Source: Diplonema papillatum (taxonomy: Eukaryota; Euglenozoa; Diplonemea; Diplonemida; Diplonemidae). Taken from it: a DNA stretch of 64,000 nt. Of this stretch, positions 1 through 64,000 are shown one piece after another; the first letter of the stretch is position 1, and each line of letters opens with the position of its first letter. The DNA is taken from contig JAPJBO010000197.1 in NCBI GenBank assembly GCA_030068145.1, positions 1-64,000 on the forward strand. Reading direction: 5' to 3'. The notes below the pieces were generated by a model, which saw nothing but the letters and a program-made list of their open reading frames with translations, was not told the DNA's origin and searched no databases. The position numbers and the translations under genes were made by a program.

Positions 1-243
1 GGGGAAGCAAAGTTCGGGCGAAGCAAAGTTCGGGCGAAGCTAAGTTCTGGTGAAGCAAAGTTCGGGCGAAGCAAAGTTCGGGTCAAGCTAAGTTCGGGCG
101 AAACAAAGTCCGGGCGAAGCTAAGTTCTGGGGGAAGCAAAGTTCGGGCGAAGCAAAGTTCTGGTGAAGCTAAGTTCGGGTGAAGCAAAGTTCTGGTGAAG
201 CAAAGTTCGGGCGAAGTTCGGGTGAAGCAAAGTTCTGGTGAAC
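1..243 (-). repeat. GAACTT minisatellite, cut by window edge
   Basis: Tandem short units built on AAGTTCGGGCGAAGC and AAGTTCTGGTGAAGC, about 16 bp each. Read on the minus strand this is the same satellite as at 62,098-62,700. The open frames across it (repeated FARTLL or NFASPE peptides) are by-products of the repeat and not genes. Confidence 0.9.
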
Positions 244-285
244 ATTGCATGTTCATAGGACCTCCAGTCTCGAAAAATTCTCAAA
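244..285 (-). repeat. Fragment of the composite-element head repeat
   Basis: A 40-bp piece of the head repeat, including CCTCCAGTCTCG at 261-272, is fused directly to the satellite. It repeats the sequence at 478-513. Confidence 0.75.
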
Positions 286-307
286 AACTTCAAACCGAAA
301 AAAACAC

Positions 308-375
308 TTCGCGCGGGGATCGAACCGCGGACCTGTGGGTCCGGAGACCGTCGCACTGTTGAAGTGGACCATACA
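308..375 (-). ncRNA. tRNA-like sequence, probably a tRNA-derived relic
   Basis: The minus strand has a B-box-like GGTTCGATCCC, a preceding hairpin CGGACC-CACA-GGTCCG, and outer arms CACTTC/GAAGTG that can pair. The T-stem does not pair well in standard register and the anticodon loop is not clean, so I do not call a functional tRNA. It sits between the head repeat (404-513) and the satellite (1-243), the same order as a second tRNA-like sequence at 61,857-61,925. Confidence 0.45.
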
Positions 376-403
376 GGCATGAAATCCGAAAAACGGAAAA
401 AGC

Positions 404-513
404 CAGCTCCGCGCTATTATCTAGTTCAAAAACAGTACATTTTTAAAAGTGGGGTTGGCTCGAATAGAGGCTATTCACATTGCATGTTCATAGGACCTCC
501 AGTCTCGAAAAAT
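404..513 (-). repeat. Composite-element head repeat, copy 1
   Basis: About 110 bp, closely matching 15,817-15,925 and 61,717-61,830 on the plus strand. It starts with CGAGACTGGAGG (minus strand, 507-496) and ends near ACTAGATAATAGYGCGGAG. No coding potential is seen. Confidence 0.85.
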
Positions 514-659
514 GCGAATGAGTGGAAACCCCATGTGCTGACAACGGTGGCTACCTGTTCTTTGGGCCAAAAGGGGCCTGCCATGCCAGCACTGGGACAT
601 CTTTTCATTTCTTTACATTCATTTCTTTAAAATAAGAAGAAAAGTGCGGACAAAAGGCT

Positions 660-1165
660 TAAAGCAACCTTCTCTTGACTTCGATGGGGTTTTTGCTGCC
701 TTGCTGCTGCTCATCTAGCTGCTCCTGTTGTTCCTGTGTTTGGTGCTGGTGCTGCTCTTGCTCCTGCTTCTCTTGTTGCCTTTCATCGAAGCTGTGAAAC
801 TCTCTCAAAACCAAACGCTGCAGTAAACGACCCTCCCCCTTCGAAATGGAAAGGCTTGCATTTTTCATCGAAGCCCCGATTCGCAAACTTCGTCTGTGTT
901 TTAATTTCCTGTTTAGGTTTCTTTGAAACGAAAGTTGCTGTCTGCCTTGCTGCTGCCTTGCTCCTCCTCTTGCTGCTACTCTTGCTCCTGCTGCTCTGCT
1001 GCCTTTCTCCGAAGCTGTGGAATTCTCGCAAAATCAAACACTGCAGTCAAGGACCTTCGCTTGCAAAGACTGCTTTCATTGCAAGCTCCGATTTCCTTCT
1101 TAAGCGCTTCAAACAAACTTCGTCTGTGTTATGATTTTCTGTTTATGTTTATTTGAATTCAAAGC
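660..1165 (+). repeat. Two tandem copies of a retroelement 3' segment
   Basis: Two imperfect copies (about 700-930 and 940-1165) share a CTG/CTC-rich part, a GAAGCTGTG block and a CTTCGTCTGTGTT block. The second contains CTTAAGCGCTTCAAACAAAC, which also occurs just after the retrotransposon ORF at about 10,761. That ties this stretch to the 3' end of an older, 5'-truncated copy of the same element. Confidence 0.7.
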
Positions 1166-1184
1166 TCCTATCCTGGCTGCTGCC

Positions 1185-1520
1185 TTCTGTTGGTGCTCTT
1201 CCTACTGCTGATTAACCGCTTCGTTCTGGGTCTGGCTGCCTTGTTGCTGCTGCCTTGCTGCTGCTGTCCTGCTGCCGCTCCTGCCTTGCCGCTGCTGTCT
1301 TGCCTTGCTGCTGCTGCCTTGCCGCTGCTGTCTTGCTTCTGCTGCTGCATTGCCGTTGCTGCCTTGCCGCGGCTGCCTTGCCGTGGCTGCCTTGCTGCTG
1401 CTGCCTTGCTGCTGCTGCCTTGCTGCTGCTGCCTTGCTGCTGCTGCCTTGCTTCTACTGCTGCCTGCCTTGCTGCTGCTGCCTTGCTGCTGCTGCCTTGC
1501 TGCTGCTGCTGCTTTCTTGT
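1185..1520 (+). repeat. CTG-rich 14-bp minisatellite, short copy
   Basis: Units of about 14 bp, CCTTGCTGCTGCTG with variants, as in the long array at 10,787-12,967. It directly precedes repeat R1. Open frames in all phases (LLLL, PCCCC, LAAAA) come from the repeat. Confidence 0.9.
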
Positions 1521-1522
1521 CG

Positions 1523-2220
1523 ACCTTTTTTACGACTGGGAAGAGTAGGTGCACAGCTCGGAGGCCAGATACGAAGTTAGGGGCTTTCACCCACAGCAAA
1601 GGAACTGCTTGCCTTGGCCGCGTTTCGAAAAACACGTTTCCAGGGGACACCGCGAGGAGGTGGCAAGTCAGATTTTGTCCCCCAACCCCAAGAGACCACC
1701 CATTGAGAATTCCGGGGCCTTTGATGGCCAGCTTCTTGGACTTCACGACCTCTCAGGAGCACTTTGCTAAAGGAACACCGAAAACGTGATAGGCAACTGT
1801 TGCATGTCGAAATGGGGGGGCACGTTCTCCCGAAGTTGCGACCCTTGAAAGAACGTCGTTCGTAGGAGCTTCGAATTCCTGTGACGGTTTCGTTGGATGC
1901 ATCGGTCAAAATATCAACAAAAATATGTACCCATAGCTCTGTCAGAACCTTTTCGCTGACTCGGAACTTCACATACCTTGACTGCTTCCACACGAACTCT
2001 CGAACACCAGGTTTTTCAAGCACAACTCCGACCCGAACCATCTTGTGAATTTTTTCTTCTTCTAGTTCCTGTTTGCGTTGTGTGTGCTGAATCCTGTTTT
2101 CTTTCGAGTCGGCCTCTTCACACAAGAGGCCGAACCTGGACAAGAAGGCCCACATCGAAGCACTAAGAATCCATCAAATGCACGAGGGGGCCCGCAGGGC
2201 CACCGAGTGCGGGTTTGCGG
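1523..2220 (+). repeat. Terminal repeat R, copy R1
   Basis: About 700 bp matching 12,968-13,685 closely, and 4,058-4,687 with an internal gap. It ends in GAGTGCGGGTTTGCGGGT, as do the other two copies. It follows a CTG minisatellite, as R3 does, so it reads as the 3' end of a truncated retrotransposon unit. Open frames within it are repeated at each copy but show no recognisable domain. Confidence 0.85.
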
Positions 2221-2469
2221 GTCAGGCCGAGTCACGACAGCATCAGGGAGAGTGAGGTCAACCATCTCTCCCTGCTCCGCTCCTGCTCCTGGGTTTGTTT
2301 GTTTGTTTTTGCTTCCGCTGACTGATGATGATGCTGCGCTCCGAGCTACCCCTAATTTTTTTTTTTTGGAAGAATCGTACGGGGGCCTTCGAGGCAAACT
2401 GGGAAAAATGGGCAAGACAAGCAAGTTCCAAAAGGGGAAGTTCAAATACTTCGTTTGTGGGCCGACACT

Positions 2470-3165
2470 CGGGTATTCTCCGGTGTCTTTTCGATTGGTG
2501 TGACTCAGTCCCTCCTGCTGCAAATTTTGTGAAATGCAGGAGTGGACTTGTCACAGCCAACCGCACAGACAGCCTTGATTTTTTTTTAAACACCAGGCCG
2601 TACAGTTTGCCAGACAAGAAACCTGGTGCCTGACCTGGTGGGTTCTCCGGGTTCACTTCTTCACAACGAAAAACGGCACAACCACGAACACAGACAGGCG
2701 CGGTTTGAACCCGCACCAGTTGCACACTGCAACCGGCGCCTGCCCCACGGCACTGGGGACTCAGAAAAACGAAAGGAGAGTCGGCTAAGGGCCTGGAAAG
2801 GCCGCGGCTCAGCCACAAGCCGCCACCTGTCACTCAGACTGGGGCCAACTAATTCAAAAAACCGGGGGCACATTGGTAACCATCCCGATTTTACCCCGCC
2901 TTCACGATGAGAGGGCCACAAGGGAGTCAAACTTGGCAAGGCTCACCGGGAAGGTGCCTCTTTGCACCGCCCCCCCCGTTCCTGCTGGGCAGCTTGGGGC
3001 AGGATCTTTTACGCCCGGGAAGGGTAGGTGCGCAGCTCGGACGCCAGATACGAAGTAAGGGGCTTTCACCCACAGCAAAGGTACTGCTTGCCTTGTGGCC
3101 GCGTTTCGAAAAACACGTTTCCAGGGGACACCGCGAGGAGGTGGCAAGTCAGATTTTGTCCCCTT
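2470..3165 (+). repeat. Direct duplication, copy 1 of about 690 bp
   Basis: Nearly identical to 3,516-4,205 at a constant offset of 1,046 bp. The last 155 bp (from about 3,007) are the first part of repeat R. A B-box-like GGTTTGAACCCGC occurs near 2,701 and 3,747, but no folded tRNA can be made. The duplicates show very few differences, so the duplication is recent. Confidence 0.9.
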
Positions 3166-3515
3166 ATTATTATGTGGCTTGTCCGTCCGTCTGTCCGTCA
3201 CAATGAAAAATTCCAAGCAAAAATTTCACCTTTGTCAAAAAAAAATTCTGAAAAACTGAAAATTCAGAATCCAGTTTCTATTGGTTTTCCTATGAACCAG
3301 ACCCGCAAACCAGCCATTTTTTGGCAGCATCCAATTCCACAGGTCAGGTTTGCCCGGGTTTGCTGGAGGTGTGTCCCCCTCTATCTCTTGCAATCAGGCT
3401 TGGCAACACAGGACCCCCAAAGAACGCGCAGAATGGGAAGCAAAAGGATGAGTGGTAGGAGTCCTGTGGCTTGCTGGCTGCTGACTTGCTGGTGCTGCCT
3501 TGCTGGTGCTGACTC

Positions 3516-4205
3516 CGGGTATTCTCCGGTGTCTTTTCGATTGGTGTGACTCAGTCCCTCCTGCTGCAAATTTTGTGAAATGCAGGAGTGGACTTGTCAC
3601 AGCCAACCGCACAGACAGCCTTGATTTTTTTTTAAACACCAGGCCGTGCAGTTTGCCAGACAAGAAACCTGGTGCCTGACCTGGTGGGTTCTCCGGGTTC
3701 ACTTCTTCACAACGAAAAACGGCACAAACACGAACACAGACAGGCGCGGTTTGAACCCGCACCAGTTGCACACTGCAACCGGCGCCTGCCCCACGGCACT
3801 GGGGACTCAGAAAAACGAAAGGAGAGTCGGCTAAGGGCCTGGAAAGGCCGCGGCTCAGCCACAAGCCGCCACCTGTCACTCAGACTGGGGCCAACTAATT
3901 CAAAAAACCGGGGGCACATTGGTAACCATCCCGATTTTACCCCGCCTTCACGATGAGAGGGCCACAAGGGAGTCAAACTTGGCAAGGCTCACCTGGAAGG
4001 TGCCTCTTTGCACCGCCCCCCCCGTTCCTGCTGGGCAGCTTGGGGCAGGATCTTTTACGCCCGGGAAGGGTAGGTGCGCAGCTCGGACGCCAGATACGAA
4101 GTAAGGGGCTTTCACCCACAGCAAAGGTACTGCTTGCCTTGGCCGCGTTTCGAAAAACACGTTTCCAGGGGACACCGCGAGGAGGTGGCAAGTCAGATTT
4201 TGTCC
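3516..4205 (+). repeat. Direct duplication, copy 2 of about 690 bp
   Basis: Second copy of 2,470-3,165. Differences are single bases, for example one A/C change in the Lys-His-rich frame and one G/T change near 3,992. The 350 bp between the copies (3,166-3,515) contain a short TTATTATTATG tract and no gene I can support. Confidence 0.9.
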
Positions 4206-4687
4206 CCCAACACTGTTCGCATGAGCTCCGAATTCCTGTGAGACACCGAAAACGTGATAGGCAACTGTTGCATGTCGAAATGGGGGGGGCACGTTCTCCC
4301 GAAGTTGCGACCCTTGAAAGAACGTCGTTCGTAGGAGCTTCGAATTCCTGTGACGGTTTCGTTGGATGCATCGGTCAAAATATCAACAAAAATATGTACC
4401 CATAGCTCTGTCAGAACCTTATCGCTGACTCGTAACTTCACATACCTTGACTGCTTCCACACGAACTCTCGAACACCAGATTTTTCAAGCACAACTCCGA
4501 CCCGAACCATCTTGTGAATTTCTTTTCTTCTTCTAGTTCCTGTTTGCGTTGTGTGTGCTGAGTCCTGTTTTCTTTCGAGTCGGCCTCTTCACACAAGAGG
4601 CCGAACCTGGACAAGAAGGCCCACATCGAAGCACTAAGAATCCATCAAATGCCCGCAGGGCCACCGAGTGCGGGTTTGCGGGTTTTT
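4058..4687 (+). repeat. Terminal repeat R, copy R2 (internally deleted)
   Basis: Overlaps the end of the 690-bp duplication. It carries the first 150 bp and the last 440 bp of R but lacks about 85 bp found in R1 and R3 (around 1,690-1,775). It ends at GCGGGTTTGCGGGT immediately before the presumed 5' end of the next retrotransposon unit. Confidence 0.8.
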
Positions 4688-4915
4688 ATTCCCAGGAGAC
4701 TTGCTCCCAAGAGACTTTCCTTCACTCCAAGCGCCGATTCGCAAAATGACATGGCCGCTTGGTGAAGGAACTTCTCTTCGGGTGTAAGATCTTCCCCGCG
4801 GGTGGACGCGGAGGAAGAGGGTTCTTCTCGTATCCCACGAGAAAACTGAAAAGGAACTAGCCCAACACACCCCTAGCCCCATTTGTTTCCCGTACGATGC
4901 TCCCAGTTGAAAACA
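4688..4915 (+). other. Presumed 5' leader of the retrotransposon unit
   Basis: About 230 bp with no repeat match in the window, between R2 and the first retrotransposon-derived coding sequence. It ends in an A-rich tract (4,911-4,924). I see no domain or promoter motif in it. Confidence 0.4.
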
Positions 4916-5480
4916 AAAAAAAAGAAGAGATCAGCCAGTCCAGGATGACTAAGCACGCTTGGACCCAGGCCAAACTCGCGATCCGCTTCGGGGGGCTGGG
5001 CCTCAGGAGCGCTGCGGACCACCACGCCGCAGCGACGCTCGCTTCCCTGTCCGCCTGGGAGGATCTGGCCAAAGAGCTGGACCCCAACTACCGGGTGGAC
5101 GAGAAAGCATGGAGGGAGGCGGCAAAGAAGTTCAACAAAAAAAAAAGGGAGGATATAGGTCGCAGCGGTCCTCAGGGGCCACTAAGCCAGAAGCTGCTGT
5201 CGAGCGCGATAGAAGAGGTCTACCTGAAAAAGGGTACAAGGTTGATGCAGGCTTTGGAATCGGCCCGAGTTCCGCCCCTGCCTGCGACGAGACAAGCACA
5301 GAACGCTTCACAGGAGCCATTGGAAAACGAAGTCTTAGCAGGGGGAGCCACCTCCGCGTCCCACACCACAAACACCCACCCAGGCGCCAACAAAACACCA
5401 GCCATGGCAGCAGGGAGAGTGGACGTGACTGGGACTGGGGGGGATGCGAGTGACACACCACAGGAGCCTCGGCAGGAGCC
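4916..5480 (+). pseudogene. Condensed copy of retrotransposon ORF segments
   Basis: An open frame from ATG 4,897 to 5,568 is a shuffled derivative of the main ORF downstream. Positions 4,922-5,234 match about 7,219-7,540, minus a 10-bp gap next to an AAAG repeat and with an A-run in place of part of 7,434-7,440. The sequence then jumps to 9,637-9,875 (the Pro/Thr-rich tail), skipping about 2.1 kb. The junction at 5,242 has at most one base of homology and no GT-AG boundaries, so it is a rearrangement and not splicing. It lies directly upstream of the parent ORF and overlaps its annotated start in another frame. Confidence 0.8.
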
Positions 5481-8400
5481 CGCGCAGGAACCCTGCGGGT
5501 TTGCAGGTGGAAGATACAGTGGGGGCGACCATTCCGGACCCAGGCAGGGGCTTACCGTCCTGGGATGAGGTGGCCCACCTCAGATGCCAGACAGTGGCGA
5601 AAGTCCCCCGCCCGGTCCAGCGCCTCTGGGCCGAAACATATATTCGGACTCTGCGTCGGGTGAACACAAAGAGAGACGAAGACTCGTTCATCCTGCTGTA
5701 CTTGTTCCCGAAGGTCTGCCTCTGGAAATCCAGGGGTTCTGGCAAGCGCCACCACAAGAAGCGGGCGTCGGAGATCCGCGATCGACTGGTAGCCTGGGGG
5801 GAAGGTGAGTACACGGACCTGTGGCAGGAAGCCAAGAGAGCCAGCGAAGCCTCCAAAGTAGGGAAAGGGCGGGACGCGCAGGACTCTGAAGATGAGAAGA
5901 TCGCCAGGGCAACAACCCTCGCCAAGCTAGGGCGCTTCTCCCAGGGAAACGCTGCACTAACAGCGGGGGGCCTGGCGGAGGACAACGACAAAACATGGAG
6001 GGCCTTGGAAGAGAAGCACCCGAAGGCGGCGGCAGCGTATGAGAACATCGACTACGGAGAAGGGCCTGGAGCTCTGAAGGTGGAGCCGGAACTGGTACTA
6101 CAAGCGATCCGAAGCTTCCCGAGGGGGTCGGGCGCGGGGCCGTCGAGCTTGAGGGCGCAGTTTGTCAAGGATGCGGTCGAGGCCCCGGACGTGGAAGGGG
6201 CCATAGCCGAGACCAAGGACCTGGTCAACCTGCTGCTTTCGGGGGAGGCCCCGACCGCCTCTATGCCATACCTGGCAGGGGCGACCCTCATAGCCCTGAA
6301 CAAGAAAGACGGCGACGTGCGGCCGATAGCCGTGGGCGAAGTTTGGAGGAGGCTGGCGGCGAAGTGCGCATGTGCGGCGGTGAAGAAGGAGGCAGAGAAA
6401 ATACTGGTCAAAGACAGTCAAGTAGGAGTCGCCGTGCAGGGTGGTCTCGAGGCTGCCGTACAAGCGGTGAGAGGGTACTCTGAGCGCAATTTAGGTAGGT
6501 CGGGAAAGGTCATTCTGAAAGTCGACCTGAAAAACGCTTTCAACTCAGTTCACAGGGACGCGATGATACGCGAGACGAAAGCCAACCTACCGGAGCTGCT
6601 GCCGTGGGTCGAGTGGTGCTACGCGGGCAAGTCCAACCTCTTCATGCGAGGGAAAGTGCTGAAATCAGAGGAGGGGGCACAGCAAGGAGACCCGATGGGC
6701 CCCTTGCTCTTTTCGCTCGCAATCGCCCCGATTGTACAAAAGATGAAGCGGGAGACCGGCCTCGACCTCTCCTTGTTCTACCTTGACGATGGCATCTTCG
6801 CGGGGGACAAGGACAAGGTCCTGAGGGCCATGGAGTTGTTCCAGAGCGAATGCCGAAAAATAGGGCTGGAGATCGGCGACAAATGCGAATGGATTCTTCT
6901 GGACCCGTGCCTCAATGGGGACCCAAAGGCTTGGGGGTTCCCGGAGAAGACTACGTTCATATTGGACGGAAACTTCCATTTTCTGGGAGCGCCCATCGGG
7001 GACGAGGATTATTGTGCAAAGTACCTGAGCGACAAGGTGGACAGCCTCCGGGAGACCTTCAGAATGCTGAAAAAAATGGACGACAAGCAAGCGGCCTACT
7101 TGCTTCTGAGGTATTGCGACTCTTTCGGCAAGATGGTATTTTACATGAGGGCCAACCCAGGTAGAAAGACCCGCGAGGTGCTTAGTGCGTTCGACGACAT
7201 GGTCAAAGATGCCGCGGAAGAGATCAGCCAGTCCAGGATGACTAAGCACGCTTGGACCCAGGCCAAACTCGCGATCCGCTTCGGGGGGCTGGGCCTCAGG
7301 AGCGCTGCGGACCACCACGCCGCAGCGACGCTCGCTTCCCTGTCCGCCTGGGAGGATCTGGCCAAAGAGCTGGACCCCAACTACCGGGTGGACGAGAAAG
7401 CATGGAGGGAGGCGGCAAAGAAGTTCAACAAAACGGTCGGAAGGGAGGATATAGGTCGCAGCGGTCCTCAGGGGCCACTAAGCCAGAAGCTGCTGTCGAG
7501 CGCGATAGAAGAGGTCTACCTGAAAAAGGTGCACAAAGGGTACAAGGACAATCCCGCAGAGCTAGCGCGATTACATACGATCACCCAGCCACACGCGGCA
7601 TCATGGCTGACAGCAGTGCCGTTCGACGGGAAGGATCTGGAGCCGGCGGAGTTCGAGGCGGCGGTGAAGCTCTGGCTTGGCCTGGCAGTGTACGAGTCCG
7701 GACAAACCTGCCGGATTTGTAAGAAGGAGAGCCTGGACCAGGCGGGTCGCCACGCCCTCAACTGCCCGAACGGGGGGGACCGGACGGCGAAGCACAACGC
7801 GGTAAGAGACGAACTCTTCCTGGCTTGCAGTGACGCAGCGCTGAACCCGATCCGGGAGGAGAAACACACGTTGGGCACAAGACCCGGGCTGGTTCCAGGG
7901 GACGTTTCGCTGCCAAGAGGAGTGAACGAGAGGCGCCCGAGATCCGTGGACGTGACCATCGTGAACCCCATGGCCCCGTCTGTTTGTAAGGAGGCGGCCA
8001 AACATCCGGGGTACGCGGCACGGCTGGGGGAGGCGGAAAAGTACTGCAAGTACGCGAAAGAGATGGGCAGAAACAACAGGACCCTCACCGCTTTTGCCTT
8101 GGAGTCCTTTGGGGGGTTCGGTGCGGAGGCCAGAGGCTTCCTGAGGAGGGTCGCCGGGGAGGCGGCCAAGCGAGCTAGACTCGACAAGGCAGGGGTGTAC
8201 AGAGACTACGCTGAGCGCATCTCGATTCAGGTAGTCAAAGCGGCCGCCCGCTCAGTCCTACGCAGAGGAGAAATCACCGATAGGGGCTCTCTCCCGGCAG
8301 AGGTAAGCGTCACGGAGGAGGAACCTGTGGAGATTACAACGCCGGAGACGGAAGAGTGGATGGCTTGGATGGCTTGGATTGAGGAAGGAGAGGCCCTCGG

Positions 8401-10765
8401 CGAGGCCGTCAGACGGAAAAGGGCGGAAGACTCAAAGGCGGAAGACTCAAGGGCGGCCGAGACGGCACCACAGAGATGCCTTCCCCCCATCTTCTACCCA
8501 GAGGGGGATTCCACGGGAGTCACAGACCCCGCCCCGGAGTCCCCCCCCTCCTCGCATATGGCGGTTGACGAAGAGGGGGACACCGAGGAACCCGTGCCCG
8601 AGGGCCTGCTGGAAGAAGGGGATGTGCTGATGCAAGGGCCCAGTCAGGATTCAGGTGAGGAGCAACCGGGGAGGGGGCGCTCCGCGGAACGCCACGGCTC
8701 AGGGCCGGCGACTGGCAGTCAGGGTCACCTGGCTACTGGGTCACAACTTGGTGGCCCATCCTCGGGCCAGGACACCGACAGGCCACGGGAACCCTCCTTC
8801 GTGAGCCCCGGGACAACGACCGGCCGCAGCGTCAGCCACAAAACAGGGAGCACAACGGACAGCACGCAAAAGGTAGGAAAGGTGAGAGAGGACAGCTCAC
8901 CCAGCGAGCAATCCGGCCTGAGCGAGGAGGACCGGGTGAGCTCCCGTAAAGGAGATGCGGGTAGGTACCGCAAGAAAAAAAAGGTGCAATCCCAGGCGAG
9001 GCGCGGACCCCAACTGAAGTGCAACATCGGCACGGCAGAACCGGAACCCACCCGGGCACCAGAGGCCCATCAGAAGTTAGGCTTCATTGACACACCGTCG
9101 GCGACGGCGAAGAAGATGACCGTGAGGGAGTACCTGGACAGAAAAGTGCAGTCGGAACAAGCAGACAAACCCCCGGCCGTAGAAGACAAGGGCCTAGCCC
9201 CCCCCCCCACCCCAGGTCTCCAGGCACCCAGTGGATCCACCCCCCCATCCCGGGTCGGCGAAGAAACGAAAGGGGCGGAGAGAGGGGTGGAGGGCAGCCG
9301 CGAGCGTCCACTCGACGTAGATGCCCCACCCGAGGCCATACCTCTGCCAGCGTCAGAGGACACGCCCTCAGGGCGGCCCGAGGAGCCTGATTCAGGGCTT
9401 CCCGGCCTTCGGAACCGGCCCCCAGACACGGTTGGGGCCGCACCAGCCGGCCCAAGGAGCCAACCGAGGGGGTCCGGCACGGCCATGGCCAAGCCCAGTG
9501 AGGGAGCGCCCCAAGCGGTCCCCATGACACGGCCTGGGACTGAAGGGGCCGACGAGGGAGAGGACACCGGTACTTCACAGAGCGGATCCGCCGGAGGGGC
9601 GGACGAACAGGCCTCCGGTTCACAAGACACAGTGGAGTTGATGCAGGCTTTGGAATCGGCCCGAGTTCCGCCCCTGCCTGCGACGAGACAAGCACAGAAC
9701 GCTTCACAGGAGCCGTTGGAAAACGAAGTCTTAGCAGGGGGAGCCACCTCCGCGTCCCACACCACAAACACCCACCCAGGCGCCAACAAAACACCAGCCA
9801 TGGCAGCAGGGAGAGTGGACGTGACTGGGACTGGGGGGGATGCGAGTGACACACCACAGGAGCCTCGGCAGGAGCAGGACGCGGAAGGACACGAGGCCCG
9901 ATCCCCGCAGACGTGCAATAGGAAGATACGTGGCGCCGTCTCGGCGGGAACTACCCCCACGACCCACTCCACAGCCACTCACCCGAGCGCCAACAAAACA
10001 CCAGCCATGGCAGCAGGGAGAGTGGACGTGACTAGGACGGGAGGGGACGCGAGTGACACACCACAAAAGCCTCGGCGGAAGCAGTGTGCGGATGGGCACG
10101 AGAATCAGACACCGCAGGCGTGCAAAAGGAAGGAGAATGACACCGCCTCGGCGGGAGCTACCCCCACGAACCACACCACAGCCACCCCCCCTAGCGCCAA
10201 CAAAAAACCAGCCATGGCAGCGGGGGGAGTAGATGTGAACGGGACACTGGGACCTAAGGCTCCTGCCGCGGCACCTAAGTCAGTCGATATCCTAGCCAAC
10301 AGTGGAAGGTCGAATGTCATGATCACGACCGCTATCCGGGCCGAAAAGGGTCGAGCGGGCCTCACGACCACGAATTCGTGCTACCTGCAGGCGGCTTTGA
10401 ACCTGATCGCGGTCACGGACATGGCACAGCAGGTAGTAGCCTTCCAGCGGTGCGACACGCATGAGAAAGGCGAACTTACCGCGGCGGTCCACAGGTGGGT
10501 GACAGGAGAACGGTCGGCGACGGTACTTCTTTCTGTACTTGCAAGCATCAGCGGTCCATTTGGAGACGGACGACAATGTGACTTGGGAGAGGTCCTGCGA
10601 ACGGTTGCCACCACGGTCCAGGAAGAGAACGCCGCCCACCGGGCCTGCAACACTCGGCAGACAGACCGGATCGCGGGCCTAGGGCACAGGTACACGGTCG
10701 ATGTCAGGTGCGGGAAGTGCCAGGCTGGCCACACTGCCCACGAGGACCTTCGTTTTCCAACTTAA
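5444..10765 (+). CDS. Non-LTR retrotransposon polyprotein: RT, CCHC finger, RLE, long tail, USP-like domain
   Basis: One uninterrupted ORF of 1,773 codons. Numbering from the ATG at 5,444: a conserved upstream region with FPRGSGAGPSSLR (about 226) and ALNKKDGDVRPIAVGE (about 282). Reverse transcriptase motif A is VDLKNAFNSVHR (about 360), motif B QQGDPMGPLLFSLA (about 412) and motif C YLDD (about 446). A CRIC-H-C zinc finger follows (about 757). The PD-(D/E)XK restriction-like endonuclease has HNAVRDE, then PGDVSLP (about 819) and SVDVTIVNP (about 835). Residues 900-1,620 are Pro/Ser/Thr/Glu-rich. The end has GLTTTNSCYLQAAL (about 1,639) and VRCGKC (about 1,754), resembling the Cys box and zinc-ribbon CxxC of ubiquitin-specific proteases, without a His box. 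By family knowledge the element moves by target-primed reverse transcription after nicking by its own endonuclease. The first 12 codons lie in duplicated tail DNA read in another frame, so the native start is probably lost or further in. Absence of stops suggests recent activity. Confidence 0.9.
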   Translation: MRVTHHRSLGRSPRRNPAGLQVEDTVGATIPDPGRGLPSWDEVAHLRCQTVAKVPRPVQRLWAETYIRTLRRVNTKRDEDSFILLYLFPKVCLWKSRGSGKRHHKKRASEIRDRLVAWGEGEYTDLWQEAKRASEASKVGKGRDAQDSEDEKIARATTLAKLGRFSQGNAALTAGGLAEDNDKTWRALEEKHPKAAAAYENIDYGEGPGALKVEPELVLQAIRSFPRGSGAGPSSLRAQFVKDAVEAPDVEGAIAETKDLVNLLLSGEAPTASMPYLAGATLIALNKKDGDVRPIAVGEVWRRLAAKCACAAVKKEAEKILVKDSQVGVAVQGGLEAAVQAVRGYSERNLGRSGKVILKVDLKNAFNSVHRDAMIRETKANLPELLPWVEWCYAGKSNLFMRGKVLKSEEGAQQGDPMGPLLFSLAIAPIVQKMKRETGLDLSLFYLDDGIFAGDKDKVLRAMELFQSECRKIGLEIGDKCEWILLDPCLNGDPKAWGFPEKTTFILDGNFHFLGAPIGDEDYCAKYLSDKVDSLRETFRMLKKMDDKQAAYLLLRYCDSFGKMVFYMRANPGRKTREVLSAFDDMVKDAAEEISQSRMTKHAWTQAKLAIRFGGLGLRSAADHHAAATLASLSAWEDLAKELDPNYRVDEKAWREAAKKFNKTVGREDIGRSGPQGPLSQKLLSSAIEEVYLKKVHKGYKDNPAELARLHTITQPHAASWLTAVPFDGKDLEPAEFEAAVKLWLGLAVYESGQTCRICKKESLDQAGRHALNCPNGGDRTAKHNAVRDELFLACSDAALNPIREEKHTLGTRPGLVPGDVSLPRGVNERRPRSVDVTIVNPMAPSVCKEAAKHPGYAARLGEAEKYCKYAKEMGRNNRTLTAFALESFGGFGAEARGFLRRVAGEAAKRARLDKAGVYRDYAERISIQVVKAAARSVLRRGEITDRGSLPAEVSVTEEEPVEITTPETEEWMAWMAWIEEGEALGEAVRRKRAEDSKAEDSRAAETAPQRCLPPIFYPEGDSTGVTDPAPESPPSSHMAVDEEGDTEEPVPEGLLEEGDVLMQGPSQDSGEEQPGRGRSAERHGSGPATGSQGHLATGSQLGGPSSGQDTDRPREPSFVSPGTTTGRSVSHKTGSTTDSTQKVGKVREDSSPSEQSGLSEEDRVSSRKGDAGRYRKKKKVQSQARRGPQLKCNIGTAEPEPTRAPEAHQKLGFIDTPSATAKKMTVREYLDRKVQSEQADKPPAVEDKGLAPPPTPGLQAPSGSTPPSRVGEETKGAERGVEGSRERPLDVDAPPEAIPLPASEDTPSGRPEEPDSGLPGLRNRPPDTVGAAPAGPRSQPRGSGTAMAKPSEGAPQAVPMTRPGTEGADEGEDTGTSQSGSAGGADEQASGSQDTVELMQALESARVPPLPATRQAQNASQEPLENEVLAGGATSASHTTNTHPGANKTPAMAAGRVDVTGTGGDASDTPQEPRQEQDAEGHEARSPQTCNRKIRGAVSAGTTPTTHSTATHPSANKTPAMAAGRVDVTRTGGDASDTPQKPRRKQCADGHENQTPQACKRKENDTASAGATPTNHTTATPPSANKKPAMAAGGVDVNGTLGPKAPAAAPKSVDILANSGRSNVMITTAIRAEKGRAGLTTTNSCYLQAALNLIAVTDMAQQVVAFQRCDTHEKGELTAAVHRWVTGERSATVLLSVLASISGPFGDGRQCDLGEVLRTVATTVQEENAAHRACNTRQTDRIAGLGHRYTVDVRCGKCQAGHTAHEDLRFPT
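9735..10245 (+). repeat. Triplicated coding module in the retrotransposon tail
   Basis: Three copies (starting near 9,740, 9,950 and 10,155; spacing about 207 bp, 69 residues) of a module with NKTPAMAAGRVDVT and GGDASDTPQ. Copies stay in frame, so the tail grows by whole modules. The third copy is the most diverged. No fold is apparent; the sequence looks disordered. Confidence 0.85.
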
Positions 10766-10786
10766 GCGCTTCAAACAAACTTCGTC

Positions 10787-12967
10787 TGTTGTTGCTGCTG
10801 CTGCCTTGCCGCTGCTATGATGCTGCTGCTGCTACTGCCTTGCTGCCTTGTTGCTGCTGCCTTGCTGCTGCTGCTGCTGCTGCAGCCTTGTTGCTGCCTT
10901 TCCGCTGCTATGTTGCTGCTGCTGCTTCCCTGCCGCTGCTGCCTTGCTGCTGCTGCTGCCTTGCTGCTGCTGCTGCCTTGCTGCTGCTGCTGCCTGTTGC
11001 TGCTGCTGCTGCCTTGTTGCTGCTCCAGCCTAGCTGCAGCTGCTGCTGCTGCTGCCTTGTTGCTGCTGCCTTGGCGCTGCAGTGTTGCTGCTCCTGCTTC
11101 CCTGCCGCTGCTGCCTTGCTGCTGCTGCTGCCTCTTGCTGCTGCTGCTGCTTTGTTGCTGCTGCTGCTGCTGCTGCTGCCTTGTTGCTGCTGCCTTGCCG
11201 CTGCTGTGTTGCTGCTCCTGCTTCCCTGCCGCTGCTGCCTTGCTGCTGCTGCTGCCTTGCTGGTGCTGTCCTGCTCCTCCTGCAGCCTTGCTGCTGCTGT
11301 CCCGCTGCTGCTGCTGTCTTGCTGCTGCTGCATTGCTGTTGCTGCATTGCTGCGGCGGCCTTGCTGCTGCTGCTGCTGCCTTGCTGCTGCTGCCTTACGG
11401 CGGCTGCCTTGCTGATACCTTGCTGCTGGTGTCTTGCCGCTGCTGTCTTGCTTCTGCTGCTGCCTTGCCGCGGCTGCCTTGCTGCTACTGCTGCCTTGCC
11501 GCTGCTGCCTTGCTGCTGCTGCCTTGCTGCTGCTGTCCTGCTGCTGCTCCTGCCTTGCCGCTGCTGTCTTGCTGATGCTGCCTTGCTGCTGCTGTCCTGC
11601 TGCTGCTGCTGCCTTGCCGCTGCTGCCTTGCTGATGCTGCCTTGCTGCTGCTGTCCTGCTGCTGCTGCTGCCTTGCTGCTGCTGCCTTGCCGCTGCTGTC
11701 TTGCTTCTGCTGCTGCATTGCCGTTGCTGCCTTGCCGCGGCTGCCTTGCCGCGGCTGCCTTGCTGCTGCTGCTGCTGCCTTGCTGCTGCTGCCTTACCGC
11801 GGCTGCCTTGCTGATGCCGCCTTGCCGCTGCTATCGTACTGCTGCCGCCTTGCCGCTGTTGCCTTGCCGATGCTGTCTTGCTGCTGGTGTCTTGCTGCTG
11901 CTGTCTTGCTTCTGCTGCTGCCTTGCCGCTGCTGCCTTGTTGCTGCTGTCTTGCTTCTGCTCCTGCCTTGCTGGTGCTGCCTTGCCGCTGCTGCCTTGCT
12001 GATGCTGCCTTGCTGCTGCTGCCTTGCCGCTGCTGTCTTGCTTCTGCTGCTGCCTTGCCGTTGCTGCCTTACCGCGGCTGCCTTGCGGATGCCGCCTTGC
12101 CGCTGCTATCGTGCCGCTGCCGCCTTGCCACTGTTGTCTTGCTTCTGCTGCTGCCTTGCCGCTGCTGCCTTGTTGCTGGTGGCTTGCTTCTGCTGCAGCC
12201 TTGCTGGTGCTGCCTTGCTGCTGCTGCCTTGCTGATGCCGCCTTGCCGCTGCTGCTGCCTTGCTGATGCCGCCTTGCTGCTGCCATCGCGATGCTGCCGC
12301 CTTGCCGCTGTTGCCTTGCTGCTGCTGCCTTGCTGCTGCTGCCTTGCTGCGGCTGCCTTGCTGCGGCTGCCTTGCTGCGCTGCCTTGCTGCGGCTGCTGC
12401 CTTGCTGCTGCTGCCTTGCTGCGGCTGCCTGCTGCCTGCTGCCTTGCTGCCTGCCTTGCTGCGGCTGCCTTGCTGCGGCTGCTGCCTTGCTGCTGCTGCC
12501 TTGCTGCGGCTGCCTTGCTGCGGCTGCTGCCTTGCTGCGGCTGCCTTCCAGATGCCGCCTTGCCGCTGCGTCGTGCCGCTGCCGACTTGCCGCTGTTGCC
12601 TTGCCGCTGCTGCCTTGCTGCTGGTGTCTTCCCGCAGCTGTCTTGCTTCTGCTGCTGCCTTGCCGCTGCTGCCTTGTTGCTGCTGCTGCCTTGCTGATGC
12701 CGCCTTGCCGCTGCTATTGTGATGCTGCCGCCCTTGCCGCTGTTGCCTTGCCTGCTGCTGCCTTGCTGCTGCTGCCTTGCTGCTGCTGCCTTGCTGCTGC
12801 TGCCTTGCTGCTGCTGCCTTGCTGCTGCTGCCTTGCTGCTGCTGCCTTGCTGCTGCTGCCTTGCTGCTGCTGCCTTGCTGCTGCTGCCTTGCTGCTGCTG
12901 CCTTCCTGCTGCTGCTTGCTTCTGCTGCTGCTGCCTTGCTGCTGCTGCCTTGCTGCTGCTGCTGCTT
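10787..12967 (+). repeat. CTG-rich 14-bp minisatellite, 2.2 kb array
   Basis: Array of CCTTGCTGCTGCTG units (14 bp) with scattered variants (CCG for CTG, TTGCTTCTG, CTGATG). The stretch 12,767-12,900 is almost pure. Because 14 is not a multiple of 3, each strand reads through all three frames in a 42-bp cycle (LLLLPCCCCLAAAA on plus), giving long open frames in every phase that I do not treat as genes. It truncates the USP-like domain of the upstream ORF and is followed directly by repeat R3. Confidence 0.95.
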
Positions 12968-13685
12968 TCTTGCCGACCTTTTTTACGCCTGGGAAGAGTA
13001 GGTGCGCAGCTCGGAGGCCAGATACGAAGTTAGGGGCTTTCACCCACAGCAAAGGAACTGCTTGCCTTGGCCGCGTTTCGAAAAACACGTTTCCAGGGGA
13101 CACCGCGAGGAGGTGGCAAGTCAGATTTTGTCCCCCAACCCCAAGACCACCCATTGAGAATTCCGGGGCCTTTGATGGCCAGCTTCTTGGACTTCACGAC
13201 CTCTCAGGACCACTTTGCTGAAGGAACACCGAAAACGTGATAGGCAACTGTTGCATGTCGAAATGGGGAGGGCACGTTCTCCCGAAGTTGCGACCCTTGA
13301 AAGAACGTCGTTCGTAGGAGCTTCGAATTCCTGTGACGGTTTCGTTGGATGCATCGGTCAAAATATCAACAAAAATATGTACCCATAGCTCTGACAGAAC
13401 CTTTTCGCTGACTCGTAACTTCACATACCTTGACTGCTTCCACACGAACTCTCGAACACCAGATTTTTCAAGCACAACTCCGACCCGAACCATCTTGTGA
13501 ATTTCTTTTCTTCTTCTAGTTCCTGTTTGCGTTGTGTGTGCTGAATCCTTTTTTCTTTCGAGTCGGCCTCTTCACACAAGAGGCCGAACCTGGACAAGAA
13601 GGCCCACATCGAAGCACTAAGAATCCATCAAATGCACGAGGGGGCCCGCAGGGCCACCGAGTGCGGGTTTGCGGGTTTGCGGGGT
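12968..13685 (+). repeat. Terminal repeat R, copy R3
   Basis: Close match to R1 (1,523-2,220), with the same position after a CTG minisatellite. It ends in about two GGGTTTGC units at 13,662-13,682 and then passes directly into unrelated sequence next to a gene on the minus strand. This marks the 3' terminus of the retrotransposon unit. Confidence 0.85.
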
Positions 13686-13757
13686 TCGAGCAAAGGCTTC
13701 TCTTGTCGAGCAAACCACCTGCCTATTCTTAGTCCAGATCTTCAAGCATCGGATGAA

Positions 13758-14303
13758 TCACATACTTGCGTTTACTCTTGAGGAGCTCAGATACACGCAA
13801 CCACCATTATCGGGGTTCGAACCGATTTCTTGTGTGACGGTTATCGTTGTAGCGGCCACGTTCGGTAGCTCGTTGAGTTGCAGCGCGGAACGCAAGCCTG
13901 TGCCCGTGACCGATAATCTGTCCAGGATCGTCTCTTGGAAAGACTGCACGAGCAGCGAGCCGACGGCGGATACATCACGCATCACCAACCTCCCGTGACC
14001 TTCAAAGACAAAGTCTCCAGACAATGAGCAATTTGTAACGTTCAGCGCGACGCCGTAGGGGATTTGTAAAGTCAGAGTACCGGAAGACGCAAGAACGGAC
14101 GAGCACGTCAGCTCGAACCTGGAGCTATTCACCGCGCATGTCGTCGTCCCTGTTGCCGAGGATCCTGCCCACACTGCGCAGGAGCCAGTCCCAAACTCAT
14201 TACACAAAAGGTCAAAGTCGGTAAAGGTAGGGCACGAGACCGAGCTTTCGGCCGCGGTTAATTCGGTCAGAATTAATGCGACGGTCATGAATAGAACGAT
14301 CAT
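13758..14303 (-). CDS. Secreted protein fragment, possible beta-helix type
   Basis: Start chosen at ATG 14,303 because it gives a clear signal peptide (MIVLFMTVALILTELTAAES) followed by a Cys- and Thr-rich extracellular sequence of about 155 residues. Short beta-strand-like turns with regular Asn, Ser and Gly, and a DNGGCVYL motif near the end, resemble right-handed beta-helix surface proteins; this is inference. Downstream a donor-like GTATGT lies near 13,768, and the retrotransposon unit ends only about 75 bp away. The rest of the gene may therefore be a later exon or have been lost to the insertion. The family is not recognised. Confidence 0.5.
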   Translation of the reverse strand: MIVLFMTVALILTELTAAESSVSCPTFTDFDLLCNEFGTGSCAVWAGSSATGTTTCAVNSSRFELTCSSVLASSGTLTLQIPYGVALNVTNCSLSGDFVFEGHGRLVMRDVSAVGSLLVQSFQETILDRLSVTGTGLRSALQLNELPNVAATTITVTQEIGSNPDNGGCVYLSSSRVNASM

Positions 14304-15007
14304 CGGATTGTTTTCTCTTAATTTACCTGCCTGAGCCAGCAGGGTTAAACGTGATCTTGGAGACGTGCCGGCCTGACCCATCCTCTCTTACCGGTCCGGC
14401 ACTTACCGGGGAAACGAAGGTAAACTGCTCTTCTTGAGCATGCGCAGAACAGCGAGGGAAACTGGGCCAGCGACGATGTAAAGGTTGAGAAATAGTCACA
14501 ACGACAATGGAGGTAGATAGGGTTGTTGATGCTCATGAGTACCAGCCGGTAAAAAGCCATCACTGACGGGCCAGCAGAAACTGGCAAGATTTTAAGTAGT
14601 CGGCACAGCTGCCATATTCGAGTTTCCGACTCGGGCTCGTGTGGAGGTGGTTTCAGATAGCAAATTGGCAATGATCACCTTCAGGGCGGTTGGCGCTCGT
14701 GCTGAACACAAGCTCGTAGAGACGGTCAGCAGGGCAGACGGGGGTTGTAGCAATGTGCTGCCGTCGACTCAAGCTTTGTGAGCTGTGGTTGACCGTCACG
14801 TTCCTGGACCCGAAGCGGCCTTTTTTCTTCTTCGTCTTCTTCTGGTCTGACCGAGTTTTTTCGGGTGCAAAGTGGAAGCTCGGTCAACTGACCCAGTTTG
14901 CATCCACAAGCTCGGCCCCTGCTTTATGATGACCCTTGCAACTAGCTACTTTCCTCAAGGGTTCCCTGACCGCATGAGCACGCGTTTCTCGTATTTGCCC
15001 CAAACAT
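14304..15007. other. No supported gene
   Basis: A short minus-strand open frame (14,345-14,671) has no domain and a biased composition. A TTTTTTCTTCTTCGTCTTCTTC tract lies near 14,820. Nothing else is recognisable. Confidence 0.4.
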
Positions 15008-15160
15008 TTGCGGTTAATTCCCGCACCTGAGAGGGTCGGGGAAGGGCCAAAAAATTGACCCTGCTGGTACTGAGGGCGAATAAAGGGCAAGTCAGGGCGA
15101 GTGACGGGACAAAGACAAACGAGTCTGGGGCGAGTCGCGACTCGCCCGCTACCTGTGTTT
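15008..15160 (+). repeat. GACTCGCCC repeat family, copy 1
   Basis: About 150 bp matching 18,960-19,106: an AATYCCCGCACC start, a GACCCTG block, several GGGCGAGTGA units, then the imperfect palindrome GGGCGAGTCGCGACTCGCCC. Confidence 0.8.
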
Positions 15161-15240
15161 GGGGGTCCTTAGGGGTCATGTTGGTCATGTCGGGGTCGTG
15201 TTGGGGTCATGTCGGGGTCATGTTGGGGTCCTTTTGGGTG
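15161..15240 (+). repeat. GGGGTCATGTT minisatellite
   Basis: Five to six short units of GGGGTCATGTC or GGGGTCATGTT with slippage, directly after the GACTCGCCC repeat. Confidence 0.8.
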
Positions 15241-15424
15241 GTGATCTTTCTGAGATAGACCGCACTGGCGCAAAACGCATCCGAAAGTAGGCAACTACAG
15301 GAAAAAGGGAGATATGTTGAAAATACTTCACAAGAGCGCACCGCTCGGCGAGCACTGAATAGTTTCTTCCAGTCTACAATCTAAATGAATTCTAATACAG
15401 CACAAAAAGCGGATGAGGTCGAAG

Positions 15425-15760
15425 TCAGTACTGACGAGATCTACGTGGGGACCCAAGGGATGCAGCAGCCATATCAAAGCGTTGTGATTGCTCGAGAAAG
15501 CGCATCTCAGAGTCTCTTAGCGCTTCACGATTGCGTTCCATTGCTATTTCCTTTTCCATGAGAGCCTTTTCTTCGAGATGCATAACGCTCTGTCTTGTGC
15601 GGACAGACGTGTTGAGATCTTGGTTTGTTTGGACAGTCCGAGTAAGCTCTTCACTTTCAGCCTCGAGTGCCGAAAGCTGGGCAAGTAACTTCTGCTTCTG
15701 CTGCTCGAGCCTCTCAAGTTCTGCTGTGATGTCATTGCCATAGTTTTCATTCGTGGCCAT
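15425..15760 (-). CDS. Small coiled-coil protein
   Basis: A complete 111-residue frame from a real ATG. Residues about 11-100 form an uninterrupted, charged heptad-type coiled coil (ELERLEQQKQKLLAQLSALE near the start); the C-terminus is short and basic (SPRRSRQY). No membrane segment or signal is seen. The 96-bp gap to the composite element at 15,813 suggests its promoter lies close to or inside that element. The family is not recognised; a structural or adaptor role is only an inference. Confidence 0.65.
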   Translation of the reverse strand: MATNENYGNDITAELERLEQQKQKLLAQLSALEAESEELTRTVQTNQDLNTSVRTRQSVMHLEEKALMEKEIAMERNREALRDSEMRFLEQSQRFDMAAASLGSPRRSRQY

Positions 15761-15812
15761 CTGTGTGAGTGTCTGACAGTGGAAACCCGATGCAAAATGC
15801 GGTGGAAGTCAT

Positions 15813-16642
15813 TCTTCGAGACTGGAGGTCCAATGAACATGCAATATGAATCTATTCGTGCAAACCCCACTTTTCTTGCAACAATTATGAAAGTGTATTG
15901 TTTTGGACTAGATAATAGTGCGGAGGGCGGGGTGAGCAGCGACACCCCCCGCAAGCGAGCCGAACACAACAGGCGGAAACAGAGAAGACAGAAGAAAGGA
16001 CTCCAGCAAGGACACAAGCCCGCACGACAACCACGCCACTGCAGAGCAGACAGACAAGTTGCGGCTATACACGGCTTGCATGATCACTTCGTGCCATAAG
16101 AACCTTTTCTTTCGTTCTTCCTTCTTTTCTCAACCACCAAACGTACACAAGGATAATGGGGCCTTTGCCTCACGGAGACCCTGCCTGACATGAGAGAAGG
16201 CCAACCGACAATTCGTTGTCAGTCCCGAGTGTCAGGTCAATCTGAACCCTCACGAGGTCAGAACCCCTCACACGTAACTCGTCTGACGAGTGCCCCGCGT
16301 GTGGGGGGATGCGTAACGAGCTCAGGGGCCGAAACGGGGGTCTCTGTCGTGAAAGAAGCTTACTCTCGAAACACACCAACACACCACCAGGTACACCACA
16401 GGAATAACAGGCGGCACAAGGAACCCCTGTACGTAGGAGGAGCAGAGTACGTTCCGACGTATGAAAACGAAAACAAAAAACGGAGCTAGCTTTTTTTCTC
16501 CGCAGAGTGAGCGGGCGGGTACTGGCGCCGAACTTGCCACCACAGGCCAAACTTGCTCCGAACTCGGCGTCACGAGAGCCCGAACTTAGCTTCGCCCGAA
16601 CTTTACTGTTTCTCGAACTTTAACTGCTGCCTTCAGTCTCTT
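15813..16642 (+). mobile_element. Composite TIR element with GAACTT satellite, copy 2
   Basis: Starts with TTCGAGACTGGAGG (CGAGACTGGAGG at 15,817-15,828) and ends with CCTTCAGTCTC (16,630-16,640), the inverted terminal sequence with one change. It contains the 110-bp head repeat, about 590 bp of unrelated filler and a short GAACTT satellite (16,516-16,625). No transposase is seen, so it is non-autonomous if mobile. Flanking target-site duplication is not evident. Confidence 0.6.
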
Positions 16643-16789
16643 CCTGGAGTGGGGTATTTCTGAAAGTCTTCCCATGCTCCGTCGTCGGAGAAGGCGCAGA
16701 ACACCAAAACCCCGTCCCTCCTTGACTCGATCGAGAGGGAAAGTCAGCAAAGTACCCCGTCAAATGTTTTCAGCATATGGAGGCGGTGC

Positions 16790-17645
16790 AGCCGACCACG
16801 TGCTGTGCTGGCACCGGCACCGGGCACCGGTGCTGGCGGTGCTCTCCGGTGCTGGAAAAATAATTTCGGTTTTCACACCTCAAAAAGCCCAAAAAACGAG
16901 GAAAAAGTGTTGAAACCATAGTTTGGGCCTCGTTCTCGGGTTTTTGAGCAGAATTCTTTTTCAGTTGCACCCCCCCCAAAGGGCCCCCACGCTTCCCCAT
17001 TGAGTCTGGGTGCTTCCCCATGACGACTGTGGGCCTGATCCTGGCTCCTGGAAGTCGGTCCACAGTACCAGCCTTTTTCGCCGACTTTTTGCTCGAGATC
17101 AGCTCTGATGAAGAGATCTGTAGAAAATAGACCCGGGGGCCAAAGAGTTGGTACGTGGTTCGTCGAGCCAGGGACCGGGACGTGGTGAAAATGGAAATCG
17201 TGGAAATCGAAGTTGCCATTTCAGATTTCGTGGTTCAAATGCCTGTGCACGTGAAATTGTCAATTCCCGCAGGGCACGTTTTTTGACATTTCTACTGTTG
17301 CGCCGGTAGTTTTGACCGTTTTGGCGTGATTCTGTGATGCAAAGTTTTGCATCCCGCGTTGTAGTTTTCATGCCTGGTGCCCTGAACATTGGAAAGACTC
17401 AACGAACCTCGCACATACTATGGGTTCCCGGGGTCCATTTTTCACGAATCTCTTCATCGGAGCATGAGGTCGACGAGAAAGGTCTTCTACACAGGCCAGC
17501 GAAAGAATGTCACCAAACAGGGGATTTATCATTGCAAAACTGGCGGGTTCCACCGGAGAGCACCGAAGAGCACCGGCCGGTGCTCTTCGGTACCAGCACC
17601 GGTGCTGTGGTGCCAGCCCCCACACTGTTGTGCACCTTGCTGAGA
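16790..17645. mobile_element. Foldback element with imperfect inverted arms
   Basis: The left arm (about 16,790-17,165) and right arm (about 17,390-17,645) are diverged inverted repeats. Shared blocks include CGGTGCTCTCCGGTG at the outer ends and GATGAAGAGATYTGT near the loop. The outer ends are rich in CACCGGTGC palindromes. No ORF in the 220-bp loop resembles a transposase. Confidence 0.6.
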
Positions 17646-17649
17646 TACT

Positions 17650-18297
17650 TGGTGCGCACGGTGACACCATGACTTCTTTGAACGGTGAACCACACGATTG
17701 GTCCCATGATAGCCCACAAGCGCGCACACTCGGCCACCATGTTTCCCCAGTCAAAGAGGATGTGCGGATCGCAATCTTTTATGGACCAGAGCCAGCCCAG
17801 GAGTTTTCCCGCATCGACACAACATTTCTTTTCTCCAAAAACGATTCATGTCCCGAAAATAGGCCTGGTGGCCAAAGTATTCCAGTAAAATCACCTTTTT
17901 ACAGGTCCACCATCCGACGTTGCCACACTTGCGGCGAGAAATATCGACGATTTGTGCACATTTCCGTAGAAGCAGGCCTGATCAGGACGAGCCCCGAACA
18001 TGTCCGGGATAAGCAGGATCTGCAGAAACAGCAGGAGCAGCATATCTTGTCTAAGTTCGCGGTGAAGCGGGAGGCATCTCGAAAGACAAAGTGAAGACCA
18101 ACATTCAGAGAATGGCAGCGAGAGCCCGAGAGTCGTGGGATTGGGCAACTGACGGGAGCGACACCGCCATCGACCCCGTCCTCATGTAGGGGAAGTAGGG
18201 GACTTGAAAAACTCGTCCAAACTCGAAAACGAGTTTAGACCAGAATCTGATACGAGAAAACGAATCGTACACGAGAATACGACTCGTAAGCACCGTA
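17650..18297. other. No confident gene
   Basis: A plus-strand open frame continues to 18,094 with a Cys pair (CHTCGEK) and a Gln/Lys-rich end. It begins inside the foldback element and I cannot assign exons. Short CGAGTTT/AAACTCG inverted repeats occur at 18,207-18,234. Confidence 0.3.
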
Positions 18298-18480
18298 TGC
18301 CTAGGCATAGGTGGCGGGCGAGTCGTGACTCGCCCCAGACTCGCCCTAGGGCCCTCGAGCCCCAAACTCGCCTTTTGACTCTCCAGCCAGACTCGCCGCA
18401 CACTCGCCCAACTCGCCCTCCGACTCGCCCAACTCGCCCCAGACTCGCCCTCCGTGGACCAAGGTAACAGAAGAGCGCAC
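18298..18480 (-). repeat. GACTCGCCC repeat family, inverted copy
   Basis: 44 bp at 18,300-18,343 are the inverse of 19,063-19,106 with two mismatches, centred on GGGCGAGTCGTGACTCGCCC. They are followed by a run of degenerate GACTCGCCC units to about 18,466. See the matching arm at 18,960-19,106. Confidence 0.85.
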
Positions 18481-18549
18481 TCCGCCTTGATTCCGACCTG
18501 TTTTGCCCTTGCGACCGTGCTCATGGAGCCCGAGGGGCTGCCGATCCTG

Positions 18550-19978
18550 TTACGGCGCATGAACACAAGTGCAGGAGAAGGGGAGGGGTGAGAACATCTT
18601 GATGTTTTGACAGTACTGCCTAGTGTGCTGAAGGTCTGCCCTCACACAATGCACATGGAGCTTCCAGGTCGTCACGTCGGCGTCGTTGTCGTCGTCAGCG
18701 ACAAATGCATGCATGCAGAAACAGTCGGCTGACGAATGTCTGCGGATCCATCCAGGGTGGCAGCGTATCTTCTCCGTGGCGTTTGTCACCGAGAAGACGC
18801 TGTCGACCCCCGTCACGCTTAGCTGTGCGGTCAGCACCGCCGTGATGTGGGTCAACAGCGCGGGAAACTTCTCTGCTGCCGTTCCCCCCAACACGTGTTT
18901 CTCCACCACAATGGGGTTTTTCTTTTGGCGACGGGGTAGTTGCCGAGATTTTTGTGGTTAAATCCCGCACCAGTGGGTCGGAGAAGGCACAAAAACTGAC
19001 CCTGTATGGTTCTGAGGGCGAGTGAAGGGCGAGTGAAGGGCGAGTGACAGGGCGAGTGAAGACGAGTCTGGGGCGAGTCGTGACTCGCCCGCCACCTATG
19101 CCTAGGGGGGCAGCCGGTGCATACACGGGAGAAAAGAAATGTACCTGCTGTTGCGCAGCCCTTGATTCCAGTTCCCTGTTGCAGACGTCCCATCGATCTG
19201 CAGCTCGGTGAAAGACGATGTCGGATACATTTGGAAATCGTTTGGCAAAGGCCCTGAATTCTTCTTTTGAAATCAATCCTCGTCGATGAACATCAGCGGA
19301 ATCGAAGAGTAATTGCAGGTTGGAGTCGTTCACATCAATTAGCTCCCTCAGCCAGTGAATGAAGTCGGGTGCCGACAATGCTCCTCGGCCTTCAACATCC
19401 ATTTCGTCAAAAAGGTAACTCACTTTCTCTTCCTCTGTCGCTCCATCTCTACCTGTCTCATAAGCAGTACCTCTTCTAACCGAGGACTTTGACCCTGTGT
19501 GCATAGATGCCATGTGCACCTGAGCAGTAACATTCGGGTGCTGCCATTGTGCTCGAGCTGAGGGGTGAGTGGCTGAAGATCCTGACACCAAGTGCTGAGG
19601 AAGTCCTTTTTGGTGGATATTCCCATCTGATTGGTGGTTCGGGTGCTGTTCCCACGTGGGTGGTCGGGGAGGTGGTAAATCTTTCTGCACATCTGTATGC
19701 CACTGTGTTTGAGGCTGAAACGCATAGAGCTGCACTCCATCGTGAAGCTGCTCATTATTCACGAGGTCAACCCACTTGAGCACCTGGTCGTTAAAGATTT
19801 GTAGACGGTGAATATCGAACGGTGTTCGCTGATAGTTAGGCGGTCTGAGGAGCTCGGCTTCTGCATCCATGACGCGACATATCAGAGAACGAAGCTCTTG
19901 TACTGTGGCAGCAGGGTTGACTGACAGTTCAAGGTTCACCTTATCTGCATACAAGTCGGCGCAAACTGCAAGTAACAT
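18550..19978 (-). CDS. Ubiquitin-fold plus EF-hand protein, BILBO1-like
   Basis: Exon 1 is 19,978-19,145 (278 codons). It has an N-terminal domain of about 100 residues beginning MLLAVCADLYADKVNLELSV, which resembles the ubiquitin-like N-terminal domain of the flagellar-pocket collar protein BILBO1. A Gln/His/Pro-rich linker follows, then two EF-hand units (FDEMDVEGRGALSAPDF and FDSADVHRRGLISKEEF). Both loops lack some canonical ligands, so calcium binding is doubtful. A donor CAG|GTACAT (phase 0) can join in frame to a proposed exon 2 at 18,900-18,550, after the acceptor GTGGAG. Exon 2 encodes 116 residues with HPGWIRRHSSADCFCMHAFV and a TAA stop; this join is tentative. The 244-bp intron holds a GACTCGCCC repeat. 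ATG 19,978 is preferred over an in-frame upstream ATG at 20,026 because the conserved domain begins there. The BILBO1 link is from recall of domain order, not an alignment. Confidence 0.6.
18960..19106 (+). repeat. GACTCGCCC repeat family, copy inside an intron
   Basis: Same family as 15,008-15,160. Its last 44 bp are the inverted partner of 18,300-18,343. It occupies most of the predicted intron of the ubiquitin-fold/EF-hand gene. Confidence 0.85.
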
Positions 19979-20610
19979 CGTAGTGCCTTCTTGTGCACCC
20001 CCCAACACCACCCCCAATGTTGGCACCTACGAGTTTCTTTGTTTTGCTGTTTTCTCCACGGATTTAATTGGGGGAGTGGATTTCTACAATCGCAGAACTA
20101 TTTCCAGCGAAAAAGAGGGGGGGATCTTAGTCACTGTTTGGGCCGAATCTTGTCTCTAGGCCCTGCGCCCACCTAGGACCCACCCACCCCAGGGCCAGAA
20201 GACGTCTGGTTACGCTGGCGACCACACAGCTTGTACCTATAGCGATCACACGGTGAGTCCGACGTGAAATTATTACGTCGATTCTGCAATCCCTTGATTC
20301 TGCCGTCGTTTTTGGCGTCGCGGAAACACTGTCTTCCCGGCTGTACCGGTTTTTGCCATCATCAGTCCCACCAGCTCTTTGCACAACTCATTCTCATCAT
20401 GCAGCTTTGCTTCGACAGCAGTGTAGGAAAATGTCTTCCCTAGGTGTAACGGTCTACTCGTACAAGAAAATAATCATCATTTGACAGGCCATCTGCGGTG
20501 ATGCATCATCCGCAGAATACGATCATGTATCCGTTCAGGCTTGTGTCATCTGACAAGTTGTGTCCTTTATGTTGAATACTCAGCAGTCAACTACAGTGTA
20601 GTCAACGCTC
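19979..20610. other. Intergenic, nothing recognised
   Basis: Upstream region of the ubiquitin-fold/EF-hand gene. Short open frames on both strands overlap each other and lack domains. Confidence 0.4.
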
Positions 20611-20614
20611 AGCT

Positions 20615-20870
20615 CCTCTGGTGCGGTTCGCTGTTCCTGCAGGAGTCCTCGAAGCCCGCATCCCCGACAGGGGAGACACGAAGAACGAAGCGATCGCGCA
20701 CCACGAAAGCGAGCGGGAGCAAAACTTGACCTGGACTGACCTCATCCTCATCACCGTTGACACTGCCAACAAACGAATTCATAGAGTAACACTGCCCGTG
20801 AACAGTCCTCGCTTGCCTTGATGGCACTTGCAACTTTACAGATCAATGCTTGACAGCACTGCCTGTTGGT
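20615..20870 (+). repeat. Dispersed repeat D, copy 1
   Basis: About 250 bp sharing blocks in order with 50,940-51,250: GCATCCCCGACAGGG, GAAAGCGAGCGG, TTGACCTGG, a CATCATCRCTGAC-like block and ATGGCACTTGCA-CTTTACAG. The blocks look like the remains of a coding sequence, but no intact frame survives. Confidence 0.65.
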
Positions 20871-21114
20871 GCCCCTTCCGCTCGGTGGTGTCAGTCGCTA
20901 CAGCACTTTGCCGTCGTCTTACACAAGGTGCGCTGTACCTTCCTGAGAAGGGATAGACACACAGCAGAACCCGCGCAAAGTGGTGGCACCAGGCCCGTCC
21001 CGTATATTTTCCTGTTAGCTCTAGCTTCAGCTTTAGCTTTTACTTGAAGCTGGCCTCGATGGTGTAGATTCGGAAATAGCCACACCACAGCCAATGAAGA
21101 CCACGAAGTTGCAA

Positions 21115-21245
21115 GTTTGAGAGAGAGAGAGACGAGTTAGAGTGCAGGGACCATCTCTCCGAGGAGTATCCGGTCGCCCCACTACTATCCCGTACTACTA
21201 CGGCGGGCGTAAGTCGTTGCGCCGTGGGCGCCGAGCGAGCCGCGG
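21115..21245 (+). repeat. Dispersed repeat E, copy 1 (starts with a GA run)
   Basis: A (GA)n run, then GAGTGCAGGGACCATCTCTC and CGAGGAGT, matching 24,610-24,770. The minus-strand frame here (21,040-21,339) follows the repeat and is not called. Confidence 0.7.
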
Positions 21246-21349
21246 CCCCGTCAAAGATGATTGTTGCACCGATGGTGGCGCAGTTTGACGTAATTTGCCA
21301 AGGAGCTATCACATTAACGTCCTGCACTGCGGCTGGCACATGTTGAGAA

Positions 21350-22560
21350 GAAGGAGAGGCATGGAAATGAGACCAGTCACGTAGAAACGATAAATATGTG
21401 TTTTCGAATTAAAACAAAATAAAGCAAAAGGATGAACTGGGGGGCAGGGTGAAACTTGCTGAGAGCGAGGTGGGGTTGGAGTGGTGGGAGAGGGGGGTTA
21501 ACAGAAACAGGTCGAAGAAGCGCTCATCCCCACGCGGTACTCGAAGTTAAAACTTCGGTTCTGGCTAGCAATGAGAACAAAAAATCGTGCACTTGTGCAG
21601 CTGAACGGCTAAGGGCAATGCACCATGCTGCTTTCCTTGCACATCTGCAAATGCAACAATCACTTCACGTGAATCGCTTAATCGCATGAAAAGTGCTCTT
21701 TGCCAGGACTAAAACAAAAGAAAACATGTGAAAAGGGGGATGGAAAATTAGGTCGAACAAACAAGTAAAACGAATTGGGTAGGTTCGAAGGGAGCGGAAA
21801 CCGTGGGCTGGTGAGCCCCACCGATGCCACGAATTACAACTTTCGCCATATTCTGTATTGCAACCGAGGTCAAAATAGAGGCCTCGCTGTACGCAGGTGT
21901 GCAGTGCAGGATACACCTCGGTCACTCGCGAAAGACTACGACACGGCCTCTGACCAGGACACACAGAACGTGCGGACAAACGGCCGGCGCACTAGACTGT
22001 CCCTGATCGTTGTGCCCCTGAGTTTCATCGGTCGCAGAAGATAGTGCCAGAGGCGCTTCTCGATATGGAGAGGCGGGAGGAGTACAAAGGCGGCATCGGG
22101 GAGGGCAGGAAAAGTGGGAGATAGTGGGGTACAGTACAATGGCGAGAATTGTAGAAAGAGTTTTGGACGTATATTGTTCGGCGTGTGTTGGAAGTGGTGG
22201 CCGAGTCGACAGAAAAGGGAAGAAGCTAAACAGCACAAGGCACGCCGAGCAGGGCGTAATTTTTCATATCGCCTCACATCTGTTGACAAGTCTTCGGTTG
22301 CGTGAAGTTGACAACTCAATCCATGACTCGAAATCATTTTCTGCTGTACCTTGGCTGGCTTCTACTTTATTTATTATTTGTTTACGTGTCCACAGTGGTT
22401 CCTTGGCAAAGGGTTTGAAAGGTTGTGGGGAAGAAAAAGAAGCAAACTGGTCTCTCCGCCGCATAGCTTGTTGCATTCTTTATATGGTACTTGAAGTGGA
22501 AGTTGCACAGGATACAATTTTGATCTCAGCCTTCGGTGACGATCTGAATAAAACATGGTA
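21350..22560. other. Intergenic, nothing recognised
   Basis: Downstream side of the Cys/His repeat gene, presumably including its 3' UTR. Several overlapping open frames show no domain or exon logic. Confidence 0.35.
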
Positions 22561-24608
22561 CTATGCTTCCGGCGGTGTTTGCGGGGTTGCGGCCGTGTCG
22601 GGAAGCTGTGCTTGGGTCCCTTCGAGCGGGTCAGGTGACATTTCAAAGCGGGGTGTGCGGCATTCATCGAGTGCCACGCGGTGTACGCGCTTTTCAGATG
22701 TGAAAGTTTGGTTTGAGGAGCAGACACCATGGTCCCGTCCGTGACCATGGTCATGCGAGTGTTCCCGGTGTGGAGAGCAGCCGTCTAGCAAATGACGATG
22801 CCCTCTCTTTTGCTCGTTGAATTGGTTGTTGGACTTGCACCTGGGTGAAATCTCGCCTTCCGCAGCCTCGCGCTCCCTGCGAGCCGATAATTGTCTCTCT
22901 CTCTCAACGCTTCTGCAAGAATCAATTTGGTGGCTGTGTCTTCGCTTGTCGGTGTCCAGCTTTGCGAGAGAGACGCAGTGGGTATCACCATCCCCATGGC
23001 CGTGCCCACATCCAGCGCCATGTCTGTGACTACCAGACCCGTCTCTGCACTCATCGGTCATGTGCTTGTGCTTCCGCTTGTCCTCAGAGTACACTTCGTT
23101 AGAAACACAATGCGAAGGAGACGTGGACGCAGCGGCCCTACGCAGGCTCATGTCCTTTGTGTGTGACTTCTTCTGGTTGTTGAGCGCGATGTTGCTTTTG
23201 TCGGTTTTCGGTGTCTGGTGAGAAACTGTCATTCGCTGGCCGCGTTCAGGAGAACAGCTGTCTAAGGCATGGTCGTGGTTCTTCTTCAACTTCGTAAGCT
23301 GATGGTGCGATGTGCAAGGTCCTTCATCGCAGTGGCTTTCATCATCCAAGTGCGGCATTGTGTGGCACTCGTCCATACCATGGCGGTGCCCGTGCTTGGC
23401 TCGAGTGAATCTGTGTGCTTGTTTTTAGGACAGGTTTGCGGAACCCCCGCTAATTTGTGATTTCGGCTCCTTGTTGTTCCTGTTGATCTCTGTGCTACGA
23501 AACAACAACTTTCGTCCGCGGCAATGGAGATGTTCTAACAAGAGTCCTGTCGTGCTAGCAATGTTCTTTTTCCGGATGGCTCGTCTACAATGGCTAAAAG
23601 TGATACGCAGAGCTGCGCCGAGTTTGATCTGCATGGCTGAATGAAAGTCGACAGAGATACCCTGTGCAGACCTTGTTTGTGCGCACTAGCGGAACTCACC
23701 TGCTTTGGTGAGTTTCATGTATGCATTGTTAACACAAAGAAATAATGCAGCAAAGAGGCAAACCTTTCAACACTTTTACACTGGCCTGTGTGTTCATGAA
23801 CTTCTGGGACCGATTCCCTGTCTTGGCATTCATCCATGCCATGGCGGTGGCGCTGCTTTTCAGAGCGGAAGCGCTCGGCAGATGTGCAACGAGGCGACTT
23901 GCCGTGGTCGTGGTCGTGGGAGTGGTAGTGCGACTTGTCTTGACATTCGTCGAGCCCGTGACGGTGCAGTGCCTTGTCAGCGCGGAATCGCTCCTGCGAT
24001 GTGCACCTGTTCGACATGTTCCCGGAGCGATCGCTTCGCGCGGGAGACTGCTCGTATTCTGTAGAACGGCCTGCTCTGCGAGGTGTGCACGAGTCCATTT
24101 CATGCTTGTGCTTTCGCTTGACTTCATTGAACATATCATTTGACGAGCACTGTCCTTGCTTGTGCCCGCCGTGAGCGCAGCATCCGGTTTGCTGTGTGCC
24201 CGATCGGTCGGGAAGGACTGGTGTCAAGTGTTCATCCTTCTCGTGACCGAACTCTCGGCAAGACTTGTGGTACGGCGGTCCACGGGCGCTCAACTCATCA
24301 TGAGTGTGTCCGTAAACAGTCCTCTTCGGCGGCTCGCCACGATCACGCGGGGGTGAGTTCAGGACTTCGGCCTGATGCCTGATTTTGTCGTGCTCAAACT
24401 CGTTGTGTGACAAGCGAGCGCTGTAGTTACCTCCGTTTCCTGAGACGGCGGACCTCGGCGTCATTGCATCTGACTTCCGCGGCATCGACATATCGCAGCC
24501 GTGCAGCTTCTTTGCACGCTGCATTTCACTGAAACTCGAGTAGCCCGGCATTTTGGAGTGTTGTCTTGAGTGCGTTCTTTCAAGTTTCGCTTTCGGATTG
24601 CTGTACAT
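22561..24608 (-). CDS. Cys/His-x-His/Cys tandem-repeat protein
   Basis: Two exons: 24,608-23,764 and 23,410-22,561 (564 residues). The join GAAAG|GTTTGC to CACACAG|ATTCAC keeps the frame and restores one repeat exactly at the boundary, which is strong support. The protein is about a dozen units of 35-45 residues with the pattern C-x-S-x(5,6)-[FLY]-x(3)-K-x(2)-H-x-H-x(3)-D-x-C. The clearest units are in residues 140-300; for example RCTSAERFRSEKQRHRHG then MDEC. Spacers are His/Asp/Gly-rich (HYHSHDHDHG, HGHGDGD). The first two units and one in the middle are degenerate and lack Cys. The regular Cys and His spacing suggests metal binding, by inference. No signal peptide or membrane segment is seen. 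The start could also be ATG 24,551. No known family is recognised. Confidence 0.75.
23673..23751. repeat. Shared intronic element, copy 1
   Basis: About 50 near-identical bp, including GTGCGCACTAGCGGAACTCA, plus a TTAACACAAA block, matching 31,498-31,602. It lies 12 bp from the donor of the 353-bp intron of the Cys/His repeat gene. Confidence 0.8.
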
Positions 24609-24609
24609 A

Positions 24610-24770
24610 ATAAGAGAGAGAGAGCGAGAGAGAGACAAGTTGGAGTGCAGGGACCATCTCTCCGAGGAGTTTCCGGTCGCCTCACCACAACCCCGTACTT
24701 CTAAGGTCGTTCCGTCGGAGGCGCGGTGCGGGCCGCTGCCCTGTCACCGAGGGTGACGGCGTCGGTGTTG
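24610..24770 (+). repeat. Dispersed repeat E, copy 2
   Basis: GA run and GTGCAGGGACCATCTCTCCG as at 21,115. It overlaps the presumed 5' UTR of the Cys/His repeat gene. A weaker third copy follows at 24,980-25,080, and a related GA-led fragment lies at 32,618-32,670. Confidence 0.7.
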
Positions 24771-25502
24771 ACACAATCGGGGCCTATCTGGCTGGCGGGC
24801 GAGCCCGTTTCGCGGGGGAGCACCGTCTTGACGCGTCGCGGGCTCTATATCAATAAGATATTTCGAAGACAATGCCAAGAAATGCGTAGTTTTGTTTGAA
24901 GACAATGCCAAGAAAACAAAGCGGGGTCGGGCAAAGCCAGCCATGTAACGAGCATCTCCGCCTCCCTTTTTATGGAGGAAGGGGGACCACCTCTCCGGGA
25001 AGCTTTCGGTCTCCTCACTCCCCGCCGTTCTCACGGCGCGTTTCGGAGGCGCGCTGCCGGTCGGCTCTGGTACGGTCTAGGCCACAAACTCATTCGTGCA
25101 CAGCACTAGAGCCACGGCTCTTCTTTAGAGGCAACGGTAAAAGCTGATGGTAAAGCGTAAACCCGAAGTAATTCAACTTCGCGACGCATCGCAGAGAAGG
25201 TGCCCGCAAACCCCTCCGTGTTCCTATGGGCTTCGTATCCAGGGACCTGAGCGCGGGTTTACGAAAGGTGACGGTAGCAATTGGTAGTGTCACTCCCAGT
25301 ATTACGTCAGCAGTAGCACAGTAAGCATCCGCTCGGCTGCATCACAAGGTAAAGGCAAAAGGCACAAATACGGTGACACTTGCACTCTTTTGAGCGGCTG
25401 AAGCAAGAGGTCATGCACGTGAAACTAGCAATGTTACACCAACAGCGCACCGTCATGAGTGAGCTGTGCTTGCTGGGCAGACTGTGAGCTGCCAAAGACG
25501 AA
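24771..25502. other. Intergenic, repeat remnants only
   Basis: Contains a weak repeat E fragment (24,980-25,080) and two short copies of AGACAATGCCAAGAAA at 24,869 and 24,900. No gene is seen. Confidence 0.4.
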
Positions 25503-28500
25503 TCACGCCAAATCGGGGTTCTGCTGAATTCCACCGGTGAGTGCATCAATCGTGGCAAGCACGGCGCGCATCGTGCACGAACTCATAAAAGACGGTTTCC
25601 GAGCCGCCCACTGTTGCAGGGACACCAGAATCTGGGAGGAATACGGTGATGACCTCAATGTGTCAGCACAACCAGCCACGAAAAGCCGCACATAGTAGGC
25701 ACTGTGCACACCACCGGATACTGCTGGGGGGCCTTGCATTGTATCAGCCGTATCCATGCCAAGTAGCCACGCCACAGCATATGCATCAGTTAGCTGCTGC
25801 GCTGACGGGTGCTGTCTGCGCACACTTTCTGTCGCAGCAATGATCAGTTTAGCAATGTTGCTTGTTGAACCATTTAGCCATTCTACCAGCTGAGAGCCGC
25901 CTTCTTCGGTGTCAGCACAGCTGAAACCCGCAATCGACTTACTGACAAAATCAACCACTTTTTCAGCCTCGTCATAGAGTCCACTGACCGCGGATTGAAT
26001 GGCGGTTGTCGGTTTGAGAGGGCATCCCGACTCGGAGAGGGAGCCCTCGCAAGAAACTTCTCCAGGTTTCGCTTTAAGTTCCGCGTGCTTGAAATCTTCG
26101 AGTAAATGCCACTCACGAGCGATGCACTCAGCGGACTTGTAGTCGCCATTGGCGCAGCAATGCGCAAAAACGTCCTCCCCTCGGTCCAGAGCTAACAACG
26201 ACAAGAGGCTGCGCGGATCTGCCATGTCACAGGAGGCTTTCTCCATTGCCGACAGCCATTTGTCGTGGCCCTCTGACCGAGTCAGTGCCGCCCAGAAATA
26301 GCGCGAGACGCCGCAACCCACTGCAGCTGACGAGGCTGCGTCGAAATTCCCGAGCAAAGCGTGTGCCACGGGAGAAGCAGCTGAAATCACGTTGGGCGAG
26401 CCTTCGTGAGCCAGCATTTCTAACACAGGCTTCGCGTCTGCTCCACCAAAGAGACATGACGCTAAGGCAAGGTTGGCGCTGGGTTGGCTTGTTGCGGGCT
26501 TAATGCGGGACGCTCCTCCCCAACGGGCTTCTTGGGTTGTTTCCTTCAGGAGACGCCCCCCGTCGTCCACATTTGATTCAGATAATAGCTCTTCAGACTT
26601 ATCGTCGGGCTGCTGGTCTAACTTCTGCAAGACCAATTCCGCCAGTTCGGCAAGTTCGGGTGCGGTCAACGCCTCTAATAGCGAACCTTTGGGCAGAGAA
26701 AAGAGCCCTGCGCGCGGTGTTTGCTGTGTGTCTCCCCGGATCCACATCGCAGGTGACGCTTTCAATTCGGCAAGACGTGCCTTCTTGACGCGCTGTTCAG
26801 TTGCAGCGTTGCTGTTCCGTTTTGCAGGTGTCAATTTCTGTGTGTGGGCGCCCACTTGATCCATGCCACACGAACTGTCTTCGCAGTATGCTTCAAATGA
26901 TGCGATGTTGACCGCATGTACGCACGAATCGTCAGCAAAATACAGGAGACCCTGCTTCAAAGGGCTCCACGCCACGCTTACTGCCTGTGCCACGAGAGGT
27001 AATACACCTACGAGGCGCAGTTGCTCCTGACTTGCCGCCCACAACGCGATCTTCTTGTCTTTTCCGACAGTACACAGTAGAAGGGATGTCTGCCCTTCCG
27101 CAACCAGGGGGCACTTGGCAGCAGGAATGCTATTCCATGCCAAGGAAAGCATCCCTTTTGAATGTCCTGCTGGGCCTGCTTCCAAGAACCGTGATTCCCA
27201 AGTGGCATTTGCCTGGTGATCGTCTAGCGTGTGAGGTTGCTGTTGGCAACTGACTTCTAAAGTTGTCGGAACACATGAGCTTTCTGTGGTGCATGCAACC
27301 AGCCACCTGCGACCGGATCCGGACATGATGACTGAAATACATGACACTTGAGAGAAGGGAATGGCAACAACGAGCGTCAAGTTCAGCTCAATGTCTTTAT
27401 TAGCCAACAGCTTTTGCCCCGCCTCATTTTCATCGTCCGGTTTTGTTGCGTCAGCCTCTTGCAATACGCTCGAAGAGTCAAAACAGAAGTCGCGTGCGAC
27501 GAAGAACGAAAGACGCTTGCCCGAGGCTATTGCAAGCAGCCCGTTGCGGTACCCAGCAGCGTCGACGTTGAAAGTAGCGCCGGCTTCGCTGACAAGGTTC
27601 TTTTTGCTGACGCTGGCGTTGCCATTGGTGTGTTTGCTGTTGCTTCGGTGGCTCGGCGGTTCAGCGGTTTCGGGGAGCTTCACAACATGCACAATTGAAC
27701 TCTGGCCTAGTGCGATAAGCAGATTTGGCCCCACCCACTCAAGCAGCACAGGGCGCGAAGCTAGCGACACAGGAACGTCTGTGTGCTGTGTTCGCTTGCC
27801 GGACGCCGTGTGTACATCGTACGCAACTCCAATCTCTCCGTCGCTTGTTGCAAAAGCAAGGTTTTCTCGGCACGGTGAAAGCGCCACTTTCACGGGAGGC
27901 GACGCAACCTTGCGCCAGTGTGTTCGGTGACTGTACGGATTCGCCTTCGCGAGACTATATCCAATGCTGGACGTGTTCGTAGCCGGAACATCGTTTTTGC
28001 TGCCAGGGTCGGTTTGGGAGGGCAGCGTAGTGTGCTCATTCGGAACGTGCCAGAGCAGAACGTCTTTTTCACTAACGGCGAGAAGTCCTGCAGAATTGGC
28101 AGCCAACGAACGTGGGCACGTGGAAAGAAGCGGAAGAGTCCACACAGTCTTTGATCGGCGAGCGTCCCAGAAGAGCATTCTTTTCTCTATCGAAAGCGAG
28201 ACAAGAATTGGGTCAAGATCCCGGGTGAATGCTAGATTCAGGACTGGCCGGTTATGTCCCTTGAGCACTTCGGGTGCTGTCATCGCTGCTGTGCCAGGAG
28301 GACTCCCTCGCTGTGCCCATTTCGCCAGAAACTCGGTGAGGTTATAATGCATGATGTTGTGTGTACCAGATAATGGAGCGGTTGTGTACAACTGATCAGT
28401 GTAGCCTGTGTATGGACAGAAAAGAACACTCGACCAGATCGTATCACGTCCAGGGGCGCGGCTTTTCTGTGCGGTTTCAAGCCTTAAAGACTGAGACTGA

Positions 28501-29303
28501 TACGCTGATTGCTTCGGGTCTGAGAGGTCCGGAGAAACCCTCCACAAAGTCATTCTACCGGCGCGGCACCCTGAAGCGAGGAAGAAGTCAGATATCTGCC
28601 CGGTGTTGACTGGGAAGCCGAAAGACAAGGATTGCACCAGTTCCTGGTGCGGTCCGCGCCAATGGAATACAGATGTGTCGCCGTGAAGAACGAATATGTT
28701 CCCATCAGCACATCCAATGGCGACCCACGAATCGAACGACTCGGCTGATACCGCATCAGCTTCAAGTGTGCTTGGTTTTGACAGCCTCGCTTGGGTACTG
28801 CAAACTGCTACAGCAGAGATCGCAGCATGATGCTTAAACAGTGTGACTTGTTTGGTGTGTTGAGTCGCATGAAACGGACTCGAAAGCCGCTTTACAAGAC
28901 CCCCAGATGTTCCAATGACTGCGTGCATCACATCGCCGTCGGTTCGAGCCACCCCGCATGCTTCAACGCACTGTCGTGACTCAATATGCACTGTTTTCAA
29001 ATGCGACACGGTTTGCTGCGCCCCATTCACCATCCACAACTTGCAAGATCCATCGCTTCCTGCACTCAGCACAATTCCGGACTGCTTCTTCGACGACCAG
29101 TTCGCCCACACAGCACACGTCACCCCAGGTCTGCCTTCGTGTGCCCGGGGTATCAAGGCGATGAGCCGACCGGTTGCTATCTCCCAGCAAATCACGTTGT
29201 TCCGGCTGCCGTAAACGAGCCGCCCGCCAAGTTCATCAACCACGTTTGACTTGAACCAGTTGGCAGTCGGTGGGATACAAGAGAATGGTAGCTCGTCCGA
29301 CAT
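25503..29303 (-). CDS. Gemin5-like WD40 protein
   Basis: A single open frame of 1,266 residues from a genuine ATG. The N-terminus (LPFSCIPPTANWFKSNVVDE) matches the start of Gemin5 proteins. It is followed by two blocks of WD-type repeats (roughly residues 25-420 and 450-860), for example LSAGSDGSCKLW, LKGHNRPVLNLAF and GHSKGMLSLAW with TVGKDKKIALW. A helical TPR-like region lies at about 950-1,150. Gemin5 is the snRNA- and cap-binding subunit of the SMN complex and acts in snRNP assembly and translation control. The animal protein is about 1,500 residues; this one lacks a clear equivalent of the extreme C-terminus. Other two-propeller WD proteins remain possible. The gene has no visible introns, unlike several of its neighbours. 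Confidence 0.7.
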   Translation of the reverse strand: MSDELPFSCIPPTANWFKSNVVDELGGRLVYGSRNNVICWEIATGRLIALIPRAHEGRPGVTCAVWANWSSKKQSGIVLSAGSDGSCKLWMVNGAQQTVSHLKTVHIESRQCVEACGVARTDGDVMHAVIGTSGGLVKRLSSPFHATQHTKQVTLFKHHAAISAVAVCSTQARLSKPSTLEADAVSAESFDSWVAIGCADGNIFVLHGDTSVFHWRGPHQELVQSLSFGFPVNTGQISDFFLASGCRAGRMTLWRVSPDLSDPKQSAYQSQSLRLETAQKSRAPGRDTIWSSVLFCPYTGYTDQLYTTAPLSGTHNIMHYNLTEFLAKWAQRGSPPGTAAMTAPEVLKGHNRPVLNLAFTRDLDPILVSLSIEKRMLFWDARRSKTVWTLPLLSTCPRSLAANSAGLLAVSEKDVLLWHVPNEHTTLPSQTDPGSKNDVPATNTSSIGYSLAKANPYSHRTHWRKVASPPVKVALSPCRENLAFATSDGEIGVAYDVHTASGKRTQHTDVPVSLASRPVLLEWVGPNLLIALGQSSIVHVVKLPETAEPPSHRSNSKHTNGNASVSKKNLVSEAGATFNVDAAGYRNGLLAIASGKRLSFFVARDFCFDSSSVLQEADATKPDDENEAGQKLLANKDIELNLTLVVAIPFSQVSCISVIMSGSGRRWLVACTTESSCVPTTLEVSCQQQPHTLDDHQANATWESRFLEAGPAGHSKGMLSLAWNSIPAAKCPLVAEGQTSLLLCTVGKDKKIALWAASQEQLRLVGVLPLVAQAVSVAWSPLKQGLLYFADDSCVHAVNIASFEAYCEDSSCGMDQVGAHTQKLTPAKRNSNAATEQRVKKARLAELKASPAMWIRGDTQQTPRAGLFSLPKGSLLEALTAPELAELAELVLQKLDQQPDDKSEELLSESNVDDGGRLLKETTQEARWGGASRIKPATSQPSANLALASCLFGGADAKPVLEMLAHEGSPNVISAASPVAHALLGNFDAASSAAVGCGVSRYFWAALTRSEGHDKWLSAMEKASCDMADPRSLLSLLALDRGEDVFAHCCANGDYKSAECIAREWHLLEDFKHAELKAKPGEVSCEGSLSESGCPLKPTTAIQSAVSGLYDEAEKVVDFVSKSIAGFSCADTEEGGSQLVEWLNGSTSNIAKLIIAATESVRRQHPSAQQLTDAYAVAWLLGMDTADTMQGPPAVSGGVHSAYYVRLFVAGCADTLRSSPYSSQILVSLQQWAARKPSFMSSCTMRAVLATIDALTGGIQQNPDLA

Positions 29304-29850
29304 TTGCTGATGCGGGTGCTTCGGGGATCAAGCTGTTTTGATCCCAGAAGCGTGCATCAATGATATGCTTGTATTTAGGGAGGGGGGAGAATTTTCTCTG
29401 AAACCTAGAAGCTTGAAGCAGCCTGCATCGTTTGAACTTGACATGCAGCAACAAGTGACATGCAGCAACAATCTGTGACGATGGACGCAAGTCCCTACCT
29501 ACTACCCTTTTAACATGCGGTCGCTTTCAGGTGCTTGTCGTCCGCTGCAGAGTCTGACGAGTCCTAGGACCCAGCTGAATATCGGGCACTTTTATTTTAT
29601 TTATTTTTTTCTCCCTCAGAAGAAAAGTTAAGACTGTAAGAAAACGATGCAAAATAACCTCAGCCCGGAAGCTGGCAATTTTCAACGCTAACTGCGGGCG
29701 TTTTTCACTGTCGACAAGTCTAGCAGGTAAGTTCCTTTCACGTATCAACGCGTTGTTAAAAGGTACGGATACGCGCGGATCGGTGAGTGACAGTTGTCGT
29801 CGTGGTTTCGGCCTTCCACATTCCATATACCGAAAGTGGCGGTCTGCATC
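29304..29850. other. Intergenic, presumed promoter side of the Gemin5-like gene
   Basis: No TATA box or other clear motif. A minus-strand frame at 29,527-30,315 runs through the tandem duplication that follows and is not supported as a gene. Confidence 0.35.
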
Positions 29851-29851
29851 C

Positions 29852-30095
29852 CTTCGAGGCCGTTCCAAAGCGCTTACAAGGCAGTTTTGCAAGAGCAAGA
29901 AAATTAAGCGACTGCATTGTTTGAAGCAAAAGGCGCAAGCGACAAATCTGCCCACCGGGCAGCTGCGACGACTTCTAGGCCGTTCGTTTGTCAAGCGCTT
30001 ACAAGGCAACTTTGCAGGGAGAAAGAAGCTTGAGCGACTGCATTGTTTGAAGCAAAAGGCACAAGCGACGAATCTTTCTGCCGGCCAGCTTAACG
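29852..30095 (+). repeat. Tandem duplication of about 121 bp
   Basis: Two units (29,852-29,972 and 29,973-30,095) share AAGCGCTTACAAGGCA and GCGACTGCATTGTTTGAAGC. They are about 85 percent alike by eye. The minus-strand open frame shows the same duplicated peptide (FVACAFCFKQCSR). Confidence 0.85.
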
Positions 30096-30384
30096 TGGAA
30101 ACGACACGTACTTTCGAGACACTGCTCTGAGTGTTCACCGCTGGCTCAATTGTCCGAAGTGCATTGGACACAGAGAGCTCTAAAACGCGTGCGACGTTCA
30201 AGCTCTCTGGAGCAAACACTCTAGTTGTATCCACAGTCGCATAAACTAGCAGGTGGTTTGAGGACTCGTCGACCTCGAGCGGATGCCTTTGGCAGTTTCT
30301 TTTCGTCTCCTGCAAATAAGGTGATTGATGTATCTATGGAAATGACAACCCGGAGTGACACAAGAATTGTTCTCGTGGGCGAGA

Positions 30385-30562
30385 GTGACAGCCTGGTCTT
30401 CTCTTCCGAGAGACAGCCTGGTCTTCACTTCTTCCCCCGAGAGTGACAGCCTGGTCTTCTCTTCCCGAGAGACAGCCTGGTCTTCACTTCCTCCCCCGAG
30501 AGTGACAGCCTGGTCTTCACCTCCCCCCCCGAGAGTGGCAGCCTGGTCTTCACTTCCCCCCG
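30385..30562 (+). repeat. GACAGCCTGGTCTTC minisatellite
   Basis: Six units of 26-32 bp, each containing GACAGCCTGGTCTTC and a variable C-rich spacer (one has GGCAGCC). Confidence 0.9.
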
Positions 30563-30741
30563 AGGCAGTACAGGATGGGGCAATACATACGCTCGAAACG
30601 GAGTGTACGGCAAAACTGCCTTCAGACGGCTGTCATCTGAGGTGGGATGCGGCGCCTTGAGCTGTAGTGAAATTTGGGTTCGGAAATGATGACCCCGAAG
30701 ACAGCTTGAGCAGTTAGTTACAAGTTGCCATACACTCAAGC

Positions 30742-32558
30742 CTAGGGAGATAGCCAACCCTCTTGGCTATTTGTCATCCAGTAGGAATACAGGTTCGCAC
30801 TTTGCGATCGCCCTGAGCATAACATGCTGTTGTGTCCTCCCACCGATGGAACGTTTGTCGGCTCGAGGGCAACGATTAACTGTAGTGTGCATAGCGTCTG
30901 AGTCGATCGTAGCAGTGGTTCAGTGCAGTACGCCGATATTGTATTGCAGGCTTTCCTCAGCGCATGTGCTCGCAAAATAAAGAGTGGATATAACAAACAG
31001 TACCTGCAGCGTCCATTTCACGTCTGCTTCCTTGTCAAAGAAGGAGGTCAAGCCGTCTACTTTGAACGATATGGTGAGTTTGCTGCACTGCTTAACTGTC
31101 TCTGCGCGGGGAGGTGCGGGAGCATTACCAGGTATGCACGGTTCGGATTGTGAGCGGAATGTGGAGCGCTTCATAAAATCTGTTGGGGCGTCTATACGGT
31201 CACCTGCACCTCGTACATGTGGTGCTTTGCCAACAGGAGGCGGCGTCGCTTCTTGCGGATTCATGTCGTACGGTCGGATGTAAAACACAAATCCGTACGT
31301 TTCGCCCCCTCGAAGACACACCGGCAGCGTCTGTGTAGTGTGGTTGTCAATGTCTTCTGATTGATTTGCTGCAACAGTGCTCAGGTTTCGTAGGATCCAC
31401 GGGCACTTCCAGGTTTAGGTGTACGTTGTCTCGAGCATTTCTTCGTTCGCGATGGCAAAAAGTGTTGTGGCTCTATTTGTGCGCACAGCCGGTGATTTTG
31501 TTTGTGCGCACTAGCGGAACTCACCTGCTTTGGTAAGTTTCATGTAGTACGCTGCCAACTACGAATTTTTAGTACCAACAATGCATTATTAACACAAAAA
31601 AGGAACGTAAAAGATGATATAAGATGATATACCTCGCCATCAACAGCGACCATGTAACACTGGAGCTTATAAACTGTCTCGAATCCGTTTGCCGCGACAA
31701 CAGAAGTCACAAAATCAGCAGGTGCTGACTTCAAGGTGCACATCGTTGTCGTTTGTGGGAGTATCGGAGCTGTGGCCTCCTTGGCTTGCTCTTGTTCGTG
31801 ATACTCGAGGGGCACTGTTGTTGGCAGATGGATGCACAGCTCCTGAATGTGCAAATCGTGCGTGAGAGGATTTGAGACGGTAACCTGAACACAGTTCAAA
31901 CCGGGGAACGGTTCGGCCACATTGACTTCGGCCTTCAAAGGCTCAATCAGCAATGCGGGTCTAATCATGGTGGCAAGACACGGTGCGTTGGTCCATGATG
32001 GATCGGAGTTACCGCCAAAAGACATTATATTGTTGAGAACAGCACGGTCTTCACTTTCTGTCCAATGGCACAAGTCACCAGCAGCAACACACAAAGCTTC
32101 CGCGTCGGGTAGAGCCCGCGTGACGCGTCGCTCCAGTGGATTGACAGGGAGATGCCCAGTAACCCGTGCCACGACGGACTGCAGGTGTGCCAACTGCCCG
32201 AGGGAGATACGGAGGTGGATGAAGTGCTTGACCTCTGTTCTGCATGTGACGTGTTTGGCGACGAAATCGAGGCGGTACAGGCTCGGTTTGAAAACTGGTT
32301 TGCCCCGCTTCGTGGCCAGTGTGCTCTCCCGCACGGGGCGGTACTGCTTCGTGGGGTACACTGCTCCTTGCGCGACGGCGTCGTAGTCAGGGTCGCGGAT
32401 TTCCTTCCTGCTGTCTGCAGCATGGGAATTCGGAAAGTGGTTTTCTCGCACCTCTAGATCGGATTCAAACTTGAATGCTTTTCCAGTCAATTCCAGATCG
32501 CATTGCCCTGTGAGATGTGCTTTGCTTAAAGCTTTGCCTCGGTCGGTGCAGTGCTTCA
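30742..32558 (-). CDS. Multi-exon protein with Ig-like C-terminal sandwich, family uncertain
   Basis: Three exons join in phase 0: 32,558-31,633 (acceptor TTCAAAG, donor GAG|GTATAT), 31,330-31,004 (acceptor CACACAG, donor CAG|GTACTG) and 30,879-30,742 (acceptor CTACAG, stop TAG). The first ends VAVDGE and the second begins TLPVCLRGGETYGFVFYIRP, a good reading across the junction. Exon 1 has VNVAEPFPGLNCVQVTVSNP, and exon 2 ends KLTISFKVDGLTSFFDKEADVKWTLQ. These alternating strand patterns resemble the beta-sandwich regions of TRAPP or other trafficking subunits, but I cannot name the family. The N-terminus probably lies in the open frame at 32,600-33,247. The first intron carries the shared intronic element. 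Confidence 0.55.
31498..31602. repeat. Shared intronic element, copy 2
   Basis: Matches 23,673-23,751 in two blocks separated by a 32-bp insertion. It lies 30 bp from the donor of the 302-bp intron (31,331-31,632), the same side and orientation relative to the host gene as copy 1. Confidence 0.8.
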
Positions 32559-32599
32559 TCTTTGAAGTCAGAATTAGCGCAAACTTTACTGAGCAAGAC

Positions 32600-33247
32600 T
32601 CACGCCCCAGATAAGAAATGCGAGAGAGCGAGAGACGAGCTTGGGTGCAGGCGGGCAATATCGCGTCGCCACACTACTGATAAAAGTATCGCAGACAATG
32701 CAGAGCCATGTATTCTGACGGTACGGGTAGTCAAGGGCATACCAGCGCTTTCATCAGGAAAGTTCCCGCGACACACAATGACATCAGCTCTGTCGTTTGC
32801 GGTCGCTGCCTGCACCGCCGGGTGAGAAGGAGGGAAGAGGCCAATAGTCACGTAAAGCGACGATGTAAGTGCGTTCCAGCAGGTCAGAATCTTTTCGTCG
32901 TCGGCCAAGCCGAAGACATCCTCGAATGTGCTCCGCAGTTTTTCCGGCACAGGCGTAAGGCTCAAGACAAGTTTCACCTGTTCTCCATTAAGAATCGGGC
33001 CGTGCCGCGCGCTCTGTGCCTGTTGTTTCCAAGGCGACAATGACGGTTCCAGCGGGCTCAGCTGTTCTTTCCCTTTTTCTTTTGACGCCTCTGGGGTCGA
33101 GCTCGGATGGTCAATTGGCGTTGATACCGTGCTGCTGCCTCTGCGTTTCAGACTGGCCTCCGGGTCAGCAGGCGACTCACTGAACTGCAAGTCGAAAGTG
33201 GTCGTGGAGAATACAGCGCTCAGGATCGACTCCAAGTCTTCTTCCAT
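32600..33247 (-). CDS. Probable N-terminal exon of the gene at 30,742-32,558
   Basis: Open from ATG 33,247 (MEEDLESILSAVFSTTTFD). A Ser/Pro-rich stretch is followed by VPEKLRSTFEDVFGLADDEKIL, which is faintly GRAM-like. The exon must end before the stop at 32,600. Possible donors are GCTG|GTATGC (near 32,742, phase 1) and TCA|GTAGTG (phase 0, fits the next acceptor). I cannot decide between them. A GA-led repeat fragment (32,618-32,670) lies in the presumed intron. Confidence 0.45.
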   Translation of the reverse strand: MEEDLESILSAVFSTTTFDLQFSESPADPEASLKRRGSSTVSTPIDHPSSTPEASKEKGKEQLSPLEPSLSPWKQQAQSARHGPILNGEQVKLVLSLTPVPEKLRSTFEDVFGLADDEKILTCWNALTSSLYVTIGLFPPSHPAVQAATANDRADVIVCRGNFPDESAGMPLTTRTVRIHGSALSAILLSVVWRRDIARLHPSSSLALSHFLSGA

Positions 33248-33293
33248 CGCAGCGCTGTGGCAGGCGTCCCCGCCCAACCTGCCCCAGCCTTAA

Positions 33294-34312
33294 TTTCGTG
33301 ACTTGTGATGGGTGCGCCTACCCAACTATTCTCTGCAGTTGCAGTCATGGACAGTCGAACGTCTTTTTAGGAAAAAGCTAGAATTTGGCGCATTTTCTGT
33401 ATTTCTTGAAAAAGCGTCAGCCCCCTGGTCCGGCTCCCGGTGAGTTCCCCAGAACTCCGAAAATGGGTGGTGGAGGGCGGGCAGCTAAGTGGGCCGGTGA
33501 ACAGGTGGGCAAGTTGTTGAGCAGGTGCAGGTGAGTGGATGGACAGGTTAACAGGTGTGTGGACAGGGGCGGGTCTACTGGCATTAACGTTGTATGTGCT
33601 CCCAAACGCAAGTTTTCGCTCACAAACTCCGATTTAGTCCAATTTAACGAGAATCATCATGCCACCATCACGATTTTGCACGAGTCTGTCTCCGAAATGC
33701 TGCACTCTTTTCAGATTTCATTTTTTTGCTTCTTCGCACAGGGCAACTGGCTCTGGATGCCTGTTCCAGACTACCGCGGGCAGTGCTGCGTGTTGCAAGT
33801 CTCCCCCCATTCATTTGTTTTCGACGCACTGATTTAGCTTGGGCCGGAAAGTGGGCAAAGAGTGAACATTGAACAAAGAGTCAGGCAAGAGAGAACGGTA
33901 GCCAGATGGGTACACACAGACATGAAAATGTGGTATTTTACGAAACTGTTTGGGCGTGTGTTCATTCAAGGCAAGGGTGTTGCGTTCGTCCCTCCAGTTT
34001 CAAACCACTGCCGCGTTTTTTAGTTCTGATGTCAGAGCAGCCAGCCATGAGACCCAGCTCCGGAACTAGTAGGTGCTACTAGGACACACCCTTTGCGAGT
34101 CTAGAGGAAACAAGCGGCTCAGGCCGGTGTTTGTGCACCCGAGCCTTTATGCCCAGTCCGGCGTTTGCGAGCCCTTCCTGACTGACACGAATGGGAGCGA
34201 GAGCGGCAGGAAGTATTGTTTCAGCCAAATCTTCCTAGTTCAGATGCAGTTCTTTACGGTTGAACACGAAGAGATGCGGCTAGCACGAACCATCTATTTT
34301 ATGCCGGCGGGT
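33294..34312. other. Intergenic, nothing firm
   Basis: Contains a loose CAGGTG/GGACAGG-rich stretch at 33,500-33,570 and overlapping short frames on both strands. No domain is recognised. Confidence 0.4.
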
Positions 34313-36871
34313 TCACACCGAGGAAAAAGCTGCTTCCATAGACTTCTTCGCCGACCAGAAGGCGACTTTAGCACGCTCGACGGTGAAGTCCAAGAGAGAA
34401 GGAGGGCCACCTTGACAGATCAAGCCGCCGCAGACGTGGCATTTGGACTGCTGTGCCCCTACTGCGGCAAAGCATGCAGGGCACGTCATCGTGAACTGCT
34501 CTAACTCTTTGTCCAGGTCTTGCATCACTTCTTTGCTTTCGGCTGTATCTGCGAGTTCGTCGTCCGCATGGAACTCTGCTACTTCGAGGTGCCTCCGGCG
34601 GGCTCTGTTTTTCTGTTCCTGGCGTAGATACAGTGACCTGCCTCCGAAAAGACAACTCGCGAACAGGAGGAGAAAGACAACAACAATCACAACCGTTGCC
34701 GCCGGGCTGCCACCTCCGTTGTCTTCTTCGTCGGCCGCCAACTGCGTTGGTTGGTACCAATGCGCGCCATTTTCTTGACATAAGGTGCCGGTGGCGTTGC
34801 AATCGTTTTCGACGGCCGAAATCCCTACGCACCACGTCTGCTTTAGGCACTCACATGCGCACTCCTCAACGTCAACGTCAAAGCGTTGGTGCTGGATTTC
34901 CTGCCAGTCGCAGTGAGGGATGTCGCTACTGTACTTCACCTCGCGAACAGAACATCTCTCGGGCGGTGCTCCTGTCGAAGGCGCCGTCGTCGGTGTTCGC
35001 GTTGCCGGTGGCTGTGTTGCCGGTGACTGCGTTGCCGGCGGCTGCGTTGCCGGTGCACTACTTTGTGTGACAGGAGGATTCGTGGTGTTCGTTGCATTAT
35101 CCTGGGGCGCTTCTGATTCGGAAGGTGCTTGAGAAGGAGATCGCGTCTCGTCGGGCGCCATCGAGGGCGTATCTGTTCCAGGCTCAGATGTGTTTGGCGG
35201 CAATGTGGGAGGAGATAACGTTTCGCCGGGCGCAATTGAGGGTATACTTGTATCGGTCTGAGACGTGTTCGGCGATGATGTAAGTGGAGGTATCGTTTCG
35301 CCCGGCACCATCGAAGGCGTATCTGTTTCAGGCTCAGATGTCTTTGGCGACGATGTAAGTGGAGGTATCGTTTCGCCTGGCACCATCGAGGGCGTACCTG
35401 TTTCAGGCTCAGATGTGTTTGGCGATGATGTAAGTGGAGGTATCGTTTCGCCCGGCACCATCGAAGGCGTATCTGTTTCAGGCTCAGATGTGTTTGGCGA
35501 CGATGTAAGTGGAGGTATCGTTTCGCCTGGCACCATCGAGGGCGTATCTGTTTCAGGCTCAGATGTGTTTGGCGACGATGTGGGAGGAGATATCGTTTCG
35601 CCGGGCACTATACTTGCATCAGGCTGAGATGTGGTTGGCGGCGATGTCAGAGGCGACATCGTTTCACCAGGCGCCATCGAGGGTGTATCACTAGGCTGAA
35701 GGGTGCTAGGCAGCGACGTGGAAGGAGATATCGTTTCGCCGGGTGCCAAGGTGGGCATACCTGTTTCAGGCTGAGATGTGTTTGGCGACGATGTATGAGG
35801 AGGTTTCGTATCGCCGGGCGCCAACGAGGGCACATCTGTTGCATTGGGAGCAGGCAATGGAGAGGGTTGATCTGTGCCATTGGGTGACGTTGTTGGCGGG
35901 GAAGCAGTTGTGGGATGGGACGATGCAGGCATAAGTGTAGAAGGCGCAATAGAAGGAGCATCGGTAGGGGTATTGGTATGCGGTGCAACTGTTAGTGGTA
36001 CCATAGTAAGCGGAACAGACGTCGTTGGTATTGTACACTGCATCCACCCCAGATACATGCTTTCGTTCGTTGCAAGTTCCACATCGATTGAAGGATCTTT
36101 TAGCCCGGATTCTAATCCATCACATGTAATCTTCCCATTCCGATTCTGCGCCTTTGTCTCGTTCACATAGCACCACGAATCGTCGTACTCGGGAGTACTC
36201 GAGCAACCTGTGTACTCCATGTCCCCGTGGTACCAGTAGTCTAGACAACTGCAAGGTTTATCGTTGCTCCACCCCTGGGTAGAAGCGAAGTAAAAAATCA
36301 GGCCGCCCAGTGCCAGAAATACGAGGAGTGCAATGGCTCGGGCGCAGATTGTACCGCGGAAGCCGCCCTTTTTCTCACTGTCTTCTTCGGATTCCTCGTC
36401 TTCTTTAGAAGGTGCAACCACCAATCCGTACATCAGCAACGTACTGATCCCTGCACCGATCATCGCCCAGCCGACTATCAGCGTTCCTGTGTAGATCATC
36501 TCGATCTCCAATCCAAGTGTGTTCAGGTAATCTGCCTGCTTCAGGACCTCGATGCCCAAAAAGACCTGCAGCAGGGACTTTCCCAAAAAGGTCTCTGCAA
36601 AGTGGGCACGATTTAAGAACGCCCGCACCTTCACTTCTGCCAGAATAACCATGACCCCTACAGCCACGTAGCTGACACACGAAGCAATGAAGAATATCTG
36701 CCCCTTCAGTTCACGCTCTTCTTTCCCGATTTCGATCAGCGACGAGCCATTTGGGTTAACTTCGTTCTCGACGAGGAGGCCCAGACCTCCAATACTCGCC
36801 AAGCTGCATACGATCACGAGGACGTTCACAAACCTTTTCAAAATTGCGACGATGAGGTCACCCTTTTTCAT
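34313..36871 (-). CDS. Tetraspan mucin-like membrane protein with cytosolic zinc ribbon
   Basis: 851 residues from ATG 36,871. An in-frame upstream extension to 37,048 is ignored because it runs into a transposon end. Four hydrophobic segments occupy about residues 1-200 (LIVAILKRFVNVLVIVCSLA first). A Cys-rich module follows (CSCLDYWYHGDMEYTGC and WCYVNE), then about 330 residues of Pro/Ser/Thr repeats. Next is a Cys-rich module resembling PAN/apple or EGF (CSVREVKYSS, ECACECLKQTWC), a single membrane helix (ATVVIVVVFLLLFASCLFGG), and a cytosolic tail with CPAC-CHVC. The repeat unit is 25 residues (75 bp) with MVPGETIPPLTSS and NTSEPETDTPS. N-x-T sequons in it suggest a heavily glycosylated surface protein. 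Family and function are not recognised. Confidence 0.7.
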   Translation of the reverse strand: MKKGDLIVAILKRFVNVLVIVCSLASIGGLGLLVENEVNPNGSSLIEIGKEERELKGQIFFIASCVSYVAVGVMVILAEVKVRAFLNRAHFAETFLGKSLLQVFLGIEVLKQADYLNTLGLEIEMIYTGTLIVGWAMIGAGISTLLMYGLVVAPSKEDEESEEDSEKKGGFRGTICARAIALLVFLALGGLIFYFASTQGWSNDKPCSCLDYWYHGDMEYTGCSSTPEYDDSWCYVNETKAQNRNGKITCDGLESGLKDPSIDVELATNESMYLGWMQCTIPTTSVPLTMVPLTVAPHTNTPTDAPSIAPSTLMPASSHPTTASPPTTSPNGTDQPSPLPAPNATDVPSLAPGDTKPPHTSSPNTSQPETGMPTLAPGETISPSTSLPSTLQPSDTPSMAPGETMSPLTSPPTTSQPDASIVPGETISPPTSSPNTSEPETDTPSMVPGETIPPLTSSPNTSEPETDTPSMVPGETIPPLTSSPNTSEPETGTPSMVPGETIPPLTSSPKTSEPETDTPSMVPGETIPPLTSSPNTSQTDTSIPSIAPGETLSPPTLPPNTSEPGTDTPSMAPDETRSPSQAPSESEAPQDNATNTTNPPVTQSSAPATQPPATQSPATQPPATRTPTTAPSTGAPPERCSVREVKYSSDIPHCDWQEIQHQRFDVDVEECACECLKQTWCVGISAVENDCNATGTLCQENGAHWYQPTQLAADEEDNGGGSPAATVVIVVVFLLLFASCLFGGRSLYLRQEQKNRARRRHLEVAEFHADDELADTAESKEVMQDLDKELEQFTMTCPACFAAVGAQQSKCHVCGGLICQGGPPSLLDFTVERAKVAFWSAKKSMEAAFSSV
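35160..35780 (-). repeat. 75-bp coding tandem repeat
   Basis: Eight to nine units of about 75 bp encoding the Pro/Ser/Thr mucin-like repeat. The central four (35,281-35,580) are nearly identical, suggesting recent expansion or conversion. Outer units are diverged. Confidence 0.9.
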
Positions 36872-37027
36872 TGCTCTGTTTACATATATCTTGAATGAAC
36901 CCCATCCTGGATGTTTACAGAGATTTGAGGTGTACATGGCGAGAAGCGCTTGTTTTTTTGCTGAAATGAGAACAGCTGGCTTGTTTTTGCTGAATAGTAA
37001 CACATTGCACTCAAACTTACGGTAGGC

Positions 37028-38841
37028 CATAGTATGCAAGCAAATCATTGATTTGCTTTTATTTGCTTTTTGACTTGCTCATAATTCGCCTTTTTCGCAA
37101 GCAAATAAAGGCAAATACAAGCAAATTAAAGCGATTCAAAGCAAATCAGCCAGGTTTCTAGGGTAAAGTGATTTTGTCCGGGAAGGAGAGTCGCAAAACC
37201 AGCGTCAAAGCCGGCCAAGCGAAAGAAGGAGGAGTGCGATGAAGAAGAGGAGGAACCTACAAAGAGTCAGCAGCGCCAACCTTCTCAGGAATTGTTTCCA
37301 GCTGTTTTTTTGTACATCTCAAAGGCGCCCAAAGCTTCTTGTGAGTTTTGCAGGCAACGTTAGGTGTCACACCGTTCGCGTGGATGTGACCGGCCTCGAC
37401 TTCACACGCTACTCAAAACAAAAATGCTTTTGCGGGGCCGCAGCCCCACCTGTCAATGACCACGCTTTGCAACTTGGACATTGTCCACTCGGACAACTTT
37501 GATGGAGTTGTCAATGCACTCCTGCGTGTTTGTTCTAAACCGCTTGTCCGCTGTCATACCGACGTTTCGATTCTTGTGGCGCTTTATTTCTGTGATTACC
37601 GCGCCAAATTTCAACCAGATCAGCTGGTTCAAGAGCCACTTCTGTCGGGGTGGGGCCCAGGTTGCTCTTGTACTGGCAATTGTGAATGCGCTGAGTACCC
37701 AACCTTCGGTTCTCCAGAAGCTACATGCATCGCTTCTTCCCGATCTCCACGTCCAAGATTTCGGCCGCATTGAGGAAAGAGACCTGCTTCGTGCAGTAGC
37801 TGTTTGCGCGAGCTTCTACAGAGCAGATCCACAAGCGATGACATTTCCGTGCACCGGTCGCCTCCAGCCCGGGCCTTGATTGCCAAAAAGGGTTCTGCGC
37901 GTAGACTCCGCCGCCTCCACACAGGATAGTGTCAGTGGTGTTGGTGGACCAAGGCTTCAGCTCCGCTGGGCTCGTGTACCGTGGGAGACCTTTCCCGGCG
38001 GAGCCGTCTATTCGGTAGGATATAGGGCATCCAGCCTGGTCGACACCATTCTTCTGTTCATGGCCGGGTCCTTCGACCGCTTCTTCCCGAGCGTGCTGTT
38101 TACCGCCACCCCAGAAGCAATTCCCCAGGCGGCATTTCCCGGCTCCTGGCCTATCCAGCTTCTTCTTTATCGCCGCCCCACCTTCTTTGGGCCATGGACA
38201 TGAAGCCTGCCAAAACGCTCGTCCAGATGCCGGCGGTAGCAGGGTTGCATGGATTCAAGCAGCCCTGATGCGAGGCCTTCTTCATGCTCCGTCCTGCGAC
38301 TCCGTGCCTAAAAAGCGGAACCTTGCAGGCAAACAAGGACTGGTGTACGGTGACGCACCTTTTTCCTCGGGTTGGAGGTGGATGGCTCCTCCGAATGACA
38401 CGCGTCAACCTCTGCCTTCGCTGTCGTCGCGTACCTTCCAGATACGCAGCAAAGCCCCTTCTTGTTGTCACCCAACCACATGGTGTAAAGTCCACCGCGG
38501 AATCGTGAACAGCGGATTTCCCTGGGTGTCAGCAGAATATCAACCATCCGTTGGCTTGTCCACCAACCACAAACCCCAGCAGAGGTGACCAGCCCCACGA
38601 AAGTATCGCGGAACGCGTCTTTACTGCAGTTCGCCAAGTAATTGCGTCGTTCACTGCACCCCGTGCCACAGCAGACACCATAATTTGTTTTGATTTGCTT
38701 TTATTTGCTCGAGCGAATAATAAGGAAATAAAGGCAAATAAAAGCAAATAAAAGCGAATAATAGGCAAATAAAGGCAAATCTAATTTGCTTTTTCTCAAA
38801 AAAGTTGATTTGCGCATTATTTGCTTTGCTTGCATACTATG
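37028..38841. mobile_element. DNA transposon with 17-bp TIRs, hAT-like, no intact transposase
   Basis: Perfect 17-bp inverted termini CATAGTATGCAAGCAAA (37,028-37,044 and 38,825-38,841), flanked by direct GTAGGC on both sides (37,022-37,027 and 38,842-38,847). If one terminal base is given to the duplication, it becomes 8 bp with one mismatch, as in hAT elements. Subterminal zones are packed with GCAAATAAA-type motifs in both orientations (37,050-37,150 and 38,690-38,820), typical transposase-binding arrays. Interior open frames (for example 37,481-37,879 plus and 37,453-37,770 minus) show no DDE or zinc-finger signature. It lies 157 bp upstream of the start of the mucin-like gene. Confidence 0.8.
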
Positions 38842-38847
38842 GTAGGC

Positions 38848-39976
38848 TACTGCACGCAAAACAAATCCCAGAGACTAGTTCGTGTCCTGTCATTTGAACG
38901 AAGCATACGGGTGATGCATGTTTGCTGATGCGACAGGATTTCTTCTCCCGTTTAGGCATAGTCACAGATGTTCACCACAGAATACCGGAAACCCGATTCG
39001 ACGAACGACGAACAGCAGAAGGCAAAGGTAAGACAGATATTTTCGGTTTGTTCTTTTGAAATCGCTAAGGTATTGATGGGTACCGGCTAGAGGGTGGAAG
39101 AAGGCGGCAACAGCTGCTCGTCGGCTGTGCGGAGTTCAAAAATTCCGAGAATCTGTCCGGCTCGATGCACATTGGCTTGCATTGGCTTGCCGATGCGTTG
39201 TCTACTGGATGTCGGCACACAAGTGGGATATTCTTGCCCCGATTCCAAGGGGCTCTAGTTGGCCCAAGGGCTTCTAGTTGGTGAAGAGTCCAGCTGGCAA
39301 GCCGACTCAGCTGAATAGAGTCGAGCCTGTTAGAATCCCGGTATCAGAATGAGGTTCTCCCTTGAGGACGTCATAATGTGCTGCCAGCAAAGCCCGCAGT
39401 AGTGGTCGAGCCCAAGGAACTAAGGCAAAGGGCAGGTAGCGTGCAACTGTCAGCCTAGGATTTCAATTGCACAGCCGCCACGCCCTTCTTAGCTCCTTTG
39501 ATGCGCTCTTCGGCAACCACAATCAAGTTCGCCTGTGGGAGTTCTGGTCGTTGGAAGCAAGAAATAGTTGGCTGTGGGTCATTTTGCATCGCCCTTGCTG
39601 TGTCACGACAGGTGGCGCCGCCTCCTCCCATAAGCGAGCAAAGCGGGACGCGACGGGCACCGTTTGCCCAGGGGAATACGTAACGTGACTGAAGAAATGC
39701 TGGATAGCGGATTGTAGAGTCTTGCAACCCGGTAAAACTCTGGGTGCCCGTGTGGTCACCGCCGAAGGGCAGCGGTCATACTAGCACGGCAGGGAGGGAA
39801 CGTGTTTTCCCAAACAAAGCCGGCTACAGCGGTTGAGGAACGTGCAAACATTGAGAGTAATCCTGCACGGGACTTTGTGGGGAACGTGCCGCGTGTGGGG
39901 TCGGTGTGCTTGTGACCCGCTTTGAAACCGCGGGGGTCCGACACGTGTGCGGTACGGCGGGATACATGTTGGCTTT
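38848..39976. other. Mostly unassigned; possible short plus-strand first exon
   Basis: ATG 38,969 opens a 20-codon frame ending AAGGCAAAG|GTAAGA at 39,028, a good donor. I found no convincing second exon. The rest shows overlapping frames without domains. Confidence 0.25.
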
Positions 39977-42526
39977 CTACTTATGGGAGGCCCTCTCACG
40001 CCTCAAGCATACGACGAACACTATGCCAGCAACCTGCTGTCTATTATAAACCCACGCTTGTCCACGGTGGTTGCTAGGAATACATACTCTGTGCCGCTGT
40101 TGAAGCATTTCCGCTGGGCTCAGACTCTGGTTTTCTGAGGCCGAGAAAACGTCCATTAGAGTGGCTGGAGAAATTTCGAGGAACTCCTGTTTGTTGTGTT
40201 GACTAGGATAGTCTATCCTGATTCATAACGAAGAGAAACGGATTGTGGCATGCGTTGAGCTTTGTTCTGCGGATCCCTCCTCCCTAAGGAACAAAAGCAC
40301 GCAGAGATGCTCTTGGCATTTTCCTTGGAAGGGTTTGAACAAACAACTAACAAAGAACTCGGCAGGCATACCTCCGACAGAACAAGGGCACAAGCTCGGA
40401 GCCTGGCTATGTTCATGCGGTCCATCGCTGTGGGTTCTCGAACTTCTTCCAGCTGGTCTTCCACTTTTTCGGCGAGAGGGTCCTTGACGTTGCCTCCTTC
40501 TTCATCCGAACTGCTGTTATCATCGTCGCGTTTCCGCTTCTGTCCTTTCTTTGCCAGTTTTCTCGCAGGCGACAGCCAGATGAGTCCGTTGACACCAATC
40601 AGCGCTTCGATGCCGCATTCAAACGCGTGGAAGTGCGTTTTAAGCCGTTTAATGAGCACCGCTGGCACCTGGATCAACGTCCCCTTGCTCAGCTTTCCAT
40701 AGCGGGTCGACCTGTTCGATTTGTTTTCCTGAGTGCGCGAAACTTTGTCCTTGGCTGCGACAGATCTTATGCATAGTGTTCCGCGTTTGTGTAGCTTTTG
40801 ACTGCAACACTCCTTTGCAACCATCGAATGGATTGCATGACGACCAACAGACATCTTTTTCCTGCGGACAGTTTCATTCCATGACTGTTATTTCGCGGGG
40901 TGCTGTAGGGTATAGGCATACAGCCCATGTACCGGGGTGTGCTGCTGGGTAGGTGGATCCCTGCTGGTGGTATCCCCTGCTACCCCCCTGCTAGCCCCTC
41001 CTGAGCCCTCCTGACCCCCGATATCTGGCGCGAGATCCTACAGGCAGGTTGGTATATATATACTACACGCGCGCGCGTAGGCCGCAGACACAAGCGTTTC
41101 TTGGTCCGCGGTCCTGGGATCTGGGGTCCTGGAGCTATGCAGGCACCGAAGGCTTAAGGAGAAAACAAAGCTTTTGACGTAGTGGCTCATCTGGCGAAGA
41201 TCACGTAAATAAGATCGTCAAGAACAAAGACCGATCGATACCAGCATACCCTCTTCGCTCCCGCTGCATCATGCAAACAGGGTTGAAGGAAACGGCGCTG
41301 CGCGTACAAACAAAAAAAGAGCCAGATGGATTGGTCGCTCATTCACGATTCGATCACCGGTCAGTCTGCCCTTACGGGCCCGCGAAGCCAGTCGACCACC
41401 TGAAAACCGGTAGGCCGGGCTAGGGAACCCTGCCCATGATGTTCGTTGGGCAAATGAAAGGAAAAGGTTTCGGGGGGCCTGTCACGATGTGACAAGAGGC
41501 CAAACCCCTGCCAGTTGCCCAATGCCTGATGACACCGTGCGAACAAGGCCGGAGTGACGTGAGCTTCATCCAAAGTTCCAAGTGCGCCACATGAGCCGCC
41601 GAAATTTTCCTGTTCTTTCATTGTCAGGCTCAGGGTGAGCTGCGTGAGCTCCTCACGCCGTGGCCTTGGTAGCTGCCTCTCGACACCCACAGGAAGTTGT
41701 AAAGGGGCAAGGTGCTTTTGACCACGACTGCAGCGACAACAAGTTCACACTCTCCAAAGGGTTCCCACGACGCGCAGTATCCTGAGCTCAAAGTACCGCC
41801 TAGTCCCGATGTGCCCCTAGTGGAAAGCCCTCCTGGCTACGGAAAATGCTGTTGCAGTTCATACCCCACCATCGAGGGATCCGCCTCAACTCGTTCCAAC
41901 ACAGACAGGGGCAAGATGCTTTTAATCCGGAGCGTGCCAAAACCTTTTGTTCCCGCAGTTGGTTGGAATGAATAGAAGCTCTAAAACGAAACAGATCAAA
42001 AACGAACTACCCAAATAAATTGACCCAGGGGTGACCTCCAGACGGTTTCTTCCATTTATGGACGGCCATGACTGATGTCACAATAGAACCATAAAACAAC
42101 ACACCTCGTGTGCAGGGAGAGCGATCCGTCGCGGGAGACCTTCTGCACCTCGGCGGATAGAACGTCATGCTCTTTGAACAACTCCCGCATCTGTCTCTGA
42201 TCCTCTGCGGTCTTTCGCCTAAGGTGGCCGCCTGGCAAGTTGACGTTTTGCAAAAGCAGGGCCGCGTCTTGAAACGAGCCAACATCCACTCGCCAGCGTC
42301 CGGCGGCGACTGCAACTACACGACCCACGACACAATCGCCTATCGCGCCTACGTATCTGCTATTCGCTGCTTCTACCCGAACCATACGATCCATCATCTG
42401 AATCTCTCCGCATAAGCTGCTGAGTAAACTGCCATCGTCGACATAAGTACCTTTTCCATGAAGCCAATTCCGCGCTTCGCTGGTCAAAAGCTCGCCGGGT
42501 GTCACAACCGGCTTTCCCTGAGCCAT
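39977..42526 (-). CDS. RRP4: Exosome complex component RRP4 (EXOSC2)
   Basis: Three exons: 42,526-42,105, 40,711-40,372 and 40,186-39,977 (323 residues). Splices are ACGAG|GTGTGT to GAACAG|GTCGAC, giving LHTRSTRYGKLSKGTL across the join exactly as in the family, and TCGGAG|GTATGC to AACAG|GAGTTC. The N-terminal domain has VVTPGELL and WLHGKGTYVDDG. The S1 domain has SRYVGAIGDCVVGRVVAVAA, and NLPGGHLRRKTAEDQRQMRE with SAEVQKV follow. The KH domain has VPAVLIKRLKTHFHAFECG and GVNGLIWLSP. The C-terminal helix has RMNIARLRACALVLSE. RRP4 is a cap subunit of the RNA exosome and guides RNA into the 3'-5' decay channel in nucleus and cytosol. A lysine/acid-rich insertion after the KH motif is lineage-specific. 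The last exon is less certain because a donor-like GTATGT lies within it near 40,090. ATG 42,526 is the only real ATG at the start. Confidence 0.88.
40712..42104 (-). other. Large intron 1 of RRP4
   Basis: 1,393 bp between well-supported donor and acceptor. It holds only unsupported frames (41,361-41,690 minus; 41,712-41,975 plus), a short TATATATATA plus CGCGCGCG tract near 41,050-41,080, and no recognisable element. Confidence 0.75.
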
Positions 42527-42539
42527 TATCACCCGCCCT

Positions 42540-43640
42540 TTGTATCAGTATACCTGTCTGCGAAAATAATAGTTTGAAGATAGTCTTCATCATGGAATGC
42601 AGAATATCTGTAACGATGACCTGCATTAGTCACCAGGTGACTATCGCAAACCCGCAGATATAGATAGATAGAAGGGCGTGTTGATCCAACTTAAGTTGTA
42701 CTCGAGCTTCGTTGTTAGTTTGGCTTGAAATGTTCCAGAAAACATAGACTACTCCCGACAAACCCGGTCTTACGGCCTTGCTCTTTCCTCCAGAGAGGTA
42801 GGTTTATGACGGCATTCTACAAAGACACAAGCATACTAACATATCACTGACCACCCGTAGCAGCGCATACAGTCACCAAAGGTGTCACTAAATCGACCAA
42901 TGTTTGATGCTATGAGCGCAGGTGTCCCTGCAATCTCTGTTCCCGGGGGTTTAGAAAAAAAAGACCTCTTGGACGAGTTCAGCCCGATATAATTATAATT
43001 AGATCATACCGGGAGCGCGTGTGAATGGTCACGAAATCGTCAAAATACCACCTCGGATCCCAAAAAAGGTTGGCCTCTGTGGCCCCTCCTTTTGCACCTC
43101 GCTTCACCAGGCAAATTACCATCACCCTTCAGAAGTGGGATGGCATCTGCGTACGATACCCTCTGGAAGTTGCAAATTCGGGAAAAGTGCCGACCACGAC
43201 TGCGGCGAGAACAATGAACGCATTCTTGAACGAGGTTCCGACAATGCCAGCTGATTTCACCGCATGGTTTTGCAACTGCTCGTTGACATGGAATACAATG
43301 AGAAGGAGGTCAATGCAGCCATTTGCGATTAAAACATTCGGATGCAGTTGCAGAGAATTCTTCAGGAGCCTTCTGACAGCCGCCAAACCTTGGCCGTACA
43401 AGAAATACAACGCATTATCGCATCTTGGTGGTGGGATGCTAGTGAGCCTGATACCAGCCGGAAGCAAAAGAAACGGGTACTCCTTCAAGACGCACAGAAA
43501 GTGGTGTGTGCATCTTGGTGGTGGGATGCTAGTGCGCCTCATACCAGCCAGAAGCTCCTGTTCCTCTTCCTCTTGCTTCTCTAGGCCCTCCAGGCTTATT
43601 ACGACACGCAGAATCTCATCTTCCTGAGTAGCCTAAGCCC
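42540..43640. other. Unassigned region with a possible decayed helical-repeat exon
   Basis: A minus-strand frame (43,129-43,542) has a hydrophobic helical pattern (SLQLHPNVLIANGCIDLLLI) faintly like armadillo repeats, but no start or splice logic. A direct repeat of about 47 bp (43,421-43,467 and 43,510-43,556) containing CTTGGTGGTGGGATGCTAGT disrupts it. I do not call a gene. Confidence 0.3.
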
Positions 43641-43642
43641 AC

Positions 43643-44190
43643 AGGGTCCAGGCCCTCGTGGTGCCGGGTGTGTCTCCTGGTGCTGTCGGGGCTGGTGCTC
43701 TGGCAGTGGACGAAGCACAAGCGGACGAATGAGGAGAGGGACCTTGAGCTGGGGTCTCTGCGTGAGGAGCTCGAGGAGGTGAAGCTTCGGCGGGCGACGC
43801 CGCCGATCCCGCCGCTTGGTCACCGGAGCTACCAAGGCTCCGTGCCGGGGAGCAGCGCGCACAATGGCAGCATCAAGGCCGCCCGGTCTTCGTCGGGCCC
43901 CCTAGTGGTATAGGACGGCGACACAGGGGAAAGCTGTGGCAGTCCATACACTGTTACGCAGGCTTGCCCGCTTCCGGACGGGGCTCAGGGCTGGTGTCCC
44001 CCCGTAGTTGGCTCCTGCCGCTCAGCGGGAGCCGGACGGACAGGTGATCAAATTCCTGGAGGCAGCATCCTTGCTTGCGGACTCTCACACATTGGAGGAT
44101 GTCGTCCGGCGGCAACAAAGCCTTTACGTGTCAATGCAGGCACGATACTACGCAATACAGGCAAGCGAGAGTGAAGCGAACGGTATTTAG
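43643..44190 (+). CDS. Putative 3' exons of a small membrane-anchored protein
   Basis: Proposed exons 43,643-43,905 (acceptor CCCACAG, donor CTAGTG|GTATAG) and 44,008-44,190 (acceptor CCCGTAG, stop TAG), both phase 0. The first encodes one hydrophobic segment (VCLLVLSGLVLWQW), then a charged helix (NEERDLELGSLREELEEVKL) and a Ser-rich linker. The second encodes an amphipathic stretch (QVIKFLEAASLLADSHTLED). A 5' exon with the ATG is not found. The family is not recognised. Confidence 0.35.
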
Positions 44191-45325
44191 AGTGAAAGTA
44201 GGCTTGAAACTCCGGAGTTCTGAACCCCGAACTACTTTGAGGAGGGAGATCGAGTTACGCAGGCAGGTACGTGAAACTTGTAAGGTCCAAGAGTTTGGTA
44301 CACGCACGAAGAGAACGAATATGGGCGAGAGTATGGTTTCCAGTGGAATACATCCGAGCATTTTCTTGTGACGGCCGCCGAAGCTGCGCGAGGCCTTGAA
44401 CAGAAAATACGGATGCTGGGCTAGCGGCCTGAGAAAAACCCTACTAATTGATTGGTTTCTGAAGAACAATTTTTTTGTTCTTTGCTTACACCACCGTGAG
44501 TTGCTTTCTCACTCAGGACTTTGACCTGTTGTGTTTGTGTGATTTGTCGTGTAGGGGTAGACCCGACCACACGTCCGTTCAACACGTGGTTCGGTAGTTA
44601 CAGCACTTGGGATCCCTTCTGTTCTTTGTCGGGCAGCATCGTCAAGCCTTTCCTTTCAAGCTGGCGCTTATGTAAAAACAAGACGAAGTATCAGGCGCGA
44701 CCCGAAGAATTCTTTCCACAGCCGCCAACAATGCACGAGGCCTCCAAGAGTAAGAAGAAGACGACGGATGTTCCCGAGACCGTAAAGATTGCTTGCGTTA
44801 CAACGTTGTAACGCGAACACTGTGCACTGGGACTGCGCAACCACTCCGTTGTCGAGCCAGAGTCGAAGTTCAGCAAGCGACTTTGGTCACTACCTGGGTG
44901 CTGGATAAGCACGGCTTCACGCTCGCGGAAGTATCGACGCGGTCAGCTGTAATTACGACTCTGCATTTTAGCAAAGACCGTGCGCGCCAATAGGACTCAA
45001 TGCGGCAATCACATAAAATGCGTGCGGTCAGTGTCACCTGTGCGTGTAAATGTGGAGCGCAATGGAATTCTGGTGCAAGGAAATCTTTAGTTTGCTGGTG
45101 GAAAGAGCCATAATCTGTCAGCGATGTTATGGCTGGTCCTGCTCAGTCCAAAAATGCGTGCGGAAGAAATGGTAATCGTGGTAAACTTGAAGAGTACTGG
45201 TACTCGGGGGATCTAAATCGGAGTTGCCAACCTCCTCGGTGGTACCCGTGCACGTGCGCAAGCACGGCTAATGGCAACACGTGCATAGTGCGTTGCTCAG
45301 GGTAGTCGAAGGCCTGACAATCACA
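44191..45325. other. Unassigned
   Basis: A plus-strand frame at 44,521-44,811 ends in a Lys-rich segment (HEASKSKKKTTDVPET) but has no domain or clear splice sites. Nothing else is seen. Confidence 0.3.
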
Positions 45326-49308
<3,983 letters not shown>

Positions 49309-49399
49309 ACCACCCCCCACAGGCCAGGAATTTGACCCGAACGTTCGGCGTTAGCCTATTTTTGTGGGTGGTGGTCGTGTAAGGAGAATACTTGTACTC

Positions 49400-49610
49400 A
49401 GTGGGGTGGCCATGGTCATCGGGCCAACGGGGAGAATCACAAATTTGTCATGGGTCAACTTTTTGCATCTCAGAAAATCGATCGAGATCACAAGAAATCA
49501 AGGAAAATCGTCTTCTGTTGCGTTAGTGATATGGCCCTTTGACAGAGTGAGCCGATGCCTCTCATCTCACCTTTAAAACACGGCTGAGTCACGCATGCTC
49601 TTCTTCTTGC
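49400..49610 (+). repeat. Dispersed repeat fragments F and G
   Basis: 49,403-49,455 resembles the inverse of 51,722-51,773 (shared GGGAGAATCACAAATT). 49,548-49,602 matches 55,875-55,937 (shared TTGACAGAGTGAG and GTCACGCATGCTC). Both are short and non-coding. Confidence 0.65.
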
Positions 49611-49619
49611 TGCGTTAGT

Positions 49620-50939
49620 GAGGAGTCATTTGCAAGTAAATGAATACCACACTAGGAAAATCAAAGCGTATCACAGAAGGTCAATACTCATCAATGAATA
49701 ACACATCACAAATCAACACAAAATGTACGATTACTTCAAACTTGGTTACCCTGCCGTACTTACCAGCTGTCGGTTGTGGCTTTAACACGTTGTGACGTTG
49801 CAAGAAGTGTGGACTGATCACGACTGTCTCTTGCAGAAACGCTCGGTCAGAGGGTTAAAGTCACGAAGGTCTAGGTTGCTCAGGTGGACGAGGCTGTTCC
49901 TCCACCCTCACTTCTAAGACTCCCCACACTTCGGGCTACCACCAGAGACGAGACGCTTCATGCCCCGAGATCTAGGTCTTCAGCGTCCCGGATGCTGGCC
50001 GGTTGCATCGCTTGGGGGTGGAGGGTGGGGTTTTCATGGTGGGCTGCGGCGGTGGTGCATGTGTGGGAGTCTTCGACGCCAGCTTACGCGGCTGCGGGGG
50101 AGTCTCGTCCATGGATGACGGGGATGCGCTATCACGGGCGAGGACGACCACAGAGCCACACCCCGTCGAGCCTCCTGGTTCGGAGCCCGAAGAAGAACTG
50201 TCCTGCTGAAAACTGGAAGAAGCAGGATTTCAGGTCGACGACAACAGCATGCGACTTTGACATCACCTTAACGATGACCTTGTCAAGAGGCTGAACTTCG
50301 GCGGGGGCTCCATCAGCTCGTTCAGCCGGCGGCCGGAAGACGCATTTCAGCGACTCGAATGGGAAACATGCTCCACTAAATCGACCCCTTCCAGCGCCAC
50401 CGCATGGCGCGCGTCGCTCTTCCGACCCGGCATGCGAGGCGTGCCCAAGAACTTCCCGTCGGAAGGAGTCCCCGTCCGTCAGGAGATCGAGCAGACCGTG
50501 CAAGCTGGCCCCGGGGCTGGCGAGATCTCGAGTTCACGGAGATCGATCGGCGTCACAGCCGTGACGTCTAACGGCCTCACATGAAGCTCACGAAAAAGGT
50601 GGTGTGGAACGAAGCCGCCCCGCAAGCGCCACCACCCAACACCCGAGCGCACGGCCACGCCATGTGCAAGCCGACCGAGCCGCACGGAAAAGGCGCACAG
50701 AAGACCCCAACGACCGGCCACCCTGGCAGACGGAAGCAGACGGGAGCCGAAGCGCCTGACCAGGAAAGCAGCGACGCGGAAGCGGACGCGAGCGACGCTC
50801 GACTTCGCCAGCTCCGGCTTGACATCAGTAGTAAAACCTCCCGCCCTCATCATCATCAACATCATCACCGTCCCCCAAGACGTTATCAGCGGGGAATATC
50901 ATCCCACTAAAAAACTCTTCCTCGCACGCCAGCCGGCAA
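49620..50939. other. GC-rich open frames, unassigned
   Basis: Overlapping frames on both strands. The plus-strand stretch 50,259-50,584 is open without an ATG and reads like protein (LVKRLNFGGGSISSFSRRPE, MRGVPKNFPSEGVPVRQEIE). A second plus-strand frame follows at 50,581-50,910 (Pro/Lys/His-rich). Composition resembles the retroelement block at 46.7 kb. No family is recognised. Confidence 0.3.
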
Positions 50940-51255
50940 CTAAGAGACCTCCCAGGAGGGGGTCCCCGAAGTTCGCATCCCCGACAGGGAAGACGCAAAG
51001 AGCGAAGAGGTCGCGGGAGTCCATGTTGCCGAAGATTTCGACGCTAACGAAAAGCCTGACTTCTCTCCCCATTTACCCCGGAACATCCAGAACGGCCCGG
51101 AAAGTCCGCGAAAGCGAGCGGAAACAAAAGTTGACCTGGGAATAACCAGCCTGACTTCATCATCGCTGACTCTCCCAACCGACGATGTCATAAAGTACCA
51201 CTAGCTTGTGATCTCGCTTGCTTTCATGGCACTTGCACTTTACAGAACTCTACAC
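50940..51255 (+). repeat. Dispersed repeat D, copy 2
   Basis: Matches blocks of 20,615-20,870 in the same order, including GCATCCCCGACAGGG and ATGGCACTTGCACTTTACAG. A third partial copy of the last block lies inverted at 53,458-53,480. Confidence 0.65.
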
Positions 51256-51872
51256 TGAACGTGCACGAGGGTGCACAGGGTTCCGCAATACGACACGGCT
51301 GAGAGACAGTACTTACTCGTTGCCGTCGTAACCGAATATAGTCCCAGAAGAAAGCTCCATCCAGCAATTCGAGCTTGAAGAACAGTTCTGCCAGATAGAA
51401 TCATCACCCCATACTCATCTGCACGCCGTTGCACGTCACCGCAATGTGAGTAACCAGTTTGGTAGGACTGCGACAGCTGCGACGACACTGGCTGGGTCCG
51501 TGGTGCTCAAACCTTCCTCTTTTTTGCCAAGACGGGTAATTTATGTTGTGCCAACTCTCTAATACAGAAATTACCACGGGTAAAACGCTAAGACGACCTC
51601 GCAGAAAATCGTTCTAAATCACAAATCAGCGAAAAACACGAAAGAATCGTGCTTAGTTCTAAATCACAAAAAATCAACGATCACAAGAAAACTCGTGATA
51701 TCACAACAAAGCACATGATAATTTGTGATTCTCCCTGTCGACCTGGTGACCATGACCACCCCAACTCAGAGACTTTTCAAAAGTCGGTCGCAATTCGTTC
51801 ACCAACTACCCGCGAAACTAGATTCTGAGCTTAGAAACCGTGCGGTTCTGGCTCGAAAAGGAGCTAACATGC
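51256..51872. other. No supported gene
   Basis: AT-rich, with several AATCACAAA-type motifs (51,600-51,740) resembling 49,440-49,510. Confidence 0.4.
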
Positions 51873-52125
51873 TATGGGAACGTGTCAGTTAGACTTTGGC
51901 GGACACTTGCCGGCATAGCGGAGAACCCCCCCCTCCCCCACCTTTATTCTTTTTGGCGGACAGATGACGGCATGGCAAACCATGGCTTTGTCCTGTAGGC
52001 TACTGTGGCTAACGCCCTCGCCCTCCCCACCCCTCCTTTTTATCCCGGTGGCGGACATATGGCGGCACGGCAAACCATAATAAATAAGGTCCGAGACCCC
52101 CCCCCCCCCTCCCCATGCCGAACGG

Positions 52126-52275
52126 TGCACTAGTAAAAGTGAAAAAGGTGTTTTGACTAGTCATTTTACTAGTGAAAAAGCATGACTAGTGCACTAGTAA
52201 AAATGACTAGTGCACTAGTAAAAACACTAGTAAAAATGACTAGTGCACTAGTCAAAATGACTAGTGTCCTAGTAG
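52126..52275 (+). repeat. ACTAGT array, left arm
   Basis: Units around TGACTAGTGCACTAGTAAAA with indels. ACTAGT and GTGCAC are self-complementary, so each unit can form a small hairpin. Confidence 0.9.
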
Positions 52276-52689
52276 AAATCCACCTGTTCCGAACCGAAAT
52301 CTGGGCTGGTTTGTAAATTTCAGAGGGTCCCACCGCACAATTGTACCCTACCGTTGCGCTTGCTACCGTGTTCGGATTCAGAATCGGAATAATGTTGGAC
52401 CGGGAAAAAGTCGAAATACTTTTCAAAACCCCAAAACTTGGGCCGAAAGTCCAAAAAGGTTCCGGTCGAAGTATTTTACAGTAGGGTTCACGCCCATAAG
52501 GAAGTTTAGAATCCGGGAATACGATAGGATATGATACATGTGGTGTCTACAGTCAAGGGCGCGCCCAAGTCCGTCAACAGCGCCCTACAACTTGGAGAAG
52601 GTGCTACTTTAGCCAGACTCAAGGTGGCGAGTCGCTGAGCGTAGTCGGCACGCGGCATCGCCGGGCCTTACGGAGCAGGGCCAGCGGCA

Positions 52690-52905
52690 TGCCGCGGAAG
52701 GACTCGACCTCGGCGAGCTCGCAGTGAAGCGAGCGTCGCTGAGTGAAGGCGACGTCCTGGCCGCCGAGTGGCGGACACGCGCGTTTTTGACGCGGTGGAT
52801 GCCGACGACAGCGGGCTGCTGACGTTCAAGGAGTTGATCAAGTATAGCCGGTCCCGGACGTCGTGTTCCGGCACGTGGTCGGCGACGGGGGCAATCTCAT
52901 GAGTC
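52690..52905 (+). pseudogene. EF-hand gene remnant inside the TIR element
   Basis: One frame reads LAVKRASLSEGDVLAAEW. After a frame change near 52,778 it continues VFDAVDADDSGLLTFKELIK, a canonical EF-hand loop (D-x-D-x-S-G-x-L-x(3)-E). A further shift gives PDVVFRHVVGDGG. GC content is well above the surroundings. At least two frameshifts mark it as a captured or decayed fragment. Confidence 0.6.
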
Positions 52906-52979
52906 GCCCCCGCCATGCTCACCCGAGCTGCTTGTCTACGCGACCCAGGCTATGCCCATAGTCATGATCGTGCACCACG

Positions 52980-54500
52980 GGTTTTAAGGACAAACAGAAA
53001 CTAAAGGTAACCTGAACCAATTTGGACGCGTTTCGGCCCGGAATTCGGGAAGCTTTGAAATGTTCGTACATTCTGCCGGTCCCATCATTTGTGTAACGGA
53101 AACACGAAACGAGTGCAAAAGCTGCTTGGGTCAGACTTCAAAATACCGCCAAAAAGTGAAAATCCCAGGGAAAAGTCCAAAACTTTCAGAACCTCCAAAA
53201 AGTCCAAAAAGAAATTCTGGTCCAAAGAAATTCCGGTCCAATGATTTTCCGAACGCAGTTCCCAACGCGATTCCTTACTGTGCGATAGACGAAAGCTGGG
53301 GGTCAGTTGTCTGCCACGAGCGTCATTCAACAAAGCCAGTTCTGCAGGAATAAGTCACGATTACTCGTCGGTTTGTGTTTTGCGGCTGAACATGCAGACT
53401 GTGGTCGCCTTTTTGGTGGGCCACCCACCCCCACTCTTCCCCCACTGAGTATTGAGTTCTGTAAAGTGCAAGTGCCATGAAGGCAGGCGAGCACCACGGC
53501 TGAGTACGGGGAGTTTCTGGGAATTTGTTGCCTACTAGAAGTGTTATATAGCTTGCCTGCCTCATGCTAGTAGCTCCCAATGCCCGATAGACAGTGCGTT
53601 GTGAGTTCAAGCTACTCCGAGGCGGTGATTTATATATCGTCGTATGCGAACAACCGAAGATGCGAAAGAAGCTGTTTCCACAAAAAGTACACCGGCTACG
53701 CGATTCACCGTGCGGTAGACCGACGAGTAGAAACCAGAACCTGCTGGTGTCCCACCCGACGAAAGCTTAATGGTCGTCTGCACGTCCCGAAAAGACAAAG
53801 AAACGTGACTTCCAGGCATTCGAAATGCCCGGACAAAGCACCACGACGTGTTGACTGGCACACAACGCGCGCGCCACATGGTTTTCCGCGGCGGCGTGAA
53901 AGAGGAAGTCTCCAAGCACGCAATGAGAGAGTGCCTCCAACACTAGAAAGCGGAGCACATAGCAGTGAGCAACTATTTGTGGAATGTGCACAACACAAAG
54001 CCTTGCATGCAAACAGTTCGCAGGCGGACAAAGCCAGCACCTGTTGCACATTCATGTTGGGAAGCTCGGCAAGAAGACCTGCCGACCATCTCTCGTTTCT
54101 TCGTGGGTTTTAGGGAACCCACGAACTACTGTAAATGCACTGTGTGGTGCGATGCCAAGGCGATAGGAGCGCCATGAGCGACAAGCCGAATCTACGGACG
54201 AGAGTTTGAATGTGGTCGGAAGCCCGCATTATCCAGTGTCTGAGACCTGTCACGACATGTCTCTGACCTCACCGTAGGGATAGCACTGTCGTTTGCACTA
54301 TGTTTGCTAAGCCATACAAGCTCAGGAACTTTCCAAGAAACCAACCAAAAACCTCGCAACTCTGCCTGTCTCTCGCGAAAACTGGGGTTGCCCAGGTGGT
54401 TTGTGGTGTCTGGGCACCGGTGATCACGGTAGTGCCGTGAAACCCCTCGAAAACTCTCGAAACACCCAGGATTTGGGTCCAGGTTAGGTGGATTTTGTCT
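52980..54500. other. Interior of TIR element, unassigned frames
   Basis: Open frames at 53,580-54,113 (plus) and 53,607-54,055 (minus) overlap and neither shows a transposase signature. A repeat D fragment lies at 53,458-53,480. Confidence 0.35.
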
Positions 54501-54504
54501 AAAT

Positions 54505-54668
54505 CACTAGTCATTTTTACTAGTGCACTAGTCATTTTTACTAGTGCACTATTCATTTTTACTAGTGGCACTAGTCATTTTTACTAGTGGCACTAGTCAT
54601 TTTACTAGTCAAAATTTTGACTAGTAAAACCACTAGTCAAAGTCAAAAAAGTCCTTGACTAGTGCACC
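54505..54668 (-). repeat. ACTAGT array, right arm
   Basis: Inverted partner of 52,126-52,275, with GGCACTAGTCATTTTTACTA units. The arms differ in unit number, showing independent expansion. Confidence 0.9.
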
Positions 54669-54711
54669 GTGCGGGCATTGTCCGCCAAAGTCTAACTGAC
54701 ACGTTCCCTAT

Positions 54712-55926
54712 TGATGTGGTAAATCTGTTGTTTGCTACTGCCGGATACCAGGTGTTGGCACATTGCGGCTTGCACTACTCCGTTCAAGAGTCAAAAGTAA
54801 AACAACTCCAGTTTGGAGCAAGAATTGTTGACAAATAGCATGTCGTCGTCCGCTCCACGCGGGACGCTCGTTTTTATTTTTTGCAAATGTTTGCAGCTGT
54901 GTAGCTTGCAAGCTGTTGGCAAGTGCTACACCGATTGTGTGAAATGATACGGTGTTTGTCCGCGATGAGGTTTGCTGGATTAGTCGATCAACAAGCTGCA
55001 ATACATGCACCATGCCACGACGTACGATGGTCGCTCCCGCGAGCTATGGTACTCGCCAGTCTTCGTAACTGCGTACCGGGGTTAAGTGCCCGACTTCCAC
55101 TGAAACTAAAAGCGCACTTGATGTGTGGAAGCAGCAGGTTGGTTCCTCCGCGAAATTGACGGCAAAATAGTTCTCCTTATTTTTTTGATATCGGCACCTG
55201 CGAAAGCAGGTGCGACGCACTCTGCGCCGAACGGAAATGCGACAGATGCAAGAAGCAAGAGGCTGTGACCAGTTCTTTTAAACACAGAAAGACGCGCTGA
55301 AGTCAATACGCTCTCTCATTGTAACAATCTGTTAGTATCGTACAGCCTACAAGCCTCAGGAAGCCTTTAATGAGGATAGTTCGTAACAAAGAACCTGCGA
55401 GGCTCAGAAGGTCCATCTCTTGACACGATGAGACTGCTCGTAATGAAGCCTGCAGAAGCGACAAGGGTGCCCTGTTTGCACTTTCGTTGCTTCTGGTTAC
55501 TTCTCCGTTACTTCTGCAATCGTTGTTTCCCGAGATGTTCCCTTCCGTGCCCCTGTGCCGCTATCAAAAAAACAATAAGACCCCCCTGCAGGAGTCAGTC
55601 GCATCAGCACTTCGGTACTGGAATGCGACCTGCATGACCGAGCAGTTGACTTCCTTAATCCCATCAGCCGGGCCAGAACCGTCAGAACCCTCTCCAATGA
55701 CAGCTTTGGTCACTGTCCGGCCAACGCCATTGCACATGCTTTTGCTGCATTTTGCCGTATCTGTCCATTAATACAAGCTGCTAGAATCTGCAACGCGCAA
55801 GTTTCGAAGCGTCGACGATTATGAAGCGCACATCCATGTGGCAAACATGGCGCAATGTCGCATTTATGGTCGTCACTTGACAGAGTGAGTCGATGCCTTT
55901 CTTATCACCTTCAAGACACGGATGTG
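54712..55926. other. No supported gene
   Basis: Includes the second copy of repeat G (55,875-55,937). A plus-strand frame at 55,428-55,637 is Cys-rich but has no domain or homologous repeat. Confidence 0.35.
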
Positions 55927-56203
55927 TCACGCATGCTCGTAATAGACGCCAGCGTCCGGCATGGCTTCAGTCGTTGGTGGTAGAAACCAGCGCTCACCAT
56001 TGCGCAACATGTGCGTCAGAGCCGTTGGGTGGTATGATGAGGGGTTTTCCCGAACACTTCGCTGCCATTGGTCCTCCCTGCTGTCTTGGAAGGTTCCCTC
56101 GTCGCCTTGGCTGTTCGGTGCCCGTGGCAGGGATCGGTACCCGAAGAACGTGTTGTCAAAATAAGATTGGTTGTTCAAGTTGACCCACAGGTAGATTCAA
56201 GAA
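55927..56203 (-). CDS. Possible single exon of unknown protein
   Basis: A minus-strand frame open from about 56,203 to the TAG-type stop at 55,927 reads LWVNLNNQSYFDNTFFGYRS, then a hydrophilic stretch ending PDAGVYYEHA. Composition looks protein-like, but there is no ATG and no clear acceptor. The last bases overlap repeat G. Weak call. Confidence 0.25.
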
Positions 56204-56995
56204 GCCTTGAAAAGCCAAAGAAGGGAGACTTCTCTCCCTTCGTTGAGCATCATATAACTGTGCGGACAACACGCCATGGCTTCTTCTTCATCTCAACAAC
56301 GTATTACACGCTGATGTTACGACAACAATCGTCACTTTTATATGGGACAGCAAAGCAACAGCAATAAACAGTACCTGAATCAAAGAGGTACTGTTCGATT
56401 GCGCACTGATTCGCCGCGTTGGATAGACACGTTGCATCTTCTGTTCACGAACTACAGAACGAAGAAGGCTCGCGCGTCGATCTGACCCCCGCTGGGAGAT
56501 TATTGCAACTTTCGGGGAGCAAGATCTCGGGAGGGTGGAGGGAAAGAATGATCGCGGCAAAAAGAGAAGCTTTAGTTCGTTTTGATTGCCGAATGGCCGA
56601 AAGGTGATGGTGGGCAGGCCCCGGCTGATAAGGTATGATGGGCAGACCATTGGAGGCAGATCCGCACATGTTCACACATCCTACCGCGATACGCCCTGTG
56701 CACGCGCAAACTCGCGATGTATAGCTGCTGCGAATTGCTTCTTTCACGCCCGCTTACACCTTTTCGTGGATGTCTGTGTACGGAATGCCTTGGTAGTGCA
56801 TTATGCTTGCCGTGTAGCCATCGCTCGTTGATCTCTGTGCAAGTTTATATTTTCGATGGCGACTATCTGCAGGAAATCGCGTGGGCCACGGCCCAGCTGG
56901 AAACGCTTTCTATGCTTGACTCAAAGACTGGATTGTGGGGCGCCTGTAGGGAGCTCTGGAAGAAGGTTTTGGGTAGAAATGCAGTTTGTTTCCTT
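56204..56995. other. Unassigned, 3' side of the ceramidase gene
   Basis: Overlapping short frames on both strands without domains. Confidence 0.35.
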
Positions 56996-57907
56996 CTAAC
57001 TGCTTCGTTGTGGTTTCACCCACAAATTCGTCATTTTAATAGCACGCTTTCTGACATCGTTGTAAGCAGGAAGTTTAGCCAGCAAGTAAGATTCACATAC
57101 CACCCAAGTGACACTGACGATGGTGAAGTACGCGCCTAAGAACACAAAGGCATGCCAAAACGCATGAAGCTGAGGATACGTCCCAAGGGCAGAGGTTATC
57201 TGGTTGCACAACAACCGATCCGCCAACCAGCATGCCACCGCCGTGCAATGTGACGTGAGTGCGAGCTTGAGCACCCGCGAAGTGGCCTCGTTGGTGTGCT
57301 TGCTGTTGCGAAACTGGGTGATGATAGCCCAGGGCAGGAGAACCACCGTGGCGACGGTCAACACGTGCGACACCCACGGATACAGAATAGCCCAAATAGG
57401 AGTGACCAGAACCACAGTAATCAGCGTCTCAGCAGAGAAGATCAAGGCGCGCCCTGTGACGCCAACGACTTCTTCCAGTTCTTTGCGAGGCATCACCATT
57501 AGAATGGCGTAGTAATTCGTCCAGCAGATCGTGATTTCGTCAAGAACCTGGCCGAGCTTTGAAAGCGTAGCGTGGAAGTAGAAAGATCCCAGTCCGACGC
57601 AAGCCAGGGTAAGCAAGCAGAACCCGAAGTGCGGTTCCACTAAGTTGCGCATGCCTTTGTGGAGCAACCACGCTGCAAAAACAACAGGGAAGACAAACAC
57701 GCCACTGATGGCATTCCAAAATTCTGCCACGTGTTCTGTCACCTCATAGTTTTCCTCACACCAGTCGATTGGACTGCTGTGCCACTCAACGCTGCCTGTT
57801 AACTCTGATTGCCGCCCCGTTTTTACAACAAGCCCAAATGTTCCCACCACAATCACGACGCAGCTTAGTCGCCACAGGAAAATGAGACGTGCGTCATCAT
57901 TCTTCAT
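56996..57907 (-). CDS. Alkaline ceramidase
   Basis: 303 residues from ATG 57,907 (an in-frame TTG upstream is not used). Family signatures are in order: SPIDWCEENYEVTEHVAEFW near residue 45, GSFYFHATLSKLGQVLDE near 105 and HAFWHAFVFLGAY near 245. Together they supply the catalytic/zinc His residues and Asp of the CREST superfamily. Seven hydrophobic segments are spaced as expected for an ER or Golgi multi-pass enzyme. The reaction is hydrolysis of ceramide to sphingosine and fatty acid at alkaline pH. Length is normal for the family (about 260-320). The N-terminal codons lie inside a tandem 59-bp duplication, so start usage may be recent. No introns are seen. Confidence 0.88.
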   Translation of the reverse strand: MKNDDARLIFLWRLSCVVIVVGTFGLVVKTGRQSELTGSVEWHSSPIDWCEENYEVTEHVAEFWNAISGVFVFPVVFAAWLLHKGMRNLVEPHFGFCLLTLACVGLGSFYFHATLSKLGQVLDEITICWTNYYAILMVMPRKELEEVVGVTGRALIFSAETLITVVLVTPIWAILYPWVSHVLTVATVVLLPWAIITQFRNSKHTNEATSRVLKLALTSHCTAVACWLADRLLCNQITSALGTYPQLHAFWHAFVFLGAYFTIVSVTWVVCESYLLAKLPAYNDVRKRAIKMTNLWVKPQRSS

Positions 57908-58004
57908 TGTTCTCTCTTTCAACCTTCTTTTTGAACCTATAAATAACGTGTGTCATCATTCTTCACTGTTCTTTCTTTCAACCTTCTTTTTGGACCTATA
58001 AATA
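57887..58004 (+). repeat. 59-bp tandem duplication over the ceramidase start
   Basis: Two adjacent 59-bp units (57,887-57,945 and 57,946-58,004) sharing TTTCAACCTTCTTTTTG and CCTATAAATA. The proximal unit contains the ATG and first codons of the ceramidase; the distal unit retains the same ATG, so a decoy start lies upstream. TATTTATAGG on the gene strand is a possible TATA element in each unit. Confidence 0.9.
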
Positions 58005-58490
58005 TCGCGAAGACTAGCACGCCGGTGTAGGAGTGGCTTACCTGCACCTTCTCGTGAAATTGCCATTCATGAGAAAGGTGCAAGTAAGTATGCCATGGGT
58101 GCATGGAGTAGGACATAAGCGCGTATCCGAGTCCGTTGCATGCCTAGGCTTGAACACGAGTCGTTTTGCTGCTGAAGGTTCTCTTCTGCCCTTCTCCTCG
58201 AGTTCTCTACTAAGAAGTTCTCTCTTTCTCAGTTTATGTGGCAATCAATTGCACCGCCTGCCTGGGTTCACCTCATTACCAGTCCGATGTGCTGTGGTTG
58301 GTCCTTAACTTTCTACAAAATTGAGTGGTTGAGCTGGATTCAATGAAAATGTGCCAAACGGATGAGATACGTTCAAAATGAGCACCACACGGTAACATTT
58401 GTTCTGTGCACCTCTATGTATAAAGGTGACAGACGAGCTTCGAGGACATGCTGCCGGTATTGAGCTCCGTGGAAGATCCCCCAGGAAAGG
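58005..58490. other. Intergenic, nothing recognised
   Basis: Short frames only; one pyrimidine-rich stretch at 58,180-58,230. Confidence 0.4.
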
Positions 58491-58494
58491 CAAC

Positions 58495-58665
58495 AACAAA
58501 GAAGTCAAACTCCTCTTCGTTTCCGGCCCCGGTATCGGACGAGGGTCCCACACTTACTGGACCGCGCAGGAGTCACGCTCTTTCAGTCTTACGCAGAAAT
58601 GAAAGATGAAAGCATGCGTTGGTTCAGGCTTGGCACCAGCCCTTGTTGTGCACTAAGAAGCGTTT
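58495..58665 (+). repeat. Direct repeat H flanking ITPA, copy 1
   Basis: About 170 bp matching 59,616-59,775 in the same orientation, with shared TTTCCGGCCCCG, CAGGAGTCACGCTCTTTCA and GAAAGCATGCGTTGG blocks. Confidence 0.8.
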
Positions 58666-58831
58666 AGTCGACGCTGTGAACACACGTACTGCCGTACTCA
58701 ATAACACGCCTCTGTCCTCCCTGCCGCCTACCAAACACGGATTATCAAGGAAAAACGCTTTGACAGACGTTCACGGTCAGTGGACTGTATGTGCTGAAGC
58801 GAGCATCATTGAGACTAGTTGGCCGCCCGTG

Positions 58832-59431
58832 TCACTGCGTCTTCGGCACTTTGCTAGCCGGCTCGGAACCGACAAAGAAGTCCTGCACCTTGGCAAGGGC
58901 CCGGCCCCGGTGCGATATGGCGTTCTTCTGCTCAGCCGGCATCTCCGCGTATGTGAGGGAAGGGCCGCCTGCCGTTTGCTCGTCCGGGCAGAAGATGGGG
59001 TCCCATCCGAACTTGGTCGAGCCGCGCGGCGCAACGATGGTGCCGGGACATTTTCCTTCGAAGCAGGTCGGCTCTCCCCCCGGCTCGCAGTACGTGAAAA
59101 TGCACAGAGCGTAGCCGGTCTTGTCGTCGAAGCCGTCAAGAAGCTTGGGCAGGCCCTCGGGCCCCAGCTTGTCGAGGAACCACTTGATATACGGGCCCGG
59201 CAATCCTTTCAGCGCGTTGAAGCAGAGGCACGTGTCTTCGCATAAGACAGGCTCGCCGATTTGCCTGCAGGCTTCGCGGGCTTTCTCTTTCGCGATGTCT
59301 ATAGGTTCGCCTTGCAGCTCCGGCAGGTCGACCTTCCGGTTGTCGACGTCGATGCACTTTCCGAGGATCGCGTTCACTTCGCGCAGTTTATTCGCATTCC
59401 CCGTGACGAAGATAACTTTAGGCCGCGGCAT
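58832..59431 (-). CDS. ITPA: Inosine triphosphate pyrophosphatase (HAM1/ITPA)
   Basis: A complete 199-residue single-exon gene from ATG 59,431. Signatures are [13 protein letters not shown] at the start, [20 protein letters not shown] near 69, [24 protein letters not shown] near 123 and SHRGRALAK near 174. These match the nucleotide-binding residues of the family throughout. The enzyme hydrolyses ITP, dITP and XTP to monophosphates and keeps deaminated purines out of RNA and DNA; it is usually cytosolic. Length is typical (about 190-200). It is bracketed by two direct copies of repeat H. Confidence 0.96.
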
Positions 59432-59615
59432 CCCCCCTTCGCCGTTTTTTCGTTTCCTGCCGGTAACGCTGGTTTGTTCACAGTAACATCGGTGGTCGAC
59501 CCGTATGCGTATGGTGTACGCGTAAGCGCTTTCATCCCGATGAAGAGATTACTTGCAAGGCACCATTATTACCGTTCATAGAGCACAGGTCTTGATGCGA
59601 GGGGACCTTGTGTGA

Positions 59616-59775
59616 CAAAGAAGTAAGCCTCCTCTTTGTTTCCGGCCCCGATATCGGGACGACGGTCCAAGCAGGAGTCACGCTCTTTCATTCTTCTGCA
59701 GAAATGAAAGACGAAAGCATGCGTTGGCCAGTCTTGGCACCCGCCTACGTATTGTTGTGGACTAAGAAGCGACAC
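59616..59775 (+). repeat. Direct repeat H flanking ITPA, copy 2
   Basis: See copy 1. Similarity is high, with a deletion of about 20 bp in the middle of this copy. Confidence 0.8.
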
Positions 59776-60783
59776 GGCAACTGAAGCGTCCGGTTCTTAG
59801 TCGACGCGTCCATCACCGCAGCCTTTTGTTTGCGTGGCCAGGTTCGGCAAGACGCCTGGTCGCTGCGTGCTCTGCCTGAGACCCGTTCGCTCATTATTAG
59901 GGATCAGGTGAGTTCACCAAACAAGCCGGCATGCCGTCAAAAGGCCAGCCCCTATCAACGCCGCGTGGGTGCATCGAGCAAACTCCAGCGAAAGACTCAA
60001 TGCCCAATGGTCTTATCAGCCTGGTCACCTTCTGTGCCTTCGTCAGGCAGATCAAGTTGGACCTTGGATGTAAGCAGACAGCTGTCTTCGGAAGAAGTTG
60101 GCTTTCTATGACACAATCCTGCGGGACAAGAGCATCAGAAGGATGATGCCTATAAACAAAGCAAACGATGCAGTCACAAGACACAATCGGGATTAAATCA
60201 TCGCAGAAGTTAGCGGGAGAAGAGCAAGAACTGTGCGAGCTGCGCATGCACGCGGGCATCTGTGAAAATACAGCAGGCCTCTCTGGTGGAGCAAGACTCG
60301 GTGCGGGTACTTAGTTAATGCACAATGCATTGTAATTTTCTTGCGATAACGCGCTTCGGCAAAGAGCATGACACGAATGCCCTCATCAATCCAACGAAGC
60401 AAGCGCAGAGCAGTCGATGAGAAGCGAACTTGAAGCTCATCATTCGATGCCACTTCTAACGGAGCTTCTACTCGTCTCAACCAAGAATGTCAGCTTCGAG
60501 CTACCTTCTTAGTAGCAGGGAAACGGCGACGAAGGCCCTTCGCTTAGCTGTGGTCCATGATGTGTATTGAATTGTGGGTGCTCTGGGGCAGAGCTAATGA
60601 TCCGATGCGGGGCCTGACAGCCCATTTCATGGTCCATGACTGAACAAACTTGGACCGTGAGCTTAAGACATTCCTCAGTTTCGCAGCATTTGAGGATGGC
60701 ACTGACCACGACAACAACTACGCAATTACGCTGCGTACTCCGAATAGCGTTTCTGGAATGCTAGGCAAATGACAGACACAAAC
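59776..60783. other. Intergenic, nothing recognised
   Basis: Scattered short frames on both strands, none with domain or splice support. Confidence 0.4.
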
Positions 60784-61491
60784 CTACGAGCAGGGATCTG
60801 CGATGGGGCTATCCTTCCCCTCGTTTTCCTGAAGGTCTGCAGTGTCTTTCAGAGACAGTCGGAACTTGTCAGCAACTTCGGCGTGCTCAGTGGAGGCGCA
60901 GTTGATGCCAATGACGATTTTGAGGTTGAACTTGTCCGCGAATTTCTTGGGATCGAAACCGGAGCGGCCTTCACGTGAGAATTTCGATATGATTTTCAGC
61001 TTCGCCAAGTCTTGCGGCTCCTTCTGGTGGAACACGAAGAAGAACACGCGGTGAGTGCCGGTGCCCTTTTCCGGATGCGGCGGCTGCCACCGGAACCAGT
61101 CGCGGCCTGTTGAGAACTTCGTGTCGCCTTCGATGTTAAATCGGCACCAAAGCAGTGTTTTCGCCTCCCAGTCAAATGCGACGAGGCAGTACAAGATGCC
61201 GTCCGAGGCTTCGAACATGTACGATGGTTTCGGCTGAAGGGCGTCCAGTGGTAGCTTGTTGCCGTTCAGCGCCACGTTTTCGGTGTCACCCGTTCCCCAT
61301 GCGACTTCGACGAACTGCTGTGGTGTGAACTCCGGGAAGATGCCGTCGGAGAAGACGCCGAGACGCCCAGCCTCGGCCTTCAGCTTCAGCATCCGCTGCT
61401 GGTAGATCTCCTTCATGCCTTCCTCGCGCATCTGCTTCACGCTGTGTCGGACCTCATCTTCAAGCACCTTCCTGTCCGGAAGTTGCGTCAT
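60784..61491 (-). CDS. PEBP-fold protein, probable mitochondrial ribosomal protein mL38
   Basis: 235 residues from ATG 61,491. An N-terminal charged helix with YQQRMLKLKAEAGRLGVFSD is followed by a PEBP domain: KPSYMFEASDGILYCLVAFD, LLWCRFNIEGD, PPHPEKGTGTHRVFFFVFHQ and REGRSGFDPKKFADKFNL. The PPxPxxGTGxHR block is the PEBP ligand-site motif. The preceding helix and the GVFSDGIFPEFTP turn resemble mL38 (MRPL38) rather than small cytosolic PEBPs. mL38 sits in the mitochondrial large ribosomal subunit. No clear targeting peptide is seen, so a plain PEBP-like protein is the alternative. It appears to lack introns. Confidence 0.72.
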   Translation of the reverse strand: MTQLPDRKVLEDEVRHSVKQMREEGMKEIYQQRMLKLKAEAGRLGVFSDGIFPEFTPQQFVEVAWGTGDTENVALNGNKLPLDALQPKPSYMFEASDGILYCLVAFDWEAKTLLWCRFNIEGDTKFSTGRDWFRWQPPHPEKGTGTHRVFFFVFHQKEPQDLAKLKIISKFSREGRSGFDPKKFADKFNLKIVIGINCASTEHAEVADKFRLSLKDTADLQENEGKDSPIADPCS

Positions 61492-61856
61492 GTTGTCCGC
61501 ACCAGCTTATTTGGATCCCCTTCCTTCTTTTTCCTTTCGACAGAGCCGCTGTCTTGAATATCCGCGCTGCTCGATCTGATTGCTCAGTTGCTCGTCGTGC
61601 TCGGTCCCGTAATAATAGGGCACACGTGGTCGTTCTACTTACGGTTATCAACAGAATTCCATGCACTCCTTCATAAATTCCCTTCCGGATGGACTTGCAT
61701 ATGCTTTCATATATTTCGAGACTGGAGGTCCGATGAACATGCAATGTGAATAGCCTCTATTCGAGCCAACCCGGCTTTTCTAAGTTGCGAAAAGTGTATT
61801 GTTTTTGGACTAGATAATAGTGCGGAGCAAGCTTTTTTTTACCCTTCCTAAAGGTA

Positions 61857-61925
61857 TGCGGGTGGCAGAGTGACCGGGTGTGGGCCTTCAGGCCGGTAGG
61901 CCCGGGTTCGAACCCCGCCCATAAC
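61857..61925 (+). ncRNA. tRNA-like sequence with A and B boxes
   Basis: TGGCAGAGTGACCGG fits a pol III A box and GGTTCGAACCC a perfect B box, at tRNA-like spacing. The acceptor arms pair only 5 of 7 and the anticodon arm is ambiguous (GGCC-TTCA-GGCC), so it looks like a tRNA-derived promoter rather than a working tRNA. Confidence 0.5.
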
Positions 61926-62097
61926 ATTTTCCCGGTCGAAGATGGTTTTCGAGGTTTGTTGCGTTTCGGGGTCTAATGTGCCCGAAAGTTGCGTTTTTTG
62001 CGGAGTTTCTCAGTATCTCGCGGTATTTGGCTTACCCCGGGTGAGTCGGGGGGGGTCCGGGGGGGCCTCCCCCCCGGGTACTGGCGCCGAACTTGCC

Positions 62098-62700
62098 ACC
62101 AGAACCCGAACTTTGCTTCGCCCGAACTTTGCTTCCCCCAGAACTTTGTTTCGCCTGAACTTAGCTTCGCCCGAACTTTGCTTCACCAGAACTTTGCTTC
62201 ACCCGAACTTAGCTTCGCCCGAACTTTGCTTCACCCGAACTTTGCTTCACCCAGAACTAAGCTTCGCCCGGACTTTGTTTCGCCCGAACTTAGCTTCACC
62301 AGAACTTTGCTTCGCCCGAACTTTGCTTCGCCCGAACTTTGTTTCGCCCGAACTTAGCTTCACCAGAACTTTGCTTCACCAGAACTTTGCTTCACCCGAA
62401 CTTTGCTTCACCAGAACTTTGCTTCACCAGAACTTTGCTTCACCAGAACTTTGCTTCACCAGAACTTTGCTCACCCGAACTTTGCTTCACCAGAACTTTG
62501 CTTCACCCGAACTTAGCTTCGCCCGAACTTTGTTTCGCCCGAACATAGCTTCGCCCGAACTTTTTGCTTCACCCGAACTTAGCTTCACCAGAACTTAGCT
62601 TCGCCCGAACTTAGCTTCGCCCGAACTTAGCATCACTCGAACTTAGCTTCACCAGAACTTAGCATTGCCCGAACTTAGCTTCGCCCGAACTTTACTGTTC
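62098..62700 (+). repeat. GAACTT minisatellite inside composite element
   Basis: About 35 units around CGAACTTTGCTTCGCC and AGAACTTTGCTTCACC, 15-17 bp. Frames through it read as NFASPELSF-type repeats and are not genes. Confidence 0.95.
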
Positions 62701-62732
62701 CCCGAACTTTAACTGCTGCCTCCAGTCTCGCC

Positions 62733-63442
62733 ACGCGCCGGCCTTAGCCGAGCGCACGTACTTATTCCCGAAGCACTTACTCGGTGCTTGTCGTGTTTCA
62801 GCTATTACTGGCCAAGATCTTTTTGCCGCTATGAAGCCGCCGCACTCCTGGGTTCAATGTGTACGCTTGTTCCGCAAACACTCAAGATGGAAGACATGAA
62901 ATGAAACGAGAGTAAATCACAAGAAGCCTCTACGTAGGCGGCAACACATCGCGTCAACAAACAAGAATTCACTACGACAGAGAGGAAAAGCGATGCTGCA
63001 GGCTAGTACACAAAGGTTGGGCTGCCGAATAATAGCACGGTGGTGGCACAGACGGGGTCTTGATCATCTGAGATCAACCCGTCTTTGTTGAAGAAAGACT
63101 TGTGGACTCGACTCTTAACAAAAAAGGTGAACTGAGCATATGGACGACAGTAACTACAGCATTTGCTGGCAGCCTTACCCAGCGGAACCACTTTCTGGCA
63201 TCGCCTGTAAAACTTGAAAATTCGCTGTGTCCAGATTCCAGCGTCGGCCAGAATGGCTGTTTGAACGAATACAGGCGAGTGACGGTACCTGCGGTGGCGA
63301 GTTGCGGAGGTCGGTACATCTAGGAGCGAGATTAAGATTGACTGCGCGTCGTGGAAAGCTGTAGTAAACAGACAGTGTCAGACACCCGAAGCGCAAGATG
63401 CATTGTTTCCTTTAGCATCATTCGAACGCAGCGTTTTCTCGC
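62733..63442. other. Intergenic, unassigned frames
   Basis: A minus-strand frame at 63,074-63,319 is weakly protein-like (FWPTLESGHSEFSSFTGDAR) but has no domain. It could be a 3' UTR shadow of the next gene. Confidence 0.35.
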
Positions 63443-64000
63443 TCACGTCGGCGGACCAGACGCAGCAGAGGCAGCGCCGCTTTGCCAGCTGGATATGGGG
63501 TTCTGGCTCTGGCTGACGAGCCCTTGCAGCTCGCTCACGGCAGCAGGGTGGGGATCCGAAGCATTCGTGTTGGCGACGTACCGGGACATGACATTCTGCT
63601 CCAGGGCGGAGTGTCGCCCAGACGCTATCTCCTTGCGCAGGGCCGCTGCGAGCTGGCCCTTAGTCAACCCCGGGTTCTGCGACACCAGCTGGATATGAAG
63701 ATTGGTAAGTGTCCGGAACGCACGCGCAGGTTCGTTGGCCTCTGCGGTGCGAATATCGCCAAACCCCTCCGGATTCGACGGTTGCCGCAGGAGCAGGTGG
63801 TGGGCTTCTGGAGGCTGCATGAATAGCCCGCTTGGAGCACGCACCGCGTACGTTGCGTGGAGAAAATCAGTCGTCACACGCAGGTACACGTACCAAGGCG
63901 GGATCGTGCCGGCCACGACCGAGAAGCAGAAGGACAGAATCTGATAGAAGTCCACGAGGCCCACTTCGATGAACGCCACGAACTCTACAATAAAGATGGC
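63443..64000 (-). CDS. C-terminal part of a membrane protein, cut by window edge
   Basis: Open to the window edge with no start; 185 residues end at TGA 63,443. The first 40 residues are hydrophobic (FIEVGLVDFYQILSFCFSVV), consistent with one or two membrane helices. A hydrophilic C-terminal tail follows, with a helix-like GLTKGQLAAALRKEI and a Ser/Ala/Pro-rich end. The family is not recognised. More of the gene lies outside the window. Confidence 0.55.
   Translation of the reverse strand, partial: AIFIVEFVAFIEVGLVDFYQILSFCFSVVAGTIPPWYVYLRVTTDFLHATYAVRAPSGLFMQPPEAHHLLLRQPSNPEGFGDIRTAEANEPARAFRTLTNLHIQLVSQNPGLTKGQLAAALRKEIASGRHSALEQNVMSRYVANTNASDPHPAAVSELQGLVSQSQNPISSWQSGAASAASGPPT

Follow-up and report, generated by a model that had tools for sequence, protein, structure and literature searches.

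What kind of protein is built from tandem units in which Cys and His residues recur at regular spacing, and do these residues define the repeat? The question is raised by a minus-strand gene at positions 22,561 to 24,608 of the window, a stretch of 64,000 nucleotides of DNA from the marine unicellular flagellate Diplonema papillatum (contig JAPJBO010000197.1, here C197). The initial annotation had described its product as an unrecognised two-exon protein with about a dozen C...HxH...C repeats, each proposed to hold a metal site or to form a disulfide-linked hairpin. Our findings bear out the repeat itself and point away from a metal site of Cys and His as its defining feature.

Before joining, the gene consists of two minus-strand open frames, 24743-23715 and 23424-22561. 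The coordinates of the two annotated exons, of the 353-bp intron and of the stop codon at 22561 were confirmed on the minus strand: the coding part of exon 1 lies at 23764..24551, the predicted GT-AG intron (AAAG/GTTTGC ... ACACAG/ATTC) at 23411..23763, and exon 2 with the stop codon at 22561..23410. The annotated join was said to restore a repeat exactly. Among 28 GT/AG pairs near the junction (seven donors in 23800-23716 and four acceptors in 23440-23376), only 23763/23411 restores a complete unit 7, and it also gives the best unit score, on a profile that included unit 7 itself and was therefore biased towards the known answer; eight other pairs keep the frame open with unit 7 broken. According to PMC12621601, three of the four diplonemids with canonical introns use a (G)/GTATG donor and one a shorter G/GT, all four use a CAG acceptor, and CA-rich motifs occur in the introns of five of six species, a set to which D. 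papillatum does not belong. Compared with these splice sites, the acceptor of the window gene would fit well and its donor passably.

The start of the protein depends on trans-splicing, to which essentially all D. papillatum mRNAs are thought to be subject, as described in PMC10161547. A polypyrimidine tract at 24609..24638 (minus strand), 5' of the gene, is the probable trans-splicing signal; it reaches TTATTATG at 24608, and the first AG comes after this ATG (TACAG/CAATCC) and is likely the trans-splice acceptor. Since a leader joined there would lie downstream of the ATG at 24608, which the open frame also includes, the first usable ATG would be 24551, and translation probably starts at this second site. 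The joined protein has 564 residues from ATG 24608 and 545 from ATG 24551. The deduced 545-residue form begins MPGYSSFSEMQRAKKLHG, that is, with unit 1, so that a start at 24551 would place unit 1 at the N-terminus, like that of the paralogue on contig C2810, which begins MTSFTSAAELALAKRKHAT.

The core of the repeat, S-x7-K-x2-H (S.7.K..H), occurs 13 times in the window protein, compared with a mean of 0.38 and a maximum of 4 in 5,000 shuffles, and the strict form C.S.7.K..H....D.C occurs nine times, against none in 20,000 shuffles. Units follow one another at 31-49 residues (mean 40.75). Both Cys residues are present in nine of the 13, eight of which also carry H-x-H, while units 1, 2, 3 and 9 have neither Cys; the dozen repeats of the annotation therefore stand for the core and not for the Cys form. 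All units lie on the minus strand. Units 1-3, without the pair, occupy 24207..24542, and units 4-6, with it, 23826..24149, including a His-rich spacer between 5 and 6. The intron-split unit 7 spans 23365..23780 (23780-23764 plus 23410-23365). Unit 8, with the pair, lies at 23254..23316 and corresponds in the alignment to unit 5 of the C2810 paralogue; unit 9, without it, lies at 23140..23202 and aligns with paralogue unit 6, K-D-M-S being common to both. Units 10-13, all with the pair, fill 22660..23109, where one His-rich spacer follows unit 10 and another follows unit 12.

These units do not appear to be a recent product of DNA amplification. Tandem Repeats Finder reported no DNA repeat array in 20000-27000, and codons for the same residue in different units were identical in 185 of 342 comparisons, which is the chance level (shuffled mean 176.5, sd 11.2). 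The lack of a tandem array, together with randomised synonymous codons, rules out recent amplification and argues for an old protein motif that selection has maintained.

The repeat has no counterpart in the libraries searched. Pfam returned no family for the window protein at E up to 10, and Pfam scans of the spliced protein, of each exon, of the C2810 paralogue and of the other members returned no repeat family. PDB sequences, also searched at E up to 10, gave no match with the window protein, two unit profiles or the C415 member described below. Viral contigs (two queries) and prokaryote genomes (one query) yielded no relative in scans with six short peptides each, by which only close relatives are detectable. 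A text search of the literature for the motif, not made by sequence, found nothing among the matches listed. The description of an unrecognised tandem-repeat protein thus holds for Pfam and PDB sequences, where the strong match to a named repeat family that would have spoken against it was not found.

Relatives were found within the same genome, a 271-Mb assembly in which only the best candidates were scored, so that on sequence criteria the family comprises at least the five loci obtained, the window gene among them. The closest is the C2810 paralogue (C2810:220-1359; 380 residues, nine units), which matches the window protein at E 6.5e-15 as query and 3.9e-17 with the window protein as query; units 8-12 of the window protein and units 5-9 of the paralogue are collinear in the alignment, and in these pairs the core is mostly kept and Cys changed. 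On the minus strand of C415, at about 130.0-133.1 kb, three frames carry 8, 1-2 and 3 units and may be fragments of a single gene. When a unit profile was made from the window protein and the C2810 paralogue only, it matched the C415 frames at E 1.2e-14 and 2e-11, the middle frame reaching only about 0.04-0.05, and matched a 744-residue frame on C151 at E 3e-9. The window protein matches C415 directly but weakly (E 0.09), and C415 and C151 match each other at E 9.3e-4. The C151 member has three units followed by a PDZ match (E 0.011, below Pfam's cut-off) and a C1-domain match (E 0.25, also below the cut-off and not significant).

The fifth locus, a 1419-residue frame on C882, has seven core matches against 0.116 expected and a maximum of 3 in 3,000 shuffles. 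It was absent from all profiles; in a small search E values of 0.00012 and 0.00037 were obtained for its best single units, and in a wider search 0.0036 and 0.011. As a control, the frames of C415, C151 and C882 were reversed, and none then gave a match better than E 1. An artificial consensus array, which had found C882, revealed no further clear locus in the genome among the best candidates scored. Membership was based on a significant unit-profile match, and 21 candidate loci were excluded from the family on this basis, with a best frame E among them of 0.52 (C17): C28, C617, C758, C100, C17, C21, C403, C528, C93, C730, C12, C377, C158, C335, C41, C139, C14, C444, C181, C424 and C600.

Several further features were observed at or near these loci. 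The C151 member (L068:1528-3762, minus strand) contains a Trp-rich stretch ending R-A-R-W-S-D-G-D-T-W-L-R-W, for which Pfam gave no match. What looks by eye like a decayed partial copy of the second unit of the C2810 paralogue lies 5' of that gene (L003:1644-1745, minus strand), and a broken match to the 5' region of the C151 member (E 1.7e-5, one stop) lies at C151:68300-68401. Gene 5'-end repeats beside genes are described for D. papillatum in PMC10161547. On the excluded contig C758 (27022-30329; G000), eight spaced weak matches (E 0.008-0.021) to residues 126-193 of a stitched C151 query apparently form a tandem array, at which the unit profile does not match.

To describe what stays constant, we counted 37 units from the window protein, C2810, C415 and C151, leaving out the weak second unit of the middle C415 frame and all C882 units. 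Ser3 and an F/L/Y/M residue at position 7 occur in all 37, Lys11 in 34 and His14 in 35, counts that are inflated because these positions belonged to the selecting patterns. Position 18 did not, and it is hydrophobic in 35 units (32 M/I/V/L, two Cys and one Tyr). Similarly, five of the seven C882 core matches are hydrophobic at position 18, against a background of 16%, and they include one Cys21 alone and no Cys pair.

The cysteines behave otherwise. Cys1 is found in 10 and Cys21 in nine of the 37 units, and all nine pairs belong to the window protein, that is, 9 of its 13 units compared with none of the 24 units at C2810 (nine units) and at C415 and C151 (15 units). The Cys pair thus varies within the family. 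Its restriction to the window protein, with the core kept elsewhere, argues on the available sequences against a Cys/His metal site as what defines the family. The proposal of one such site, or one disulfide hairpin, per unit is consequently not supported as the defining pattern, either by the four window units that lack Cys or by the 24 units elsewhere.

If the unit is not defined by a metal site, its constant positions may be those of one face of a helix. Positions 3, 7, 11, 14 and 18 fit within an 80-degree arc of an alpha-helix, as do only 0.21% of five-position sets, or 0.36% of sets with positions 3 and 18 fixed. The conservation moment, calculated over the 22 units of the window protein and the C2810 paralogue, peaks at 95-100 degrees (p 0.004-0.017 at 100 degrees), a helical periodicity that becomes marginal if any angle counts (p 0.05-0.22, depending on the range). 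Pro accounts for one of 518 residues at positions 4-17 of the 37 units, and mean helix propensity at these positions is better than in the spacers of the window protein (0.43 vs 0.74 kcal/mol).

An AlphaFold2 model of the exon-2 peptide alone, predicted from a single sequence with low confidence (mean pLDDT 47.5), contains three helices, disorder and no strand. Helix 192-209 covers nearly all of unit 12 (191-211), helix 148-184 corresponds to unit 11 (145-165) plus its linker, and helix 112-122 to part of unit 10, while units 8, 9 and 13 are coil, which places helix in three of the six whole exon-2 units. The best-scored stretch (171-180, pLDDT 78) is the linker after unit 11, outside any unit. 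The helices over units 10-12 speak for a unit that is probably helical; the low confidence, the coil in units 8, 9 and 13 and the place of the best-scored stretch speak against it.

The Cys and His residues of the window protein nevertheless form a pattern that calls for an explanation. Cys1 and Cys21 occur together in nine units and are both absent from four (Fisher p 0.0014), and His16 goes with the pair (8 of 9 Cys-pair units vs 0 of 4 others; p 0.007). The Cys pairs and His-rich linkers may serve metal binding or disulfides between units. The former could make the window protein a metal buffer or sensor, in which a Cys-bearing unit and its neighbour bind Zn or Cu through Cys1, Cys21, His14 and His16, the His-rich spacers add capacity, and the paralogues lost the pair or never possessed it. 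Co-occurrence of the Cys pair with His16 is what a metal site or a disulfide would give, His makes up 27 of 272 spacer residues compared with 2 of 191 in the C2810 paralogue, and the eight Cys of that paralogue, some near equivalent places, make a loss possible. We nonetheless consider this reading unlikely: residues that are not ligands (Ser3, Lys11 and those at positions 7 and 18) persist at loci without the pair, and Pfam returned no match at E up to 10. Moreover, if the unit is helical, Cys1 and Cys21 would stand at its opposite ends, by our estimate some 25-30 angstroms apart, too distant for both to bind the same metal ion, or for a bond between them, in a single unit.

The same strict pairing could instead reflect disulfides that cross-link the helices of neighbouring units or molecules, in a protein that is secreted, exposed at the cell surface or lumenal and that makes up an insoluble fibre or sheath. 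This appears improbable, and less probable than metal buffering, as the N-terminus (MPGYSSFSEMQRAKKLHG) shows by eye no signal-like hydrophobic stretch, and the Cys pair is missing from the 24 units at three loci and from the seven C882 core matches.

The reading that we prefer, and hold at about even confidence, is that of a basic protein, for the most part disordered, that serves as a multivalent scaffold; its helical motifs would dock on a repetitive partner, perhaps of the cytoskeleton. Each unit, with about 17 residues in every 40 or so, would form an amphipathic helix, probably capped by Ser3, one face of which would present residue 7 (F/L), Lys11, His14 and residue 18 (M/L/I/V). The 13 helices of the window protein, on flexible linkers, could then bind next to one another along a partner that is repetitive or multimeric. 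The likeliest kind of partner would be the cytoskeleton, such as the microtubule lattice, since its binding sites recur and since repeats are found in several cytoskeleton-associated proteins of Trypanosoma brucei, according to the account in PMC8625193. In the window protein, where nine units would have their helix flanked by the Cys pair and where His is abundant in several linkers, metal or oxidation could clip or tune the assembly. The C151 member, with its PDZ-like end, would fit a scaffold role.

The two closest members, the window protein and the C2810 paralogue, are basic as whole proteins (pI 8.35 and 9.43). This fits the scaffold reading, but the acidic charge of the trypanosome repeats chosen for comparison counts against it. 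A basic charge, with units rich in K, R and H, would also suit a His/Lys-rich array that wraps RNA or DNA, and RNA processing is elaborate in diplonemids. We give this explanation little credence, since the conserved face includes two hydrophobic positions and not only basic ones, and Pfam matched no RNA- or DNA-binding domain in the family members scanned.

A more specific form of the scaffold reading can be put forward only tentatively: S-x3-F-x3-K-x2-H-x3-hydrophobic might be an undescribed diplonemid or euglenozoan helical docking motif, of which each disordered scaffold carries 3 to 13 copies; in one member most of these motifs would be clipped by Cys and His under metal or redox control. 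If true, such a motif would represent a lineage-specific way to build or tune the cytoskeleton. With at least five loci and no match among Pfam families or PDB sequences, the repeat family offers a testable handle on what may be particular to diplonemids, and the contrast between a member with Cys pairs and His-rich spacers and paralogues without the pair is a natural one for the role of the added residues. As reported in PMC12324889, D. papillatum can be tagged at the endogenous locus.

Elsewhere in the window, all non-retroelement frames with a Pfam match at E up to 0.01, the repeat gene excluded, lie on the minus strand; they are 7 of the 12 minus-strand frames scanned, and only two plus-strand frames were scanned. 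This bias is weakly consistent with that expected of polycistronic units. The minus-strand frame at 18695-20026 combines EF hands with a match to the BILBO1 N-terminal domain (E 4.6e-6, just below Pfam's cut-off), an arrangement familiar from the flagellar pocket collar of trypanosomes. On the plus strand, 5429-10765 is a frame of 1778 residues with a reverse transcriptase match (RVT_1, E 7.1e-18), apparently a LINE-like element. It adjoins degenerate short repeats at 10766-13029, open in several frames on both strands, with translations rich in A/Q/S/K/R on the minus and in C/L/A on the plus strand. Some 400-500 bases of triplet repeat at 48060-48550 read, depending on the frame, as poly-Thr or Leu (minus) and poly-Val or Ser (plus). 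A 921-residue minus-strand frame at 34313-37078 has membrane-like stretches, by eye a Thr/Ser/Pro-rich tandem repeat of about 25 residues, and a weak COPI_assoc match below Pfam's cut-off.

In the wider genome, a 20-base spliced-leader end of Euglenozoa occurs 624 times (328 + 296), and its reversed control 0 times; in the one copy inspected it sits in the longer leader sequence of Diplonema. At both C66 and C164, some 220 bases separate a U2 snRNA gene from a leader match, and C1335 carries 27 of the 46 scored U2 matches. In the C66 locus Rfam gave no 5S gene at its threshold, and at L070, another locus with leader matches, it gave no match at all. PMC10161547 describes the SL, 5S and U2 genes of D. 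papillatum as arranged in a tandem unit, with up to 27 U2 genes in a row, and says that this unit seems absent from other diplonemids. The same report counts 110 SL RNA genes, compared with the 624 leader ends found here. The surplus copies may lie in transposons.

Judged by sequence, then, the repeat family is a real one, unrecognised by the libraries searched, and probably of the disordered tandem-motif scaffold kind, not of the zinc-finger or metallothionein kind. What it shares with C2H2 zinc fingers and metallothioneins is a tandem array in which Cys and His recur at set distances. However, the C2H2 unit has the ligands C-x2-4-C ... H-x3-5-H, constant across copies, whereas the window unit combines C-x19-C with H-x-H, has no Pfam match, and shows the Cys pair in 9 of 13 window units and in none of 24 elsewhere. 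Metallothioneins are small and dense in C-x-C motifs, while the window protein has 24 Cys in 564 residues and, again, no Pfam match. Thymosin-beta/WH2 arrays and tau/MAP-type repeats are similar as short binding segments on disordered linkers, but the Pfam and PDB searches found no sequence similarity. The trypanosome proteins MARP-1/2, Gb4, WCB and I/6 are likewise tandem-repeat proteins of Euglenozoa, the MARP-1 repeat having about 38 residues. As characterised in PMC8625193, the repeats of MARP-1/2 bind microtubules directly and those of the MARP type are negatively charged. It is by this description that the window unit (S...F...K..H) is set apart, with acidic repeats there and basic proteins (pI 8.35 and 9.43) here.
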